A program made the position numbers and the translations under genes. From Geobacter sp. DSM 9736 (GTDB taxonomy: Bacteria > Desulfobacterota > Desulfuromonadia > Geobacterales > Geobacteraceae): a DNA stretch of 64,000 nucleotides. The notes beneath the pieces are model-generated. The model was not told where the DNA came from. It worked only from the letters and a program-made list of their open reading frames with translations, and did not search any database. Shown here in pieces: positions 1 to 64,000 of this stretch; positions within the stretch are counted from its first letter, which is position 1; each line of letters starts with the position of its first letter. The stretch is from contig NZ_LT896716.1 in assembly GCF_900187405.1 (NCBI RefSeq), forward strand, positions 2,174,001 through 2,238,000, in the 5' to 3' direction.

Positions 1-268
1 CCGAAGAGGGTCCGTAACTTACTTTGTACCCGGCGACAGCTGAATTACCGCCGCTCGATGCATCCCATGCCAGATTGGCGACTCCCACCGTAACCGCCCC
101 TCCACCATTGTTATCGGTCCCTGCAGAAGGATTCCCTTCCGGCGCCGGTGCCGGCCCGGGAGCCTGGGCCTCCGCCGAAGCAGACGCGCCTCCGCCTCCG
201 CCCCCGCCACAGCCGGTCACGCCTCCTAAAAGGCTCATACAGAGAATTACTGCACTGAGATATCGCAT
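1..268 (-). CDS. Surface lipoprotein with fibronectin III-like repeat (partial)
   Basis: The ATG at 268 follows an AAGGGGGA ribosome site and opens 89 codons that leave the window at the left edge without a stop. The product begins with a lipoprotein signal peptide ending in the lipobox VTGC, so Cys20 should carry the lipid. Seven glycines and an Ala/Pro/Glu-rich linker follow to about residue 55. Then comes the start of a beta-sandwich with the pattern LAWDAS then GYKVSYG, typical of fibronectin type III repeats in geobacterial outer-surface proteins. It is probably an outer-membrane lipoprotein; ligand and full length cannot be judged here. Confidence 0.72.
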   Translation of the reverse strand, partial: MRYLSAVILCMSLLGGVTGCGGGGGGGASASAEAQAPGPAPAPEGNPSAGTDNNGGGAVTVGVANLAWDASSGGNSAVAGYKVSYGPSS

Positions 269-401
269 TGTATCCCCCTTCCGAAAAGTCAGCCGGCTTA
301 AAGCGCCGGCTCTGTTTCATGAGGGGAATACTACCTGTAACTGAAGATAATTAACGTGACGGGTGTCACTCCAGGTAACGAATTTAGGGGGGGCCCCGCA
401 G

Positions 402-725
402 TCACTCGTCCCGGGGTATACGGCGCGACCTTGTAGTTTCCGGCTTTGCCCGACTATCTCCCGGAACATTTGGGCTTGCAGAAGGTGGAGGCAGCGGCAA
501 TGGGATTGACGGAGAAGCCCCCTGCTGTCCCAAAGACGCCGGCTGGTCCTTTTTCTGCTCCCCCGGCATATTGGGAAGGACTTTGGCGGTGTTACGGTAT
601 TTTTGCGGTATGGTGTCGGGAAGATTTGTATAGTGGACCGTGCCGCCGGAGTCCTTCCATCGGTAAATTTCCGCCGAAGCCGTGCCGGCAATCAGGACCA
701 GCAATGCGATTACGATTGGTTTCAT
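402..725 (-). CDS. DUF4124-domain periplasmic protein
   Basis: The 107-residue product starts with a cleavable signal peptide (MKPIVIALLVLIAGTASA, cut before Glu19) and continues with EIYRWKDSGGTVHYTN, the hallmark of the DUF4124 domain, a small beta domain found in many proteobacterial periplasmic proteins. A Pro/Ser-rich tail follows. The ATG at 725 was chosen over an upstream in-frame start because GGAGAGATA lies directly before it and the signal peptide begins there. Function of the family is unknown; some members sit near cell-envelope or pilus genes. It is alone in its transcription unit, downstream of a response-regulator gene with its own terminator. Confidence 0.75.
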   Translation of the reverse strand: MKPIVIALLVLIAGTASAEIYRWKDSGGTVHYTNLPDTIPQKYRNTAKVLPNMPGEQKKDQPASLGQQGASPSIPLPLPPPSASPNVPGDSRAKPETTRSRRIPRDE

Positions 726-812
726 TATCTCTCCACCGGCAAAAGCATAAACGGGTATGGTTAACAGCCCCCAGGCGGCCGACAGTACGGGGCGAGACGG
801 AAGCGGACGATG

Positions 813-850
813 AAACAAAAAGGGGAAGAGACACGGCCTCTTCCCCCTTT
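813..850 (-). terminator. Rho-independent terminator after the single-domain response regulator
   Basis: On the minus strand, ten bases after the stop at 860, the stem GGGGAAGAG / CTCTTCCCC closes a 7-base loop and is followed by TTTTTGTTT. It separates the response regulator from the DUF4124 gene downstream. Confidence 0.8.
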
Positions 851-859
851 GGAACCGGT

Positions 860-1237
860 TCATAAACCGAGCAGTGTCTCCCGCACCTTGTCGACCATCA
901 GCTGATGCCCGAAAGGCTTGCGAATGTAGCCTTCGGAGCCCGACGCTATGGAAAGGCGACGCAGTTCCTGGTCAGGCTTGGAGGACAGAAGAAGAATCGG
1001 GATCTTTTTCGTCTGCCCATTATCCTTGAGCATCCTGGCTTTCTTGTCCCCATCAAGCGTGGGAAGCATGACATCCATTACAATCAGGTCAGGCGGGTTG
1101 TTACTGAAAATGGTAGAATCGGCCTCCTTGGCACTCAAGGCGGTGACGACCTCGAAGCCCCCCCCTTCCAAGGCTTCCCGTGCCATGGCAAGAACGATTT
1201 CGCTATCGTCCACTACCAGGATTCTCTTTTTATCCAT
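860..1237 (-). CDS. Single-domain response regulator (CheY-like)
   Basis: The 125-residue protein is one receiver domain with nothing attached. The acidic pair Asp10-Asp11, the phosphoacceptor Asp55 (in LIVMDVMLP), Ser85 at the switch position and Lys107 (in IRKPF) are all in place, so it should accept phosphate from a histidine kinase and act by protein contact. No kinase is adjacent, so the partner is unknown. A strong AGGAGGGGGT ribosome site precedes the ATG, and a terminator follows the stop, so it is a one-gene unit. Confidence 0.9.
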   Translation of the reverse strand: MDKKRILVVDDSEIVLAMAREALEGGGFEVVTALSAKEADSTIFSNNPPDLIVMDVMLPTLDGDKKARMLKDNGQTKKIPILLLSSKPDQELRRLSIASGSEGYIRKPFGHQLMVDKVRETLLGL

Positions 1238-1378
1238 ACCCCCTCCTGAGCAGAACGAAAATTTGAAACGATTGTTCTATATCATATTTCAAGAATGCCC
1301 TAACACCTTTTTTTCAGCTCTTGAGGGCTTAGAACATTTTTTGTAAGGCTGCAAAGTTTGCTATCCGGCCGGTCCCGA

Positions 1379-1591
1379 TTAATGCGTCCCGACGGAAAAA
1401 TCCACCTCGCGGCATTCTTCCCGTGTCCAGGAATCGAGTCCCCCATCATTCAAACGCACCTGCACCGTTCCCCCCTCATAGGTACACCCGAAAGAGTATC
1501 CAACTTCACCGCTCCTCAGGTTTCTAAGTGCTACCGACTCCTCACGCTGCTCAGTAATGTAACATATACGGTCATAGTCACGTTCTCTCAT
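1379..1591 (-). CDS. Small hypothetical protein, 70 residues
   Basis: I do not recognise this family. The ATG at 1591 has an AGGAGG ribosome site eight bases upstream; the longer open frame starting at 1774 overlaps the next gene and has no such signal. The product is acidic, has no signal peptide or membrane segment, and has cysteines at 10, 36 and 60. The pattern of short alternating hydrophobic stretches ending in a Gly-rich turn suggests a small beta-sheet protein. It lies between a response regulator and a redoxin-like gene, all on the minus strand but about 100-140 bases apart, so co-transcription is uncertain. Confidence 0.6.
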   Translation of the reverse strand: MRERDYDRICYITEQREESVALRNLRSGEVGYSFGCTYEGGTVQVRLNDGGLDSWTREECREVDFSVGTH

Positions 1592-1697
1592 GCAGATCGC
1601 CTCCTTTCCTGAATTCATTATAGCAAGAAAAGGAGAGATTTGAAAATGACATTCAGAAAGCTTGCGGCGCATCCTACGCCGGCCAGTGGGACACCCC

Positions 1698-2153
1698 TCA
1701 TTCAGGGCACTGGCGCTCAATGAAGGCGAGCCTCTGCAGAACACTGGAGGCATCGGGCGCCTGTTCCGGGCCATGTAGCGCTAGAAAGACTTCACGAAAC
1801 CTGTCGGTGACATAGACCGAAATGTCGCCTGGGCAGAACCGGTTGACTATTTCTCCCCCTGTATCGGCGAGTACCGGGAATGGAATTCCCAGTTCAACCT
1901 TCAACTGTCCTGCCTCCGGCTTGCTTTTCAAAACCACGACGACAACCGCGGCCTCGGACTCCTCAAGCTCCCCGAGGTTGGCAGCAAGAGATGCAAGAAA
2001 CGAGGCTGCGGCTGCGGGCTTTTTGACGAAGCAGAGGACGAGGTTGCGGTGCTGGCGAAACCCCGCAATATCGAGGGTATTCCCCATGTGGTCGGGAAGC
2101 GCGAAAGAGGGGAACATCTCCTGTTCTGCAGGTAGAGAAGGATCGTTTACCAT
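1698..2153 (-). CDS. Redoxin (AhpC/TSA)-fold protein lacking the peroxidatic cysteine
   Basis: The 151-residue protein shows the thioredoxin-fold layout of bacterioferritin-comigratory type peroxiredoxins: FPSFALPDHMGN opening, a strand NLVLCFVKKP, and a later LGIPFPVLADTGGEI segment matching the conserved 'fPllsD' part. The peroxidatic motif PxxxTxxC is replaced by PAAAASFLAS, so the catalytic cysteine is missing. Cys41 lies in the strand before it and Cys107 in RFCPGD. A peroxidase role is therefore unlikely; a binding or regulatory role is an inference. A GAGGAGG ribosome site precedes the ATG. The rhomboid gene lies 57 bases upstream on the same strand, so the two probably form an operon. 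Confidence 0.72.
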   Translation of the reverse strand: MVNDPSLPAEQEMFPSFALPDHMGNTLDIAGFRQHRNLVLCFVKKPAAAASFLASLAANLGELEESEAAVVVVVLKSKPEAGQLKVELGIPFPVLADTGGEIVNRFCPGDISVYVTDRFREVFLALHGPEQAPDASSVLQRLAFIERQCPE

Positions 2154-2210
2154 AGCAGCACCTCCTCTTCCCAGTGTAGCAGAGGCTCGGGTGCTGGCAA
2201 CGGGCTCGTA

Positions 2211-3035
2211 TCAGCGGTCGAGCCGGAAAAGGAGCGATGTGACCGAGGCCCAACCGAGGACTGCAACGGTTGCGCAAAGACATACGATGGCAAGAAGTCG
2301 GTGGAGACTGGTTTCGGGGACACGCTCCCCATAGCCGAGAAGCTTTCCGAGTAGCATGCCTCCCAGTATGCCCCCTCCATGTGCCCAGTTATTGATGTTC
2401 GGGATCAGCAGACCGAACAGCACGAGCCCCACTACCCAGCCGGTGACTTCACGATATACTGCGGAGCCGTACGCCCCTCCACGGCTCCTGCCAAAGTAGA
2501 GGAGGGAGCCTATCAGACCGCAAAGGGCAGCAGACGCTCCGATGGTAAAGGGAATGCCTGCCAGCCAGGAAAGCAAGAAGCCGCTCACCCCCCCAAGGGT
2601 GTAGATGATGAACATCCGGCTGGGGCCGTATTCCTGGGTGACCCAGGGAGCGATCTGACGAAGTGCCGCAAGGTTGAAAAAGATGTGGAGCAGCCCTCCG
2701 TGCAGGTAGTTTGCCGACAGGAGGGTCCAGAAGCGGCCGAAACGTTCCAGGGGCACCGTTCCGGTGGCGCCGAGGAGCATGAGACTCGCCTGGTCGGGGG
2801 TGAACACGCCGAACGGACCGCCTCCGCGGCGGCTGCCCAACAGAAGCGAAAGCATGTAGAAGACAATATTGGCAGTCAATATGGCCCTAACGAGCCAGTC
2901 GCCATCGAGGGCACCCCGTTTCCAGGCGGAGCTGTACCACGCTGATGCACGGGATGCACCACACCAGGAACAGATTACCTCATCGCTGCCGATAAGACGC
3001 CGGCATCGGGGGCACAGCATGGCCCGCTGCTTCAT
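2211..3035 (-). CDS. Rhomboid intramembrane serine protease with N-terminal zinc ribbon
   Basis: The 274-residue protein starts with a zinc ribbon (CPRC at 8-11, CSWC at 22-25), followed by six or seven hydrophobic segments. Rhomboid hallmarks are visible: HGGLLHIFFN at 112-121, the catalytic Ser168 in GASAALCG and the catalytic His219 in NNWAHGGG. Such enzymes cut substrate proteins inside the inner membrane. The fused cytoplasmic ribbon may help recognise substrates; that is inference. A GAGGAGG ribosome site supports the ATG at 3035. The redoxin-like gene follows on the same strand. Confidence 0.9.
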   Translation of the reverse strand: MKQRAMLCPRCRRLIGSDEVICSWCGASRASAWYSSAWKRGALDGDWLVRAILTANIVFYMLSLLLGSRRGGGPFGVFTPDQASLMLLGATGTVPLERFGRFWTLLSANYLHGGLLHIFFNLAALRQIAPWVTQEYGPSRMFIIYTLGGVSGFLLSWLAGIPFTIGASAALCGLIGSLLYFGRSRGGAYGSAVYREVTGWVVGLVLFGLLIPNINNWAHGGGILGGMLLGKLLGYGERVPETSLHRLLAIVCLCATVAVLGWASVTSLLFRLDR

Positions 3036-3275
3036 GTTCCTTCCTCCTCTTGTGACCGCTGCCTGTCAAGTAAACCTGCCGAAATGCCGATACCTTCACT
3101 CATGCCGGGCAAGGGTTTACGTGAGGAACTATAGTCACGGCCCCTCCCTCTGTCAACCGTATAGCCCCGTAACCGTGAGATTATTTTACTGATTTTTATC
3201 TGGAAATCGTCCATCCGTATGCCATAATGCAGGGAACGGTTCCGTGCCGAGCTCTTCTCCAAAGAATAGAACCAG

Positions 3276-4034
3276 ATGAGTTATTCGAAATACTTCAAGT
3301 CAGGACAGGAAATTCTGCTGCTCAGCCTGGCCGGGGACGAACCGGAAAGAACGGATGTCATAACATCCCACCTTGTCAGATGCGGCGACGACTTCTTCGA
3401 CCTCGCACTTCCCTACAACATCTCCGACAGCAAAGAAATCCCTTTAGAACAGGGTGCTGCCTTCTGCCTTCTCTCAGATGCCCTCGGGCTGGGCATCCAG
3501 CTGACGTGCCATCTGCATGAGATTGTCGGCCGCTCCACCATCCGGGTAATGCCGCACAACGACATGGAGGTCTTCGGAAGGCGGAAATTTCTACGCTGCG
3601 ACGTGCAGGTCGGCATCTATTGCAAAAGGGGGCCTGGAACCCTTCGCAGTTACCGCAGCCAGTGGAACTCGGCTATAAAGTCCCTCGCTGCAGGCACCGC
3701 CTTCCCCCCTGGCTTCTCTCCGGCGCGGATCAATGTCAACATCAGCGCAGGCGGTCTGGCCATACAACTTTCACCAGCCGCAACAGTTTCGGAGCTATGC
3801 CTGGTACTGATCGACCTGGGTGATGGAAAGCCACCGGTAATAGCTCTCGGTGAGGTTGTATGGACGGAGACGTCGGAACTGGGAAAACAGACGGCAGGGC
3901 TACGCTATATGGAAATCATGAAATCCGATCAGGAGCGGATCAACAACTTCGTCATCGAACAGCTCAAAAAACAGGGGCACGATGCCCAGTGGCAGAACTA
4001 CCGGACGGAGCTTCTCGACAAGATGCGCTTCTGA
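3276..4034 (+). CDS. PilZ-domain protein, probable cyclic-di-GMP receptor
   Basis: The 252-residue soluble protein has a YcgR-like N-terminal beta domain (about 1-95) and a C-terminal PilZ domain. The two c-di-GMP contact motifs are present: RRKFLR at about 102-107 (RxxxR) and NISAGG at about 154-159 ([D/N]xSxxG). The domain ends with a conserved AGLRYMEI strand and a helix. It should bind c-di-GMP and change motility, adhesion or polysaccharide output by protein contact. The ribosome site is weak; a CATAAT -10-like box at 3223-3228 would give a leader of about 40 bases. The gene converges with the adenylating enzyme on the other strand. Confidence 0.85.
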   Translation: MSYSKYFKSGQEILLLSLAGDEPERTDVITSHLVRCGDDFFDLALPYNISDSKEIPLEQGAAFCLLSDALGLGIQLTCHLHEIVGRSTIRVMPHNDMEVFGRRKFLRCDVQVGIYCKRGPGTLRSYRSQWNSAIKSLAAGTAFPPGFSPARINVNISAGGLAIQLSPAATVSELCLVLIDLGDGKPPVIALGEVVWTETSELGKQTAGLRYMEIMKSDQERINNFVIEQLKKQGHDAQWQNYRTELLDKMRF

Positions 4035-4061
4035 CACCTGCCGCTCCCCCTGCCGCAGTCT

Positions 4062-5633
4062 TCAGTAGTTTCCCGCCTGAAGCAGACAATCCTGCGCCAG
4101 TTCCATGCACCTGCGGGTATCAACCTTCCCATGATGATTCTTGGGGAGCGCCCCCACAAGTTTCACTGCAGTCGGCATCTTATGCTTCGGGAGCTTTCCG
4201 AGGCAGCAGCGCATTATGTCATTCTCGCAGCAGCCGGGCATCTTCGGTGCCGCAACGGCTACCAGCCGTTTTTCCAGCATTTCGTCCGTGACTCCCAGAA
4301 CCGCCACCTCTAAAAGAAGGCCGGTCTCCATGAGAACGTCCTCCACCTCTTTCGGGTTTATGCGGTGCCCCCCGATCTTCAGCAGGTTGTCCTTTCGTCC
4401 CACAACATAGAAATAGCCCTCTTCATCACGATATCCCAGATCTCCGGTATGGTAGCCGTGCGTACTGAGAACCCTGGCTGTCGTATCCGGATCTTTCCAG
4501 TACCCCTTCATGATGTTGGGTCCGGCAGCCACGATCTCTCCCACTTCACCGACCCCCAACTCACGTCCGGCCGCATCCCTGACGGAAAGCGTCACTCCGG
4601 GGATGGGTTTTCCGATGGCGTCGAGCTTTGCGGTAAGGCGCTCAGGCTCAACATACGCCAGACGGGCAGCAGCCTCGGTTGCTCCATACATGACATACAG
4701 CTTCACCCTCTCCGGCAGAACCCTCAGCAGCTCCTCCTTCGTCTGCTTCGGCAAGTGCCCGCCGGCCTGGGTACAATAACGGAGAGAACTCAGGCGGTCA
4801 CGGCAACCCGCAAGGGAGGAGCGGTGCAACAGATAGCTGTAGGTTGAAGGTACGCCTGCGAATCCTGTAACCTGCTCCGAAATCATCTGCTCGATCAGTT
4901 GCGCAGAAAAGGCGAACCGGTTATTGAGCACCACCGTGCCCCCAACCGAAAAATGGGTATTGAGCAGCGACTTCCCCATCACGTAGTAGAAGGGGAGCAC
5001 GACCATCTGTACGTCCCGCTCGTCAAGCTCGAGGTATTGAACGATCGAACGGGTGTTGGCGACGATGTTCCGATGGGAGAGCATCACCCCCTTCGGCTCT
5101 CCGGTGGAGCCGGACGTGAAAATGATGCTACCGAGCGCCTCTTCACCCAGAGGTGTTTCCGGATTTCCTGCATCGCTTTCGGCAAACACATCTTCCCAGG
5201 CGATGAAGCAGCCCGAATGGTGAGGGACCCTGTTACCGGCTATCACCAGGGGAGGATCGGGGATAAAGCTTTCCAGCCCTGCCAGCAGCCGTTCCTGTTT
5301 TCCAGCAGCAATCACGCCCCTGGGCTCCAGGCTCTGCAGCATCCGGTGAAGCCCCTCTTTTGTGATTTCCGCACAAAGCGGCACCGCCACCCCACCCGCC
5401 TTGAGGGCCCCATAATACCCCACCACATACTCAAGCGAGTTATCGAGGAGAAGTATGACCCGGTCGCCGGGGGAGAGCCCGCCGTCAATGAGCCTCTTTG
5501 CGGTAGCGTTTGCCCATCCGTTTATCTGGCCGTAAGTGGCGCGCCTCTGGTCTTGAACGACCGCCACTTTATCCGGGCGCAATAGAGCGTTCGATTCAAG
5601 GAAGTGGTGTATCAACAGAGCCGGAGAGATCAT
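4062..5633 (-). CDS. Class I adenylate-forming enzyme (acyl-CoA ligase type)
   Basis: The 523-residue enzyme has all core motifs of the AMP-binding superfamily: the P-loop FTSGSTGEPKGVMLSH (about 172-187), YGATE near 318, HTGDLGY near 400, the hinge GRKDNLLKIGG, and NHHGKVD near the C-terminus carrying the catalytic Lys. It activates a carboxylic acid as acyl-AMP and probably passes it to CoA or a carrier protein; the substrate cannot be read from the sequence. It is alone, with AAGGAGAACC before the ATG and a TATACT box about 45 bases upstream. No carrier protein or condensing enzyme lies nearby, so a role in fatty or aryl acid activation remains open. Confidence 0.85.
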   Translation of the reverse strand: MISPALLIHHFLESNALLRPDKVAVVQDQRRATYGQINGWANATAKRLIDGGLSPGDRVILLLDNSLEYVVGYYGALKAGGVAVPLCAEITKEGLHRMLQSLEPRGVIAAGKQERLLAGLESFIPDPPLVIAGNRVPHHSGCFIAWEDVFAESDAGNPETPLGEEALGSIIFTSGSTGEPKGVMLSHRNIVANTRSIVQYLELDERDVQMVVLPFYYVMGKSLLNTHFSVGGTVVLNNRFAFSAQLIEQMISEQVTGFAGVPSTYSYLLHRSSLAGCRDRLSSLRYCTQAGGHLPKQTKEELLRVLPERVKLYVMYGATEAAARLAYVEPERLTAKLDAIGKPIPGVTLSVRDAAGRELGVGEVGEIVAAGPNIMKGYWKDPDTTARVLSTHGYHTGDLGYRDEEGYFYVVGRKDNLLKIGGHRINPKEVEDVLMETGLLLEVAVLGVTDEMLEKRLVAVAAPKMPGCCENDIMRCCLGKLPKHKMPTAVKLVGALPKNHHGKVDTRRCMELAQDCLLQAGNY

Positions 5634-5813
5634 GGTTCTCCTTATAATTATTAATATTTAATAGAAGAGTATAGCAGATCCCTTGGCCAATGAAACCGCC
5701 CTCTCTCTTTTACATGGAGGGGCCGGGGTCCCGTGTCGTCAGTTCAGGTTTGGGGTGAAACGAAGTTTTACAAAAAATCAAATTTTTTAGTTTCACTAAA
5801 ATTGATGTTTTTC

Positions 5814-5819
5814 TATAAT
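5814..5819 (+). promoter_or_regulatory. -10 box seven bases before an ATG (possible leaderless start)
   Basis: TATAAT at 5814-5819 is a perfect -10 box and overlaps the upstream candidate ATG at 5818. Transcription would start near 5826, right at the second in-frame ATG (5827), which has no ribosome site. The -35 region is poor (TTTCAC at 5791-5796), so this is the weakest of four similar cases. Confidence 0.4.
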
Positions 5820-5826
5820 GCGCCCC

Positions 5827-6696
5827 ATGTCTTCCTTAGCTTTCATGCTTGTAGTGTTTTCGGGGTTGATGCACGCCCTGTATAACCTGCTCATCAAGCG
5901 CAGCCAGAACAAGACCGTCTTCATCTGGTGGCTTTTCCTGGTATCCTCCGGGCTCCTGCTCGCCATTCTCCCCCTGCTTCCGGGCGTGCCGCGCTTCGAA
6001 CCGCAAGCTCTAGTATTGGCGGGAGCCGGGGCGGCCTGCTTCGTGCTCTATCACCTCTGCACCGGCCACGCGTACCGCCGGGGCGATCTTTCTGTGACCT
6101 ACCCCCTCACGCAGACTTCGATGCTCTACGTGCCGCTATGGGGTGTATGTTTCCTGGGGGAACGCCCCGCCCCGTTCGGAATAATCGGTATCATTCTGGT
6201 AGCCCTGGGCGCATACCTGACCCAGATGAGGAGGCTTCGCCGGGCTGAACTCCTGCGCCCGTTCCGCAACCTGGCAGACCATTCGATACTCGCGGCAATT
6301 CTCGCAGGATTTATCTATTCAGTGGGTGCAATCATCGACAAGAAAGGGGTCGAAAACTACTCCCCTCTCTCCTTTACATCACTACTCATCTTCACGATGC
6401 TGGGGTTCATGACGGCCAACCTGCTGCGTCCCTGCCACCGCCCCCAGATATTCGCGGAATGGCGGCAAAACCGCTGGTATATCCTGGCAGGAGGTCCGCT
6501 GATGGCGGGATCGTTTCTCACTTTCAGATACGGCCTCTCACTGGCTCCGCTGGCATATGCGGTACCGGTACGCCAAGTGAGCGTGATCGCCGGAGTACTC
6601 ATAGGAGTTCTGTTCCTGGGGGAACCGTGCGGGCGTATCCGCCTTCTTGCAGCCGCGTTGATCGTAACGGGAGTATGCCTGATCCGTCTCGGCTAG
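5827..6696 (+). CDS. EamA/DMT-family membrane transporter
   Basis: The product has about ten hydrophobic segments in two homologous halves, each ending with a GE-containing loop and a terminal helix (FLGERPAPFGIIGIILVALG and FLGEPCGRIRLLAAALIVTG), the pattern of the drug/metabolite transporter superfamily. It should move a small solute across the inner membrane; the substrate is unknown. The ATG at 5827 is preferred to the one at 5818 because a TATAAT box covers the latter. The gene stands alone between the adenylating enzyme (divergent) and the response-regulator set (convergent). Confidence 0.82.
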   Translation: MSSLAFMLVVFSGLMHALYNLLIKRSQNKTVFIWWLFLVSSGLLLAILPLLPGVPRFEPQALVLAGAGAACFVLYHLCTGHAYRRGDLSVTYPLTQTSMLYVPLWGVCFLGERPAPFGIIGIILVALGAYLTQMRRLRRAELLRPFRNLADHSILAAILAGFIYSVGAIIDKKGVENYSPLSFTSLLIFTMLGFMTANLLRPCHRPQIFAEWRQNRWYILAGGPLMAGSFLTFRYGLSLAPLAYAVPVRQVSVIAGVLIGVLFLGEPCGRIRLLAAALIVTGVCLIRLG

Positions 6697-6730
6697 CAGC
6701 GCGCTTCCAGGCGGGAAACCTGTGCCTGCT

Positions 6731-7132
6731 CTACCCTCCCTCTTCATTCCCATTGCAATCGTTATTGATGGCGCACTCTACCGCCCTCAGCAGAAGAGTC
6801 GGCTCTATCCTCCCCTTTACCAGCATCGTCCGTGCCCCCTCACGCGCTGTCTCTTCCGCCAGCCCTTCCTGTGAGGACCCGGACAGCACGACTACCGGCA
6901 GGTCAGGCTTGAATTCACGTATCCTGCGAAGGGTCTCGATGCCGTTGCTGTCGGGAAGACCGAGATCCATGAGTACCAGGTCGAACGGTTCATCGGCCAG
7001 CGCAGTCAGTGCGGTGGATACTCGTGCCACCCGCTGCACGGTCCAGTCGACCCCCAGCTCTTCCAATTGCTCCGAGAGCAGTTGGGCATCGCCGCTGTTA
7101 TCCTCGATAAGCAGTATTCTGATCCCCGTCAC
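6731..7132 (-). CDS. Response regulator receiver protein
   Basis: This is a 133-residue single receiver domain: acidic pair in LLIEDN, phosphoacceptor Asp in LVLMDLGLP, switch Ser in VVLSGSS and conserved Lys in MLVKGRIEP. It is the last of three receiver genes behind a histidine kinase (8181-8948), 83 bases after the second one. It is less like the other two than they are like each other, so it may have another output. A ribosome site AAAGGAGGGG precedes the ATG. Confidence 0.88.
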   Translation of the reverse strand: MTGIRILLIEDNSGDAQLLSEQLEELGVDWTVQRVARVSTALTALADEPFDLVLMDLGLPDSNGIETLRRIREFKPDLPVVVLSGSSQEGLAEETAREGARTMLVKGRIEPTLLLRAVECAINNDCNGNEEGG

Positions 7133-7215
7133 CTACCCCTCCTTTTGCCCGAACGATCCCTCAGGATGGCTGCCAGGACAGCCGCAGCCTCAAGGCTCGC
7201 TCTCCCCCCGGTTGA

Positions 7216-7662
7216 TCACCGCTTTCCGGGCAGCTTTACAATGGTGAACCAGAAATCCTCGATGGATTGAACGACATGAAGGAACTGTTCAAGGTCCACG
7301 GGCTTAGTGATGTAGCAGTTAGCGTACTGATCGTAGCTTCTGAGAACGTCCTCTTCCTCACGGGATGTCGTCAGCACAACCACCGGGATTTTCTTAAGCG
7401 CAGGGTCTGTCTTGATCTCCTGCAATACTTCTTTCCCATGCATCCTGGGCAGGTTCAGGTCGAGGAGTATCAGGTCCGGCAAATGTCTGTCAGAGTATTC
7501 CCCCTCTCCTCTCAGGTACCTGAGAGCCTGTAACCCGTCGTAGGCCACATGCAGCTCGTTTCGCAGTTTTCCCTCGTTCAATGCTTCGCGGACCAGTTCC
7601 ACATCCCCCGGATTGTCCTCGACAAGCAGAATATCTATCATTGCGGGTCTGTCACTATGCAT
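7216..7662 (-). CDS. Rcp1-type response regulator
   Basis: The 148-residue receiver has the long form seen in regulators that pair with phytochrome-like kinases (Rcp1 family): [15 protein letters not shown] at the start, [10 protein letters not shown] around the phosphoacceptor, TKPVDLEQF with the conserved Lys, and a C-terminal helix ending in [10 protein letters not shown]. It is clearly a paralogue of the gene at 7672. Only nine bases separate the two, so they are co-transcribed. The ATG at 7662 has GAGGG upstream; the inner ATG at 7641 has no ribosome site. Confidence 0.88.
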
Positions 7663-7671
7663 CGCACGCCC

Positions 7672-8118
7672 TCAATGCCTGTATGGCAGTTTTACCACGG
7701 CCAGCCAGAACTCTTCTATCGACTTCACCACACTCATGAACTGATCGAAATCGACCGGTTTTGTAACATAGCAATTTGCATGAAGGCTGTAGGATCTGAG
7801 AATGTCATCGTCGGACTTCGAGCTGGTCAGAACGATGACGGGAATGAACTGAAGGTCCGGGTCCGACTTCATTTCACGGAGGACATCAATCCCGCTCTTG
7901 CGTGGGAGATTGAGGTCCAGGAGTATAAGATCGGGGCGCTGAGACTGACTGAATTCCCCTTCCCGTCGCAGGTACTGCATTGCCAGGACGCCGTCCGCTG
8001 CGACGTGCAGCTCACTCCGCACGGTGCTGTCGGCAAGAGCTTCCCGCACCAGCTCGACGTCCCCCGGGTTGTCCTCTACGAGGAGGATATTCAGCTTTCC
8101 TCCCATTTCTCTTTTCAT
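7672..8118 (-). CDS. Rcp1-type response regulator (paralogue of the next gene)
   Basis: The receiver shares long identical stretches with the gene at 7216 ([26 protein letters not shown]) and ends in [10 protein letters not shown], so the pair arose by duplication. The phosphoacceptor Asp and the Lys of TKPVDF are present. The open frame extends to a GTG at 8184 that overlaps the kinase stop codon, but the ATG at 8118, behind a GGGGGGGAG run, starts close to the receiver fold and is chosen. It follows the kinase gene by 62 bases and should be one of its phosphate receivers. Confidence 0.85.
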
Positions 8119-8180
8119 CTCCCCCCCTGAAGCAAAGTGGCGTCTGCCGCCCCTCTGCCCAACCCCGGCCCTGTCTGGGC

Positions 8181-8948
8181 TCACACCGGCTGATCCAGCT
8201 CCGGAGCCAGTGTGAAACAGAACGCCGCTCCCTTTCCTTCCTCCCCTTCGCCCGTCACAGTGCCGCCATGTCGCACCACGATCTTCTTCACCACGGCAAG
8301 CCCGATTCCCGTGCCCGGGAATTCCGATTCCAGGTGAAGGCGCTGAAACGGGTTGAACAGGCGGTGAGCCTGCCCGGGTGTGAACCCTGCACCATTGTCA
8401 ATGACGCAGAACTGCCTTTGCTCACCGGTCGTTCTGGTGCCGAAGGTGATATGCGCAGAAGGCTTTCCTCCCGTGAACTTCCAGGCATTCCCCAGCAGAT
8501 GATGAAGAAGGGCGCGGAGCAGCACCGGGTCCCCCGACACGACCAGCCCCGGTTCCACCGATACTTCAACCACACGTCCAGGTTCGGATTTCCTCAGATC
8601 CTCCAGAAGGGCATGCGCAAGGGCGGAAAGATCGACCCGCTCCCGTTGCATTTCCCGTGTCCCCGTACGGGAAAGTTCGAGGAGATCCGCGATCAGTTTC
8701 TCCATGCGCTGAATACCGGACCCGATACGTTCCAGGTACTCTATGGCCTGCCCCTCAAGCCGCTCACGGTACTTTCTTTCCAGAAGCTGCACGAACCCGT
8801 ATACGGTACGAAGCGGCGCCCGAAGATCATGAGAGATGGCATATGTCAGGGCATCAAGCTCCCCCCGGGCCTCCGCAAGCCGCTCCGCCAGTTCCGCCAC
8901 CCGTGCATCGGTTTCGGGCAATGTTCCTCTCGCTTCCGTTTCACTCAT
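8181..8948 (-). CDS. Soluble histidine kinase without a sensor domain
   Basis: From the chosen ATG at 8948 the protein has 255 residues: a short coiled coil (about 15-37), the dimerisation and phosphoacceptor helix with His40 in ISHDLRAPL, and an ATPase domain with an N-box (LLGNAWKFT), DNGAGF and GTGIGLA. It has no membrane segment or recognisable input domain, so it must be driven by a partner or by its coiled coil. The sequence type matches phytochrome-like kinases. GGGGGAA precedes the ATG; an upstream in-frame ATG at 9044 would overlap the divergent lipoprotein gene. Three receiver genes follow in the same direction. Confidence 0.86.
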
Positions 8949-9058
8949 AATTCCCCCGCTTGCCGTTCTTGTCGCACCTGTTTTAGGCACTGCCTTCGAA
9001 GAACTTTGTTCCGGAGACGCTATACTTTCACTATGAAATGCCATCTCCGGAGGAGCTA

Positions 9059-9427
9059 ATGAAATGGCACGCCCTGCTTCTCGTCCTGCCGATGCTCACA
9101 GCCGGATGTCAGCGCAACAGCCTCATGGAGACAAGAAAAAAGTATGATGAGGCCATTGAGACGGTAAAGGAATCGGAGAGCAACCTGCCGGGGGTCGACA
9201 CCGCCACCGTGCTCGACGTTGTCTTCTCCTCCCTCGCCGCAGAGGGGCATGCCATCCTCCCGCAAGGGTGGACCTGCACCTACCGCGACAACCGCTACTT
9301 CATATGGTACAGCCTTAGGATCAACGACCGGCTCGTCAAGTTCCACTGGATCGTCGCAGGCAAAGACATAATTGTCCCGGCAAACGATCTGACACGTACC
9401 GTAACGAAGGTCAGCCGGCAATGGTAA
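9059..9427 (+). CDS. Small lipoprotein of unknown function
   Basis: The 122-residue product starts MKWHALLLVLPMLTAGC, a lipoprotein signal with lipobox LTAGC, so the mature protein begins at Cys17. A charged helix (ETRKKYDEAIETVKESES) follows, then a compact alpha/beta segment. CGGAGGAG lies just before the ATG at 9059, which decides the start. I do not recognise the family. The 3' end overlaps the end of the convergent kinase-like gene by 17 bases. It lies between two signalling units but reads in the opposite direction. Confidence 0.72.
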   Translation: MKWHALLLVLPMLTAGCQRNSLMETRKKYDEAIETVKESESNLPGVDTATVLDVVFSSLAAEGHAILPQGWTCTYRDNRYFIWYSLRINDRLVKFHWIVAGKDIIVPANDLTRTVTKVSRQW

Positions 9428-10811
9428 AGTAGAACGTGGCCCCCCGTCCCGGCTCGCCTACGCCCCAGACGGTCCCTCCATGACGGCAGATGGCTGTCCT
9501 TACGATGGCGAGCCCGATCCCGTTACCGGGAAAGTCCCTTGCTTCCGGCAGCCTCTCGAACGCCGTGAAAAGTTGCTCCCCCTGCTTCACGCTGAATCCG
9601 ATGCCGTTGTCCCTGACATAGAATACCCGTTTCTGATCCACTTGCATCACGTCGAACTCTATATGCGCCACCGGCATGTTTCTGGTAAATTTCCAGGAAT
9701 TGTCCAGCAGGTTTTCGAGAGCAAGCCGCAGCAGTTTGCGGTCAGCCGAAACCTGCAGCCCATCCCGTATCATGATCTCGGAACGTCGTTCAGGGGATGC
9801 TTTCCGCAGTTCCTCCACGAGGGCTCGGGCCATCATGCTCAAATCCACCTGCTGACGGTTCACCTCCGATTTGGCCACCGTCGTTAACTTAACCAGGTCC
9901 TCCACGAGCGCCCCGAACTGCCGCAAATGCTGCTGCAACTCGTCGATCCGCTCCTCTGCCCAGGCGGGGAGCGCGGGATAGTCCTGCTTCAACACCTCGA
10001 CAAGCATCTGGATACGGCGCATGGGGGCATACAGCTCGCTGCGCGGGATGATAATGTACTCCTGCAGGTCGCTCACCAGCTGGCGCAATCTTCTCATGGA
10101 CGCGCAGAGCTGATCTATGAGCGTCACGGCTCCGCTATCTTCCAGATCATCCTTCCTGGCGGCCATCTCCTCGCAGATCGCGTCTATCTTCACTACCGGG
10201 TCGTAGATCTTCTCCGAGACCGAAAAAGGACACTGCACCGGCGCGAGCGGCACGACGGGGGCAGCAAGTCCGGCGTCTCCCTGCTGACGCATCCGCTTAA
10301 GCCTGAGCAGTTCCTCCTCGTCCCGGCGGTGCTCGGCCGCCTCCCGCTGGAGTTCCAGCGCCTTTTCGAGCAGCTTTTCCGAAAGCAGCACGTTGTGCTT
10401 GCGCAGGAACTCCTCCTCCGACTGTATGGGGCCGTCGTGGGCAAGGCTGCCCTTGTTCATTATCACGCTTAGTGCAGCAGCGATATCCACTGGATCGAGC
10501 GGCTTTACGATGTAGGCATCCGCCCCCAGCGACATCGCGAAGTCGCGATGCTCCTCCTTCTCGTAGGTGGAAGTATAGAACACAAAGATAAGATCCCGGA
10601 AGGGTGAGCCCCGAAGCGCACGCAGCAACTGGAAGCCGTCCATGTGGGGCATCATCACATCAGAAAGCACCACATCCGGCATCTCCTCCCGAAGCAGATT
10701 GAAAGCAGCCGCGCCATCGGGAGCTTCGACCGTCAGCCACCCCTTATCCTGGAAGATATGGCTGAGCAGCAGCCGGTAGTCGGCGTTGTCGTCGACGATC
10801 AGGATCTTCAT
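9411..10811 (-). CDS. Receiver plus histidine-kinase-like protein with Ser in place of the phosphoacceptor His
   Basis: The 466-residue protein begins with a receiver domain (Asp51 phosphoacceptor in VVLSDVMMP, Lys103 in IVKPL). A charged coiled coil follows (about 130-178), then a region resembling a dimerisation domain and a complete ATPase domain (N-box near Asn371, DNGIGF at 401-406, GNGIGLA at 429-434). In the place of the H-box, where the neighbouring kinase has SHDLRAPL, this protein has RSELYAPM at 257-264, so the phosphoacceptor His is Ser258. It may bind ATP but should not autophosphorylate in the usual way. GGAGGAG precedes the ATG. Confidence 0.85.
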   Translation of the reverse strand: MKILIVDDNADYRLLLSHIFQDKGWLTVEAPDGAAAFNLLREEMPDVVLSDVMMPHMDGFQLLRALRGSPFRDLIFVFYTSTYEKEEHRDFAMSLGADAYIVKPLDPVDIAAALSVIMNKGSLAHDGPIQSEEEFLRKHNVLLSEKLLEKALELQREAAEHRRDEEELLRLKRMRQQGDAGLAAPVVPLAPVQCPFSVSEKIYDPVVKIDAICEEMAARKDDLEDSGAVTLIDQLCASMRRLRQLVSDLQEYIIIPRSELYAPMRRIQMLVEVLKQDYPALPAWAEERIDELQQHLRQFGALVEDLVKLTTVAKSEVNRQQVDLSMMARALVEELRKASPERRSEIMIRDGLQVSADRKLLRLALENLLDNSWKFTRNMPVAHIEFDVMQVDQKRVFYVRDNGIGFSVKQGEQLFTAFERLPEARDFPGNGIGLAIVRTAICRHGGTVWGVGEPGRGATFYFTIAG

Positions 10812-10913
10812 GCTCGCTCCTCCGTCGCATCATTCGATAGGCAGGCCGGGCTTGCTCCGGATAAAATTTCCTAACCAATGATACCAGACTCTCCCGGCTT
10901 TGCAGGCACGGCC

Positions 10914-10941
10914 TTGACTGCGGGAGGGGATTGACTATGCT
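10914..10941 (+). promoter_or_regulatory. Sigma-70-like promoter of the FKBP-like gene
   Basis: TTGACT (10914-10919), 16 bases, then TATGCT (10936-10941). The predicted start lies about 20 bases before the ATG, leaving room for the GGAGG ribosome site. Confidence 0.4.
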
Positions 10942-10968
10942 TCTATAAAACCGGACAGGAGGCCCGAC

Positions 10969-11385
10969 ATGCAGGCTGATGAAGGAAAAAGAGTGACCCT
11001 GACGTTCATCTGCAGGCTGGAGGACGGTACGATCTACGACTTTACGGAGCGTGATCTCCTCGAATTCGTGTTGGGGGAGGGGAATACCCTTCCGTCGCTG
11101 GAGATGGGGGTCATCGGGATGAAACAGGGAGAGCAGCGAACCATCAGAGTTCCGGTATCGGAGCTCGACGAATTCCCGTTCGAACCGGAAGAGGCTCCGG
11201 TAGAACCGGGATTTCCCGCAGGAGCCGCCGGAGCCGGATATGAGTTCGTCCCCGGAGAGGAAGGTGACGTACTCAACGAACCCCCTCCCCGGACGACCGG
11301 GGCAAGAAGCCTCCCCCCAGCAGGGGGATATGTTTATTTCGAAGTCGAGCTCGTCAAGGTCAGAGACGCGGAAACCGAGCTATGA
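10969..11385 (+). CDS. FKBP-type peptidyl-prolyl isomerase-like protein
   Basis: The 138-residue protein has the FKBP pattern: a strand ending in EDGTIYDFTERD, then LEFVLGEGN, and the signature LEMGVIGMKQGEQRTIRVP. An insert of about 45 Pro/Gly/Glu-rich residues (70-113) sits in the flap where SlyD-type enzymes carry a chaperone domain, but it looks unstructured here. There is no signal peptide, so it is cytoplasmic. It may help protein folding; several aromatic pocket residues of active FKBPs are hard to place, so isomerase activity is uncertain. A GGAGG site precedes the ATG. Confidence 0.75.
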   Translation: MQADEGKRVTLTFICRLEDGTIYDFTERDLLEFVLGEGNTLPSLEMGVIGMKQGEQRTIRVPVSELDEFPFEPEEAPVEPGFPAGAAGAGYEFVPGEEGDVLNEPPPRTTGARSLPPAGGYVYFEVELVKVRDAETEL

Positions 11386-11435
11386 TCCTGTGGCCGGCCC
11401 CCTCTTTGCTTCATCCGGGTCGACCAGAAAACTGA

Positions 11436-11474
11436 AAATAAAAGGGCGGCCCTGGGATCGGGACCGCCCTTATG
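11436..11474 (-). terminator. Rho-independent terminator after the ferritin-like gene
   Basis: On the minus strand the stem AAGGGCGG / CCGCCCTT, extended by GGG/CCC across a bulge, is followed by TTTTATTTT. It starts about 16 bases after the stop at 11490. The plus-strand side has no T-run, so it serves the minus-strand gene. Confidence 0.82.
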
Positions 11475-11489
11475 TTCGCTCGGGTACTG

Positions 11490-12698
11490 TTATTTTTTCT
11501 GCCGCAACTCCTTCACCGGGTGCTCTCCTGACAACTCCTGCCTGTAGTCCCGTTTGTTCTTGGAGATGTTCTGCTCGATAACCTGCTCGCTCGGTGCCCC
11601 CTGCGCGTTCAGCATCTGCTGGCACTGCTGGTAGCGTTTGTTCTCCGGGAGTTTCTCCGGCGGACCTATTTCCGTTTCGTATGCGTTCCAGTCGGTCTGG
11701 GTAGCAAGAATCTGCCGCACATAGTCGATCTGCGACCTGAACTGAAGCGGCTCCGGCAGGGTCTGCGGCACGCACTGCTCCGGCTCTATCCCCATTTTCC
11801 TCGCGATCTCCGCCACCGTCTGCAGGTGCGTGAGTTCCATGTTCAGGTGCAGCTCCCATATCTGCTTCACTTTCTGGTCCCGCTCCTGCTCCATGAACGA
11901 CCAGTAGAGCCAGCACTCGTTGTACTCGTGAAGCAGGGCGTTCTCGATCCAGGGAGTATTTGGATCCAGGAGCGACTCGTACTGCGTGACATGCTGCTCT
12001 TCGATCATTCCTATCTCCTGGTACAGCCCCCTTCCGACCTGATCGTTGAAGGTGTTACCCAGGTTCATGTAGAAGTTCATCGTCTGCTGCTCCCCGGCCA
12101 GCAGCGTCAGTACATAGAGCTTTGTGAGCGGGGCCGCGGCTTTTCGCTCCATTGGCTTGCGGACGTCGTCGAACGGGTGGCGGTGCTCCTTGATCGTCGG
12201 ACGGCCCGGGGTGATTTCGGTGAACTTGCCCACCAGGCGCTCCGCCTTAACCCCCTGGGTCATCTCAAGGAGGTTCGCATAACGGTACAGGTGGTCGAAG
12301 TCTTCGAGCAGGCCGAAATCGAATACCTGCTTCACGTAAGGGTCGGGAACGTTCGCTGCGAGGAAGGCGGTCAGGTCCACCGCAACCTGCTCATATCCGA
12401 TGGTAGTCTCCAGCGGCGTCTCGTTCCCGGGCGACAGCCAGTTTATTGCCTTCTGCTGCTGCTGCTCGACCCTGCGGGTCTCGGCGAGAAGCTTCTTCAG
12501 CTCCTGATCTGCCAGGTTCCGCGCGAACTGATGAGAAAAGATGGCTCCCTCAACTTCGATGCCGTTCATCAAAATTATCCGTGCGCGAGTGTACGGATGG
12601 ACTTCATCTTTATCGTACGGTTTGACGTTCAGCTCCGACCAGGGCCTGAGCTGCTTCTCGGCGGGGATTCCGCGCTCCTTGAACGGGTTGAAGCTCAT
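11490..12698 (-). CDS. Large ferritin-like (diiron four-helix) protein
   Basis: The 402-residue protein is longer than ferritins but carries repeated Glu/His helices typical of the ferritin-like superfamily: LEDFDHLYRY (131-140), GEQQTMNFY (202-210), EEQHVTQYE (233-241), HEYNECWLY (257-265) and ELTHLQTV (288-295). These could supply the ligands of a diiron site. There is no signal peptide. The family's substrate is unknown; a role in iron or oxidative-stress handling is inferred from the fold and from the rubrerythrin-type genes next door. It has its own strong promoter with a direct repeat over the -10 region, and its own terminator. Confidence 0.78.
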   Translation of the reverse strand: MSFNPFKERGIPAEKQLRPWSELNVKPYDKDEVHPYTRARIILMNGIEVEGAIFSHQFARNLADQELKKLLAETRRVEQQQQKAINWLSPGNETPLETTIGYEQVAVDLTAFLAANVPDPYVKQVFDFGLLEDFDHLYRYANLLEMTQGVKAERLVGKFTEITPGRPTIKEHRHPFDDVRKPMERKAAAPLTKLYVLTLLAGEQQTMNFYMNLGNTFNDQVGRGLYQEIGMIEEQHVTQYESLLDPNTPWIENALLHEYNECWLYWSFMEQERDQKVKQIWELHLNMELTHLQTVAEIARKMGIEPEQCVPQTLPEPLQFRSQIDYVRQILATQTDWNAYETEIGPPEKLPENKRYQQCQQMLNAQGAPSEQVIEQNISKNKRDYRQELSGEHPVKELRQKK

Positions 12699-12711
12699 GG
12701 TCTACCCCCTT

Positions 12712-12732
12712 CTTAAGTATTTCCTTAAGTAT
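12712..12732 (-). repeat. Direct repeat ATACTTAAG over the promoter of the ferritin-like gene
   Basis: Two copies of ATACTTAAG, 12 bases apart (12732-12724 and 12720-12712 on the minus strand), each with the palindromic core CTTAAG. The first overlaps the -10 box and the second lies at the transcription start. The position is that of an operator; the binding protein is unknown. Confidence 0.5.
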
Positions 12733-12755
12733 AGAGGCCTCTCCTGCCCAGTCAA
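12728..12755 (-). promoter_or_regulatory. Strong sigma-70-like promoter of the ferritin-like gene
   Basis: TTGACT (12755-12750), 16 bases, then TATACT (12733-12728) on the minus strand. The predicted start lies about 25 bases before the ATG at 12698, which has an AAGGGGGT ribosome site. Confidence 0.65.
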
Positions 12756-12785
12756 CAGCGCCGCCAGAGAGTCTGGCCAAGCCTA

Positions 12786-12817
12786 AATAAAAAAAAGGCC
12801 GGCAATTATGCCGGCCC
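12786..12817 (-). terminator. Rho-independent terminator after the rubrerythrin-like gene
   Basis: On the minus strand GGCCGGC / GCCGGCC closes the loop ATAATT and is followed by TTTTTTTTATTT. It ends the rubredoxin plus rubrerythrin-like operon. Confidence 0.85.
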
Positions 12818-12839
12818 TTGGTTGGCTGCGCTGATGCAC

Positions 12840-13286
12840 CTACATCTCGGTCAGCACCCGTTCGTCATAAACTTCCTCCAGCTTCTTTTTGTGCCCCAGC
12901 TCAACTTGCGCGAACGACTCCAGGATCTTTCTGAGCTTCGGATCGTCGGTCATATCGGCAGCAGCAAGGTAAAGCCTGTAGGCGCTCTCCTCCGTCTTGA
13001 TCCCGTAGCGGAGAATCTCGTCGTAGGTCATGTCCGGCTTCAGTGGAATCTCGGCCAGGTACTCGGCGAGCTTCATGTCGGGTTGTCGGGCCGACATTTT
13101 TCCCACAGCCTCCGCGACCTCCACCCTGCTGAAAACCTCCTTATGCCCCGCCTCCTCTGCAGCCATTTCCTCGAACATCTTGCGGGCAGCAATGCTGGTG
13201 CTTTTCTCCGCCGCGCTCTTGTAAAGACGGTAGGCAGCCTCTTCCCGCTGCACTGCAAACCTGATGATTTCTTCCAGAGTGGTCAT
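12840..13286 (-). CDS. Rubrerythrin-like diiron protein without a rubredoxin domain
   Basis: The 148-residue protein has two homologous halves, each starting with REEAAYRLY or KTEESAYRLY and ending with an ExxH motif (E45xxH48, E129xxH132). This is the ligand pattern of the rubrerythrin/erythrin diiron site. It lacks the C-terminal rubredoxin domain of a classical rubrerythrin; that part is encoded separately 37 bases upstream. The likely role is reduction of hydrogen peroxide or storage-type iron handling in the cytoplasm. CAGGAGGATG precedes the ATG, and a strong terminator follows. Confidence 0.85.
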   Translation of the reverse strand: MTTLEEIIRFAVQREEAAYRLYKSAAEKSTSIAARKMFEEMAAEEAGHKEVFSRVEVAEAVGKMSARQPDMKLAEYLAEIPLKPDMTYDEILRYGIKTEESAYRLYLAAADMTDDPKLRKILESFAQVELGHKKKLEEVYDERVLTEM

Positions 13287-13323
13287 CGTTCATCCTCCTG
13301 TGCGTTTTCCAGCAACATCGTTT

Positions 13324-13437
13324 TCAGGCATGGACCTCTTCGAAACTCTCCCGTCCCGCCCCGCACTCGGGGCAGCTCTCCGGCGGTTCATCCCCCTCGT
13401 GAATATAATCACACACTACACAGCGCCATTTTCTCAT
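13324..13437 (-). CDS. Stand-alone rubredoxin-like mini-protein (37 residues)
   Basis: A short frame from ATG 13437 to TGA 13324 encodes a protein starting MRKWRCVVCDYIHEGDEPP. CxxC pairs at 6-9 and 22-25 bind one iron, and the short spacing between them matches the rubredoxin domain at the end of rubrerythrins rather than normal rubredoxins of about 52 residues. The ribosome site GAAAGGAGG is near perfect. The gene is directly upstream of the rubrerythrin-like diiron gene and probably supplies its electrons. Being so short it is easily missed in automatic annotation. Confidence 0.9.
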   Translation of the reverse strand: MRKWRCVVCDYIHEGDEPPESCPECGAGRESFEEVHA

Positions 13438-13483
13438 GCAGCCTCCTTTCAGAACATCGGTGCTCCAACCAATAGCGGATCCA

Positions 13484-13513
13484 ACTTTAAAGCAAGACCT
13501 GGAACACTGTCAA
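13484..13513 (-). promoter_or_regulatory. Sigma-70-like promoter of the rubredoxin operon
   Basis: TTGACA (13513-13508), 18 bases, then TAAAGT (13489-13484) on the minus strand, about 45 bases before the rubredoxin ATG. Confidence 0.5.
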
Positions 13514-13557
13514 TGAAAAAGATCTTTTTTGTCCTCTACTACAAATACCACGCTACT

Positions 13558-14817
13558 TCATCCGCGAAGGGTCTCCAGCAGCAGCATCACGTTAAGTATT
13601 ATGACTATTGCCGCAGTCACCCCAAGGCTCAAGACTGTCAGCGGCGGATTGGCGTGTTTTCCCATTACCCGTGAGGAAGAGGTCAGGTATATCTGAAGGA
13701 GGATGGTCCATGGCAGCTGGATGCTGAGAAACACCTGGGACAGAATCAGTCCACGGAATGGATTTTCAATGGTCCATATCAGCGCCGCACCAGCCGCAAG
13801 CGTGCCGGCGACCCCCAGGCGGGTGTGCGGGTCAGTGCTGCTGTATGGTTCGCCGTACATTCCCGCGACAATCGAACCGCCCGCCATGCCCGCCGTGATA
13901 CTTGAAGCGATTCCCGCGAGAAGAAGAGCCACCGCGAAAACCAGGGCCGCAAATTCACCAAGGAGGGGACGCAGCATGCTTTCCGCCTGGGCGAGGTCCG
14001 TCACCTCGATTCCTCGAAGATAAAATGTAGCGGCCGCCATGATGATCATTGCGCTGTTGATCCCCCAACCGACGATCATGGAAAAAAGGGTGTCGAAGAA
14101 TTCATAGCGGAGCCGGCTTACCACTACCTCCTCACCCTGGAGATGCCACTGCCGGCTCTGAATGATCTCGGAATGAAGGAACAGGTTGTGCGGCATTACT
14201 ACGGCCCCCAGAACGCCCATCACCACCGGAAGCGCTCCTGGAGGAATGGAAGGGCTTACCCAGCCTGCCGCGGAGCTTCGCCAGTCGACAGAAACGAGAA
14301 GGAGTTCGAATACGAAGGAAAGGCCAATGAGCGAAACAAACCCGATGATGAGTCGTTCGATCCTGTTGTACGACTTGCTGAGGATCAGCCAGATGGCGAG
14401 AAGAAGCGAGGCGAAAGCACCAAGGCGGATCGGAAGCCCTGTCAGCATCTGAAGAGCTATGGCAGCGCCCAGAAGTTCTGCGAGCGCCGTGGCGACCGAG
14501 GCCAGCCAGCCGGAAAATAGCAGGGTGCGTGACACCGGGCGGGGAAGAAAGAGGGTGGCCGCCTCGGAGAGGCAATAACCCGTGACGATTCCGAGATGGG
14601 CGGCGTTGTGCTGCAGCAGGATGAGCATCAGCGTCCCGAGACTCACCATCCACAGGAGGGAATAGCCGAAACCGGAGCCTGCCGCCACGTTGGCAGCCCA
14701 GTTTCCGGGATCGATGAAGCCGACGGTGACGAGGAGTCCCGGGCCGATGTAGCGGAAGATATCGGAAGCGACCGCCCGGACATGCCGGGGGAGCCGGAAA
14801 AGCCGGCTGATCTGCAT
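13558..14817 (-). CDS. NRAMP-family divalent metal transporter
   Basis: The product (419 residues from ATG 14817) has about eleven membrane segments and the two metal-site motifs of the NRAMP family: DPGN at 36-39 in the first segment and MPHN at 208-211 in the sixth. It should take up Mn2+ or Fe2+ with protons across the inner membrane. CAGGTGAA before the ATG supports this start; a GTG three codons upstream (14826) is the alternative. It lies next to the rubrerythrin-type genes on the same strand, 120 bases upstream of the rubredoxin gene, which itself has a promoter. Confidence 0.9.
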   Translation of the reverse strand: MQISRLFRLPRHVRAVASDIFRYIGPGLLVTVGFIDPGNWAANVAAGSGFGYSLLWMVSLGTLMLILLQHNAAHLGIVTGYCLSEAATLFLPRPVSRTLLFSGWLASVATALAELLGAAIALQMLTGLPIRLGAFASLLLAIWLILSKSYNRIERLIIGFVSLIGLSFVFELLLVSVDWRSSAAGWVSPSIPPGALPVVMGVLGAVVMPHNLFLHSEIIQSRQWHLQGEEVVVSRLRYEFFDTLFSMIVGWGINSAMIIMAAATFYLRGIEVTDLAQAESMLRPLLGEFAALVFAVALLLAGIASSITAGMAGGSIVAGMYGEPYSSTDPHTRLGVAGTLAAGAALIWTIENPFRGLILSQVFLSIQLPWTILLQIYLTSSSRVMGKHANPPLTVLSLGVTAAIVIILNVMLLLETLRG

Positions 14818-14936
14818 GCGGTTCACCTGAGGGGTACGAATACCTGCCCATTAAAGGTAGCAGGAGACGCGGATAATGCAACCGCCCCGGGAAATGTAAC
14901 TGCCGGAATAAGAACCCGGTGCCCCCCCAGCCCCTG

Positions 14937-16736
14937 TCAGTCCTTGAGCAGAAGGTTCGGGTCCAGGCCGATGATAAAGGCCCCCCAGTGCCTGCCGTCG
15001 ATCATGATCGGCAGGGAGAGGTCGTTGAGCAGTTCTCCAGTGTCCCGGAGATTGGTCTGGAGGAGATACGGTTCCGTGTTCTTCGCTCGCTTCACTTCCA
15101 TGTCGTTGGCGTTGAACATGCGGCGGTTCCGGCTGAATTTGAGATCGGTCTCATAGTCTCCGGTAGGAGGGCGTGAGAAGCTGCTATGGTGGGTGGCAAG
15201 GTAACCGTTCACGTCCAGACCAAGTGCGTAGATTGCTCCCATATCGTCCCTGGCGCGGTCGTAGATCGCCTGCAGCTCCCGGTCGAACTGCTCGGCGTAG
15301 GCTGTCCTGTACTTCTGGGGATTCGTGTTGGGAACCGCCTGGTAATTTCGGTCGAATACGTTTATCCCCGTTTTTTGAAGGCCGGCAATTTTCTCCTGGA
15401 CCGTATCCCTGTATGTCCTCGCCTTGCAGAGGATATCCTCGTAACCGCCGGTACCGGTCCGGAAAAGGGAGACAAGCCCCATCATCTCCTCGGTAACAGC
15501 CGACAGGCCTCGGGAGGCGCGGACAGATTCCTGCATCTGCCGCACCATTTCGCCGCTCAGCTGGTTTATCTCGGCTACCTCCGCATGGATTTCGCTGTTG
15601 GTGGAGGCAAGCTCGTCCATTGCGCAGTTGATGCGCGAAAGCTGCGCGCTCGTCCCCTCGAACTCCTCGACCATCTTCCGGAACTCCTCTGAAGTCCGCT
15701 GCACCACATCCCGGTTCTGTACAGTGTAGCTGTTGAGCACCTCAGTATCCCGTAGCGTCTCCTTCACTTTCAGGTTGATGCCGGTGATGTTCCGGGCGAT
15801 ATCGACCGCGGCGGCATTGGTACGCTGGGCGAGATTGCGGACCTCGTCGGCGACGATGGCGAATCCCCTTCCCGCTTCGCCTGCCCGGGCCGCCTCGATG
15901 GCGGCATTGAGGGCCAGCAGGTTCGTCTGGTCCGAGATGTCCTGAATCAGTTCGACTATTTCCTTGATGCTCTCCGAGCTCCTGTTCAACTCCTCCACGG
16001 TAATGTTGAAAGCAGACAGCTTCTCACTCGTCTGGCCGATCTTTTCCGCAACCTCCAGCAGATCGTTGTAAGATTCCCGGGCAGTCTCCAGGTTCGTGGC
16101 CGTAGAGGAGGAGATTTCCCGCACGCTCTCCGAGACGTTCCGGACGTTATCGGTAATCCGGCTGCTGTACTCGAAAATGACGTGAGCCTTCTCCCCCTGC
16201 TTCTCGCAGCTCGCCTGCGAGTCCATAAGCCGCTTGAGGACGAGGGCGGACTGTGATGCGGTATTGACACCGATCTTCCTCAGCCGGCCGATCACCTCCC
16301 GCAATTTCCCTAGGAAGTTGTTGTAGCTCTCGCCGAAGTCCCTGATCTCGTCATAGGTATTGATGGGCATGTCGCTGGAGAGGTCACCATGGTCCTTGCC
16401 GCTCTGCACGAAGCTTCTCTGCATCTCCCTGAAGGGCTTCACCAGAAGATAACGCAGGAATACAATGGCAACTACGGCAGCAACGACGGAAACCATCGTA
16501 AGGGAAGCCAGCTCGAAAAAGCCGCGGCTCAGCTCTTCACCTACCTTGGCGATGGGAGCTGCCCCCAGCTTTTCCCGTGAGAGAACGGATAGGACAGATG
16601 CTCTGACGCGCTGGTAGACGAGAAGGGAGAAGAGAAGCAGCACCACCGGCACCGCAATATTCCCCACCAGCTTTCTGGTGAGGGTGTTGAAAAACTTCCG
16701 TTCCAGCATCGAGTACATCGATTTGAACATTTCCAT
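14937..16736 (-). CDS. Methyl-accepting chemotaxis protein with C-terminal sensor-like domain
   Basis: The 599-residue receptor has two membrane helices (about 24-42 and 76-98) around a periplasmic loop of only about 33 residues, a HAMP region, and the signalling hairpin with its conserved tip ([20 protein letters not shown], about 273-292). About 150 residues follow the signalling domain (445-599). They contain [21 protein letters not shown] and [20 protein letters not shown], resembling the end of a Cache/PAS-type sensor. The input is therefore probably read in the cytoplasm at the C-terminus. GAGGAG precedes the ATG. The ligand is unknown. Confidence 0.88.
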
Positions 16737-16879
16737 GGTATCTCCTCAGCAACCCACATCTACTTGCGCTGCAATCATTTTAGAACGGTCTGAAATCCAG
16801 GTGGATGATGAGCTGCATATCGGCGATAAGGATTAAAACTTAAACGGACGTTTTGAGCGCTACTCCCGCACGCCGTGCA

Positions 16880-16909
16880 TTGCTGCAGACAACACCCGTG
16901 TGATAGAAT
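16880..16909 (+). promoter_or_regulatory. Sigma-70-like promoter of the FmdB gene
   Basis: TTGCTG (16880-16885), 18 bases, then TAGAAT (16904-16909). The leader would be about 50 bases and contains AAGGAGGAG before the ATG. Confidence 0.4.
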
Positions 16910-16965
16910 TATGTTTGGAAAAATAATGAGCAGCCAAAGCTATTCGATATGAAGGAGGAGTTAGC

Positions 16966-17457
16966 ATGCCGGTTTATGAATTCTATTGCAGCGACTGCCA
17001 CACGATCTACAACTTCCTTTCCCGCCGCATCGCAGGTGACAGGCAGCCGGTATGTCCGCGGTGCGGCAAGGAGGAGCTGGAGCGGCAGGTTTCAAGGTTT
17101 GCGTTATCGCAGGGGCGGAAGGAAGAACCGGAAGAGGGGATGCCGGATGTGGACGAGTCGCGCCTGGAGAAGGCGATAATGTCGCTGGCGGGGGAACTGG
17201 ATGGAATGGATGAGGGGAACCCGCGCCAGGTGGCGCGGTTCATGCGGCGGCTCTCCCATGCTGCCGGGGTGAACTTCGGAAGCGGCATAGAGGAAGTGAT
17301 CGCCCGCCTGGAAGCCGGTGAAGATCCGCAGAAGATAGAGGATGAGATGGGAACACTGCTGGAAGAGGAAAATCCCTTCTCACGGGAAGGCATCAAAGGG
17401 CTGAGGCGAAGGTACACCCCTCCCGCCCACGATGACACCCTCTACCCTTTCGAGTGA
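16966..17457 (+). CDS. FmdB-type zinc-ribbon protein
   Basis: The 163-residue protein starts MPVYEFYCSDCHTIYNFLSR and has CPRCG at 30-34, the CxxC...CxxC ribbon of the FmdB regulatory family. A long acidic, mostly helical tail follows, with a conserved-looking FMRRLSHAAG stretch. FmdB proteins are small zinc proteins of unclear, perhaps regulatory, function. AAGGAGGAG lies before the ATG. It is alone; the carbonic anhydrase gene converges on it. Confidence 0.82.
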   Translation: MPVYEFYCSDCHTIYNFLSRRIAGDRQPVCPRCGKEELERQVSRFALSQGRKEEPEEGMPDVDESRLEKAIMSLAGELDGMDEGNPRQVARFMRRLSHAAGVNFGSGIEEVIARLEAGEDPQKIEDEMGTLLEEENPFSREGIKGLRRRYTPPAHDDTLYPFE

Positions 17458-17534
17458 CCGGAGCGGTAAAAAGAAGACGGGCCGCATCAATGGGCTCACT
17501 GGAGCTCCAGATGCCGGTTCGCTCTGGGGTGAGC

Positions 17535-18149
17535 TTATCCGGTAATATCCGCAGCCCCTGACACTATTCGCTCTCCTGCATTATGTCCTGTGGAATCTTC
17601 CCCCTGAGCGTAACCGCGGACCAGTTCCATGAGGTAGCCGTTATCCGGGCAGAAGAGCAACCCGTGGATCGGCACGTCCTTAGGGATGAGCGGGCTGTTG
17701 CGTATCAGTGAAACCACCTGCTCCACATTTTTCTCCGGACACTGGAAGGCCCCAAGCCACTGGGGAAGACCAGGCTCCAGTGAATCGATCGCCTGCGGAT
17801 CGATGCCCCGCTCTACCATCCGCGCCCGGAGGTCTTCGGCGTCCACGGTCCCCATACCGCAATCGCGGTGCCCGATCACGAAAACCTCCTCGACTCCCAG
17901 CAGGAATATTGCCGCAACCAGGCTTCTTATCACGCCCCCGTTGCTGTCGATGACCGTATTGCCTGCATTCTTGATTACCTTGGCCTCTCCCCGCCTGATC
18001 CCCATAGCCGGTTCGAGGAAATCGACGAGCCGGGTGTCCATGCAGGTGAATATCGCCAGTTGCTTCTGGGGAGACTTGGGAAGCGGCGGAAACGCACCCG
18101 GGTGTGTAAATTTTCTATTGGCAGAGAGAATGGAATCGAGCAATGTCAC
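17535..18149 (-). CDS. Beta-class carbonic anhydrase
   Basis: The zinc ligands of beta-carbonic anhydrases are present: CMDTR (Cys36, Asp38, Arg40) and HRDCGM (His94, Cys97). The enzyme interconverts CO2 and bicarbonate in the cytoplasm. The open frame reaches GTG 18293, but residues up to that point are not family-like. The GTG at 18149 has AGGGGG seven bases upstream and gives the usual N-terminus (LLDSILSANRKF), so it is preferred (204 residues). The start is therefore an inference. It diverges from cheX. Confidence 0.85.
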   Translation of the reverse strand: MTLLDSILSANRKFTHPGAFPPLPKSPQKQLAIFTCMDTRLVDFLEPAMGIRRGEAKVIKNAGNTVIDSNGGVIRSLVAAIFLLGVEEVFVIGHRDCGMGTVDAEDLRARMVERGIDPQAIDSLEPGLPQWLGAFQCPEKNVEQVVSLIRNSPLIPKDVPIHGLLFCPDNGYLMELVRGYAQGEDSTGHNAGERIVSGAADITG

Positions 18150-18355
18150 GAATGGACCCCCTACGCGGAATTCCGGAAAAATACCGGTGACAGCACCGTT
18201 TGTCAATACTGCCGGTCCCATCCCTGCGGAATAAAAGGGGCCCAGCGGCGGAACAAGACGGTCAGACGGCAATGTCTCCTGGTTTTTCTGCACCAGGTTA
18301 AAGTTGCCCCTACATCGGGGCGATAGGTTCTAAAAAACCTTTCAAGGGAGGAAGG

Positions 18356-18838
18356 ATGTCCCAGATTTCTTTCGAAGAAATAATGTTCACCATCATGGCG
18401 GCAACCCAGGATACCTTCAAGACCTATCTCGGGCTGGAAATATACGCCGGCAAGGTAGAGAAGAAGGTCGATCCGGTCGATTCGGATATCGTCGGCATAG
18501 TCGGCGTGGCCGGTGACCGGGTGGGGTACATCATCCTCGGAGCGGCGGGGAAAGTGGCCTTCGACATAGCCAAGTCGCTCCTGATGATGGATGAGCCCGA
18601 TGAAGAGGCGATCCGCGACGCCATAGGCGAGTTGACGAACAACATCGCGGGCGTGTTCAAGACGAGGTATCATGAAGAGTTCGGGAATGTCGCCCTTGGA
18701 CTGCCGCTCATAGTTTCAGGGAAGATCCGCCCGATCCAGGAAGAAAGATCGAGCATGAACGTGCAGTGCAAAGGAGTCACCATCCCGTTTAAATCGCTGG
18801 ACGGAGTGATTGCCCTGCGCGTCATGGTTTACATGTGA
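18356..18838 (+). CDS. CheX-family chemotaxis phosphatase
   Basis: The 160-residue protein matches the CheX/CheC fold: VGIVGVAGDRVGYIILG strands and the active-site helix GELTNNIAG, in which Glu92 and Asn95 form the ExxN pair that dephosphorylates CheY-P. It could shut down one of the receiver proteins in the region, though no chemotaxis operon is adjacent. GGGAGGAAGG precedes the ATG and a terminator follows the stop. Confidence 0.85.
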   Translation: MSQISFEEIMFTIMAATQDTFKTYLGLEIYAGKVEKKVDPVDSDIVGIVGVAGDRVGYIILGAAGKVAFDIAKSLLMMDEPDEEAIRDAIGELTNNIAGVFKTRYHEEFGNVALGLPLIVSGKIRPIQEERSSMNVQCKGVTIPFKSLDGVIALRVMVYM

Positions 18839-18865
18839 CCGCCCTGCCATGACGGACCTCTTGAG

Positions 18866-18893
18866 GGGGCGGGACTTCCCGCCCCTTTTCCTT
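18866..18893 (+). terminator. Rho-independent terminator after cheX-type gene
   Basis: GGGGCGGG / CCCGCCCC closes a four-base loop and is followed by TTTTCCTTTT, 27 bases after the stop codon. Confidence 0.82.
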
Positions 18894-18955
18894 TTCCCCC
18901 CTTTCACCGCAGCTTTTCTTCCTCTCGCTGCCTGCATTAGCCACTACGCCTCAAT

Positions 18956-18983
18956 TTGCAATACGACCTCGCTCTTTTACAAT
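18956..18983 (+). promoter_or_regulatory. Sigma-70-like promoter of the R3H/AAA ATPase gene
   Basis: TTGCAA (18956-18961), 16 bases, then TACAAT (18978-18983). The predicted start leaves a leader of about 20 bases with a GGTGGGGGAG ribosome site before ATG 19010. Confidence 0.5.
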
Positions 18984-19009
18984 TTCAGAAAGGGAAAGGT
19001 GGGGGAGCC

Positions 19010-20545
19010 ATGAAAGATTCCGCAAAGAAATCCATTGTTCAAGGGGACGACGTCCATCTGCTTCTTGCCGCGCTGCCGGCGGAAATCCAGACGGCCCTCC
19101 GAAAGCTTGCGGTGGAGCAGCTTGTGGAGGTCGTAATGGACCTGGGGCGTCCCCCCCTCGCCCGACTCGCCGAGGAAACGGTCAAGTTGGGAGACCAGCC
19201 CGTGGACAGCGACCAGCTGGCCCATGTGCTGGCACTCGTGGGGGAATTCAGCGACGACAACCGAGCGGGGATTGAGCGCACCCTCCACCGCATCTCGGGC
19301 ATCCGAAACCGCAAGGGGCAGATCATCGGGCTCACTCTGCGTGTGGGACGCGCGGTTTTCGGTGGGATCGAGCTTCTGCGCGACCTGATCGAGACCGGAC
19401 AAAGCATCCTCATCCTTGGCCGCCCAGGTGTCGGAAAAACCACGAAATTGCGGGAGATGGCTCGGGTGCTGGCAGATGACGTCCACAAACGCGTGATCGT
19501 CATCGACACGTCCAATGAAATCGCCGGCGACGGCGACATTCCTCACCCCGGAATAGGGAGCGCGCGGAGAATGCAGGTGCCCCGCCCCGACCGCCAGCAC
19601 GCTGTGATGATCGAGGCTGTGGAGAATCACATGCCGGAAGTGATAATCGTGGATGAAATCGGCACGGAGGCCGAAGCCGCGGCAGCCCGCACCATCGCCG
19701 AGCGCGGAGTGCAGCTGATCGGAACCGCCCATGGGAATTCCCTGGAGAACCTGATAATCAACCCGACCCTCTCCGACCTGGTAGGAGGAGTGCAGACCGT
19801 CACCCTCAGCGACGAAGAAGCCCGCAGGCGCAGGACAACTAAGACCGTCAGCGAAAGGCGGTCTCCTCCTACCTTCGATATTGTCGTCGAAATGGAAGAC
19901 CGGGACGAACTTATCATCCATCGTGACACGGGCGCAGCCGTCGATGCAATACTGCGGGGATTCGCTCCCCAGAGCCAGCGGCGGGAGCAGTCAGCCAACG
20001 GAGCCATTACCGTGGCGGAGCACAGGCGCGAGCCCTCCGGACCGCCCCCAGCGCAGCAGCTTGCCCGGCGGGAAGGCCCGCTCCGGATCTATCCCTATGC
20101 GCTGAGCCGGGATCTTCTTGAGAGGGTGATAAGGAGCCTGGGGATCGACGCCAGAACAGTAGGGACTCCGGAGCAGGCAGACCTAGTGCTGGCGCTGCGC
20201 TCCCGCAGCGAAGACTTCCGGCTGAAACGGGCCATGGAGGAAGGTGACGCGTCCCTTCACCTCCTCAAGCGAAATACCGCTAACGAGATGCGGCGGATGC
20301 TCCAGCAGGCCTTCAACATAATCGAAGGGATCGAGGACGATGAAGTCCAGGAGGTGGTTACGGAAACGGAAGCCGCCATCGACAGGGTACTGCACGAGCG
20401 AAAGGAAGTGGCTCTTACGCCACGCCGGCCTGCCCTGCGAAAGATGCAGCACCGGATCATAGCAGGCAGCCGACTCACGGCTCTCAGCTGCGGACGGGAG
20501 CCGGAACGCCACCTTGTCATCTACCCGCTGGAGGAACAGGCATGA
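19010..20545 (+). CDS. R3H-domain AAA ATPase (SpoIIIAA/Ycf45 type)
   Basis: The 511-residue protein has a Walker A motif GRPGVGKTT (137-145), a Walker B VIIVDEIGTE (Asp215, Glu216) and the conserved stretch GTAHGNSLENLI. This is the layout of the SpoIIIAA-like P-loop ATPases known in cyanobacteria and plastids as Ycf45. A C-terminal region after residue 370 should hold a tyrosine-containing module and an R3H-type single-strand nucleic-acid-binding part (NTANEMRRMLQQAF). It is a cytoplasmic protein; the exact role of the family is unknown. The ATG at 19010 is chosen for its ribosome site. HIT gene follows after 37 bases. Confidence 0.85.
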   Translation: MKDSAKKSIVQGDDVHLLLAALPAEIQTALRKLAVEQLVEVVMDLGRPPLARLAEETVKLGDQPVDSDQLAHVLALVGEFSDDNRAGIERTLHRISGIRNRKGQIIGLTLRVGRAVFGGIELLRDLIETGQSILILGRPGVGKTTKLREMARVLADDVHKRVIVIDTSNEIAGDGDIPHPGIGSARRMQVPRPDRQHAVMIEAVENHMPEVIIVDEIGTEAEAAAARTIAERGVQLIGTAHGNSLENLIINPTLSDLVGGVQTVTLSDEEARRRRTTKTVSERRSPPTFDIVVEMEDRDELIIHRDTGAAVDAILRGFAPQSQRREQSANGAITVAEHRREPSGPPPAQQLARREGPLRIYPYALSRDLLERVIRSLGIDARTVGTPEQADLVLALRSRSEDFRLKRAMEEGDASLHLLKRNTANEMRRMLQQAFNIIEGIEDDEVQEVVTETEAAIDRVLHERKEVALTPRRPALRKMQHRIIAGSRLTALSCGREPERHLVIYPLEEQA

Positions 20546-20582
20546 AACTGACTAACTGCCTTCAGTCGACTCGGGAGGAGAG

Positions 20583-21029
20583 TTGCCGGAATCATCACCC
20601 TGCCAGTTCTGCCTGATCGCCCGAAAAGAAGTCGGTGCGTGGACCGTGTTCGAGGATGACCTGTGCATTGCATTCCTGGACCGCCGCCCCCTCTTTCCCG
20701 GGCATCTTCTGCTCATCCCGCGACTGCATGTAGTGACCCTTGTCGAACTCCCGAACCCCCTTGTAGCGCCCTTGTTTACTGCTGCACGAATGCTGGCTGC
20801 GGCAGTGGAGGATGCAACCGGCGCGGAAGGCATCTTCGTGGCAATCAACAACCGGGTAAGCCAGAGCGTCCCGCACCTGCACATCCACATAGTGCCGCGA
20901 CGGCGCAAGGACGGCCTTCGCGGGTTCTTCTGGCCTCGCACAACATATGGCGAAGAAACGGAAGCTCTCGACATGCAGAAAAGGATACAGGCAGCAGTCG
21001 ATCGCCTGAAAGAGGAGGATGTAGTTTGA
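20583..21029 (+). CDS. HIT-family nucleotide hydrolase
   Basis: The 148-residue protein has the histidine triad HLHIHIVP (98-105) and the usual early segment FLDRRPLFPGHLLLIPRLHV. HIT enzymes split AMP or ADP from nucleotide conjugates such as Ap4A or adenylated side products. A CQFC pair at 7-10 could bind zinc with a later His. The start is a TTG at 20583 directly after GGGAGGAG. It follows the ATPase gene on the same strand and may be co-transcribed. Confidence 0.88.
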   Translation: MPESSPCQFCLIARKEVGAWTVFEDDLCIAFLDRRPLFPGHLLLIPRLHVVTLVELPNPLVAPLFTAARMLAAAVEDATGAEGIFVAINNRVSQSVPHLHIHIVPRRRKDGLRGFFWPRTTYGEETEALDMQKRIQAAVDRLKEEDVV

Positions 21030-21036
21030 AAATGCA

Positions 21037-21153
21037 GGTTGTTCAAAAGTAGTCGGATCGCCGCAACCGCAGTAAGTCGCTACGGTGGCACAGCACGCTA
21101 CGCCCCACGCAGAGACTTTCAAATAGGCGCGCCATACCTGTTTTTCAACAACC
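21037..21153. repeat. Imperfect palindromic intergenic element, copy A (about 117 bp)
   Basis: The element is bounded by GGTTGTTCAAAA and TTTTTCAACAACC and has an inner palindromic part. The reverse complement of the segment 26065-26182 aligns with it along its whole length, including GTCAGATCG-, CGCAGAAAG- and CTACGCC-like blocks. It fills the gap between the convergent HIT gene and a small membrane protein gene, three bases from the stop of the latter. See copy B. Confidence 0.8.
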
Positions 21154-21155
21154 GC

Positions 21156-21434
21156 CTAAATGTCCTCTGCCGGCTGGCTGGCGTTGCAATACTTGCAGAC
21201 CGGGTCGCGCCACTTCAGCCACTCCGAGCAGGAACGGCACCTTTTGAATTTGCCGGGAACTTCTCGAAGCGGCTTGTTGTAGTAAATCACGAGGAGAAAG
21301 ACCGGGAAGAGCGCACATAGGATGCACCAGCCGATAAAATTTCGCCCCCGGTTGTAGGCGAGCCATCCTCCGGCTGCGCCTGGGACGGACATCACCAACA
21401 AAAGAAGAAGCTCGGGTTGTACATAACCTTCCAT
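21156..21434 (-). CDS. Small membrane protein with C-terminal zinc ribbon
   Basis: The 92-residue product has two hydrophobic segments (about 8-27 and 33-52) and a cytoplasmic tail with CRSC (66-69) and CKYC (80-83), a zinc-ribbon pattern. I do not recognise a named family. AGGGGGA lies before the ATG at 21434. It lies between the two repeat elements and may be read from asnS on the same strand, although the 387 bases of repeat between them make this unsure. Confidence 0.72.
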   Translation of the reverse strand: MEGYVQPELLLLLVMSVPGAAGGWLAYNRGRNFIGWCILCALFPVFLLVIYYNKPLREVPGKFKRCRSCSEWLKWRDPVCKYCNASQPAEDI

Positions 21435-21458
21435 CAGGTCCCCCTAAACGATGACTGC

Positions 21459-21829
21459 AGCAGCGTCAGATTGTAATGATCCCCAAGAGGAAAAGCAGGC
21501 GTTAATGGCGAAGTGCCCCCCCACGAGCAACGCCGCGAGCGCTCGAATATGGCGCTGCGCTATCCTATCGGGCAGCGTCAGATTCGAGATGATCACCAGA
21601 CAGCGAGGAGGAGGGGCCGCAGGCGTACTGGAGGTACGCCGAGGTCACACCGCACGAGCAACACCGCGAGCGCTCGAATATGGTGCTGCGCTATCTATCG
21701 GGCAGCGTCAGATTCGAAATGATCACAAGACAGCGAGGAGGAGGGGCCGCAGGCGTACTGGAGGTACGCCGAGGTCACACCGCACGAGCAACGCCGTGAG
21801 CGCTTCGAATATGGCGCTGCGCTAAAACT
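21459..21829. repeat. Three tandem copies of a 130-bp repeat filling the asnS downstream gap
   Basis: Copies 2 (21571-21700) and 3 (21701-21829) are nearly identical with a period of exactly 130 bases. Copy 1 (21459-21570) is shorter and diverged in the middle. Each full unit contains the inverted repeat GGCGTAC...GTACGCC and the palindrome CGAGCGCTCG. The repeat accounts for nearly all of the gene-free stretch 21435-21821, and its right end runs into the TAG stop of asnS. Open frames drawn inside it are not credible genes. Confidence 0.9.
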
Positions 21830-23207
21830 CGGCATGTCGCGGGGTCCTTGGAAAGGGAATTACATCCCGTATATTCTCCATCCCCGTGAGGTACATGATA
21901 AGCCGCTCGAAACCGAGACCGAAGCCGGCATGGGGGCAACTGCCCCATCTGCGGGAGTCGGCATACCACCAGAGATCCTGTGGATCTATCCCCACTTCCG
22001 CCATCCGTCCCAGAAGAAGATCGAGCCTCTCCTCCCGCTGGCTGCCGCCGATAATCTCCCCGACTTTCGGCACGAGGAGGTCCATCGCCGCCACCGTCCG
22101 CCCGTCGTCGTTGAGCCGCATGTAGAACGCCTTGATACCCCGCGGGTAGTTCACAATGAATACCGGTCCACCCACCACCTGCTCCGTCAGATACCGCTCG
22201 TGCTCGGTCTGCAGGTCTAGCCCCCATTCCACCGGATACTCGAACCTCACCGGTGCCGCTTTCAGCCGGTCGATGGCTTCGGTATAGTCCATCACTGCGA
22301 AGGAAGCGTCGGCGACCTTCCGTATCCGCTCAATGAGCCCCTTGTCGATCTGCTCGTTGAAGAATTCCAGATCCGAACTACAATTTTCGAGCACGTGACG
22401 GCAGAGGTACCGGAGGAAATCCTCGGCGAGTTGCGCGTCAGCCATCAGGTCGGCGAAGGCCATCTCGGGCTCTATCATCCAGAATTCGGCAGCGTGACGT
22501 GGAGTGTTGGAGTTCTCGGCACGGAAGGTCGGCCCGAAGGTATAGATGTCGGAAAAGGCCAGGGCGAAGAGCTCTCCTTCAAGCTGTCCGCTGACCGTAA
22601 GACCGGTGGCCTGGCCGAAGAAATCGGCGGAGTAGTCGACACTCCCCTCCACCAAGGGGGGGGCCGTCATCGGCAGGGTCGTAACCCGGAACATCTCCCC
22701 CGCCCCTTCGCAGTCGTTGGCGGTGATGATGGGAGTGTGGACATAGAGGAAGCCGCGATCCGCGAAAAAACGGTGCACGGCATGGGAAAGCGAAGAACGC
22801 ATCCTGAACACTGCCCCGAAGGTATTGGTGCGGGGACGCAGGTGGGCTATCGTACGAAGGAACTCGAAGCTGTGACGTTTCTTCTGCAGCGGGTAGCTCT
22901 CGTCGGCAGTCCCGACAACCTCCACGGAAGCTGCCCTGAGTTCCACCCGCTGCCCGGCGCCCGGTGATTCGACGACGACTCCCCCTATCGCGACAGCACT
23001 CCCCGTGCCCGCACCTGCAAGTGCAGACTCCCCTGAGGTTCCGGCATCCACCACAACCTGCAGGCTCGCCAGGCACGACCCGTCGTTGAGGGCGATGAAG
23101 GTGATTTCCTTCCCTGTCCGAATGGTCCGCACCCATCCCTTTACGAGAACCTCCACACCGGGTGCCGCTTCCGTCAGAACGTGACTTACGCTCACTCTTC
23201 GTTCCAT
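21822..23207 (-). CDS. asnS: Asparaginyl-tRNA synthetase
   Basis: The 461-residue class II synthetase has an N-terminal anticodon-binding OB fold ([20 protein letters not shown] near 20-39) and the class II motifs, ending with motif 3 in [15 protein letters not shown] and [10 protein letters not shown], the AsnRS-type C-terminus. It charges tRNA-Asn with Asn in the cytoplasm. The ATG at 23207 has GGAGATAA upstream. Downstream the stop codon lies at the edge of a tandem repeat. Confidence 0.93.
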
Positions 23208-23234
23208 GGCTTATCTCCGTGCTGAAATGCAGCT

Positions 23235-23263
23235 AATGTACTTCATTTTATCACACCGGGCAA
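23235..23263 (-). promoter_or_regulatory. Sigma-70-like promoter of asnS
   Basis: TTGCCC (23263-23258), 17 bases, then TACATT (23240-23235) on the minus strand. The leader to ATG 23207 would be about 20 bases. Confidence 0.4.
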
Positions 23264-23319
23264 TCGATCTTGCCGAAGGGGCGGAGATTTGCTCAGTGAG
23301 TGGGCGTATGACCTTTCTT

Positions 23320-23348
23320 TTGACCTGCAGCACCCGCTGCGATATAGT
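23320..23348 (+). promoter_or_regulatory. Promoter giving a predicted leaderless mRNA for the PDZ protein
   Basis: TTGACC (23320-23325), 17 bases, then TATAGT (23343-23348). Only the seven bases TTGCGGT lie between the -10 box and the ATG at 23356, so transcription should start at or next to the start codon and no ribosome site is possible. Confidence 0.65.
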
Positions 23349-23355
23349 TTGCGGT

Positions 23356-23718
23356 ATGAAAACCCCACTCCGTCTTCTGGCATTCGCCGCAACGCTAGTG
23401 ATTGCTGCATCATCTTATGCAAATACAAGCACCGATTTCGGCGGCATCGGGATCGACGGCGTACCACGCAAGGACGGACGTATCGAAGTGCGGCAGCTCG
23501 TTGCCGGCGGCCCCGCCCACAAAGCAGGCATCAGGATCGGTGATCTCATAACCCATGTGGACAGCAAGCCTACCCGAGGCAGCGACTTCCAGCAGATCGT
23601 AAATTTCAGGCTGCGCGGCCGGAGCGGCACGAAGGTATCGCTCACGGTTCAGCGGCTGGGCCGGGAGAAACCGCTTGCATTCACGCTGGTAAGACGTCAG
23701 CTGGTAGTCCGGAAATAG
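23356..23718 (+). CDS. Secreted PDZ-domain protein
   Basis: The 120-residue product starts with a signal peptide (MKTPLRLLAFAATLVIAASS, cut after YA), followed by one PDZ domain with FGGIGIDGVP, VAGGPAHKAGIRIGDLI and a closing VQRLGREKPLAFTL strand. PDZ domains bind protein C-termini; here a periplasmic adaptor or a partner of a protease is likely, but no protease domain is present. The ATG at 23356 is chosen by the signal peptide and by a promoter that ends seven bases before it. The glutaredoxin gene follows after eight bases and is surely co-transcribed. Confidence 0.82.
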   Translation: MKTPLRLLAFAATLVIAASSYANTSTDFGGIGIDGVPRKDGRIEVRQLVAGGPAHKAGIRIGDLITHVDSKPTRGSDFQQIVNFRLRGRSGTKVSLTVQRLGREKPLAFTLVRRQLVVRK

Positions 23719-23726
23719 GAGGAAAA

Positions 23727-24098
23727 ATGCGCCGAATCGCCACAGCTCTGCCCCTGCTCCTCAGTCTCATGATCATCGATCATGCTGCCGCGGAACCTCA
23801 GCAGACCCCCGTAACACCATCACAGAGCCGGAAGCAGAACTACCCGAAGATCGTTCTATACTCGGTATCCTGGTGCCCCCACTGCAAGGAAGCCAAGGAA
23901 TACTTCACGAGTCGAAGCATTCCCTTCATCAACAAGGATGTAGAGGCCGACGAGACCTTCATGGAAGAGCTTTCGACCCGCTACAAGAGCCAGTCGGTTC
24001 CGGTGATCGTCATAGGTGACGACAAGGTGGTGCTGCGTGGTTTCAGTCCTGAGAGGTTCGAAAAGGCGGTAGAGGATTCGCGGAAAGACAAGAAATGA
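23727..24098 (+). CDS. Periplasmic glutaredoxin-like protein
   Basis: The 123-residue protein has a signal peptide (to about residue 22) and one glutaredoxin fold with the dithiol active site CPHC (Cys50, Cys53), the cis-proline segment QSVPVIVIGDDKVVLRGF and the usual C-terminal helix. Export of a glutaredoxin is uncommon; a role in periplasmic disulfide or heme-protein maturation is inferred, which would suit a bacterium rich in c-type cytochromes. AGGAGGAAAA precedes the ATG. Confidence 0.85.
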   Translation: MRRIATALPLLLSLMIIDHAAAEPQQTPVTPSQSRKQNYPKIVLYSVSWCPHCKEAKEYFTSRSIPFINKDVEADETFMEELSTRYKSQSVPVIVIGDDKVVLRGFSPERFEKAVEDSRKDKK

Positions 24099-24101
24099 GT
24101 G

Positions 24102-24130
24102 AAAAAAAAGGAGCCGAAGCTCCTTTTTTC
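24102..24130 (+). terminator. Rho-independent terminator after the glutaredoxin gene
   Basis: GGAGC / GCTCC with loop CGAA is flanked by eight A on one side and six T on the other, so it can work for both strands; it lies between convergent genes. Confidence 0.82.
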
Positions 24131-24149
24131 TGCTGATATTGCGGCATCT

Positions 24150-24524
24150 TCAGCCCATTTCCGACGATCGTTTCCCATCCTGCGCCACTGCCAGTGCAGC
24201 AGAAACTTTATGTGCGAAGAGGGATTCGATCAGAGCCAGGACCAGTGAGATCCCTGCGTAAACTTTTGTAATATGTGCCAAACGATGTGCCGCAGCATCC
24301 GGCGCTCCGCTATCCAGCAGCACGGCCATGGCGATGGCCGCAGCTGCGCACCAGAAATGGCGCTGCACCCAGAGGTTTTCCGCCGCCATCACCCTGCGCG
24401 CCTGCTCCAGATCGCCTTCCCGCATATGTGCCTGCCATGAAATCCAGTCCCCATACAGTCTCGGAACCGTAACACTTAGAAACAGGGCGATAATTACGAG
24501 CATCAGGGCGGACAACGATTCCAT
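24150..24524 (-). CDS. Small integral membrane protein of unknown function
   Basis: The 124-residue product has three hydrophobic segments (about 4-22, 55-72 and 87-105) and a charged stretch (MREGDLEQARR) between the first two. I do not recognise the family; similar three-helix proteins are common in Geobacter. GAGGAGG precedes the ATG at 24524. The 288 bases upstream hold no gene that I can support. Confidence 0.65.
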   Translation of the reverse strand: MESLSALMLVIIALFLSVTVPRLYGDWISWQAHMREGDLEQARRVMAAENLWVQRHFWCAAAAIAMAVLLDSGAPDAAAHRLAHITKVYAGISLVLALIESLFAHKVSAALAVAQDGKRSSEMG

Positions 24525-24812
24525 ACCTTCCTCCTCGCTGCTGTCGGACTGACTTCTTCCGCCTCACAATGCAAGTGTTTCGCCTAGTTACACAATTCAT
24601 TAAAATTATAATTTTTCAACTCCTCCCGCAGCTTTTAATTTTAATGAGTTATACTGACACTATGTACGCGTGCTAATCCCGGCTTATCCCTGTATGTATT
24701 CAGCACTTCGGGTAAACGGAAAATGGCACCGTCATTTAGCTGGTAGCGATCAGGAGGGAGCGCTCAGAAACAGGGGGTGAAGGACTCGGGGGAACAGGAA
24801 CTTCCTTTAGGA

Positions 24813-25193
24813 TCAGGCGCCGCTGCTCCTGGTGATCAATAAAACGCCGATGCAGACGAGGATGGTGCCGGCCCACCGCGTGGGAGAAACCACCTCGCCG
24901 AGGAAGTACTGGGATAGAAATGCAACGAGCACATAGTTGAGCGCCTGCATCGGCAGCGCCACTGACAGGTCCTCCCAGGAGAGGACCGCCAGCCACAGGA
25001 AAAAGAATATCGCCAGCATCATCGTTCCGATGATGAGCTTCGGGCTGGTCAACGCCTGAAAAGCCACCTGCAGGATTCCGCGCAGGTTCATGGCTGACAG
25101 GTCTCCAAGCTCCTTCATCCCCTTGGCGAGCAGCAGATCCCCAACGGTTCCCGCTGAGACAGCGAGGAGCATTATGATGAGCGTCTTAAGCAT
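24813..25193 (-). CDS. Small four-helix SMR/EamA-type transporter in the hopanoid operon
   Basis: The 126-residue protein has four membrane helices and the small-multidrug-resistance pattern (AGTVGDLLLAKGMKELG at the start, LGEVVSPTRWAGTILVCIG at the end), resembling the ArnE/ArnF subunits that flip lipid-linked sugars. Its start overlaps the end of hpnK by eight bases, so it belongs to the hpnJ-hpnK operon. Movement of a modified hopanoid or its precursor is a natural guess, but only context supports it. Confidence 0.78.
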   Translation of the reverse strand: MLKTLIIMLLAVSAGTVGDLLLAKGMKELGDLSAMNLRGILQVAFQALTSPKLIIGTMMLAIFFFLWLAVLSWEDLSVALPMQALNYVLVAFLSQYFLGEVVSPTRWAGTILVCIGVLLITRSSGA

Positions 25194-26052
25194 ACGTTTT
25201 TTCCTCTCCTCGATAATTTCTCAGCCTGACTCCGAGTTCGGACATCTTCTGCTTCACCCGTGGACTCGTGAGCGCCGCCAGCTCCTCCTCATGCCGATAG
25301 TCAGGCATCCAGCGCGCAATTTCCGGGCAGGGGCGGGACCCGGGGTGAAAGTAAATTTCTGTGAGCCCCTCTCCCAGGCCATCAAGTGCTGCCAGAAGGT
25401 ACTCTTCGGTCATTCCTCCCGAACTGAGGAGCCCCTTCACCTCGTCCGCATAGGAGATCCCGACCTGGTCGAGCCATGGGCGACTCCGTTGCGACAACTG
25501 GGAGAAGATGAAGGCGTCCGCGGCCTTTCCAAAAATACGCCCCCGGTCGATGGCAAGATTGGGCCGGAGCCGCTCGCGGGTGAGACGAAAACTGCGGATG
25601 CCGTACTCGGGCATGAGCTCCCGGAGGATATGGAAGACGGTTGGATGGAGGTGTATGTTCAGATGTCCGTCAATGTGGGAGAGGCGCAGACCGGTGGCTG
25701 CAAAAGCCTTCAACTGCCCCTCGATCTCCCGGCGAAGCTGCTTGCGGAGTTGTTTTATGAAGAAGAACCTCATCCCCGAAAGAACCGGATCGGTGCTGAA
25801 GCTGCCGTCATGGGCGGCAATGGTGGGGAATCCGGAATGAGATTCCACCGCCCGTCCCTGCACCAGGGTCAGGTGCAGACCGACCTGTAGCCCCGGGTTC
25901 TCTTGGGCAAGCTGAACGGCTTCGGCACACGCCGCGCCTCCCATCATGAGGGACGCGCTCGTCAGTATCCCTTCTCGCCACCCCTTGAGGACCGCATCGT
26001 TCACGCTGCTGCAGAGGCCGAAGTCGTCGGCATTTATGATGAGCTCTTTCAT
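25186..26052 (-). CDS. hpnK: HpnK, hopanoid-associated YdjC/ChbG-type deacetylase
   Basis: The 288-residue protein begins KELIINADDFGLCSSVNDAV, the start of the YdjC/ChbG deacetylase fold, with metal ligands expected at Asp10, His60 and a His of SHIDGHLNIHLHP (126-136). In this family, HpnK removes the acetyl group from N-acetylglucosaminyl bacteriohopanetetrol. The assignment as HpnK rather than a chitooligosaccharide deacetylase rests on its position directly behind hpnJ. The ribosome site is weak. A palindromic repeat lies in the gap to hpnJ. Confidence 0.85.
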   Translation of the reverse strand: MKELIINADDFGLCSSVNDAVLKGWREGILTSASLMMGGAACAEAVQLAQENPGLQVGLHLTLVQGRAVESHSGFPTIAAHDGSFSTDPVLSGMRFFFIKQLRKQLRREIEGQLKAFAATGLRLSHIDGHLNIHLHPTVFHILRELMPEYGIRSFRLTRERLRPNLAIDRGRIFGKAADAFIFSQLSQRSRPWLDQVGISYADEVKGLLSSGGMTEEYLLAALDGLGEGLTEIYFHPGSRPCPEIARWMPDYRHEEELAALTSPRVKQKMSELGVRLRNYRGEEKTYA

Positions 26053-26064
26053 GCCTTTTACTGC

Positions 26065-26182
26065 GGTTGCTGAAAAGCAACCATCTCGCCGCCGTCCTCG
26101 AAAGCCCCGTGTGCGGCGTAGCGCTGCTACGCCTCCGTGGGGCTTTCTGCGAGTGCGACGATCTGACTGCTTTTGAGCAACC
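26065..26182. repeat. Imperfect palindromic intergenic element, copy B (about 118 bp)
   Basis: The element is bounded by GGTTGCTGAAAAGC and GCTTTTGAGCAACC. Its centre contains the palindrome GGCGTAGCGCTGCTACGCC and outer arms that pair (AAAGCCCC / GGGGCTTT). It is inverted relative to copy A at 21037. It separates hpnJ from hpnK and, if transcribed, would fold into a long hairpin in the operon mRNA. Confidence 0.82.
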
Positions 26183-26221
26183 TGGGGTTGTCAGTGATCC
26201 GCTAAATCAGTGGGCCTAGCC

Positions 26222-27646
26222 TCAGCAGGCTCCTGCCTGCTTGCGCTTCCTCATATACTCCAGATACTGCCGCCCTTCTTTAAGGAGCTTCTTCCGCTCC
26301 TCGGCGTTCACGATCATCCTGCCGATGCTGCGCATTATGTACTTGGGGCGGAAGTAGAACTTGTTGTAGAAAAGCTCCACCGCGTCGAAGATTTCCTTGT
26401 TCGACAGGTGAGGGTATCCGATTACGCAGGTCTGGTGCCCGGTGTCGTCGAGGAAGGACTCGGAGGCTATCCACCCCTCCTTCTTGCACAGCTCGTAGAA
26501 CTCGGTCCCAGGATAGGGAGAGGCAAGCGAAGCCTGTATCGAGTTGAGGTCCATGCATTTTGCAAACTCGATCGTCTCCTGTATCGTCTCACGGCTTTCC
26601 CCCGGAAGGCCCATGATGAACGCCCCGTGCACCGAAAGCCCTAGCTTTTTGCAGTTGCGGGTGAACTCTATCGCCTGCTGCTTGGTAACACCTTTTTTCA
26701 CATTCTTCAGGATCTGATCATTCCCCGATTCGAAGCCCACCACCACGTGCCGCAGCCCCGCTTCCCGCATTACCTTGAGTGTATCGAAATCACAGTTGGC
26801 TCGGGCGTTGATGGTCCAGGAGATGCCCAGCGGCTTCAACCTGGCAGCCACCTCGCGGGCATGCCTTCGATCGGCGGTGAATGTGTCGTCGTCGAAGGAG
26901 ATCTCACGGACGCCGGGAATGTTATTGACGATCCATTTCACCTCTTCAAAGACGTTCTCGGCAGAGCGGGTCCGCATGGTACGGCCGGAGAAGGTTTGCG
27001 GCCAAAGACAGTAGATGCACTTGGAGGGACAGCCGCGGCTCGAGTAGATGGATACATACGGGTGAAGGAAATGGGGGATGACGTATTCATTTATGGGAAG
27101 ATCGCGTGCGTAAACCTGGCTAGCGAAAGGAAGCGCATCCAGATCGGCAATCGGGGCCCGGTCCGGCGTGTGCACCACCTTACCATCCCGCACGAAACTG
27201 ATGCCGTCGACCCGCTCCCACTCGCGCCCCTCGCAGAGCTCCATGGTGGAGTAGTCGAACTCCCCGCGGCATACGATGTCCACCGCTCCCTTGGCGAAAA
27301 GAAGCGACTCCTCCGGAAGCACCGTTACGTGGGGGCCGGTGAGAACCGTCACCGTCCGGGGATTCTGCTCCTTAATCCGGCGGGCGGTCTCAACGTCTAT
27401 GTGAAGCGTCGGCGTAGACGTGTACATGACGACCATGTCGTAATCCCGCGCAATCCGCAGACACTCGTCAAGATCGAAACGCTGCACCGGGGCGTCCACT
27501 ACGCGGCTTCCCGGGATCATGCCGGCGGGAAAACAGAGCCAGGTTGGGTACCAGAAGGAGGTTACCTCCCGCGAAGCCTGATAGCGCGCGCCGGCTCCGC
27601 CGTCGAAATCCTCGAATGTCGGTGGGTTCAAAAACAATGGCTTCAT
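26222..27646 (-). CDS. hpnJ: HpnJ, hopanoid-associated B12-binding radical SAM enzyme
   Basis: The 474-residue enzyme has an N-terminal cobalamin-binding-type domain (about 1-165) and a radical SAM domain with CxxxCxxC at Cys206, Cys210 and Cys213 (RGCPSKCIYC). The opening KPLFLNPPTFEDFDGGAG is typical of HpnJ. The family turns glucosamine-linked bacteriohopanetetrol into the cyclitol ether form, acting after HpnK. ATG 27646 has AGGAGTAGGTG upstream; a GTG one codon before it is the alternative. hpnI and the squalene-cyclase genes are not in this window. Confidence 0.9.
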   Translation of the reverse strand: MKPLFLNPPTFEDFDGGAGARYQASREVTSFWYPTWLCFPAGMIPGSRVVDAPVQRFDLDECLRIARDYDMVVMYTSTPTLHIDVETARRIKEQNPRTVTVLTGPHVTVLPEESLLFAKGAVDIVCRGEFDYSTMELCEGREWERVDGISFVRDGKVVHTPDRAPIADLDALPFASQVYARDLPINEYVIPHFLHPYVSIYSSRGCPSKCIYCLWPQTFSGRTMRTRSAENVFEEVKWIVNNIPGVREISFDDDTFTADRRHAREVAARLKPLGISWTINARANCDFDTLKVMREAGLRHVVVGFESGNDQILKNVKKGVTKQQAIEFTRNCKKLGLSVHGAFIMGLPGESRETIQETIEFAKCMDLNSIQASLASPYPGTEFYELCKKEGWIASESFLDDTGHQTCVIGYPHLSNKEIFDAVELFYNKFYFRPKYIMRSIGRMIVNAEERKKLLKEGRQYLEYMRKRKQAGAC

Positions 27647-27695
27647 CACCTACTCCTGTCCGTACTCATGAACGTCTGCCGAAAAACAAACGGCT

Positions 27696-27724
27696 ACAAT
27701 AGACGCTGCCCCTGTGGTTGTCAA
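27696..27724 (-). promoter_or_regulatory. Sigma-70-like promoter of the hpnJ operon
   Basis: TTGACA (27724-27719), 17 bases, then TATTGT (27701-27696) on the minus strand, with a leader of about 45 bases before the hpnJ ATG. Confidence 0.6.
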
Positions 27725-27764
27725 GGTATAACAGGGTGACGTCACGGGGTCCATGGCCTTGAAT

Positions 27765-28022
27765 CTACCCTGAAACCCTCACATACGCCTCCCCCTGCTT
27801 CACATACGTCTCCTCCGGCAGAAGATCGGCCTCCGCAAGCGCCCCCTCCACCGCTCCCCTTTCCGCCTCAGCGTATCTGATCGCAAGGCCGCAGTCTGAG
27901 GTAAGCGCCCGGGGCGCAGGTATGAGGAGCATTGGAAACCTCTTCTCCTTGAGGAGCTTCTCAGCCTTCATCACGCGATGGATCGAGTTGAATATCGCTA
28001 CGTATTCCCCATCCTTTACCAT
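27765..28022 (-). CDS. DUF3343 small protein
   Basis: The 85-residue soluble protein has the pattern of DUF3343: a strand with a basic helix (IFNSIHRVMKAEKLLKE), then LLIPAPRALTSDCGLAIRY with a conserved Cys and a C-terminal strand (EETYVKQGEAYVRV). Members are often found near selenium or sulfur transfer genes and may carry a sulfur or selenium atom on that cysteine; here no such genes adjoin. CAGGAGG precedes the ATG at 28022. Confidence 0.82.
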   Translation of the reverse strand: MVKDGEYVAIFNSIHRVMKAEKLLKEKRFPMLLIPAPRALTSDCGLAIRYAEAERGAVEGALAEADLLPEETYVKQGEAYVRVSG

Positions 28023-28097
28023 TCATGCCTCCTGTTCCGGAAACCGCTGACGCTGCGGCCATAATTCTCACGCCGGAAGCGGCCTCACCATCTGCAA

Positions 28098-28126
28098 TTG
28101 ACAAAGCACCGGCAAATTCATACCAT
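28098..28126 (+). promoter_or_regulatory. Promoter giving a predicted leaderless mRNA for a small membrane protein
   Basis: TTGACA (28098-28103), 17 bases, then TACCAT (28121-28126). Six bases separate the -10 box from the ATG at 28133, so transcription should begin on the start codon itself. Confidence 0.55.
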
Positions 28127-28132
28127 GCAGCA

Positions 28133-28390
28133 ATGCACCCCGCCCTCTCCCTCCTGATACTTGTAGCCGTGGCCGTTGCCGTCAACCTGCCGCTCGGCTA
28201 CCTGCGCCAGAACTACGAGAAGTTCACCTTCGGGTGGTACTTCTACGTTCACATCTCCATTCCCCTGATCATATACATGCGGATAAAGTCCGGCTTCGGC
28301 TGGAAGATCATTCCCCTCACCCTGGGCGGTGCGGTGGTCGGGCAGATCCTGGGGGGGATTATCCACAAAAGGCGCAACAGCAATGGGTAG
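28133..28390 (+). CDS. Small membrane protein, 85 residues
   Basis: The product has three hydrophobic segments (about 3-20, 32-46 and 56-74), a FTFGWYFYVHISIP stretch and a basic tail (HKRRNSNG). I do not recognise a named family. The longer open frame to 28025 is rejected because a consensus promoter lies inside it and the ATG at 28133 starts the first hydrophobic helix. There is no ribosome site. The stop lies 13 bases before the DUF721 gene, so the two are co-transcribed. Confidence 0.7.
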   Translation: MHPALSLLILVAVAVAVNLPLGYLRQNYEKFTFGWYFYVHISIPLIIYMRIKSGFGWKIIPLTLGGAVVGQILGGIIHKRRNSNG

Positions 28391-28403
28391 GGAGCGGGAG
28401 CGG

Positions 28404-28868
28404 ATGCGTCGTCCCAGCCCCGTCGGGGACCTGCTTGCAGCAGTCTTCCGTGGCACCCCCACCGAAAAGCGCCTTCAGGAAGGGGCAATCTGGCAGATCT
28501 GGGATACGGCGGTGGGGCCGCGGATCGCTGAACGGGCCAGGCCGGTGGCGATCCGCGACGGAATTCTCACGGTCACCGTATCAAGTGCTCCATGGATGCA
28601 GCAACTTACCTTCCTGAAGAAGGGGATCATCGACAAGCTTAACGGCATGCTGCGGCAGGAACTTGTTAGGGATATCAATCTGAAGGCGGGCCGCCTCGAA
28701 CCGGCGGCGGATGCGCCGAAACCTCCTCAACCCACTGCACGGTCATTGAATGCAGCCGAGCGCAAACAGGTGGCCGACGATACGGCCGAGATAGCGGACG
28801 AGGAGCTTCGGGAAGCTTTCTCCCGTCTCATGACGCGCCATCTTCAGGACCGGATGAAGAAAAAGTAG
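28404..28868 (+). CDS. DUF721 (DciA-like) protein
   Basis: The product begins MRRPSPVGDLLAAVFRG and contains IWQIWDTAVGPRIAERARPV and GILTVTVSSAPWMQQLTFLK, the conserved core of DUF721. The best-known member, DciA, helps load the replicative helicase. The ATG at 28404 follows a GGGAGCGGGAG run and gives the family-like N-terminus; the ATG at 28383, overlapping the upstream stop codon, is the alternative. A charged helical tail follows the domain. The 3' end overlaps the convergent methyltransferase by 41 bases. Confidence 0.82.
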   Translation: MRRPSPVGDLLAAVFRGTPTEKRLQEGAIWQIWDTAVGPRIAERARPVAIRDGILTVTVSSAPWMQQLTFLKKGIIDKLNGMLRQELVRDINLKAGRLEPAADAPKPPQPTARSLNAAERKQVADDTAEIADEELREAFSRLMTRHLQDRMKKK

Positions 28869-29592
28869 TCTCACCTTCCCGGTACATCCGCTTCACCTCT
28901 TCGCTGTAATCGCCATCCGCCCCACGGACCACCAGCGGGGGTAGAACTTTCAGGTCCCCTTTCCGCCCCTTCGCCAGCTCCACAAGAAACATCCTCGCCT
29001 CCGCTTCGCTCGTTCCATGGACCATCCTCAACCGCAATGGCGCCAGCTTCAGCTCGCATGAGAGCTTGAACAGCTCGGCAAGGCGCACGGGGTGGGAGAT
29101 CAGACAGATGCTCCCTCCGGGGCGAACCAGGAACTTTGCTGTTTCGAGGAAATCAGCCAGGGTGGCAGTCGATTCGTGCCGCGCCAGATCGCGCCCTGCC
29201 CGCGGGCTCACTTTCCCCGTCCCCAGCCTTCGGTAGGGAGGATTCGCAAGGACGAGATCGAAGGAAGAGACATCGAAGAGCTTCCGTAGCCGCAGGACAT
29301 CCTCGTGAAGTATCCGCACCCGCCCATCGAGACCGTTCTCCCGGATATTCCGCAGCGCAAGCTCGGCCATGTACTCCTGATGATCGACCCCGGTCAGCTC
29401 CGCGGATGGCGCAAGACGCGCCATTACGAGAGGTATGATCCCGCATCCGGTACCCAGGTCCATCACACTCCCCCCGTCCGGCTTCGGCGCAAACTCGCAA
29501 AGAAGCAGCGGATCGAGGGAGAAACGGTATCCGTGCCGGGGCTGGGTTATCTGCAGCCCGTAAGTCTTAAGCGTATCAACCGTCTGTTCCAT
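28828..29592 (-). CDS. tRNA1(Val) adenine-N6 methyltransferase-like protein (TrmN6 type)
   Basis: The 254-residue enzyme has the SAM-binding motif DLGTGCG (45-51) and NPPY (117-120), the catalytic motif of N6-adenine methyltransferases. The opening RHGYRFSLDPLLLCEF matches the TrmN6/YfiC group, which modifies A37 of tRNA-Val. The last 41 bases overlap the DUF721 gene on the other strand. It probably marks the end of the core genome before the polysaccharide locus. Confidence 0.85.
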   Translation of the reverse strand: MEQTVDTLKTYGLQITQPRHGYRFSLDPLLLCEFAPKPDGGSVMDLGTGCGIIPLVMARLAPSAELTGVDHQEYMAELALRNIRENGLDGRVRILHEDVLRLRKLFDVSSFDLVLANPPYRRLGTGKVSPRAGRDLARHESTATLADFLETAKFLVRPGGSICLISHPVRLAELFKLSCELKLAPLRLRMVHGTSEAEARMFLVELAKGRKGDLKVLPPLVVRGADGDYSEEVKRMYREGETTFSSSGPEDGAS

Positions 29593-29684
29593 GCAAAGAT
29601 CTCCGGCCCAGATGCTCGACTCATGGGAGCGTAGTTCCGCTCAAGGCGCAGGATGAGCCAGCGCCTCGGCCCTCATGAACGCCC

Positions 29685-31370
29685 TCAATCCCCCCCCGGC
29701 ATGATCGTCATCAGACTGGTACATCCTCTGGAGTCGGGCCCGGCACCTGAAAACTCTACCTTGTAACATGCGTGGGAATCGTTTTTCCCAGGCGCAGAGA
29801 ACGCCAGAGCATCCCTGCTCCCATTATTCTGGATATTGATCATATTCAGTATCATCTTAGCCCCGATTTCGGAGCGGGCATTCGTCATGTTCTGGGGGGA
29901 CCTCATGTTCACGACAGCATGTATGGGATTCTTCACCTTGTTCGCCCGCAGAAATGTTGCGACAGAAGTTATAGGCTCGGTATCGACCACGACATTCGAA
30001 CTCATGAGGAACAGGCTGGACTGCGGGTCACCATGGAGAGTTTGGGAGAGAGAAGACACAAAGGCTGTTATTGCTTGTGTATTCTGGGACCGGGCCTGCG
30101 CCGCTTCCCTCAGCTTCGGAATGTCGCTGCTGTAGACTAGAACAAAGCCCAGGACAGAAAGCGCCACCCGTGACCACTTCTCGGTGCCTATCCCCGGGAA
30201 CACAGTGGCGATTGCTTTAAGTGAAAAATGGAAGGCGATGAGCAGGAAGAACGGATACACCAGCAAGCCGGGAAAGTTATACCTGCCGAAGTTTTCGCTC
30301 GGCCAGTCGCCATTGTAGAACAGGAACTGGGTTACGTACAACATCATCAACAGCGCTGACAGAGTGAAAAAATTCAGACCCTGCTTCAATAACGGCTTCA
30401 ATGTCCCCTTGCGGGCGAGCAGCAGGTGAACCGACAACGAAAAAAGCACCGCAAGATAGAGAGCCAGGCAGATCAACACCTGATTATTGATGGCTCTTTC
30501 CACCCCGGAAGCCAGCAGTTCGATTCGCCCCCCAACACCGGTATCGTTGGCATAAATATCCTTCCCGGACCTGGTCATGGCCATTGTAACGGCAGTCGCT
30601 ACAAACACTCCATATCCAGCCATAAGGGCTGAGGCTATGGAAGCGGTCGCCGAGAGCACATTCTTTTTCCACAGCAGGCCGGGCAAAATGAGGATCGGGA
30701 CCATCAGGAACAGCATGTTCTCCTTGGCACCGAGAACTATGAACGAGCCGACAAGCATGATCAGCCAGTTCGAAAGTGCATTTACCCTTAAGCGATCACC
30801 CTCCCTCCAGGCTTCTCCCACTCTGGCAAAACCAAGAACATATAAGGCGCAACCGAACACGGCATACGTTTCGGCAGGGCCGAGGCGGGTCCATATGTCG
30901 GTCCAGAAGGGCAAACTGAAGATATATGCGGTAAAGAGCAGGGACGCCAGGAACCCCAGGTACCTGTCAAGCAGCCACCATACTATTGCCACTGAGAGGG
31001 CGAACAGGACTATCCTGCAGGCGTACCACAAGAAAGGGGAATCGCCCCAGAGAAAGGTCTCCATGATTCTCAGAAGCCAGTAGGATGGCCGGTACCTGGG
31101 AGATGTTCCGGGATTCGCCAACTCGGTTGCGGAAAGCAGTGCGGGAAGCCCGGTTATGCTGACATTTCCTGACGGACCGAGGAACCGTATTATCTCGTGG
31201 TCATCCAGAAAACCCCATTTTGCCTTGAGGTTGCTGCCCCAAAGGAAAAGGGAAAAAAGAGTCGAACCGGCCAGGATAAACCATGACTTAAACTTCGTTA
31301 ACGCCTGCAGGGTTAGCACATCTACATCTCCTCGAACAGGAATTGGTGAGTCACAAATCCGCGACGACAT
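29685..31370 (-). CDS. Polytopic membrane protein, probable GT-C-type glycosyltransferase
   Basis: The 561-residue protein has about eleven hydrophobic segments up to residue 430 and a soluble C-terminal part. FLDDHEIIRFLG near residue 55, in the first loop, resembles the acidic motif of lipid-phosphate-sugar-dependent GT-C transferases. It may add a sugar on the outer face of the inner membrane. Family assignment is tentative. It is the last gene of the polysaccharide locus, 12 bases after a methyltransferase gene. Confidence 0.68.
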   Translation of the reverse strand: MSSRICDSPIPVRGDVDVLTLQALTKFKSWFILAGSTLFSLFLWGSNLKAKWGFLDDHEIIRFLGPSGNVSITGLPALLSATELANPGTSPRYRPSYWLLRIMETFLWGDSPFLWYACRIVLFALSVAIVWWLLDRYLGFLASLLFTAYIFSLPFWTDIWTRLGPAETYAVFGCALYVLGFARVGEAWREGDRLRVNALSNWLIMLVGSFIVLGAKENMLFLMVPILILPGLLWKKNVLSATASIASALMAGYGVFVATAVTMAMTRSGKDIYANDTGVGGRIELLASGVERAINNQVLICLALYLAVLFSLSVHLLLARKGTLKPLLKQGLNFFTLSALLMMLYVTQFLFYNGDWPSENFGRYNFPGLLVYPFFLLIAFHFSLKAIATVFPGIGTEKWSRVALSVLGFVLVYSSDIPKLREAAQARSQNTQAITAFVSSLSQTLHGDPQSSLFLMSSNVVVDTEPITSVATFLRANKVKNPIHAVVNMRSPQNMTNARSEIGAKMILNMINIQNNGSRDALAFSAPGKNDSHACYKVEFSGAGPDSRGCTSLMTIMPGGD

Positions 31371-31382
31371 CCGCCGTCTGTA

Positions 31383-32072
31383 TCATTTTTTACTCGCCTT
31401 CAGGCATATGTTGAGCATGAGCGGTCCAAGGGACTGGCCGTAACGGTCGAACCATCGCAAAACAGGATTGAGCTGGGGAACAACGAACGGAAAAAGATGA
31501 ATCCCTTTCATCGAAATCACGGAGCAGCCGGAAGCTTCTACCCATGCCTTCAACTGCGGCCACCCAACCCAGTTCTCATACCCTTCATACGGCCTCAGCT
31601 TGAGAACATTTGCGATAGCTATGGCAGGGTGCCATACCCTGTTAGGCACAGTTATAACCAAGGTGCCACCGCTCTTCACGACCCGGCTCAGTTCCATGAC
31701 CGCTCTTTTCGGATCAGGGGTATGCTCAATGACCTCAGTCGAGATTACATAGTCGAAATGCCCGCTTTTGAAGGGAATGTCGAGCACGCTACCCACAACT
31801 TTATGCGAGTCGCATTTCGCGGCGACCTTCGAAAGAATATTTTCACCGACGTCCAATGAAACTACGGCTGCTCCCCTCACAGAGGCTTCCCTGCTGAACC
31901 AGCCTGTACCGCTCCCGCCGTCCAGCAGCAGCTTGCCCTGCAGATCCTCTGGAATGAGCTCCCTGAAAATCACGTCCAGCCGGCGATCCGTGTCGTACAT
32001 GTTCATCACGGAGTCGAAGTCGTCCGCGAACCGGTCGTAAAAGAACATCTTGTCGTCTTTGTCTTTTAACAT
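31383..32072 (-). CDS. Class I SAM-dependent methyltransferase
   Basis: The 229-residue protein has LLLDGGSGTGWFSRE (motif I, around residue 50), DIPFKSGHFDYVIS and EVIEHTPDP, the Methyltransf_11 (UbiE-like) pattern. It could methylate a sugar or lipid of the polysaccharide. Its ATG lies two bases after the stop of a 27-codon transporter remnant, whose end supplies the AAAGGG ribosome site. Confidence 0.85.
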   Translation of the reverse strand: MLKDKDDKMFFYDRFADDFDSVMNMYDTDRRLDVIFRELIPEDLQGKLLLDGGSGTGWFSREASVRGAAVVSLDVGENILSKVAAKCDSHKVVGSVLDIPFKSGHFDYVISTEVIEHTPDPKRAVMELSRVVKSGGTLVITVPNRVWHPAIAIANVLKLRPYEGYENWVGWPQLKAWVEASGCSVISMKGIHLFPFVVPQLNPVLRWFDRYGQSLGPLMLNICLKASKK

Positions 32073-32073
32073 T

Positions 32074-32157
32074 TCAACCCTTTGAGACGATCACTATTCC
32101 TGTAAGAATTATCATCATTCCGAAGATTATTGTCGCGGACATGCTTTCCTTAAGGAC
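32074..32157 (-). pseudogene. C-terminal remnant of an SMR/EamA-type transporter
   Basis: Directly after the TGA of the glycosyltransferase (32158-32160), in the same frame, 27 sense codons read VLKESMSATIIFG then MMIILTGIVIVSKG and a stop. This is the pattern of the last helix of small four-helix transporters (E...G..LI..G...). The rest of such a gene is missing, and there is no start codon with a ribosome site. DPM-like glycosyltransferases often neighbour lipid-sugar flippases of this kind, so a deletion that removed most of the flippase gene is the simplest reading. Confidence 0.6.
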
Positions 32158-33096
32158 TCATTCATCTTCACCATAGATATTGCGCACTATGTACATGGGC
32201 CTCGACTTGGATTCCGTATAGATCCTGTCAATATATTCACCGATGATACCGAGGCTCATAAGCTGGATTCCGCCGAGAAACAGTACGGATACGAGCACCG
32301 ACGCCCAGCCCGCAATAGTATAGTCCGAAAATAGCTTCATAATTATGGCATAGGCGGCATAGGCAAAACTGAACAGGGAAACCACCATCCCCATTATGGT
32401 AGACAGCTGCAACGGAAACGCTGAAAAGGATGTTATTCCGTCTATAGCGAATCTCAACATTTTGAGAAATGTATATTTTGTCGAGCCTGCATTGCGCAGA
32501 GACGCCTCATACGTAACTCCGCACCTCCTGAACCCTATCCAGTTGACCAGTCCGCGCAAGAACTTCGTCTTCTCCGGTAGCGACAAGAGATGATAGGCAG
32601 CCTTTCTGTCGAGAAGCCTGAAGTCGGCGCTGTTGTAGGGAATGTCTATCTTTGCGAGCAGGTTGACCAGTCGGTAAAAGAGGCGGGCCGTGATTTTTTT
32701 GAGAAAGGGTGTCCCCGCGGGATCATTCCTTACCGTGTAGACAACCTCGAAGCCCTCCTTCCATTTCATGACGAGCTGGGCTATAACTTCCGGGGGATGC
32801 TGAAGGTCGGCATCCATCATTATAACCGCATCCCCCTTGGCAGTGTCCAAACCTGCACAGATTGCGGCTTGATGCCCGAAGTTCCTGGAAAGCTCCACTA
32901 CTCTGACATTACGGTGTGCGTCCTGCAGGCCTTTAAGCACGTGCAGCGTCCTGTCGGTGCTTCCATCATCAACAAAAATTACCTCATACTCAAGGCCTAT
33001 AGCCGACATAGTGGACATGATTCTGCTCAGCAGAATCCCGACATTACTCTCTTCATTATGACAGGGCACCACAATGGAAATGCGCTTTTCACTCAT
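32158..33096 (-). CDS. Polyprenyl-phosphate glycosyltransferase (GT2, DPM1/GtrB-like)
   Basis: The protein has a GT2 domain (ISIVVPCHNEESN, FVDDGSTD, MMDADLQHPPEV) and two C-terminal membrane helices around residues 230-300, the layout of enzymes that put a sugar on undecaprenyl phosphate at the inner face of the membrane. The product is normally flipped and used by a GT-C enzyme, and such membrane enzymes flank it. The expected small flippase is only present as a remnant behind the gene. ATG 33096 has GGTGA upstream; GTG 33105 is the alternative start. Confidence 0.88.
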   Translation of the reverse strand: MSEKRISIVVPCHNEESNVGILLSRIMSTMSAIGLEYEVIFVDDGSTDRTLHVLKGLQDAHRNVRVVELSRNFGHQAAICAGLDTAKGDAVIMMDADLQHPPEVIAQLVMKWKEGFEVVYTVRNDPAGTPFLKKITARLFYRLVNLLAKIDIPYNSADFRLLDRKAAYHLLSLPEKTKFLRGLVNWIGFRRCGVTYEASLRNAGSTKYTFLKMLRFAIDGITSFSAFPLQLSTIMGMVVSLFSFAYAAYAIIMKLFSDYTIAGWASVLVSVLFLGGIQLMSLGIIGEYIDRIYTESKSRPMYIVRNIYGEDE

Positions 33097-33129
33097 CTCG
33101 GTCACCGATCACGACAGGAACACACCAAA

Positions 33130-35550
33130 TCATGCTGCAGCACGAAATCGCTTCCTCCACAGCTCCCATACGAGCATGCAGGCAAAGAGAAGGAAAGAGC
33201 TGAAGGTCAGGTATTTCCCGATCTTGTAAGGTTGCGGGTCGAACCGGAAAACGACTTGATGCTCTCCGGGAGGGAGGTAGACCCCTCGCAGAATATGATT
33301 CACCGGATAAATTTCCAGGTCCTTGCCGTCCGCGCTGGCCTTCCAGCCCCTGTAGTATTTTTCTCCCAGCACAAGAAGCGTGTTCTGCAGCGCCTTGACA
33401 GTGAGATCGATTCGGATGTCCTCATACCGTGTCACCTTGACCTCCCCGGGCGGGATGGCCTGAAGCGCTTCGGGAGAAGCCATCGGCAGGGGAGGAGGAG
33501 ACTCGACGAGAGCCATCCTTCGGGGATCGAACTCGGGATGCTGCATAAGGCCTAGAGTCTGCCGGTCATCCCCCGGCAAAAGCACCGACGATACGAGCCA
33601 CGCCTTAGGAAGGACCGCCCGGTTCTCCAGAACCACCTCGGAACCGTCGGGGGACCGGAAAACGGGTACGAACTTCTCCCCCATGTGCTGTTTTTCCTGT
33701 TCGTACTGCCTCCCCTCATACACAAGATACTTCACGTTGAGCATGTCGGGAATTGCAGAGGAAAAACTGAAGCTGTCGAGGATATCCTGCCACCTCTTCT
33801 GCTGCACCGGCATCGGGATGAACATTACCGGAATTTTCTTGCTGGAGAATGGCCCGGGGCCGCTGCTTACCGGAAGGACCCGGTACATATCCGACTGTTG
33901 TGACAAAAACTCTATGGCAGGGGTAGTGTAATTCTTCGTCTCCTTCGGAACGTCCACGAGGAACATGAACTTGTAATTCACCCTCCCTGTATCTGCAAGG
34001 TAAAGGGCAACAAGCACGAGAGGAGCAGCCACAGCGGGAATCCATCTTCTGGAGATGGCAAAAATCGCGGCTCCATATAGGGCTGCAACGGCAGCTGCGG
34101 CACCCGTCTCATAGATGATGTTGCCCCATCGCTGCATGACGAGGGCAGGGCCCTGCTCGTAACGGGTCGGCTGGGCAAGCATCTCTATGAACGATTCTAT
34201 CCAACGCTCCCTTCCCGCCATACCTATGCCCATGACGCCAAGAAGAAGCAGGGGGAGGACCGTGACGCCGCACAGGTACTTTCTGAACGCGCCGGTTTTT
34301 CTCGCGTCGGGGTCGAGAATCAGGTCGATTCCGCGGGCTGACAGAACCGCAAGGCCGAACACCGGAAGGAACATGATCATCTTCGGCACCCTGAACCTGT
34401 TCACTCCGGGGAAATAATCGAAAAGGAAGTTGTAGATGAGGGAGTATTTCCCCATTGAGAAGATGATCCCTCCCGCCACCGCAGCCAGCGCCAGCCACGT
34501 GTAGCGGTCCCGGCGGAAGATTAGAGGCAGCGGCAACAGAAGCCAGGGCAGCAGACCCATGTAGTCCGTCGTCTGGGTGAAGTTCATCCTCCCCCAGTAG
34601 TAGGACCTGATCCCGGGTGGATTCTCCCCGGCTTCCTGACGCGAGAAGCCGAAGAAGCCGGGGATGACGAAGGATGCCAGTTCCTCCGGTGGAAGGGACC
34701 AGGACATGGCCTCCTCCCGGTCCAGCCCCCCCTTCCCCTGATTGGCGCCGCTCTCGGCGCCGCGATTGGTGGAGACGGACCAATTGGCAAGGGGCATCAG
34801 GTCAATGGCGACCGTAGAGAGGAAGAAAAACATGGTGACCAGATTTAGAAGAACGAGCTTCGCCACCCCCCTGGCCGAACGCTCCCTCCCGGCGACAATG
34901 ATGCCGATTGACCGGCAGATGCCGTACACACCGATGCCGAGGCAGGTGTAGTAGGCGATCTGCCAGTGGCTGTACCAGAACTGAAACGCAAGCACGACGC
35001 CTGTCGTCATGAACAGGAGCGCCCGGCGTGACTGGAACCCCTTCTCGAAGAAGTAGAAGGCCCACGGGGCGACGCTGATGGTGGCGATCTTGAGGACGTG
35101 CCCCGCGTTTATCAGGGATGCATTCTCCGGTGCGATTGCGAAGATGAGGCCGCCGAGGAAGGAGCCCAGCGCCCCTACCCCGATAAGTCTGCAGCAGAGG
35201 TAGGTACCACATGCACCGAAAAAGAGGTGAAGAACGATAAACCACGCAACGCTCACCGGAGGCTGAAGAAAGTAATATATGAGGTTCGGCAGGAACAGGA
35301 ACTGCCCTCCGGTTCCTCCCCCCTCAAGGGTATTGCCGCTGTTGTTGTAGATGTCCCAGTCGGCGGTGAAATCGAACCTGAAGAAGTCGACGAAGCTCCG
35401 CTTCGAGAGATCGAGCACCGCCCAGTAATACTCGTTTATGATGTCCGGCGCCCGGATTATCTTGTCAGTAAAGAGGATTTCGTGGAAGTAGACGACCAGG
35501 ACCGCCAGCAGGATCGTCAAAGCCGCGAGATCTTTTTTCCGTTCCGTCAT
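33130..35550 (-). CDS. YfhO-family large membrane protein
   Basis: The 806-residue protein has about twelve membrane segments and a C-terminal periplasmic-type domain ending with a last helix before a KRFRAAA tail. The patterns LNAGHV-like (SLINAGHVLKIA) and YYRGWKASADG near the end are characteristic of the YfhO family, GT-C-type enzymes thought to glycosylate lipoteichoic acid or other envelope polymers from a lipid donor. ATG 35550 has GGAG seven bases upstream; the longer frame to 35634 is not family-like and overlaps the upstream gene. Confidence 0.85.
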   Translation of the reverse strand: MTERKKDLAALTILLAVLVVYFHEILFTDKIIRAPDIINEYYWAVLDLSKRSFVDFFRFDFTADWDIYNNSGNTLEGGGTGGQFLFLPNLIYYFLQPPVSVAWFIVLHLFFGACGTYLCCRLIGVGALGSFLGGLIFAIAPENASLINAGHVLKIATISVAPWAFYFFEKGFQSRRALLFMTTGVVLAFQFWYSHWQIAYYTCLGIGVYGICRSIGIIVAGRERSARGVAKLVLLNLVTMFFFLSTVAIDLMPLANWSVSTNRGAESGANQGKGGLDREEAMSWSLPPEELASFVIPGFFGFSRQEAGENPPGIRSYYWGRMNFTQTTDYMGLLPWLLLPLPLIFRRDRYTWLALAAVAGGIIFSMGKYSLIYNFLFDYFPGVNRFRVPKMIMFLPVFGLAVLSARGIDLILDPDARKTGAFRKYLCGVTVLPLLLLGVMGIGMAGRERWIESFIEMLAQPTRYEQGPALVMQRWGNIIYETGAAAAVAALYGAAIFAISRRWIPAVAAPLVLVALYLADTGRVNYKFMFLVDVPKETKNYTTPAIEFLSQQSDMYRVLPVSSGPGPFSSKKIPVMFIPMPVQQKRWQDILDSFSFSSAIPDMLNVKYLVYEGRQYEQEKQHMGEKFVPVFRSPDGSEVVLENRAVLPKAWLVSSVLLPGDDRQTLGLMQHPEFDPRRMALVESPPPLPMASPEALQAIPPGEVKVTRYEDIRIDLTVKALQNTLLVLGEKYYRGWKASADGKDLEIYPVNHILRGVYLPPGEHQVVFRFDPQPYKIGKYLTFSSFLLFACMLVWELWRKRFRAAA

Positions 35551-35611
35551 GAATGCTCCGTTAATCGCACAAAGGCGACATAAATAACTGCAGATTGTCG
35601 AAACCTGAACA

Positions 35612-36739
35612 CTACTTACCCCGTAGCTTCGCATCCTCCGCCACCTGCCGGTACAGAGAGAGGGTCCGCTGTGCCGCAGCGTCCCATGAAAACAGACGCG
35701 CCCGCTCCACCCCCCGCTCCCGCATCCGGGATGCCGTGCCCGCGTCGGTCAGCACTCTGCGGATAGCCAACGCCACCCCTTCCACATCAGTCGGAGGCAG
35801 CGCGATTCCCGCATCCCCGACAACTTCCGGTAGGGAAGTAGTGTCGGAAGTGATCACCGGCACTCCGCACGCCATGGCTTCGAGAGGAGGAAGACCGAAG
35901 CCCTCGAAGAGGGAGATGTAGACGAAGACGTTCGCACCACGGTAAATGTGGGGCAGGTCCTCGTCGGGTATGAACCCGGTGAAGACAATCTCCTCCTCCA
36001 GGCCAAGTTCGGTGATTCTGGCAAAGAGACGATCGTAGAGCCACCCCTTGCGCCCGACGATAACGAGCTTTTCCCTGACCTCCCCTTCCTTCCGGAGGCG
36101 AGCGAATGCTTCGATGAGCGTATCCAGGTTCTTGCGCGGCTGGATCGTCCCCACGTAAAGGATATACTTATCGGGCAGGTGGTAACGTTGCCGCACTGCA
36201 GCGCCATCCTCCGCAGCACCACCGTCCATGGCGGGGTCGAAGCCGAGCATTACCGCCTCGATCTTCCCGGCCGGGACCCCGAAATCCTCCATGATCTCCC
36301 GACGGGCGTGTTCCGAGTCGGTGATGATGAAGTCGCTCCGCCTGGCTGCAATCGGGATCTGCAACCGCCAGTAAACCCGGGCGGCGAACTTCTCCGTCTC
36401 CGGATGTTTGAGAGGGATCAGGTCGTGGAGCGTCACCACCACCGGGCAGGGGGAGAAAAGCGGAATCGCGCTCTTTGGGCAGTGGAGAATGTCGACCCGA
36501 TGGCGGCGACAAGCAAGGGGGAGCAGAACGTGCTCCCGGAAAAGACGCGATAGCGGTTTCTTTCCGGGCAGGACCTCCTCGATAGCACCACTGAAGCGGC
36601 CGAGGTGCGCCGGGTCGTTGTAGAATACGACGTACTCGTTCTCCCTATCGAGGCGCAGGAGCGCATCAAGAAGTCCGAGAACGTAGGTTCGCGGCCCCCC
36701 CTGGGTGGAAATCGTGGAAGCGTCGATGGCAATGCGCAC
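35612..36739 (-). CDS. GT4-type glycosyltransferase
   Basis: The 375-residue enzyme has the GT-B fold of GT4: an N-terminal domain opening MRIAIDASTISTQGGPRTYV, and the donor-binding domain with YVGTIQPRKNL, FVYISLFEGFGLPPLEAMACG and SLPEVVGDAG. The EGFGLPPLE block carries the acidic residues that hold the nucleotide. It starts with GTG at 36739, overlapping the stop of the preceding GT2 gene (TAGTG), so translation is coupled. Sugar and acceptor are unknown. Confidence 0.88.
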   Translation of the reverse strand: MRIAIDASTISTQGGPRTYVLGLLDALLRLDRENEYVVFYNDPAHLGRFSGAIEEVLPGKKPLSRLFREHVLLPLACRRHRVDILHCPKSAIPLFSPCPVVVTLHDLIPLKHPETEKFAARVYWRLQIPIAARRSDFIITDSEHARREIMEDFGVPAGKIEAVMLGFDPAMDGGAAEDGAAVRQRYHLPDKYILYVGTIQPRKNLDTLIEAFARLRKEGEVREKLVIVGRKGWLYDRLFARITELGLEEEIVFTGFIPDEDLPHIYRGANVFVYISLFEGFGLPPLEAMACGVPVITSDTTSLPEVVGDAGIALPPTDVEGVALAIRRVLTDAGTASRMRERGVERARLFSWDAAAQRTLSLYRQVAEDAKLRGK

Positions 36740-37554
36740 TACTGCTCCTTATGGCTCCCCTGCTTCCGGACCTTGTTGAACCGGGGATGGAGACGTATGA
36801 GGGAGTGGATTCCGAGCTTTCTCAGCATGTTTTTGGTGCCGACCATGACAGCGCGGTACATGAACCAGAAAGCGGCCTGTGCCCTGGGATAGCCGTACCG
36901 CCTCGTTACCCGGTAAAACTCCCGCAGGACCTGCCAAGTCCGAGCGTCGCTTTCGCCGCCGTAGCGCATGGCGGCAAGAGGCAGCTCGACATAATAGAAC
37001 CTGCAGCCTTCGATGTAAAGCCGCAGGATGAGGTCGTAGTCCATGGTGACCCGCAGATCCGTGTCGAAGAGGCCAGCGGTTTCGTATCCCCTGCGGGTCA
37101 CGAAAGTGGCCGGATGGTTCACCGGCATCTCCCTCCATATGTTCGGGCCTACGGGCGTAGGCTTCAGGAGGAAGAGCGGTACGTCATTCTCCATCCTTAT
37201 CATGTCCCCGTGGAAGACATCGCACTCCGGATGCGCCTCCCGAGCCAGGGCCACGGCCTTAAAGGCGCCCGGGCAGTAGGTGTCGTCGGAGTTGATGATC
37301 CCGATGATCTCGCCGCAGGCCATGCGGATCCCCTTGTTGAAGGCGTCCGAAATCCCATCGTCGGCTTCCGAGATCCAGCGAATCCGCCCATCCCGTGCGG
37401 CGTTTTCCGCAATGATACTGAGGGTGCCGTCCGTCGATCCCCCATCGACGATTATATACTCGAAAGAAGGGAAGTCCTGCCCGAGGACGCTGTCGATGGT
37501 CTCCTGCAGGTAGCGGCTGCTGTTCCAGGTCACTGTGATGATGGAGAACTTCAT
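36739..37554 (-). CDS. GT2-family glycosyltransferase
   Basis: From ATG 37554 the 271-residue enzyme reads MKFSIITVTWNSSRYLQETI, then VDGGSTDGT and NSDDTY (the DxD-like metal motif), with the acceptor part following. It has the WcaE/colanic-type layout. The ATG lies one base after the stop of the GT4 gene before it (TGAAATG). The longer frame to 37668 lies inside that gene and is rejected. Confidence 0.87.
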   Translation of the reverse strand: MKFSIITVTWNSSRYLQETIDSVLGQDFPSFEYIIVDGGSTDGTLSIIAENAARDGRIRWISEADDGISDAFNKGIRMACGEIIGIINSDDTYCPGAFKAVALAREAHPECDVFHGDMIRMENDVPLFLLKPTPVGPNIWREMPVNHPATFVTRRGYETAGLFDTDLRVTMDYDLILRLYIEGCRFYYVELPLAAMRYGGESDARTWQVLREFYRVTRRYGYPRAQAAFWFMYRAVMVGTKNMLRKLGIHSLIRLHPRFNKVRKQGSHKEQ

Positions 37555-37555
37555 T

Positions 37556-38704
37556 TCACCCCACCGCCTCACGATAGACCTGGAGGGTCTTTTGTGCAGT
37601 TTCTTCCCACGTGAAGAGCTTCGCCCGCTGTAGCCCCAGGGCGGCCATATCCCGGCGCAGGCCGTCATCTGCCCAGACGCGGCCTACCTTCTCCGCAATG
37701 TCCTCCACCGAATAGGGATCGAACAGAACGCCCGCCTCCCCCGCCACTTCGGGGAGGGAGGTGGCACGGGCACAAACGACGGGACAGCCGCAAGCCATGG
37801 CTTCCACAAGAGGAATTCCGAACCCCTCGAAGAGTGAGGGGAAGACGAGCGCCCGGGCCAGGTTGTAAAGTAGGGGGAGGTCCACGGCGGGAACGTAGCC
37901 GAGGAGCTGAATCTCCCCGGCCAGACCCTGGCGATCGATCTCCCGCAGGACCTCTCCGTGGGACTGCATCGCAATTCCCGTCAGAAGGAGCCTTCCGTCG
38001 AAACCCTGCTCCTTCAGCAGGCGCAGTGCGGCAAGTAGCCTTCCGTGGTTCTTGTGAGGCCATGTGGCTGCCGGATAAAAGAGGAAGGGGCGATCCAGTC
38101 CATACCGCCGCCGCACCTCCTCCAGCGCCGGCTCATCCTCTATCACCCGATACACCGGTCCGTAGCCGGTATGGATGACGTGGATTTTCCCCTCCTCGAT
38201 CCCGTACCGCTCCACGAGGCAGTCTTTGGTAAACGAGGCACTGACGATGATGCGTGTTGCTTCGCGGGCGGACGCAGGATATATTCTGCGCCGCTTGCGC
38301 AGTTCCACCTGATTGAAAAATTCGGGGAAAAACTCGTGCTGCATGTCCCAGAAGGTGAGAACGGAAGGGGTGCGGATGCCGGGAGGGGTTAACACGGTAA
38401 AGGGATGATGAATCACATCCAGATCAAGCGACTTCATCTCCCTAACAAGGATGTCCACGTTGACCGTGTTCCGCAAAAGCCCCCGCAGAAACCAGTTGAG
38501 AGAGGGTTTGCCGTAGTTGATCGCCCTGGTTCCCCACCTGTCGTTGTGGAGCGGGATCTCCCCGGCGACCCGCCGGTCGCACAGGATGGTGTAATCGTTC
38601 TCGCAATCGATCTGCTGGAGACGGTCGAGCAGGTTGCGGAGATATGTCTCCATCCCCCCCATCGCACCGGGAGCGAACGTAATTGCGCTAAGACCTATCT
38701 TCAC
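37556..38704 (-). CDS. GT4-type glycosyltransferase
   Basis: The 382-residue enzyme starts at GTG 38704 within the stop of gmd (GTGA overlap). It opens VKIGLSAITFAPGAMGGMET and shows FYPAATWPHKNH, VFPSLFEGFGIPLVEAMACG and TSLPEVAGEAG, the GT4 donor-site blocks. The large upstream extension of the frame to 39007 is in gmd and is not real. Position next to gmd suggests a GDP-sugar donor such as GDP-rhamnose or GDP-mannose; this is inference. Confidence 0.88.
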   Translation of the reverse strand: MKIGLSAITFAPGAMGGMETYLRNLLDRLQQIDCENDYTILCDRRVAGEIPLHNDRWGTRAINYGKPSLNWFLRGLLRNTVNVDILVREMKSLDLDVIHHPFTVLTPPGIRTPSVLTFWDMQHEFFPEFFNQVELRKRRRIYPASAREATRIIVSASFTKDCLVERYGIEEGKIHVIHTGYGPVYRVIEDEPALEEVRRRYGLDRPFLFYPAATWPHKNHGRLLAALRLLKEQGFDGRLLLTGIAMQSHGEVLREIDRQGLAGEIQLLGYVPAVDLPLLYNLARALVFPSLFEGFGIPLVEAMACGCPVVCARATSLPEVAGEAGVLFDPYSVEDIAEKVGRVWADDGLRRDMAALGLQRAKLFTWEETAQKTLQVYREAVG

Positions 38705-39699
38705 CCGGCGGCTCCGGCAGACTTCTCGCGGTCGCGGTAGAGTGCGAGTTCGGCCTCCACCATTGTTTTGAGCAGCGTCTGGAAATCGATGGTGCGGGAC
38801 CAACCGAGCCGCTGGATGATCCTTGACGGGTTGCCGCACAGGGGAACCTTCTCCGCCGGGCGAAAGAGCTTCGGATCCGTATGCACGTACTGGCGGTAGT
38901 CGAGCCCGAGAAAGGAGAAGACGTGGGAAACGAATTCCCGGACCGTGTGTGTCTTCCCGGTGGCAACAACGTAATCGTCGGGTGATTCCCCCTGAAGCAT
39001 GAGCCACATGGCGTTCACGTAGTCGGGGGCATATCCCCAGTCGCGGGAGGCGTCGAGATTGCCGAGGGTTAGGGATTCCAGAAGCCCGAGCTTGATCTTT
39101 ACCGCCGAGGAGACGATCTTCCTGGTGACGAATTCGTAGCCGCGGCGGGGGGACTCGTGGTTGTAGAGGATCCCGGAGCAGGCGAACATCCCGTACTGCT
39201 CACGGTAGTTCTTCACCAGGTGGTAACTGGCCACTTTTGATATCCCGTAGATGGAGCGGGGATTGAAGGGAGTGCTTTCATCCTGGGGCGCCGAGGAGAC
39301 TGTGCCGAACATCTCGCTCGTCCCGGCAAAGTAGACGCGGCATTCAGGAGCAAACTCCTTGATGGCCGCAAGGAGATAGTGAGTGCTGTCAACGTTGTTG
39401 TTGATTATGGAAATCTCGTCCTCGAAGGAATAGCTTACGAAGCTGGAAGCTGCCAGGTGGTAGCACTCGTCCGGAACAAGATCCTTTATCACCTTTATCA
39501 TGGAAAGGACGTTGTCCAGGGATGCCACATGGAGGTGGACCTTGTCCAGGATGTGGCGCAGGTTTTTCAGCTTGTGCTCGGTGTCCTCTATGGCGATCCG
39601 GCGCACGATGCCGTGGACTTCGTACCCCTTGGCGAGGAGGAGATCGGCGAGGTACGAACCGTCCTGCCCTGCAATGCCGGTAATAAGCGCTTTTTTCAT
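38701..39699 (-). CDS. gmd: GDP-mannose 4,6-dehydratase
   Basis: The 332-residue extended SDR enzyme has the NADP-binding GIAGQDG (8-14), the catalytic TSE (127-129), Tyr151 and Lys155 in YGISK, and the family stretch HESPRRGYEFVTRKI. It makes GDP-4-keto-6-deoxymannose, the precursor of GDP-rhamnose, GDP-fucose and perosamine. None of the following enzymes (RMD, GMER or an aminotransferase) is in the window. It overlaps the methyltransferase upstream by four bases and the GT4 gene downstream by four. Confidence 0.92.
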   Translation of the reverse strand: MKKALITGIAGQDGSYLADLLLAKGYEVHGIVRRIAIEDTEHKLKNLRHILDKVHLHVASLDNVLSMIKVIKDLVPDECYHLAASSFVSYSFEDEISIINNNVDSTHYLLAAIKEFAPECRVYFAGTSEMFGTVSSAPQDESTPFNPRSIYGISKVASYHLVKNYREQYGMFACSGILYNHESPRRGYEFVTRKIVSSAVKIKLGLLESLTLGNLDASRDWGYAPDYVNAMWLMLQGESPDDYVVATGKTHTVREFVSHVFSFLGLDYRQYVHTDPKLFRPAEKVPLCGNPSRIIQRLGWSRTIDFQTLLKTMVEAELALYRDREKSAGAAG

Positions 39700-40496
39700 A
39701 GGTTCGTTCCTTTCTGGGAATGCCCCGTAACCCGCAGGTAGTCGTCCGGCACCAGGCAGGTCCGGCGGAAGAAGGGTGCCAGGAAGATAGCCGACTTGTA
39801 CGTGGTGGCGAGCCGGAAGAGAATCGGGGAGATCTTCCGCTCAGTCAGAAGGTGCCGCCGCTTTCCGTCTGAGTAGAGGCGCAGGCCAAGCCGGCGCGCC
39901 AGGGCAGTCAACGACTGTTTCGTATAGAACGACACATGCTGCCCGTGATCGAGGCCGTAGTACCACCAGTCGCCGGGAGCCGGCGGAGGGTCCGGGACCA
40001 GTTCGGTCGTAAAGAAGATCGAGCGGGAGAAACGGAGCATCTGTTCGACCTCCGCGACCGGGTCCACGAGGTGCTCAAACAGCTCCATGGCGGTCACCAG
40101 CTCGAAACCGCCGCTGTCTCCGTTGGCTTCAAAGCCTTCGGCGAACAGGTTCTCGCAGTGGCGGTCGTAGCGGTAGAAGTCGAAACCCCGGTCCCGCATC
40201 ATCCGCACGAAGAGTCCGTACCCTCCCCCGTAGTCCACGAACCGGCCATCCCCCCGGAAGGAGGTACCGATAAGCGCCTGGATAATTGGAATGCGTCGCA
40301 TGTTGCGCTGCACGAGCCCCACGTCAGCCTTGGTGATGGCCTGACTGTAGGCTTCATCGAGCCAGTAGGGTTTCTCGGTGCTGATGAACCCGCAGGCCCC
40401 GCAGCGATTGAAGGCGACGTTGTGCTTCCCGAGAATGGTGGCCCGGAAAATCTCCGCGACAGTCCCTCCGCCACAGATTGTACATCCTGCGCTCAT
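39696..40496 (-). CDS. SAM-dependent methyltransferase with N-terminal zinc ribbon
   Basis: The 266-residue enzyme starts MSAGCTICGG and has a second pair CGACG near residue 31, forming a CxxC...CxxC ribbon. Then comes a Methyltransf_23-type core with FVDYGGGYGLFVRMM (motif I) and ELFEHLVDP. The layout is that of sugar C-methyltransferase-like proteins in polysaccharide loci. The ATG at 40496 overlaps the GT4-like gene upstream by four bases; the longer frame to 40754 is inside that gene. Confidence 0.85.
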   Translation of the reverse strand: MSAGCTICGGGTVAEIFRATILGKHNVAFNRCGACGFISTEKPYWLDEAYSQAITKADVGLVQRNMRRIPIIQALIGTSFRGDGRFVDYGGGYGLFVRMMRDRGFDFYRYDRHCENLFAEGFEANGDSGGFELVTAMELFEHLVDPVAEVEQMLRFSRSIFFTTELVPDPPPAPGDWWYYGLDHGQHVSFYTKQSLTALARRLGLRLYSDGKRRHLLTERKISPILFRLATTYKSAIFLAPFFRRTCLVPDDYLRVTGHSQKGTNL

Positions 40497-41662
40497 GCCC
40501 CTGCCCCTCGTACCAGCGCCGCCAAGGCATCTTCCAGAGTGCGCGAGTAACCCTCGCGGGTAAATGATCCGGCCGCGAAGGCACCGGTCGCCTCCATCAT
40601 CTCTCTCCTGTCGCCGTCGGAAAGCGCAGCCATCGAAAGCACCGCCTCCTCGATTTCCTCCACCGAACAGGTATCCAGTACACGTCCCACACCGGCCGGC
40701 AGCGTGATGCCGCAGTTCGCGCTGAGGATCGGGATCATGCCGTGCTGCATGCATGTGATGGCGGAGGTGGACATTCCCTCGCTGCAGGAAGGGCTGATAA
40801 AGAAACCGGTCCGGGCAGCGATCTGCCTGAACTTCTTTCCCGCAGGGTAGAGAAAGCCGTGGCTGCGGATATTCGGAAGCTCCGTCAGTTCCCTCCGGTA
40901 CGAGCTGACGAAATCATCCTCTTTCAGGTACGGACCCACTACGTGGAGGGTAAGATCCCGATGCCGTGCGAAGACCTCCAGGACGAGATCCAGTCCCTTG
41001 TGCACGGCTCCCTGGCCGTTGAACCAGAGAAATTCCCGTCCATTGCCCCGCAGGTCCGGTGCGGAGAGAGAGGGCAGATAGGAGCCGGTGGCGCAGATGC
41101 ACCGCATCTTTCTCCGGATATGCTCGGGGAAAGTTCCCGCAGTCGTCTCGTTCCCCACCAGCAGGATCAGGTCCGCACGCTCCAGGTTTGCGTTGAATGT
41201 CCGGATTTCTTCCTCGCCTATCTTTCGCCGGGGCTTAAGGGATGCCCCCCGCCGCCTCGCCACGGCGTCAAGCCGCTCCTGCTCGGCGCGATTTGAAAAA
41301 GAGGGATTGCTCCCGGTAACGTAGAATACAGCACTGCTTCGGGGCGCGGAATAGCGGGAAAGGTTCCCGTGAATGTCGAACACGATGTCGTAGACAGCCG
41401 GTGGAACGAAGGAAGCGTCGCGCCAGTTGAGCAGGTCAACCCGGTAACCGAGCCGGTTGAAGGTGGCCACCACCTCTGCGCTCTCCCAGACGTTGGAGTG
41501 CCCCTTGAAGAAAGCCGGGTCTCCCACCAGCGGCAGCGGCATGTAGCTGACGAGGGCCGAGCCCCGTGAAGGAGCGCACTTGTTCCGGTAAAGGCCCATG
41601 ACCCGTCGGGGGCGGAACCGGTCCGCCATCACTTGCAGCTTGTAAATCATCTCTATGACCAT
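40493..41662 (-). CDS. GT4-like glycosyltransferase
   Basis: The 389-residue protein has the C-terminal GT-B half with LWFNGQGAVHKGLDLVLEVF, LHVVGPYLKEDDFV, GFFISPSCSEGMSTSAITCM and an ends-in-coil tail. The usual EGFGLP block is changed to SEGMSTS, so it is a divergent member. The N-terminal half carries YVTGSNPSFSNRAEQ. It is probably cytoplasmic. It lies in the gmd operon, 18 bases after a methyltransferase gene. Confidence 0.78.
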   Translation of the reverse strand: MVIEMIYKLQVMADRFRPRRVMGLYRNKCAPSRGSALVSYMPLPLVGDPAFFKGHSNVWESAEVVATFNRLGYRVDLLNWRDASFVPPAVYDIVFDIHGNLSRYSAPRSSAVFYVTGSNPSFSNRAEQERLDAVARRRGASLKPRRKIGEEEIRTFNANLERADLILLVGNETTAGTFPEHIRRKMRCICATGSYLPSLSAPDLRGNGREFLWFNGQGAVHKGLDLVLEVFARHRDLTLHVVGPYLKEDDFVSSYRRELTELPNIRSHGFLYPAGKKFRQIAARTGFFISPSCSEGMSTSAITCMQHGMIPILSANCGITLPAGVGRVLDTCSVEEIEEAVLSMAALSDGDRREMMEATGAFAAGSFTREGYSRTLEDALAALVRGAGA

Positions 41663-41680
41663 AAAAGCCGTGTCTTCGCC

Positions 41681-42310
41681 TCAGCGGATGCTTAGCTTGA
41701 AAATGAACTGGACCGCCAGCAGGCCACACATGAGCGGCCCGCACAACCGCGGGAATCGGGAGATGTACCTGCGCTCCTCGATGACGAACCCGCAACGATC
41801 TATCATCTCCCGGGCGCTCGCATCGGTAAAGAAACGAAGGTGGGTCCGGTCCATGATCCCGGTGTCCCGGTACTCGAACCTCCCGAAGAGAAGCCGTAAT
41901 CGGAGGCTGTAATTCGCTATGTTCGGCAAGGACAGTATCACCTTTCCCGAAGGAGCCAGCAGATCTCTCGACTGCGAAAGGAGACGGTATGGGTTTTTGA
42001 GATGTTCGAGAACATCCCCGAAGATGATCAGGTCGTACCGCTCCGGCCCGTGAGGGAGCGGCTCGTTGTCCAGGTCCATGCATCGGAACCAGTCAAGTCT
42101 GTCGGCTGCAAGCTTTCCTGCCTCCGGTGAAGCGTCCACTCCATGAACGACCGCTTTCGGATTTATTTTTCGGATGGCAGCCCCGAGGGCTCCGGCTCCG
42201 CAACCGATATCGAGGACCCGCTCCTCTCCCTCGTAAAGTTCGAGGATTTTGGGATTGGCATTCTCATATACCTTGAGTCCTTCAAAATCTTGCACGGCTC
42301 CATTCTCCAT
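41681..42310 (-). CDS. Class I SAM-dependent methyltransferase
   Basis: The 209-residue protein has VLDIGCGAGALGAAIRK (motif I at about 32-48), YDLIIFGDVLEHLKNP and a hydrophobic C-terminal stretch (LMCGLLAVQFIFKL) that may touch the membrane. It is of the Methyltransf_23 type. The start codon shares a base with the stop of the upstream GT2 gene. Confidence 0.85.
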   Translation of the reverse strand: MENGAVQDFEGLKVYENANPKILELYEGEERVLDIGCGAGALGAAIRKINPKAVVHGVDASPEAGKLAADRLDWFRCMDLDNEPLPHGPERYDLIIFGDVLEHLKNPYRLLSQSRDLLAPSGKVILSLPNIANYSLRLRLLFGRFEYRDTGIMDRTHLRFFTDASAREMIDRCGFVIEERRYISRFPRLCGPLMCGLLAVQFIFKLSIR

Positions 42311-43155
42311 CAGCTGTTCCGCCTCGCATCCACACTGCTGTCGCTCCGCCAGAAGGAAAAGGGAACCTGCAGGCTCATCCCAACAGGGAAGAGCGCATTT
42401 ATCCGCAGCTGAAAGTCACGGTCACTGAAGGGCACCAACCGCCTCCTCCTGTCAGGCTCATATCCACCAGCCGCCTGCCAGGCTGATTTCAGAAACGTGC
42501 TGCCGGAATGAGTCATGTTAAGGTCGTTGTAACGCCGATAAGAAAGAACCTCTTCCGGGTTCTTGACTATAAGTTCCATGCGGGCAGGATCCTGATATTC
42601 AGATATGAGCAGCCGGTCTCCAACGGCAGCGAAATCGGTAAAATGGATACTGTGCCCACCAATGAGAAAGACATCCTGATAACGGCCAAACAGCTTGAAC
42701 ATGACCTCCACAGCGTCGAGCATAAGATAGTCATCGTCATTAAGAATCATTATTACTTCGGATGAAGCCGCTTCTATTCCCAGATTGAGGGATTCGGCCT
42801 GTCCGCGGTTGTGCGGATTGCGTAGTATCGTGCACGCAATGCCGTTTGCTGCAAACGCTGGCGCCAACGCTGCGAGGATTTCCCCTGTAGCGTCGGGAGA
42901 ATGGTCCTCGACAAATACAACCTCGTCCGGGGGCCGGGTCTGCTTCAGCAGGCTTTCCGCAGCCTGTTCCAGATACTGCGCATGCCCGTAACAGGGAACG
43001 ACGACGGCAAGGGATTTGACATCACCCTTTCCCCGCTGCGGCAACCCTCGCCCCTGCATCGCATCGAGGTAGTTACGAATTTTCTTTTCCGGAATATCCG
43101 CACTGCGGATGAAGCTCCTGAGCAGGCGGTACAGAAAAAGCTTGAGCGAATACAT
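42310..43155 (-). CDS. GT2-family glycosyltransferase
   Basis: The 281-residue enzyme has a basic amphipathic N-terminus (about 1-45), then LAVVVPCYGHAQYLEQA, VFVEDHSPDATG and MILNDDDYLM with the metal-binding acidic residues, and SDRDFQLRIN near the end. Sugar and acceptor are unknown. It follows the wzx gene by 40 bases. Confidence 0.85.
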   Translation of the reverse strand: MYSLKLFLYRLLRSFIRSADIPEKKIRNYLDAMQGRGLPQRGKGDVKSLAVVVPCYGHAQYLEQAAESLLKQTRPPDEVVFVEDHSPDATGEILAALAPAFAANGIACTILRNPHNRGQAESLNLGIEAASSEVIMILNDDDYLMLDAVEVMFKLFGRYQDVFLIGGHSIHFTDFAAVGDRLLISEYQDPARMELIVKNPEEVLSYRRYNDLNMTHSGSTFLKSAWQAAGGYEPDRRRRLVPFSDRDFQLRINALFPVGMSLQVPFSFWRSDSSVDARRNS

Positions 43156-43195
43156 TGAAAATACCTTGAGTTAATAGCTGCATCAGCAGCGCAGG

Positions 43196-44530
43196 TCATA
43201 TCTCTCTCAGTGCCTTTAAGAAAAAGAGCCCCTTCACCTGAAGATAAAATATCTCTCTGGTCCGGGGGTGAATCAGGTTCAGAATCACTGAAGAGAAAGC
43301 CTGCGAAATCACCGTGGCTACCGCCGCACCCATGACGCCGTATGCCGGAATGAGGATTATGTTCAGGGCGACGTTGATAATGGCGCCGAAAGCCATCCTG
43401 AAAAGCGCAAGCCGCGTCAGGTTCTCCGCAAGATCCCACGGACTCTGGGCAACGCCGTAAAAGACAAAGAGAGAAGCCCAGATATGTACGGCCAGGACCG
43501 GTCCGGCGGCAGCATATTGCTCCCCGAACAGCGGAACCACGACCAATGAGGCGAGAAAGGTCATCGGCACCGCAATGGAGAAAGAAAGAGCAGCCATGAA
43601 GCTGAACAGGCGCTGCATCCGTCTATAGTAGAGGCTCTCATCCTTTTCCCTCGCACGAATCACTGAGGGGAAAATGGAGGAAACGATCGCCATCGGAATG
43701 AAATACCATACCTCGGACATTTTCGTGGCTGCGGAGTAAATGCCGACTGCCTGGTCCCCCGCCATCTTGCCGAGCATCACCAGGTCGATCTTCATGTACA
43801 CAGCGATCGAGAGGCCGCTGAGGATCAGTGGCCAGCTGTCGGCCAGGAGTGATCTGCATCGGGCGCCCCTTACCAGCCATTCGCGGATTCTCCCTCCATT
43901 TCTCCGGTAGAAGAATACAAGCCCCGCCGCCGCCAGTACGAGCTCCAGAAGTGCGGCCCAAGCGAAAAAGATGAGGGGCGCGCCCCTGAGAATCAGGATT
44001 GCCTTCAGAAACGCCGCGATGATGAACGCCCCGTTTTTCGCCATAACGGTGTACTTCGACAACACCCGGGACTGGAACCAGAAATCTATCACATCGAGCG
44101 TCTGAAACAGCGTACCGATGGAGATGATCATCACCATCAGCCGGGGAAGCTCTTCCCCTTGCCGCAGCAGCGAAATGATTCCTGCCGCGGAAACGATCGT
44201 GACAAGGCTTCCCGCGAGCCGCAGGAAGATTGCGGAACCGAGTATTTCCCGCCTATCGTCCGGATGGCGGACCAGCTCGCGCACCACTATCCCGTCAAGC
44301 CCGAGGGTTGAAAATGCCGCAAAAAGGGCGACAAACGCGGTGGCGAAATTCAGAAGCCCAAATTGCGACGGCCCCAGGTAGCGCGCCACCCACACACTTA
44401 CCAGCAGCCCTATCCCCATCCGGATGATACGGTCGGCAAAAAGCCAGCCGGTATTGGCAATTATCCCCTGCAGGGCCTGCCGACCCTCAAGCTTCCTGCG
44501 GATGAACTCCGGAAGCGGCCACCTGTTCAT
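43196..44530 (-). CDS. Wzx-type polysaccharide flippase
   Basis: The 444-residue protein has about twelve to fourteen membrane helices and the opening WLFADRIIRMGIGLLVSVW followed by RYLGPSQFGLLNFA, the signature of the Polysacc_synt (MOP) family. It would flip undecaprenyl-diphosphate-linked repeat units to the periplasm. Its ATG overlaps the stop of the winged-helix regulator (ATGA), so the regulator heads this operon. No Wzy polymerase was recognised, although one of the unassigned membrane proteins could fill that role. Confidence 0.88.
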   Translation of the reverse strand: MNRWPLPEFIRRKLEGRQALQGIIANTGWLFADRIIRMGIGLLVSVWVARYLGPSQFGLLNFATAFVALFAAFSTLGLDGIVVRELVRHPDDRREILGSAIFLRLAGSLVTIVSAAGIISLLRQGEELPRLMVMIISIGTLFQTLDVIDFWFQSRVLSKYTVMAKNGAFIIAAFLKAILILRGAPLIFFAWAALLELVLAAAGLVFFYRRNGGRIREWLVRGARCRSLLADSWPLILSGLSIAVYMKIDLVMLGKMAGDQAVGIYSAATKMSEVWYFIPMAIVSSIFPSVIRAREKDESLYYRRMQRLFSFMAALSFSIAVPMTFLASLVVVPLFGEQYAAAGPVLAVHIWASLFVFYGVAQSPWDLAENLTRLALFRMAFGAIINVALNIILIPAYGVMGAAVATVISQAFSSVILNLIHPRTREIFYLQVKGLFFLKALREI

Positions 44531-45132
44531 GCAGCCCCGATGGAGTGCAGTGCGTCATCGGACACCCCCAGATCCAGGAGCCGTTTTCTGAGCATCTCAC
44601 CCTTCTTTACCGATGTAATGACGATCCGGTAGTGCCCGGCAAGAAGCCCTTTGGCGACAGTGACAACAGGCCGACCGAAGAAATTATCCCCGGCCCGTTC
44701 GTCATCCATCGCGAACAGAAGCTCTATCCCCGTCCCTTGCAGCGACAGATATGCTATCTCCGCCACCTCATCCACTCCGCAAAACACAATCTTTTCGACT
44801 CCTTTAGCCTGAAGCGAGCGGAAAAGCTTCACGTAGTCCTGCCGCGCAGTCGTGTAGAGGTTGGTGAAATAGCTCAGGTGCTGGTACGCCAGCCGGCTTT
44901 TCTCCGTCACCCCTTGTGGAGTGAGCAGGTAGCCGTAACGATTCTTAGGGAAATTCTTCACCCGGATGTAGCCCTTGGCGACAAGGTTTTTTATATAGGA
45001 ATTGACGAGGCCGAGGGCGATACCGAGCCGCCGCGAAAGCTCCCGTTGGGAAAGGGGCTCCTCCTTGGCGATCTCCGCCAGAAGTAGGAACGAGCGGTAA
45101 GTATCCAGGATTTTTTCGTCGTTGCTGTTCAT
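44527..45132 (-). CDS. Winged-helix regulator with Rossmann-like domain, first gene of the wzx operon
   Basis: The 201-residue protein has a winged helix-turn-helix at about 10-75 (PLSQRELSRRLGIALGLVNS, then YLLTPQG) and a second domain (about 95-201) with GVEKIVFCGVDEVAEIAYLS and FAMDDERAGDNFFG. The latter resembles the N-terminal nucleotide-binding part of PglD-type sugar acyltransferases and may sense a sugar nucleotide. Such regulators often open exopolysaccharide operons. Start ATG 45132 is set by a promoter that ends seven bases before it; no ribosome site is present. Confidence 0.82.
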   Translation of the reverse strand: MNSNDEKILDTYRSFLLLAEIAKEEPLSQRELSRRLGIALGLVNSYIKNLVAKGYIRVKNFPKNRYGYLLTPQGVTEKSRLAYQHLSYFTNLYTTARQDYVKLFRSLQAKGVEKIVFCGVDEVAEIAYLSLQGTGIELLFAMDDERAGDNFFGRPVVTVAKGLLAGHYRIVITSVKKGEMLRKRLLDLGVSDDALHSIGAA

Positions 45133-45139
45133 GCGGTGA

Positions 45140-45168
45140 ACAATACAGCAAGATTGGGGGAGAGGCAA
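45140..45168 (-). promoter_or_regulatory. Promoter giving a predicted leaderless mRNA for the wzx operon
   Basis: TTGCCT (45168-45163), 17 bases, then TATTGT (45145-45140) on the minus strand. Seven bases (TCACCGC) lie between the -10 box and ATG 45132. It would drive the regulator and the genes down to 29.7 kb. Confidence 0.55.
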
Positions 45169-45255
45169 ATGTTTTTCGGAGTTACCGGATGCGGGGGTAG
45201 GTGAAGCAGTCGGGACAAAACTTCACCCTGCACACTTCAAAAGGAAGCACCCTCT

Positions 45256-46365
45256 TCAAATCTGCCCCGGGCTGCCCGCGGAACGCAGGGGCCTGCGGAG
45301 AGAAGTCATGAAGATGGCAAGAATCACCTTCATCATGTAGTAGAGGCCGGTGATGCCGGCGATGGAGGAGTCGCCGCCGGTTCGCTCGCGCATTATGGTA
45401 GACGCCTCGGCTATGCGGAAGCCGTTCTTGCCTAGAAGTATAACGGCTTCAGGCTCCGGGTAGTCCACCGGGTAATATCGCGCAAGGAACTCTATGGTTT
45501 CGCGGTCGTAGGCACGAAAGCCTGACGTGTTGTCGGTTATGCGCTGGCCTATGAGCAGGGAGTTCAAGACCTGGAAGAGCCGAATGCCGATGCGGCGCAC
45601 GAAGGTGGAGCGAAACCCCTCCCTCCCCCCGAGGAAGCGGGAACCGATAGCCATGCTGGCTCCCCCGTCGATGAGGAGGTCGAGGAGCTTGCGGATTTCC
45701 TCCGCCCGGTGCTGCCCATCACCGTCAAATTGAATTGCGATCTGATACGCATTTCGAAGTGCATACTTGAAGCCGGTCTGGACAGCGCCCCCGATCCCGA
45801 GGTTCGTCGGAAGATCCACAACGAGGGCCTCTCCGGTAGAGCGTGCAGCCTCCCCAGTGTTGTCCGCTGAACCGTCATTGATCACGAGGATGTCGAGGTC
45901 GGTGCTGATGCTTTTCAGATCATGAATCACCCGGACAATGTTCACTTCCTCGTTATATGCCGGGACTATTACAAGGATGTCGGCCTTTTTTTTCGAAGCC
46001 GCATACGGATCGCCCGCGAGCTCGGCCTGCAGACGTCCGAGCCCCAGTTCCTGGATCAGCTCCGCATTCTGCTCCGAAAGCCGGGTGATGACGACGGTGA
46101 TGTGAATGAGGACCAGGAAGACGAAAGCCGTTATGATGAGCATGAGGATGCTCGGCTTATAGGCAATGCCGAAAAGGCCTCCAAGCCGGTCGATTGCGAA
46201 ACGGTCGAGAGAAAGGTAGAGGAAGAAAAGGCTCATCATGAACCAGACGATGGAGTATTCTTCCTTCATGCGCCGATGCTTCACGAGCTCGAATATGAAC
46301 GCGAAGATGCCGAGACTGAAGATGATGGCTACTACCTGGATTTTGTCTATGCCCGCAAAGGCCAT
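45256..46365 (-). CDS. DUF2304 domain fused to a GT2 glycosyltransferase
   Basis: The 369-residue protein starts with three membrane helices (about 9-30, 38-56 and 72-95), the DUF2304 domain. A cytoplasmic GT2 domain of the DPM1 type follows from about 129 (ILVIVPAYNEEVNI, VINDGSADNT, FDGDGQH). These two parts are usually separate neighbouring genes; here they form one chain. It likely transfers a sugar to a polyprenyl phosphate at the membrane. GGAG precedes the ATG. The gap of 119 bases upstream and 123 downstream make it a separate unit from the wzx operon. Confidence 0.85.
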   Translation of the reverse strand: MAFAGIDKIQVVAIIFSLGIFAFIFELVKHRRMKEEYSIVWFMMSLFFLYLSLDRFAIDRLGGLFGIAYKPSILMLIITAFVFLVLIHITVVITRLSEQNAELIQELGLGRLQAELAGDPYAASKKKADILVIVPAYNEEVNIVRVIHDLKSISTDLDILVINDGSADNTGEAARSTGEALVVDLPTNLGIGGAVQTGFKYALRNAYQIAIQFDGDGQHRAEEIRKLLDLLIDGGASMAIGSRFLGGREGFRSTFVRRIGIRLFQVLNSLLIGQRITDNTSGFRAYDRETIEFLARYYPVDYPEPEAVILLGKNGFRIAEASTIMRERTGGDSSIAGITGLYYMMKVILAIFMTSLRRPLRSAGSPGQI

Positions 46366-46484
46366 ACTCGCTCCGGAAGAAACTATCCGCAGGCTTCTGC
46401 CTGTGATCGATACATTAAGTCAATTCGGCAGAAAAACAAAAGGATTTATAAAGGAATGCGGTAAAGACAGAAACTCAGGTAGGG

Positions 46485-47267
46485 TTACGGCTTCATCCAG
46501 AGGTAGAGGAGCCGCGTCCGCCAGCTGAAGAGCAGGTGGATGAGGACTGCAAGCCTTCCCAGCATGCCCAATCCGACCGCATAATGCCGCGCTGTTGCAT
46601 AGGCCGCCGCGAGCTGCTCCCCGGTTCGCCTGCTCCCCTTCGCCTCGCCGTGAACACGAAAGTCCGCCAGGTATTCCGTGAGTACCACAGGGTCGGCGAC
46701 TCGGGCGAAACGGAACCAGAGGTCGTAGTCCATGTCCAGGTCCTTCGACAGATCGAGTTCTCCGGCGTGTTCCCACATTGAACGGTTCCAGAACACACCC
46801 ATCTGCGGAATGAAGTCCTCGGTCAGGAGTTTAAGGTAAGAAAAATGGCGGCTGCGCCAGTTCTTGTAGCTGACGATCAGGCTCGACATCGCTCTTCCCC
46901 GCTCGTCGATCATCCCAGCCCGGCCATACAGCCACCGGGCTTCCTCATGGTCCAGCAGACGGAACACCCGCGCAAGCGCCCCGGGATGGAGCCGGTCGTC
47001 GGAATTGAGCCATCCGAGGACATTACCTCGGGCAAGCGACATACCCCGGTTTACCGCGTCGGATTGACCGCGGTCAGGCTCGAAATGAAGGCGCAGCCGC
47101 TCTCCGTATTGCTCCTGCAGTTCCAGCAGCAGCTCCCGGGAGCCGTCGGTGGAACCCGGATCCATCACGAGCAGTTCCACCTCGACATAGCGCTGGTCGA
47201 GCACCGAACGTACGGCTTCCTCCACAAAGGGGGCCTGGTTGTATGAGGGCATAACTATGGATATCAC
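46485..47267 (-). CDS. GT2-family glycosyltransferase
   Basis: The 260-residue enzyme reads MISIVMPSYNQAPFVEEAV, PGSTDGS and GWLNSDDRLHPGAL, with DYDLWFRFA later, the standard GT2 sites. It starts with GTG at 47267 behind AAGGAACC. A hydrophobic C-terminus (AVLIHLLFSWRTRLLYLWM) may bind the membrane. Substrate unknown. Confidence 0.87.
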   Translation of the reverse strand: MISIVMPSYNQAPFVEEAVRSVLDQRYVEVELLVMDPGSTDGSRELLLELQEQYGERLRLHFEPDRGQSDAVNRGMSLARGNVLGWLNSDDRLHPGALARVFRLLDHEEARWLYGRAGMIDERGRAMSSLIVSYKNWRSRHFSYLKLLTEDFIPQMGVFWNRSMWEHAGELDLSKDLDMDYDLWFRFARVADPVVLTEYLADFRVHGEAKGSRRTGEQLAAAYATARHYAVGLGMLGRLAVLIHLLFSWRTRLLYLWMKP

Positions 47268-47288
47268 TCGGTTCCTTCTTCGGCTTAG

Positions 47289-48434
47289 TTAGGACTTCAC
47301 GAGTCGGGTTCCAACAAGAAATGATGAACGCCTTCTCCACACAACACCGTGGCCGAAAGTAGCACGAAAATGCAGCTCGACCTCCGTGGGGTGTTCAAGA
47401 AGCCTGTTGTACGGTATGGATACGGTGGCGGCTCCGGCAGGCAGGTCACAAGAGAAAAGCCGTATGCGGTTGGAGTAACACGTCACTGCCTGCATCCCGG
47501 CCTCGCGAGGAGTCTCCAGATCGAGCTGTACAAGATCAGCATCCACCCCCAACGGGAACATGAGCTTTGCCCGCTTCCCCAGTGCCCCGTCATCATAAAG
47601 GCCCTGGTTATCGAACAGCAACCGCAAAGATTTTTTCGTCATCGAATCCGGCTGACAAAGGCTTTTCCCCTGTTTAAGAAAACGGAGAAACAGAGTAGTG
47701 CGCACATGGCCAAACGTAATTCTCGACATAGCAAGAAGATACTTCCTGTTGCCGAAACGGCTTAGAACTCGCTTGATCTCTCTCAGCCGTGCGATGCCAC
47801 CGTTGCTGGTCTTGGTCTGGCGGTGAAGCCGCGCAGAGGCAAAGGGTTGTGGTATGTACCGGACGGGGAAGCGGCTTCCGAGCCTGATCCACAGGTCCCA
47901 GTCCATGCACCAGTTGTAGCTTTCGTCCAGGTAGCCAATTTCTTCCAGGGCACATTTTCGAAAAAAGGTCGTTGGCTGCAAGATGAATGACTCAATCCTC
48001 ATCAGTTTCCAGAGGTCAAAGGGACGTGCATAGGGAAATCTTGAAAGGAATGTTCCCGCCTCGTCAATGAGATGACCGTCTCCATAAACGAGCATACAGT
48101 CCGGGTTCTCGCTGAAAGATGCAACGGCAGTTGATATAGCACCTGGGAGGAGAAGGTCGTCGGCATTGACCCAGCAGACGATTTCGCCACGGGCGAGACG
48201 GAAGCCCTTGTTGAGGGCCTCCGTCTGCCCGCGATCCGGCTTGGAAATCAGATGCAGCCGCCCTTCGTACCGTTCGAGGATTGCCAGTGTCTTATCGGTC
48301 GAAGCACCATCGACAACTATGTATTCGATACGAGGATAGTCCTGAGCAAGGATGCTTTTTATTGTCTCTTCAATGTACTTACCCTGGTTGAAGGAGGGAG
48401 TGATTACGGAAACGAGAGGAAGTTCTTGTGTCAT
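47289..48434 (-). CDS. GT2-family glycosyltransferase with C-terminal extension
   Basis: The 381-residue protein has a GT2 domain to about residue 250 (VSVITPSFNQGKYIEETI, DGASTDKTL, WVNADDLLLPG, WDLWIRLG). About 130 further residues form a beta-rich region (LDLETPREAG, SIPYNRLLEHPTEVELHF), which may be a carbohydrate- or partner-binding module. The start overlaps the preceding GT4 gene by four bases. Confidence 0.85.
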   Translation of the reverse strand: MTQELPLVSVITPSFNQGKYIEETIKSILAQDYPRIEYIVVDGASTDKTLAILERYEGRLHLISKPDRGQTEALNKGFRLARGEIVCWVNADDLLLPGAISTAVASFSENPDCMLVYGDGHLIDEAGTFLSRFPYARPFDLWKLMRIESFILQPTTFFRKCALEEIGYLDESYNWCMDWDLWIRLGSRFPVRYIPQPFASARLHRQTKTSNGGIARLREIKRVLSRFGNRKYLLAMSRITFGHVRTTLFLRFLKQGKSLCQPDSMTKKSLRLLFDNQGLYDDGALGKRAKLMFPLGVDADLVQLDLETPREAGMQAVTCYSNRIRLFSCDLPAGAATVSIPYNRLLEHPTEVELHFRATFGHGVVWRRRSSFLVGTRLVKS

Positions 48435-49681
48435 TGGTTGTGAGTCTCAGTGTCTTTCTTAAACGATTGCTCGTAACTTTGACCATGCCCGGACAGGGAC
48501 AAGATGCTGTCTAGGACTGGCTGGAAACTGTAATTCCAAGAAAAGCGCCGGCTCAGCTCCGGGACAGGACCTAAATACGCCGGCTGGTCCTCAAGTAGTT
48601 GAAGGAAACCTTCTATAATCTCGGCCCATTCTGTCTCATCCAAAGAAGGAATCAGCCTGCCGCAGGTGTCATCTACGAATTCAGAGGGCCCTCCACTTTT
48701 ATGTGCGACTACGGGGGTTCCGCAGGCAATAGCCTCCAGCGGCGCCAGCCCGAAGGGTTCATCTACAGCGCCGTGAAGAAAAAGTCTGGAGCGGCGATAC
48801 AATGCAGGGAGCATCTCATCAGAAACTCTTCCGTAAAAAATTACATTTTCGGTTATCCCCAGCTTCTCTGCCAGTTGCTCCAGCCGCCCCGCCTCATCCC
48901 CGTGCCCGACGATGTGATAGACCATATCAGGCCGCTGCTGAACAAGACGAGCGAAAACCCGCAGCAAAAAATCGACGTTCTTGAATCGCGACAGCGCCGC
49001 CACGGTAATAAGGGCATTTTCCCGCTTCGTATTATCAGAGAAATATTGAGAAGCGTCGATACCCGGATATGCAATGCCGGCTACGGCACGGTGATATGTA
49101 TGCTCGACGCTTCGTGCCGTGAACCTGCTGTTGGCGATGATCGCATCAGAATACCGGCCCAGGCCGATGTCAATGCGGCGAAATATTGGGCGCAAGGATA
49201 GCGCCAGCAGCCGCTTCCACCAAGGCTTCAGGGCATCAATCCATTGCCGGGAGTGGATGAAGGCACTTGGCTCGTGACAGATCCAAATAAGTGGCACCTT
49301 GCAGCTCCGGCGATAGAGCCACCCCCACCAGTTGCTGGGGAATACCTGCGGAATGAGCAGGTCCGGTTTCCAGTCGTGTATGAGACGTTGGATCTTCTTC
49401 TGCCACAACAGGAACGCGCACCAATAGACAAGGCTCGAAGTAAGAGGGCCTTCAGCGGATATTATTTCGACTCCGGATGGTACGGAAATCGCTACCGGGT
49501 CCCACCGAAGTGTCACTATCCCCACCGTCGCTCCCCTGGAGATCAGATACTCGGCAAGCCGCAGCGTGTAGTTGAGTGCGCCCCCGGGGAAGACCATGTG
49601 GGGGAAGAGTATGAGAAGACGCCGGCCTCCCAGGGGCGTGTCAGGCCCTCCAAGCTCAGGCATCTCGTGCACCTTTGCCAT
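48431..49681 (-). CDS. GT4-type glycosyltransferase
   Basis: The 416-residue enzyme has LLILFPHMVFPGGALNYTLR at the N-terminus and the GT4 donor site blocks VAALSRFKNVDFLL, VGHGDEAGRLEQLA, LFLHGAVDEPFGLAPLEAIA and SGGPSEFV, which resemble WbdN/ALG2-like mannosyltransferases. Its first 26 bases overlap the end of the GT4 gene upstream. The donor sugar is not known. Confidence 0.88.
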   Translation of the reverse strand: MAKVHEMPELGGPDTPLGGRRLLILFPHMVFPGGALNYTLRLAEYLISRGATVGIVTLRWDPVAISVPSGVEIISAEGPLTSSLVYWCAFLLWQKKIQRLIHDWKPDLLIPQVFPSNWWGWLYRRSCKVPLIWICHEPSAFIHSRQWIDALKPWWKRLLALSLRPIFRRIDIGLGRYSDAIIANSRFTARSVEHTYHRAVAGIAYPGIDASQYFSDNTKRENALITVAALSRFKNVDFLLRVFARLVQQRPDMVYHIVGHGDEAGRLEQLAEKLGITENVIFYGRVSDEMLPALYRRSRLFLHGAVDEPFGLAPLEAIACGTPVVAHKSGGPSEFVDDTCGRLIPSLDETEWAEIIEGFLQLLEDQPAYLGPVPELSRRFSWNYSFQPVLDSILSLSGHGQSYEQSFKKDTETHNQ

Positions 49682-50861
49682 CCACCGTCATGCTGTGCAC
49701 GAGCCGAAGGACCTCCTCACGATTCATGTCGCTGTCCATGGTAACCAAACGAGGCGTGTAAGCGCCTCCCTGCAGATCCGACAGCGCGCGCAGAACGCAT
49801 TGTCGAAGCGACTCCTCATCCCCCGCCTGAAAACGCCGGTCCGACGGCAAGTACTCATCGAACGGAGGAATATCCGAAGCCAGCACCATTTTCCCAAAAA
49901 GCAGGGCCTCCAAAAGAACCAGCGGCACCCCTTCCAAGTTGCTCGGCATCAGAATGATGTCTGTTGCGGAATAAACCACGGACGGGTTTTCCACCCAGTC
50001 TATAAGGACGACACTGCCGTCGGAAACGTGTGGAGCAGCAAGCTGCATCAGCTGCTCGCGGTCGGGTCCCTCACCGACCACAAGCAGCCGTAGGTCTTTA
50101 CCAAGCAGGCCCGATAGTGCTCTAACCGCCACGTCCTGCCCCTTCCCCTTAAAGTGCAATCTGCCTAGCACTGTGATAATGACCCCCGATGGAGGAAGCC
50201 CAAGCTTTTCGCGCGCATCCGTCTTTGGATATTCTGTCAACTGGTCGCCATCTACAAGGTTTCTGAGGACAAAGAGCCTCGTACTGCAAAGGCACTGATC
50301 CTCGATCAAGGTCTTCCGATGGGCATCGGCAATAACGACGTGTCCCTGAGGGAGCTTGTAGAGAAGTTTGTTGCACAGGTCGCGCAGTCCGGCAAGAGGA
50401 AGATCGGGTATATCGCTGAAAGGGCCCACATACGGAAGGTAGCTCACGGCAGGAATGCCAGCAACTCTCGCAGCGACGAGCCCTTTTATCGAAAGCTCTA
50501 CATTCCCTTGGACGATAATTGCGAAAGCGGGAGCAAGGCTTTTGAACAGGCGGACGAGAGCCACAAGCTGAGGCAGCTGCCAGAACATCTCCAGGGTTGG
50601 CATTCTGCCGGAGGCATACCTGGTCGGGACAAGCGAAAGCCGGTCGGGGTATTTTTCCTGGAGCAGCTTTAACTCCTGCGCCAGCCTTCTGTTCTTTTTG
50701 GCAAAGACGAAAACGGCGCTGTACCCGGTGAAGCGGAAAAGCTGTTCGAGCAGGCTCAGGGCCATTTTCTCGTGCCCGCCGAAGACGGTCACGTCGTCAT
50801 AGAACAGTACCCTGCGTGCTCCAGCACCGTCCCTTGTAGACAGTGTTGCAGGTCCCGTCAT
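49656..50861 (-). CDS. GT4-type glycosyltransferase
   Basis: The 401-residue enzyme has VLFYDDVTVFGGHEKMALSL at the start and the donor half with VLGRLHFKGKGQDVAVRAL, VVGEGPDREQL and LMPSNLEGVPLVLLEALLFG. The EGVPLVLLE block replaces EGFGLPLLE, which is common within GT4. It overlaps both neighbours, so translation is coupled along this run. Confidence 0.88.
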   Translation of the reverse strand: MTGPATLSTRDGAGARRVLFYDDVTVFGGHEKMALSLLEQLFRFTGYSAVFVFAKKNRRLAQELKLLQEKYPDRLSLVPTRYASGRMPTLEMFWQLPQLVALVRLFKSLAPAFAIIVQGNVELSIKGLVAARVAGIPAVSYLPYVGPFSDIPDLPLAGLRDLCNKLLYKLPQGHVVIADAHRKTLIEDQCLCSTRLFVLRNLVDGDQLTEYPKTDAREKLGLPPSGVIITVLGRLHFKGKGQDVAVRALSGLLGKDLRLLVVGEGPDREQLMQLAAPHVSDGSVVLIDWVENPSVVYSATDIILMPSNLEGVPLVLLEALLFGKMVLASDIPPFDEYLPSDRRFQAGDEESLRQCVLRALSDLQGGAYTPRLVTMDSDMNREEVLRLVHSMTVDGKGARDA

Positions 50862-51772
50862 AGAAGCGGTCCCCTCACCTTATACTCGCTTAGCATCAGC
50901 CTGTACCAGTCAGTATCATCGAGAATAAAATTCAAAGTATTATTGCTGTTATGAATCCGCAGAATCGTCAACACTTTCGAGACAGTGTGAAACCTGTACC
51001 CATAGTAAGCCGCCCGCAGCCACAACTCGTGATCCTCGCGGAACCTCATATGTGGCTTATACATGCCGATATCCCCGAAGACAACTTTCCGCATCATGAC
51101 CGAGCCGTGACATATGCGGTTGTTCCGGAACAGGTCTTTTATGCTGAAGGGTCGGGGGAGAAAGACCTCTGCATCGTAGGCTTCAACACCCTGCCGTGGC
51201 ACCTCTACCCTGGCCCGCCATCCTCCGTACACTATATCCGCCTGTGTTTCCTGAAGTGCCGATACCGATTCTGCAAGACGTCCCGGCTCTGCGATATCGT
51301 CACTATCCTGGAAGGCGACAAACTCACCTCTGGCCTCGCAAATCCCGACATTACGCCCACGTACCGCCGTCCCTGAGTTATCAGAAAAATGAAAGATGCG
51401 AACCTGCGGGTGACCTGCGTACTGTTCGACAACGTGCAGTGTCTCAGGGGGGGAGCCGTCGGTGATCAAAAGCAGCTCGAAATAACGGTAGGTTTGTGAC
51501 AGCACCGAATCAACGGATTCCCGCAATTCAGAAACACGATCGTAAACCGGGATTATCACCGTAACGAGTCCCGGAGTTCCGTGAATCCCCGGGTCAGGCC
51601 GTAGCTGCTCTCTGTTTCCCCATGAAGAAAGCTCTTTCCGGATGAGGGGGCGTCTGGGGTCAAAGAGGAAATAGAGGGCTCGCTTGACGACGGCTCCCAA
51701 TCCGCCATGACGGTACTGATCGATGCAGTCCCGGGTGAGTGTCCTGAGGCTTTGCGCAAGGCTCCTGGTCAT
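50858..51772 (-). CDS. GT2-family glycosyltransferase
   Basis: From ATG 51772 the 304-residue enzyme has a basic leading helix (about 1-50), then VTVIIPVYDRVSELRESV, ITDGSPPETL and FQDSDDIAEPGRL, and a HELWLRAAYYG block. It starts eight bases after the stop of the WbsX gene. The longer frame to 51823 lies in that gene and is rejected. Confidence 0.86.
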   Translation of the reverse strand: MTRSLAQSLRTLTRDCIDQYRHGGLGAVVKRALYFLFDPRRPLIRKELSSWGNREQLRPDPGIHGTPGLVTVIIPVYDRVSELRESVDSVLSQTYRYFELLLITDGSPPETLHVVEQYAGHPQVRIFHFSDNSGTAVRGRNVGICEARGEFVAFQDSDDIAEPGRLAESVSALQETQADIVYGGWRARVEVPRQGVEAYDAEVFLPRPFSIKDLFRNNRICHGSVMMRKVVFGDIGMYKPHMRFREDHELWLRAAYYGYRFHTVSKVLTILRIHNSNNTLNFILDDTDWYRLMLSEYKVRGPLL

Positions 51773-51779
51773 TGAGTGA

Positions 51780-53198
51780 TTATCTCTTCTCCAGGGAGCG
51801 ATCTTTAACCTTGAGGTATGCAAGGTAAAGCTTTTCGATCACTTTTCTCGCCGGTGCCGTGAGCTTCCAGGTAAGCGAACCTTGCAGCTGCGCGATTAAC
51901 TCATCCCGTTTCCTGACCTGATCATAAATTGAACCTTCAGCCTGAAGATCACCAATCCCCATATTAACCGACTGCACAAAATTCGCGAATGCCCGCAGGT
52001 GGAGTGTCGGTTGCTCTACTTGGCCCAAAAGATCAGGCATGGCAGCTTGCAGGTCCTTGTACCACTCCTCATAATCGAAACCAGGTTTTTTTGCTAGCGA
52101 ACGCAGTTCCGCATACAGCTCTCCCTGCTGCAATGCAAGCTTGGTGGCTTCCAGATACTGAAGTCCGTACTTCTCATCCGGCTCTAAATGGCACCCCTCG
52201 CCCCACTCGTTCCAGGCATTGATAAAGACAAGTCGCTCATCCCCCTCATATCGCTCTATCGTGTGTCGCAGCGCCTGGGAAAGCCAATAAGCATATTTAA
52301 CGGGTGAACTGTTGACGAAGACCGTAGACCTCGTTTTTCGTCTGGCAGTGTTGTCCCAGCATGGAAATACGCCGCGAAACAGCTTGTAGGGAGGAAGAGG
52401 CTTCGCCATCATGTTGTTCATGCAAGTCTCGTAATCGTAGACTGACAGATCATCCGGCAGAAGCACGTCCGGTCCGTCGGCTTCCCGTAGATTCCGGATA
52501 GGCTGGCCGCGGGATATCCAGTAAGGAGCAAATTCAACCGCTGCATCAAATCCGATTTCGGCGGGCTCGGGTTCGGGACGATCAATAAAATTCTCCACCC
52601 GGACAAGGTAAAGGTCCCCAATTCCTGCCCTGTAAGCAGCATCACGCCAGATTTCTGTTGCCGCCTTCGGATCCGGGAGCAGGCCGGTCCGGTAAATCAA
52701 GAGCAGAGGCTTTCCCTTGACCCGAATGTACCTAGGATCTCGAAATGCCGGGAAGAGTGCTTCTATAAATCTGAGGCAGTCCTGTTCGCTGTACTTTTGC
52801 GCAATCAGAACGTCGTGCTCGAACCCATCCCACCTCCGGGTCCAGTTCTCGTTGGCCCAGCAAAGACAAAATGGAAAATCCGGGTGCCCCGATCGCAACA
52901 CCTCATCAAAAGGCCTCTCCAGGAGCCTTTTGCCGTTAAACCAATAGTGATAGTAGCAGAACCCGTAGACCCCGTACTGGCGCGCAAGTTCAGCCTGAGC
53001 TTCTCGTGCGGCAGGATCGGTGAGATCGTAGTAGTTAGCCTCCAATGGAGAATGAGGCTGGTAATGTCCCGAAAAACGAGGACGAGCAGCCCGAACATTT
53101 GTCCATTCGGTAAACCCTTCCCCCCACCACTTGTCATTCTCCGGAATGCGGTGGTATTGGGGGAGGTAAAATGCAATGCTGCGAATATTCGAGGTCAT
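51780..53198 (-). CDS. WbsX-family (GH99-like) protein with C-terminal SLTWKLTAPAR tag
   Basis: The 472-residue protein begins with FYLPQYHRIPENDKWWGEGF and TEWTNV, the hallmark of WbsX proteins, and has FCYYHYWFNGKRLLERP, WANENWTRRWDG and INAWNEWGEGCHLEPD. The fold is related to GH99 endomannosidases. The family is common in O-antigen and polysaccharide loci, with unclear reaction. After the catalytic domain (to about 370) there is a coiled-coil and a tail QGSLTWKLTAPARK that recurs in two other genes of the locus. Confidence 0.87.
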   Translation of the reverse strand: MTSNIRSIAFYLPQYHRIPENDKWWGEGFTEWTNVRAARPRFSGHYQPHSPLEANYYDLTDPAAREAQAELARQYGVYGFCYYHYWFNGKRLLERPFDEVLRSGHPDFPFCLCWANENWTRRWDGFEHDVLIAQKYSEQDCLRFIEALFPAFRDPRYIRVKGKPLLLIYRTGLLPDPKAATEIWRDAAYRAGIGDLYLVRVENFIDRPEPEPAEIGFDAAVEFAPYWISRGQPIRNLREADGPDVLLPDDLSVYDYETCMNNMMAKPLPPYKLFRGVFPCWDNTARRKTRSTVFVNSSPVKYAYWLSQALRHTIERYEGDERLVFINAWNEWGEGCHLEPDEKYGLQYLEATKLALQQGELYAELRSLAKKPGFDYEEWYKDLQAAMPDLLGQVEQPTLHLRAFANFVQSVNMGIGDLQAEGSIYDQVRKRDELIAQLQGSLTWKLTAPARKVIEKLYLAYLKVKDRSLEKR

Positions 53199-53209
53199 AT
53201 ATTAACGGT

Positions 53210-54742
53210 CTATGCACAGCACGAGCGCTTCTCTAGCACAGACATCATCTCCTGTAATGCATCAACAACTTTTTCGGGGGAAGCAAACGATTTACAGGTT
53301 TTCGTCTTGAAAAGTGGACACACATCAAACCCAAAACACCCCTCGCATCCAAGGTTGTTATTTAGATATTGATATTGATGTGATACTGGTGCATGGGAGT
53401 TGGAAGGCTTTGTACTGGAGAAAAGACATAGTGCCGGCACTCCAGCCACATAGGCTGCATAATGTACAGGAAAGGAATCCATACCGACCATGACATGTTG
53501 TTCAGATAGAACATACTTGTAACGGGCCAGGCTGGTGTATGGCTCCGTACGAACCTGTTCCCCATAGGTACTTCGCCCTGTCAGCACCGTTACTTGATAA
53601 CCTTTATGCATTAAACGCTGAATCAACTCCTTTTGGTACTCATCAGGATACACCTTTAACGGCCATCCTCCCTCGAAATGGAGCAAAACGCGTTTAGGGG
53701 CATCTGGGCTCTTTGGCTCAAAATGGTTTGTTACCGGGCGGTTTGCGAGTAGCTCGCTATTATTGATTGGACTAGCTCCCAAAGCAAAAGCGAACTGGTC
53801 TATGAGATGAAAGTCGCAAATGCGATACTCTCTGGAAGGCCTTAAATAATGGAAGAAATGGCTTACAATGTCCTCTTCGGGTAATAAAGGCAGAACATCG
53901 AAGAAGTACTCGTCATCGGGCTTGTTTACGCCGTCCCTAAGCATTGGTGTAGCTGTAAATGAGATTACCTTCCGGTCAGGCGCCAACTCTTCGAAGATAT
54001 CGCTGTAACAGCTATTTACTACAACGCCCTGCACCGGGCTTTCTGTGTAACCCATTGCTTTGGACAAAAACAGAACATCTCCTGCATGATGCGGCATAAA
54101 AACAGCATAAGGCACCTTATCAATTGCGTCATTCCCTTGTTTCCGTACTGTCAGAATAGCACGTTCTGTAATCCATCTGTAAATTTGATGTAGATGCTCT
54201 GTAATATTAAAGCCATTATTGCTGCACAGGTTGTTGAACGATAAAGAGGCAATAGTACCTACACTCACTTTAGAACCGCATGCCTTGAGAAATTCAGCAT
54301 CAAGATGTGCATCCACGCAGGAAAGTAGAGACAACAAACGCGCGGAAGCCAGCGGCGATGCCTCAGGAATACAATAAGCAAGTGGAGTTTTATCTTTATC
54401 AGCAGCAATTATGATATTGTTCTTATAATCAAGGCCCAACACGAATTTCTTTACATTCATAATTGTATCGGTGTCAAACATGAAAATGGGGTTGAATAAC
54501 AAAAGTGGAGCCGGCTCTTCAGCTATCGAAGAGGTCCGCGTATACAACTCTAAAAGGTAGCGGGAAGGAGTAGCAAAGGCTGAATGTGGTATATGTAAAA
54601 ATGAAAGGTCTTTAGAAGATATGGTAAAACTTGTAACGTCAGCTAGTGATGTGACGTATTTACGCCGAAACAGGCTGAACAACCTGTTAAAGATGTTTGT
54701 CGACCTCGGTCCTGCATCGTTATTAAGGATGGAAACCTTCAC
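53210..54742 (-). CDS. GT9-like glycosyltransferase with unassigned N-terminal domain
   Basis: The 510-residue protein has a C-terminal part like ADP-heptose:LPS heptosyltransferases: VLLHFEGGWPLKVYP, VTVLTGRSTYGEQV, MVGMDSFPVHYAAYVAGVPA and a late cysteine cluster (GCEGCFGFDVCPLFKTKTC). The first 200 residues match no family I know. The gene is clearly A+T richer than its neighbours. It overlaps the preceding GT4 gene by four bases. The cysteine cluster may bind metal. Confidence 0.75.
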   Translation of the reverse strand: MKVSILNNDAGPRSTNIFNRLFSLFRRKYVTSLADVTSFTISSKDLSFLHIPHSAFATPSRYLLELYTRTSSIAEEPAPLLLFNPIFMFDTDTIMNVKKFVLGLDYKNNIIIAADKDKTPLAYCIPEASPLASARLLSLLSCVDAHLDAEFLKACGSKVSVGTIASLSFNNLCSNNGFNITEHLHQIYRWITERAILTVRKQGNDAIDKVPYAVFMPHHAGDVLFLSKAMGYTESPVQGVVVNSCYSDIFEELAPDRKVISFTATPMLRDGVNKPDDEYFFDVLPLLPEEDIVSHFFHYLRPSREYRICDFHLIDQFAFALGASPINNSELLANRPVTNHFEPKSPDAPKRVLLHFEGGWPLKVYPDEYQKELIQRLMHKGYQVTVLTGRSTYGEQVRTEPYTSLARYKYVLSEQHVMVGMDSFPVHYAAYVAGVPALCLFSSTKPSNSHAPVSHQYQYLNNNLGCEGCFGFDVCPLFKTKTCKSFASPEKVVDALQEMMSVLEKRSCCA

Positions 54743-55878
54743 CTATTTCTCCTGAGTACAGAACTAAGCTCAGCATACACCTGCTGTGAGGAAAAATTTT
54801 GACTGGCGTAAGAATAGGCTGCAGCTTCGTATGCCCGTCTCTTCTCAGGGTTACTGACTAAATCCACTACCGCCTCAGCAAATTTATTCCAGTCGTCCTC
54901 AATGCGACAGGGAGGCGCTTCCAGACCTTCAACGCTGTTTGATGTTGCCACCACGGCTTTGCCTTTGCATAGTGCTTCTACCGTCTTTATCTTTAGTCCC
55001 GTTCCATAAAAAGTAGGGTTTATGACAACGGCAGCCCGTGCATATTCCTCATCAAGGCTCTCTACCCATCCGTAAAGTTTTACTCGGTCATCGGCACAAC
55101 TGAAGTTGTTGCCGATCTTTCCTATAACTCTGAGTTGTGCAGAGGGGCATAGGGCACGTATACGTGACCAGGCAAAACTGAAAAAGTGATGGAACCCATC
55201 GATGTTCGCATTGTTGTCCGATCCGACAAGGAGTATAGACCCGGACTCTACTTCTGAGCTTCTTCTTGTCTCCACGTCATAATCAATGCCCGCAGTTATA
55301 ACTGTTCTTTCGGGGACCAGACGCGCAAACTCAGCGGCTTCATCCCGTTGAATGGCAATAACGATATCTGCAAGAAGCAGCAGTTCTCGCTCCAACTCCG
55401 GTTGGCAGTAATACGGATCTCCCGGGGCTCTCCGTGAATACATGTCGTGAGTGTCTATCAATTTCAAAAAATCGCCTGGAACCGCTGCAAGGCACGGAGC
55501 TGCAAAAATATATTCACTTATCACAGCCGCAGGCTTAACGTTATTGACAACTTTTGCGGTTGATTGCATCAGGGATGGTGGTGATAGACGATTTACTATC
55601 TGGTGTTTCCATACATTGGATTTTCCGCAAAATCTATCACTTAAAATATCAACAAAAGAACTAGAGGGAAGAGAGTGAACAGCGTCTACAACCTCATGAA
55701 GCTTCTGTCGAGCGGCGTATGGAATGTCGACAAGATTAAGAAGGAGTTCGACACGATATCCTTCGCCTCTCAACCACCTGATGAGATTGAACAACCGTCG
55801 CTCATTACCGGCTGTGGGGTTTGCGGGATTAATGTGCGAGATTATCAGAACTGTTTCTCGCGAAACATCAGCATCCAT
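54739..55878 (-). CDS. GT4-type glycosyltransferase
   Basis: The 379-residue enzyme opens VLIISHINPANPTAGNERRL and has a donor half with ILLVGSDNNANIDGFHHFF, LRVIGKIGNNF and VVINPTFYGTGLKIKTVEAL, a variant of GT4 in which the acidic block is less obvious (GTGLKIKTVEA). This form is known from sugar transferases with the DUF1972/Glyco_trans_1_4 domain. Its start overlaps the end of the WbsX gene upstream by 11 bases. Confidence 0.83.
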   Translation of the reverse strand: MDADVSRETVLIISHINPANPTAGNERRLFNLIRWLRGEGYRVELLLNLVDIPYAARQKLHEVVDAVHSLPSSSFVDILSDRFCGKSNVWKHQIVNRLSPPSLMQSTAKVVNNVKPAAVISEYIFAAPCLAAVPGDFLKLIDTHDMYSRRAPGDPYYCQPELERELLLLADIVIAIQRDEAAEFARLVPERTVITAGIDYDVETRRSSEVESGSILLVGSDNNANIDGFHHFFSFAWSRIRALCPSAQLRVIGKIGNNFSCADDRVKLYGWVESLDEEYARAAVVINPTFYGTGLKIKTVEALCKGKAVVATSNSVEGLEAPPCRIEDDWNKFAEAVVDLVSNPEKRRAYEAAAYSYASQNFSSQQVYAELSSVLRRNR

Positions 55879-57004
55879 TTAAACAAACAACCTCTCTGCA
55901 CACCTCAAGATACCTTCTGCCGAAACGGAGATCTGGTTCCAGGTAATTTCCCTCAGCCCATTCGTTCCAGGACTTTAGAAAGATCACCTTTTTGTCATAA
56001 TCCCTACCCTCAAGTTGCCGAACGGCATCGCCCAGATGCCGCTTGAAAAGCTCCGGTGAGGAACCCTCCAGCACATATCCCTTTACGCCACACCTCGGCG
56101 TGTTATCCCAGTTTGGCACAACACAGGGAAATGAATCCAGGGCTTGCGGCAACTCCGGAAGAGCCTTACGGATGTATTGTTCATAAGGCATAGCATCTAC
56201 CCGGGGGAAAAAATGCCGGGTGAGCTCTTTCACCGTTTTACCGGTAAAACGATGAAAAAGTTTGTCAGCAAAAGTCGGAGGGGAATTGAAATAGTAGTGG
56301 GTCGTTATCCCCGGGTTGTGGGGCACAAGAGCATCGAACCCCGCTTCCTTTGCCGGCCATTGCATCGAGTTGACGTTGGCGACGAAATAGATACCTTTCA
56401 AGCCGGCTTTGATTGCCAGCTTCTGCCAATGATCAATGAATCGCTTCGATTCGGGTAGTCGGTACGGCTTATAGATCAACAACAGCGGCCTTCCATCAAC
56501 GGTGATGTACCTGGGGTCCGTGAATGCCGGAAGCAGAGCGTTGAAGTGGTCTTCCTCGTCGCGTGGCCCTGGATATGTCTGCTCCATCAGCACCCGGTCA
56601 GGGCAGCCGTGCCAGATTCCGGTCCAGCTGTCATTGGCCCATCCGAGACAGAAGGGAAAGTGCGGCTCGCCAGACTTCAGGACCTCGTCCAGAGGACGCT
56701 CCAAAAGCCGCTTTCCGTTAAACCAGTAATGCCAGTAGCAGAACCCCTCGATTCCGTAACCCCGGGCCATTTCTGCCTGTGCGATTCTTGCCTCCGGCAG
56801 GCGGAGGTCGTAAAAGCCGAGATCCGCGGGAACGTTCGGTTGGCAATGGCCCCTAAAGAGAGGTCTTGCATTAGCTACGTTGGTCCACTCTGTAAATCCC
56901 TTGCCCCACCATTCATCGTTTTCAGGAATTGGGTGGAACTGGGGGAGATAGAAAGCTATCAGTCGCGCATTCGCAGTTGCAGCATCAGCAGATCTGTCTA
57001 TCAT
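55868..57004 (-). CDS. WbsX-family (GH99-like) protein, second copy
   Basis: The 378-residue protein shares FYLPQFHPIPENDEWWGKGF, TEWTNVANARPLFRGH, FCYWHYWFNGKRLLERP and LKSWNEWAEGNYLEPD with the gene at 51780, but ends right after the catalytic domain and has no coiled-coil tail. The substitution NDSWT for NENWT and other changes show that the two are distant paralogues or separate acquisitions. It probably acts on the same polymer or on a lipid-linked intermediate. Confidence 0.86.
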   Translation of the reverse strand: MIDRSADAATANARLIAFYLPQFHPIPENDEWWGKGFTEWTNVANARPLFRGHCQPNVPADLGFYDLRLPEARIAQAEMARGYGIEGFCYWHYWFNGKRLLERPLDEVLKSGEPHFPFCLGWANDSWTGIWHGCPDRVLMEQTYPGPRDEEDHFNALLPAFTDPRYITVDGRPLLLIYKPYRLPESKRFIDHWQKLAIKAGLKGIYFVANVNSMQWPAKEAGFDALVPHNPGITTHYYFNSPPTFADKLFHRFTGKTVKELTRHFFPRVDAMPYEQYIRKALPELPQALDSFPCVVPNWDNTPRCGVKGYVLEGSSPELFKRHLGDAVRQLEGRDYDKKVIFLKSWNEWAEGNYLEPDLRFGRRYLEVCREVVCLNGC

Positions 57005-57014
57005 ATCTCAGGGA

Positions 57015-57926
57015 TTACCTTATCAGTTTCAGGAGCACGTCACAGCATAGCCGCAGCGGCTGAGTGATTTTCCAGCTGAGAGAGCCATGGATTGCAGTAA
57101 TTTGCTTCCGGAGCTCCTCTCTTTCTTGTTCTCTGGATTTTATCGAGTGATACAGTTCATTCTGGAGATGAATTGTCTCTCTCCTTTTTACTAACAGCTC
57201 TGACAGAAATTCTACAAGACAAGCCCTGGCCTCAGATTCACCGCCGTTCCTATGCATAACGAAGATGCTGTCCGCGTAAGACTCTGCTGCCATAGCGGTA
57301 GTCTTCGCAGATGCATGGACACGACTCACGGAAAGGTTGTTCCGTATCGTGGTGAAAGAGTATTTTTTGGCAATTCGAAGCCAGAGATCAAAATCCATGG
57401 CAAGATGCAGTGCCTCGTCCAAAGGTCCGCAATCACGCCAGGCAGCTTGTGCGAAAAAGCAGGAGGGTTGCATTATATGCTTATGAATGGCTTGAAAAAG
57501 CGACTTGAGCGTAAGAGGGTAGGGCTCGAAAAGCATTGAGGTGCCGGTTTCTTCAAAATACATTTCCCCCGCGCCGACTATCGCCCCAGCATCGGGTTGT
57601 GCCGCAAAGGACTCTGCCACAGCATTGAGTGCTCCAGGAAGATACCAGTCATCTGAATTTAGCCAGCCGAAGATCTCCCCAGTGGCCCTTTCGAAGCCTT
57701 TGTTTAAGGCATGGCTCTGCCCTCTGTCCGGCTCGCTTACCCAATATGCAAGGTGCTTCTCGTATCTTCTGATGATATCTACACTGCCGTCGGTACTCCC
57801 GCCATCGATGATGATGTATTCAAGATTGGGATAACCCTGATCCAGAACGGAGAGGATTGTCTTCTCCAGGAATTTTCCCTGGTTGTACGAAGGCGTTACT
57901 ATGGTAATTTTAGGTAAGCCTGTCAC
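57015..57926 (-). CDS. GT2-family glycosyltransferase with SLSWKITQPLR tail
   Basis: From GTG 57926 (with AGAGGATC upstream) the 303-residue enzyme reads KITIVTPSYNQGKFLEKTI, IDGGSTDGS, GWLNSDDWYLPGAL and MDFDLWLRIAKK. After the GT2 domain comes a charged coiled coil (IKSREQEREELRKQITAI) and the tail HGSLSWKITQPLR. The longer frame to 58046 reads into the permease gene and is rejected. Confidence 0.86.
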   Translation of the reverse strand: MTGLPKITIVTPSYNQGKFLEKTILSVLDQGYPNLEYIIIDGGSTDGSVDIIRRYEKHLAYWVSEPDRGQSHALNKGFERATGEIFGWLNSDDWYLPGALNAVAESFAAQPDAGAIVGAGEMYFEETGTSMLFEPYPLTLKSLFQAIHKHIMQPSCFFAQAAWRDCGPLDEALHLAMDFDLWLRIAKKYSFTTIRNNLSVSRVHASAKTTAMAAESYADSIFVMHRNGGESEARACLVEFLSELLVKRRETIHLQNELYHSIKSREQEREELRKQITAIHGSLSWKITQPLRLCCDVLLKLIR

Positions 57927-57934
57927 ATGATCCT

Positions 57935-58738
57935 CTATAGCACATCGGCAAAGTGCGGCCGCAAGCGACGGAAGACCACCGCCCCGATCAGAAGAAAAAA
58001 CATTGCTACAGACCAGAAATACAGCGTCTGAGCCCAGTGCTCCCAAAACCAGACTTTATTGATCAGACTGTCGCGATACCCTTCTATGATGTACACAACC
58101 GGGTTGAGTTTGAAGTATGGCTGAAGACCTGGCGGCAGCAGATTGATCGACCAGAAAATCGGGGTACCCCAGAAGAGGAACTGCAGTGCCATGGAAACCA
58201 GTTGGCCAATGTCGCGAAGAAAAATGATCACAGAAGAACAGAACCAGCCAAGACCCAGAAGGAGGACTATCGATGCACCCAGGTAATAAAGCACCTGCAC
58301 GCTATGGATCGGGATCGGCAGTCCGTTCGCAAGGAACATCAGAAAGATCAGGAGTATGAAAAACAGATGGATTATCAGCGTGGAAATCAGCTTTACCAGA
58401 GGAAGTATCCCGATGCTGAATGCCATTTTCTTTACAAGGAAACTGTTTTCAAGGATGGAAACGGTAGCAGAGGAAAGCGCATCACTGAAGAAAAACCAGG
58501 GAATGATACCTGTCGCCAGCCAGAGCACATACGGAACGTTGTTTACCGGCTGGCTCTTGAACACGAAGCTGAACACAAACCAGAGAATGGCAATGTACAC
58601 CGTTGGATGCACGAAAGCCCAAAGCATGCCCAGGTAGGACCCCAAGTACTTTTGCCTGAAATCACGCTTCGCCATCTCAACGATGATCTGGCGGCGCGAG
58701 ACTAGCTCGGTTACAAAGGCTATGAACATTTTTAGCAT
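57935..58738 (-). CDS. ABC-2 type polysaccharide export permease (Wzm/KpsM-like)
   Basis: The product has six membrane helices and the pattern RDFRQKYLGSYLGMLWAFVHP, PWFFFSDALSSATVSILENS and YIIEGYRDSL of O-antigen/capsule ABC permeases. The ATPase Wzt that should lie next to it is not in the window; the only ATP-binding protein nearby is the full-length exporter at 58916. ATG 58738 is chosen, with GTG 58744 as the alternative. Confidence 0.87.
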   Translation of the reverse strand: MLKMFIAFVTELVSRRQIIVEMAKRDFRQKYLGSYLGMLWAFVHPTVYIAILWFVFSFVFKSQPVNNVPYVLWLATGIIPWFFFSDALSSATVSILENSFLVKKMAFSIGILPLVKLISTLIIHLFFILLIFLMFLANGLPIPIHSVQVLYYLGASIVLLLGLGWFCSSVIIFLRDIGQLVSMALQFLFWGTPIFWSINLLPPGLQPYFKLNPVVYIIEGYRDSLINKVWFWEHWAQTLYFWSVAMFFLLIGAVVFRRLRPHFADVL

Positions 58739-58915
58739 AAGCACTGCCTACCAATACCTGCTCATGAAGCTTGTCCTGTCAATTCCATGCGCCGGCTTCC
58801 TCCCGGCAACATGCGAGCCTTACGGTACTCCTATGGCAACAGAAATACAATAGCCGATACTGTGGCAGCAACCATCGGCAACCAACCTACCTTTATGCAT
58901 CAGCAGCGTAAGCAG

Positions 58916-60718
58916 CTAGGAATGCCCAGCCGCCAGTTGAAACCATCTTGATGATTTCGTCAGCTCTTCATAGGTCCCGTGGCTGACAATGCGACCATTC
59001 TGCAGCATGTAAATGATGTCGCAGCCTTTGACGGTGGTGAGACGATGAGCGATCATAATTACCGTTTTTTTCCCGGACACTTCACGCAGCGCGTCCATAA
59101 CTGCCGCCTCTGTTACGCCATCCAGCGCGTTAGTAGCTTCATCCATTATCAACAGAGAAGGATTACGATAGAGCGCACGGGCAATGGCAATGCGCTGACG
59201 TTGGCCGCCACTCAGTCTTACGCCACGCTCCCCAATTATCGTTTCATATCCTTCGGGAAGTCTGTTTTCAATGAAGGAATGCAGATTGGCAACACGGGCT
59301 GCGCGGATAACTGCGGCCATATCGATGATAGAATCAGGAACCCCAAATGCGATATTCCTGGCAATGGAATCATCACTAAGAAAGATCTGCTGATGGACAT
59401 AGCCTATATTGCGCCGCCAGTACGGGATCTGCTCATCCCTGATCCGGATGCCGTCAACCAGCACCTCTCCGGAAGTGGGGACAAGCAATCCGAGAATGAT
59501 ATCCACCAGGGTTGTCTTCCCCGAGCCCGTAGCGCCGACCAAACCCACAGAGGTGTTCTTCAGGATTGTCAGCGTTACGCCATCCAAGGTGGGCCCACTG
59601 GCACCTGTGTAACGGAACCCAACATTGTCTAGGCGGAGCTCGCGGTCAAAAGGTAACGGTAGGACGGCTTCATTTACAACACTAATATTTCCCTGCGATT
59701 CCTGAGGCTCCTTTACCAGATCCCCATGTAACAGTTCCAGACCGGCGGCGTTAAGGCGGATGGTGCCAATGCCAGAGAAGATCTGCTGGAGGGCCGGGAG
59801 AATCCGGTAACCTGCAAACGCGTAAACAGCCAGAAGCGGTATGATCTGGTCGGCAGATCCCCCGTTCCCAATCAAGTAGAAAACTATAAGCAAAATGCCG
59901 CCGAATGCCATCACTTCCAGCGCAAGCCGCGGAAGTAGCCCCACTGTTCCAGCCGCAATACAGTTTCTGGAATAGTGCTCGGCATGAACTGAAAATCTCT
60001 CGATGAAAAACCGCTCCCGCCCCAGCACCTTTATTTCCTTGACCCCGTTCAATGCCTCATTTGCAGCCTTGTGCTTGAGCGATACCGCGTGAACCTGCTC
60101 CTTCCCGATCCGGGACAACCTGTTGCGGGTAAATAAAAAAACCGCTCCATAACTTCCCCCGAGAGAAATAGCAATGGCAACCGCGACCAGAGGTTCAAAA
60201 AGCACCAGCAGGCTCATTATCAGCAAACTCATCAGCACACTGGAAACAACCTGAAGAGCGGCAGCAAAGCAGCTGATGACATTTCTTGCCTCGAACAGGA
60301 TGTTTTTGCCCATATCAGAGGTATGACGGTTCAGAAAAAAGGAATATTCCTTCGACAGGTAATTTGCTAGAAGCCGCCGGCCCAGAACCTGATTGACGTT
60401 GTTTTCAAATATGATGCTCAACCTGACTATAAGAGCTTTCAGCAGACTGCTGACAACAAGCAACCCAAAGAGAGCAATACCAAGCGGCAAAACTAAATCC
60501 GAGGCACTTTGAAAACCAATAAAATCTAAAGCATCATGAACCAAATGAGGCATATCTGCCGGAGACGGGTTGGATATGGCTCTCATAAAAGGCATGATCG
60601 ACGCAATGCCTAGGGTTTCAATAAATGACATAGCGAATATGACTGCAAACAGAAGAAACAAGTACTTTTTTTCTCCGTTTGGTATAAGGTCCCACATTAC
60701 CTTTACTGCCTTAATCAT
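58916..60718 (-). CDS. ABC exporter with fused membrane and ATPase domains (PglK/MsbA-like)
   Basis: The 600-residue protein has six membrane helices in residues 18-320 and a nucleotide-binding domain with Walker A GATGSGKT (395-402), the signature LSGGQRQRIAIARAL, Walker B LLIMDEATNALD and the switch His in IAHRLTT. PglK-like exporters flip lipid-linked oligosaccharides and MsbA moves lipid A; the context favours the former. AGGATC precedes the ATG at 60718. A 171-base gap separates it from the permease gene. Confidence 0.9.
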   Translation of the reverse strand: MIKAVKVMWDLIPNGEKKYLFLLFAVIFAMSFIETLGIASIMPFMRAISNPSPADMPHLVHDALDFIGFQSASDLVLPLGIALFGLLVVSSLLKALIVRLSIIFENNVNQVLGRRLLANYLSKEYSFFLNRHTSDMGKNILFEARNVISCFAAALQVVSSVLMSLLIMSLLVLFEPLVAVAIAISLGGSYGAVFLFTRNRLSRIGKEQVHAVSLKHKAANEALNGVKEIKVLGRERFFIERFSVHAEHYSRNCIAAGTVGLLPRLALEVMAFGGILLIVFYLIGNGGSADQIIPLLAVYAFAGYRILPALQQIFSGIGTIRLNAAGLELLHGDLVKEPQESQGNISVVNEAVLPLPFDRELRLDNVGFRYTGASGPTLDGVTLTILKNTSVGLVGATGSGKTTLVDIILGLLVPTSGEVLVDGIRIRDEQIPYWRRNIGYVHQQIFLSDDSIARNIAFGVPDSIIDMAAVIRAARVANLHSFIENRLPEGYETIIGERGVRLSGGQRQRIAIARALYRNPSLLIMDEATNALDGVTEAAVMDALREVSGKKTVIMIAHRLTTVKGCDIIYMLQNGRIVSHGTYEELTKSSRWFQLAAGHS

Positions 60719-60742
60719 ACAATTGATCCTGACGGCACTGGG

Positions 60743-62053
60743 CTAACTTCTTTCATTATCTTTATGCGGATGGAACTTTTTAAGCAGTGCCAGTGATTTT
60801 CTAAAAGGTGCTGTAACTCGCCATGATAAAGAATCGTATATCTCCCCTATCAAACGGGAACTTTCTCGCAAAGATGCTTCAAGCAGTTGACCTTCCTGAT
60901 ACAACTCGTTGATTCTCCGTTCTGCACGGTGTAGCAAAGAGTAATGGTAGGTGTCGGTTCCGAAATAATATTGTTGATATTGTATATTGGTCGCTCTCTC
61001 CAAAATATAATTATGTATGTTGCCATACCCTTTTATCTCATCTACATTCGCCAGAAAAATATCGTTTCCCGGCACATCACAGGCAACATTAAGCTCTATT
61101 GGGAGCAGGTTCCTGCCAAAAGATTTTAAGTAGGAATGGCAGCTTTTAGAGGTAAAGACAAACTCTCCCGACAAGGATTCTCTGGTTTTGGTGCCGTGCA
61201 AGTCCACCGAGAATTTTATGTCGAATCTGTTGCCGCATAAATTATTCAGACACTCCGGCATCAGCTCGCAACAGGCATCATATTTTAGAAAGGAATCCTT
61301 GAAGGGTTTGAAATAATGATCAATGTTCGTCATCATTAGGGGGACCTGATAAACACGTGACCCCTGGTGGTGAGTGCCCCTGTCGCCAAAGTTGGTGGTA
61401 TATGAATTGACTGGATAGACAAAGAACTTGTTAGTCTCGACCATATACTTCGCAAAGTATTTCTTCCATGAGCTTTCGGGCCATTTGGTGATGTTGACCG
61501 GCAGAGAGAGATCATCACTGTAATCCAGGTTGCAATGATCAATATACCAATCATCGAACTGCTGCCAGTGCTCTTTCAGCCATGCCTGTCCCCACGAACA
61601 GGGCAGCTGCATGAAAAAAACATGAGAATCATCGTCAAGGGGAACAAACGGGAGAAGGGAAGTCTCATTGAAACGGTATGAGTAGAGGGAAACTCCGCAT
61701 ATGACCTCAGTGTCTTTATATGAATCAAGAGCTGCTAAGGTATAGTGATAGAACCAGGGTGATACATAGAGATCATCCTCAAGAAGAACGATCCCATCGT
61801 AATCTTTTGTGATGCGTCCACATTTTAAGATATGTTGGCGGAGGCCGAGATTCTCAGCGTGCTCAATAACTTCTTTTTCTCCATGCTCCCACACAAAACT
61901 GGCCGCAGTTGATCTGACCTCATCACTACCCCCTCCATCGATACTTATGATCAGCTTGACGGGAAATGGATAATGCGCTTTTGCCAAGGATGATAGCAGT
62001 CGGCTAAGGGTATGCTCTCTGTTATATGCAGCTATGACTATAGGGATGTTCAT
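60743..62053 (-). CDS. GNT-I/GT2-like glycosyltransferase with SLSWRVTAPFR tail
   Basis: The 436-residue protein opens NIPIVIAAYNREHTLSRLLS and has IISIDGGGSDEV and IVLLEDDLYVSPWFYHY, a pattern nearer to the GNT-I (GT13-like) enzymes than to common GT2. The C-terminus has a helix with ELYQEGQLLEASLRES and the tag YDSLSWRVTAPFRK. The gene is A+T rich. Its start overlaps the stop of the methyltransferase gene (ATGA). Confidence 0.8.
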   Translation of the reverse strand: MNIPIVIAAYNREHTLSRLLSSLAKAHYPFPVKLIISIDGGGSDEVRSTAASFVWEHGEKEVIEHAENLGLRQHILKCGRITKDYDGIVLLEDDLYVSPWFYHYTLAALDSYKDTEVICGVSLYSYRFNETSLLPFVPLDDDSHVFFMQLPCSWGQAWLKEHWQQFDDWYIDHCNLDYSDDLSLPVNITKWPESSWKKYFAKYMVETNKFFVYPVNSYTTNFGDRGTHHQGSRVYQVPLMMTNIDHYFKPFKDSFLKYDACCELMPECLNNLCGNRFDIKFSVDLHGTKTRESLSGEFVFTSKSCHSYLKSFGRNLLPIELNVACDVPGNDIFLANVDEIKGYGNIHNYILERATNIQYQQYYFGTDTYHYSLLHRAERRINELYQEGQLLEASLRESSRLIGEIYDSLSWRVTAPFRKSLALLKKFHPHKDNERS

Positions 62054-62922
62054 GGTTGTATTAGTCTAGCTCTGATGTACATGTCTGTCTTGGACCAAAG
62101 CTTTTGATTCAGATAACTTCTAAATATTCCCGTAAATTTTGTATCCCGATGTGGAAGAACAGCTTTCATCAATTCTTTAACGAAAATACAGCGGCTTTGA
62201 AACCGCTGAGAATTTGGGTATGGATACTTATTGATGCTAATGATTTTGAACCCTAAGCGTACCAGAATGTCAGTCACGATCTTTTCTGAAGCAAAACTCA
62301 AGTGATCAGGCAGATAGAACGGCCTGTAGTGATGTTTTGCTTGCAGATCAGCGGTGTCACCTGTTTCAATGATGATCTCGCCGTCTTTGTTGAGGCATCT
62401 CTTCAGGCTTTCTATAAATTTCAGGGGGTTCGGGAGGTGAGAATATACATTAAGCAATGATATTACATCGTAGGTACCTGTATGCGTTTCTATATCGAAA
62501 TAACTAACATCAAGCCCTCTTTTTCGTGCTGATTGTTGCTTCTGAACATTGGGTTCTGATCCGGTTACAATAATTGTACCCGTTGCGTAGTGTTGCAATG
62601 CGGTCATAAACTCGCCATGGCCACAACCAATATCGAGCCATTTCACATTATTGCGAAAGTCATATTGATATATATCTTTTAATACCTTCAGATAATTTGG
62701 AACTTTGCTGTCAGTAAACTGTCCCGTCACATCCAGCTCGACAAGTCCGGAATGTTTTCCTTGTTTATGCGCCTGGGAGATTTCAGTATCATCAGGACGT
62801 TCTTTGAGGTATAGAAGCCCACATTTTCCACACTTTACTAGGGAATGCCCATTTTCCTCAGCATAAAAAGAGCGGTTCTTCGAAAAACAGTTATAGCAAG
62901 TCGTTATTTGCATTGGGAACAT
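62050..62922 (-). CDS. SAM methyltransferase with N-terminal zinc ribbon
   Basis: The 290-residue protein has CYNCF (about 9-13) and CGKCG (about 32-36), then a Methyltransf_23-type core with KWLDIGCGHGEFMTAL, LLNVYSHLPNP and IETGDTADLQ. The layout is the same as that of the gene at 39696, but the two are distant and this one is much A+T richer. ATG 62922 is preceded by AAAGG; an ATG three codons later is possible. Confidence 0.83.
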   Translation of the reverse strand: MFPMQITTCYNCFSKNRSFYAEENGHSLVKCGKCGLLYLKERPDDTEISQAHKQGKHSGLVELDVTGQFTDSKVPNYLKVLKDIYQYDFRNNVKWLDIGCGHGEFMTALQHYATGTIIVTGSEPNVQKQQSARKRGLDVSYFDIETHTGTYDVISLLNVYSHLPNPLKFIESLKRCLNKDGEIIIETGDTADLQAKHHYRPFYLPDHLSFASEKIVTDILVRLGFKIISINKYPYPNSQRFQSRCIFVKELMKAVLPHRDTKFTGIFRSYLNQKLWSKTDMYIRARLIQP

Positions 62923-62972
62923 GACCTTTAACAGGGCCTCTGGCAGTGGATATGATTATGTTGAGCATCACG

Positions 62973-64000
62973 TCAAGCCAGAAACCGTTTAATGAGGTTT
63001 TTTATTTTCAGCAGATTAGCATATAAAACAGTCAGCAAATTAATTGAGGTATCTTGGCTTGCATTGCCTGATGCGGCTCGGTTGTGATGAACAATAATAG
63101 ATGTGAATATATTTTTCAGCTTCTCTGCTTCATTCAGAATGTTGAAGTTCTCTGACACAATATTGTGCCCGGCAGTCCCCATTTTCTCCCGCAACTCTGG
63201 AGATAAAGCAAGAGATTGCATTGCTTCAGCAAACCCTGCCGAATCCTTTTCTGCAACGAGAAACCCACTTTCGCCTTCAACAATTAATTCAGGTATACCA
63301 GCATGCCGCGTAGAGACAACAGGCAGGCCTGTTACACAAGCCTCCATAATTGAAACAGGCATTCCCTCCCTGTTACCGTCCTCTCCGGTCAGAGAATGCA
63401 AAACAAAGACATCAGCACGCTTCATTTCTTCCAGAACTACGCTACTGGAGACTGCTCCAACAAAAGTTACCTTGTCAGCTATCCCCAACTCATCAGCTAA
63501 TGCCACGAGGCTCTGACGCAGAGGCCCCTCTCCTACAATCCTTAGGTGTACCTTGCAGCTCTCGGCTACTTGCTGGAATGCCCTCAGGAGATACTCATGT
63601 CCTTTCTTCTCGACTAACCGGCCGACCGATAGAAAAATCACGGTACCACTAGGTCGTCGCTCAATTTTGTTAAACCTGCTCAGGTCCATCCCATAGTGAA
63701 TGATCTCAAGTTTATCCGCTATAGCGCCGTTTGTTAGCGCCATAAAGTGGGCTTTATTGTATTCAGAAACAGTTATAAATTTGGCAGCATGTTCAACAAT
63801 GAGCTTTAGACGACGGTCAGGGTTAAATTCTCCAGCTACATCAACTTTAAAAATATCATAAGCATGAGCGGTACAACTGTAGGTAATACCAGTCAACTTC
63901 GAGACCAGCAATGCAACCAAAGCAGCTTCTGAGGCAAAGTGTGAATGAATATGTTGGATTGAATGAGTAATTACATATTCTGCTGCCAATGCAGCTTGTA
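62973..64000 (-). CDS. GT4-type glycosyltransferase, 5' end outside the window
   Basis: The frame is open to the right edge; the first visible residues (YVITHSIQHIHSHFASEAA) lie in the middle of the N-terminal domain of a WcaL-like GT4 enzyme, so roughly the first 80-100 residues are missing. The donor half shows FLSVGRLVEKKGHEYLLRAF, IVGEGPLRQSL, FVLHSLTGEDGNREGMPVSI and TRHAGIPELI. It is A+T rich like the two genes after it. Any start codon inside the window is false. Confidence 0.88.
   Translation of the reverse strand, partial: QAALAAEYVITHSIQHIHSHFASEAALVALLVSKLTGITYSCTAHAYDIFKVDVAGEFNPDRRLKLIVEHAAKFITVSEYNKAHFMALTNGAIADKLEIIHYGMDLSRFNKIERRPSGTVIFLSVGRLVEKKGHEYLLRAFQQVAESCKVHLRIVGEGPLRQSLVALADELGIADKVTFVGAVSSSVVLEEMKRADVFVLHSLTGEDGNREGMPVSIMEACVTGLPVVSTRHAGIPELIVEGESGFLVAEKDSAGFAEAMQSLALSPELREKMGTAGHNIVSENFNILNEAEKLKNIFTSIIVHHNRAASGNASQDTSINLLTVLYANLLKIKNLIKRFLA

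Follow-up and report, generated by a model that had tools for sequence, protein, structure and literature searches.

Why should the first gene of a long polysaccharide operon appear to have no leader, and what holds its transcription start and its start codon together? The question is raised by a regulator gene of Geobacter sp. DSM 9736, found in a stretch of 64,000 nucleotides of contig NZ_LT896716.1 (positions 2,174,001 to 2,238,000), called hereafter "the window", to which all coordinates refer.

The locus and the predicted leaderless start

The regulator gene is the first of 14 ORFs that form a tight run of about 15.4 kb on the minus strand (45132 to 29685), in agreement with an earlier sequence-only reading that had placed it at the head of a 15-kb wzx operon. 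Further genes on this strand lie upstream of it. The genes concerned are the following:

44527–45132, minus strand: regulator, 201 aa (Pfam HTH_24, MarR_2 and MarR above cut-off)
43196–44530, minus strand: wzx-type flippase (Polysacc_synt, 2.2e-29), with a 4-base ATGA overlap with the regulator stop
29685–43155, minus strand: remaining polysaccharide run, 12 ORFs with gaps of at most 85 bp and some overlaps that come from first-start ORF calls
45256–46365, minus strand: upstream DUF2304 + GT2 gene, 123 bp before the regulator, a possible source of read-through

Glycosyltransferases, methyltransferases and GDP-mannose dehydratase-like functions are found in the 12-ORF run, where two of the 12 names were checked with Pfam and the others come from reading the translations. 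Read-through from the upstream gene could provide an additional, leadered transcript. Between that gene and the promoter, an inverted repeat without a T-run, GGTGAAG...CTTCACC, is located at 45200–45227.

Ahead of the regulator, the minus strand reads TTGCCT (45168–45163), 17 nt, TATTGT (45145–45140), TCACCGC and ATG (45132–45130), which are the letters of the motif TTGCCT-17-TATTGT-TCACCGC-ATG recorded in the earlier reading. Three elements are distinguished in it:

45163–45168, minus strand: −35 element TTGCCT, assigned by sequence and ortholog spacing; its TTG is the rival upstream start
45140–45145, minus strand: −10 element TATTGT, whose final two bases also open the putative operator O1 (see below)
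45130–45132, minus strand: start codon ATG, predicted leaderless, with the predicted transcription start at its A (45132)

The regulator ATG had also been described as lacking a ribosome site, and no Shine-Dalgarno-like motif of the list used was indeed detected upstream of it. The promoter matches the sigma-70 consensus at 8 of 12 positions; a promoter scan of 44900–45400 that required at least 9 of 12 found no promoter. A relaxed TTG-TA-ATG scan of the window retrieved two other starts of ORFs of at least 80 aa, at 23356 and 28133. Taken in one genome, the motif is weak and not beyond chance.

Orthologous loci were picked by protein similarity, independently of the promoter and palindrome DNA. 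Protein matches were present in 49 of 58 genomes (own genome counted, two of the matches being weak). A first set of 47 loci was extracted and aligned on the start codon, a second consisted of 80 named loci from a species collection (the best 80 of 251 relatives), and a third of 19 loci from the class and the family (20 regions extracted, 90 of 195 class genomes matched). The 146 loci were reduced to 106 distinct ones by dropping 40 that were identical over 50 nt around the start. Four weak or partial match rows (G023, G044 and the second matches of G002 and G009) and L214, a paralog in G002, were left out of the ortholog counts. L204 was anchored on the operator copy at its start (9/10), not on its upstream copy. 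Upstream counts were made on the 105 orthologs with at least 130 nt of upstream DNA, L109 having too little.

All 105 orthologs have a TTG placed 17 bp (82 cases) or 18 bp (23 cases) before the TA of the −10, and their start codon falls on the seventh or eighth base after the −10 hexamer, the eighth in the window. A short list of Shine-Dalgarno-like motifs (GGAG, GAGG and AGGA, 16 to 5 nt upstream of the start) found no match in any of the 105, and a looser list flagged four of 47 orthologs. Information content over the 105 orthologs was 1.50 bits on average for the TA of the −10, and 0.12 bits for the promoter spacer. In the otherwise free spacer, a T five bases before the −10 (45150 in the window, nine bases upstream of the operator) was observed in 45 of 47 orthologs. 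Compared across relatives, at the level of sequence, the motif is far beyond chance.

A pyrimidine-purine step is the usual initiator of transcription start, and a pyrimidine directly precedes the start codon in 89 of 106 orthologs. The start codon is ATG in 100 of the 106 and GTG in the other six. GTG starts are poor on leaderless mRNA in E. coli, and these six orthologs would count against a leaderless start.

Translation could alternatively proceed from TTG 45168, on a conventional transcript begun further upstream; this TTG is in frame with the regulator, and the reading frame is open in the window. The orthologs speak against such a start, which is extremely improbable: an in-frame stop is present at most 36 nt upstream of the ATG or GTG in 34 of 105, so that the TTG is excluded as a conserved start. 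Moreover, the spacer behind it is hardly constrained, and the TTG coincides with the conserved −35. A start downstream of 45132 was rejected as well, the next in-frame start codon of the window regulator being codon 58, within the HTH region. A leaderless start at 45132 is therefore likely and the most economical reading. For this claim of the sequence-only reading, the comparison provides good support, by the constant position of the start (105/105), the missing GGAG, GAGG or AGGA (0/105) and the upstream stops (34/105).

A palindrome that includes the start codon

A palindrome absent from the earlier reading was found at the start of the regulator gene:

45127–45141, minus strand: putative operator O1, GTTCACCGCATGAAC (GTTCA-N5-TGAAC), from the −10 end across the predicted +1 into codon 2

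The same palindrome surrounds the start codon in all 106 distinct orthologs, 100 times perfect and six times with one mismatch. Per position, information amounts to 1.94 and 1.98 bits in its two arms, versus 0.14 for four of its centre bases and 0.12 for the promoter spacer, and the left arm GTTCA, upstream of the predicted +1, is conserved like the right one. The first base of the start codon directly precedes the right arm TGAAC, which makes the codon ATG or GTG. Codon 2 is AAC in 105 of 106 orthologs, whereas Asn elsewhere in the protein, counted over 80 orthologs, is encoded 337 times by AAC (64%) and 188 times by AAT, which indicates a constraint on the DNA rather than on the protein. The best reading of the palindrome is an operator to which the regulator itself very probably binds.

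Of 105 orthologs, 39 have a second copy of the palindrome (at least 9/10) shortly before the −35, versus 0 of 105 and 0 of 103 in control stretches of equal length. It occurred at four distances only, −49 (20 cases), −50 (11), −60 (seven) and −70 (one), and this copy, which is free of coding, tends toward YGTTCA-N5-TGAACA. No second operator was found in the window itself. Such a position just upstream of the −35, together with a promoter that is weak by consensus, would suit a protein that activates its promoter from the upstream copy and exerts negative feedback from the copy at the start codon. However, 66 of 105 orthologs, window included, have kept the promoter and O1 without an upstream copy, and activation is, in our estimate, unlikely.

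The search was extended to 44 distant homologs of the protein within the phylum (L216–L259), taken from 62 match rows after leaving out three that were already among the orthologs and 15 that were weak or short; L227 belongs to a genome already represented among the 106 orthologs. A site of at least 9/10 was present near the gene start in 27 of the 44, versus one of 44 for a control stretch taken within the gene. None was found near the gene start in the other 17, of which L216 has no upstream DNA. Reading of the listings showed that the palindrome holds an in-frame ATG in ten distant homologs (L218–L222, L227, L234, L236, L237 and L244), and that in several others, among them L224, L230, L232 and L241, it lies on the promoter, with the gene start further downstream. 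As several distant homologs carry sites at leadered starts, the operator appears to be wider than the leaderless start.

The spacings between operators in distant homologs include 39, 47, 48 and 52. They weaken the case for a strict helical phasing of two sites (−49/−50, −60, −70), which is clean within the orthologs and is kept here as a hint only. Two palindromes are placed back to back without a gap in L228 and L244, each with an ATG in L244, and three operator copies precede one gene in L222 and L236 (48 + 48 bp or 39 + 52 bp apart). A variant, ATTCA-N5-TGAAA, was observed in homologs devoid of the standard site (L233, L235, L238 and L239), where it follows a TTGAC promoter-like element and lies at the ATG or shortly ahead of it. 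It possibly reflects a shift in operator specificity.

These observations bear on the role that the sequence-only reading had assigned to the leaderless start. Leaderless translation was proposed there to be the selected feature, by which the output of the operon would track the state of the ribosome or of initiation factors. The geometry common to the 105 orthologs and their missing ribosome sites agree with it. Beyond this geometry the proposal found no support, the conserved element being a DNA palindrome that recurs off start codons. Its left arm would lie outside a leaderless RNA, yet is conserved like the right arm, and the palindrome recurs upstream of the −35 as well as on promoters in distant homologs in which the gene begins further downstream. 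An autoregulatory operator therefore accounts better for the geometry, and we consider ribosome sensing very unlikely. Among the genes of the operon, leaderless translation would directly affect the regulator only.

The palindrome might also be the site of another, global regulator, the winged-helix protein being a passenger or binding elsewhere. Its distribution argues against this. A strict pattern of promoter and operator, searched in 43 genomes, gave 27 matches, one in each of 27 genomes and all at the regulator gene, and none in the eight genomes without the gene; read backwards as a control, it gave one match. Six gene-bearing genomes were missed by the strict pattern, owing to elements one base nearer or further or to a mismatch, and two of the 43 had only weak and partial matches to the regulator protein. 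The surroundings of 80 orthologs, 904,541 bp in total, contained only two further perfect sites, versus 0.86 expected at equal base frequencies. In addition, the site accompanies the protein in the 27 distant homologs mentioned above. A global regulator is thus quite unlikely, and the simplest reading of the link between site and gene is a local autoregulator, which would bind the palindrome and repress from it.

The perfect palindrome alone was searched in the own genome, the other genomes being searched with the strict promoter pattern only. It has ten sites there, and O1 is the one at a gene start. Among the other nine, eight are inside ORFs and one (L055) lies across an ORF end; near-matches in the window were at chance level (four found, 1.74 expected). 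A regulon in the own genome was rejected on these grounds. The weak paralog L214 of G002 has no site, so that the site is not general to MarR_EPS-like proteins.

The regulator protein and its neighbours

The protein passes the curated Pfam cut-offs of the MarR and winged-helix superfamily, with scores (cut-offs in parentheses) of 45.1 (21.9) for HTH_24, 36.3 (27) for MarR_2 and 28.5 (24.6) for MarR. Its predicted architecture is a winged helix-turn-helix (residues 1–70 approximately), a long helix (72–109) and a Rossmann-type domain (112–201 approximately). The best model of the whole protein had a pLDDT of 88.7 and a pTM of 0.66, and the other four models ranged from 73 to 80. The N-terminal part of the model matches PadR and MarR structures, and the long helix would be suited to dimerisation.

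The family MarR_EPS (TIGR04176), linked to exopolysaccharide by its name, matches all 73 orthologs scanned. The window protein scores 69.3 bits with it, below the curated cut-off of 88. The match covers residues 14–106; the profile has 105 positions and leaves the C-terminal domain outside. This domain was considered separately:

44530–44811, minus strand: C-terminal domain alone (residues 108–201), candidate ligand sensor by its predicted fold

Sequence searches of this domain in Pfam and the PDB gave no useful match, and a fold search was therefore used. Modelled alone (pLDDT 91.2, pTM 0.83), the domain matched 2g6t (Z 12.4, rmsd 2.3, 90 aligned), succinyl-CoA synthetase alpha chains (Z 11.3 and below), a WbaP domain (8t53; Z 10.9, rmsd 2.9, 89 aligned), Rex (Z about 10) and the sugar acyltransferases PerB/WeeI (Z 9.4–9.9), most rows being tied and a common fold being no proof of function. 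Rossmann-type domains of such kinds bind nucleotides or nucleotide sugars, which makes a metabolite of the pathway a plausible signal. The order of a winged helix followed by a Rossmann domain is that of the Rex redox repressors, which matched the whole model with a Foldseek value of 1.6e-5. In contrast to Rex, to which identity is low (12–18%), the regulator family has an invariant Asp121 in place of the second glycine of GxGxxG, the usual glycine motif of Rossmann domains, and NAD binding is therefore not to be assumed.

A gene following the regulator could be called by a crude ORF rule in 76 of 80 ortholog loci. The commonest Pfam families of its product were NAD epimerase/GDP-mannose dehydratase (22 of 76), nucleotidyl transferase (17 of 76) and polysaccharide flippase (12 of 76). 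The next-gene families vary, and the regulator thus appears to precede different sets of surface-polysaccharide genes.

Proposed repression and known systems

The best explanation for these results, which we hold to be probable, is a homodimeric repressor of its own operon, bound at GTTCA-N5-TGAAC over the promoter and the start. The regulator homodimer would cover the palindrome, which reaches from the last bases of the −10 over the predicted +1 as far as codon 2, and would block RNA polymerase at the promoter of the regulator, flippase and glycosyltransferase run. The right arm (rTGAAC) would double as start codon and codon 2, so that the starts of transcription and translation would coincide and the regulator mRNA would be leaderless. 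In many relatives, the second operator just upstream of the −35 may permit binding in pairs. Repression would be tuned through the C-terminal Rossmann-type domain, the most likely role of which is to bind a small molecule, a nucleotide sugar or a dinucleotide of the pathway being plausible.

Autoregulated repressor genes of a phage and of a transposon are exemplified by lambda cI and by tetR of Tn1721, which, unlike the window regulator, are mobile-element genes with unrelated proteins and operators. Both are named as leaderless in a study of the acuR-acuI-dddL operon of Rhodobacter sphaeroides, the first gene of which encodes the repressor of its own operon (PMC3017554). According to the same account, the acuR transcript starts, by 5' RACE, exactly at the regulator AUG without a Shine-Dalgarno sequence, translation of the leaderless first gene is lower than that of the genes downstream, and a similar arrangement is reported in other bacteria (PMC3017554). 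AcuR is of the TetR family, answers to acrylate and has an operator, TAATAGAC-N6-GTCTATTA, over the promoter (PMC3017554). In the present case too, the regulator gene comes first, an inverted repeat overlaps the promoter (O1, in 106/106 orthologs), and the Shine-Dalgarno sequence is missing from a promoter predicted to place +1 at the start codon (105/105), all this being known here from sequence geometry alone. Differences from what is described for acuR are that start codon and codon 2 are part of the right arm, that the regulator combines a winged helix with a Rossmann domain, and that the operon is a polysaccharide one.

CrtR of Corynebacterium glutamicum resembles the window regulator in being of the MarR type, with a gene reported to be leaderless and a palindromic site over the promoter elements (PMC5401885). 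In contrast, it is described there as divergent from its target operon, which consists of carotenoid genes, and its autoregulation as poorly understood (PMC5401885). A search of titles and abstract openings, in which subscription journals were mostly uncovered, found no published account of the regulator or of its palindrome, and a literature search for TIGR04176 found no paper. Autoregulated leaderless operons being already known from AcuR, what differs here is the type of regulator, the operon, and an operator into which the start codon and codon 2 are built.

A wider proposal can be made tentatively, and we rate it as somewhat doubtful. A family of two-domain feedback repressors might exist across the phylum, each member sensing nucleotide sugars of the pathway by a Rossmann domain like those of polysaccharide enzymes and controlling no operon but its own, a surface-polysaccharide one. 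One large branch would have an operator that has captured the start codon, a single 15-bp element then setting transcription start, translation start and repression, and fixing the first two codons across a class.

Surface polysaccharides matter for the biofilms of Geobacter-like bacteria, and for their control a precise prediction is now available that names the site, the protein and a candidate sensor domain. The same operator on leadered and leaderless promoters forms a natural series in which the origin of leaderless regulator genes can be asked; such genes may be a by-product of operator placement rather than ribosome sensors. A leaderless-like arrangement is also seen elsewhere in the window, at 23356 on the plus strand, where TTGACC-N17-TATAGT lies seven bases before the ATG of a 120-aa ORF with a signal-peptide-like N-terminus.
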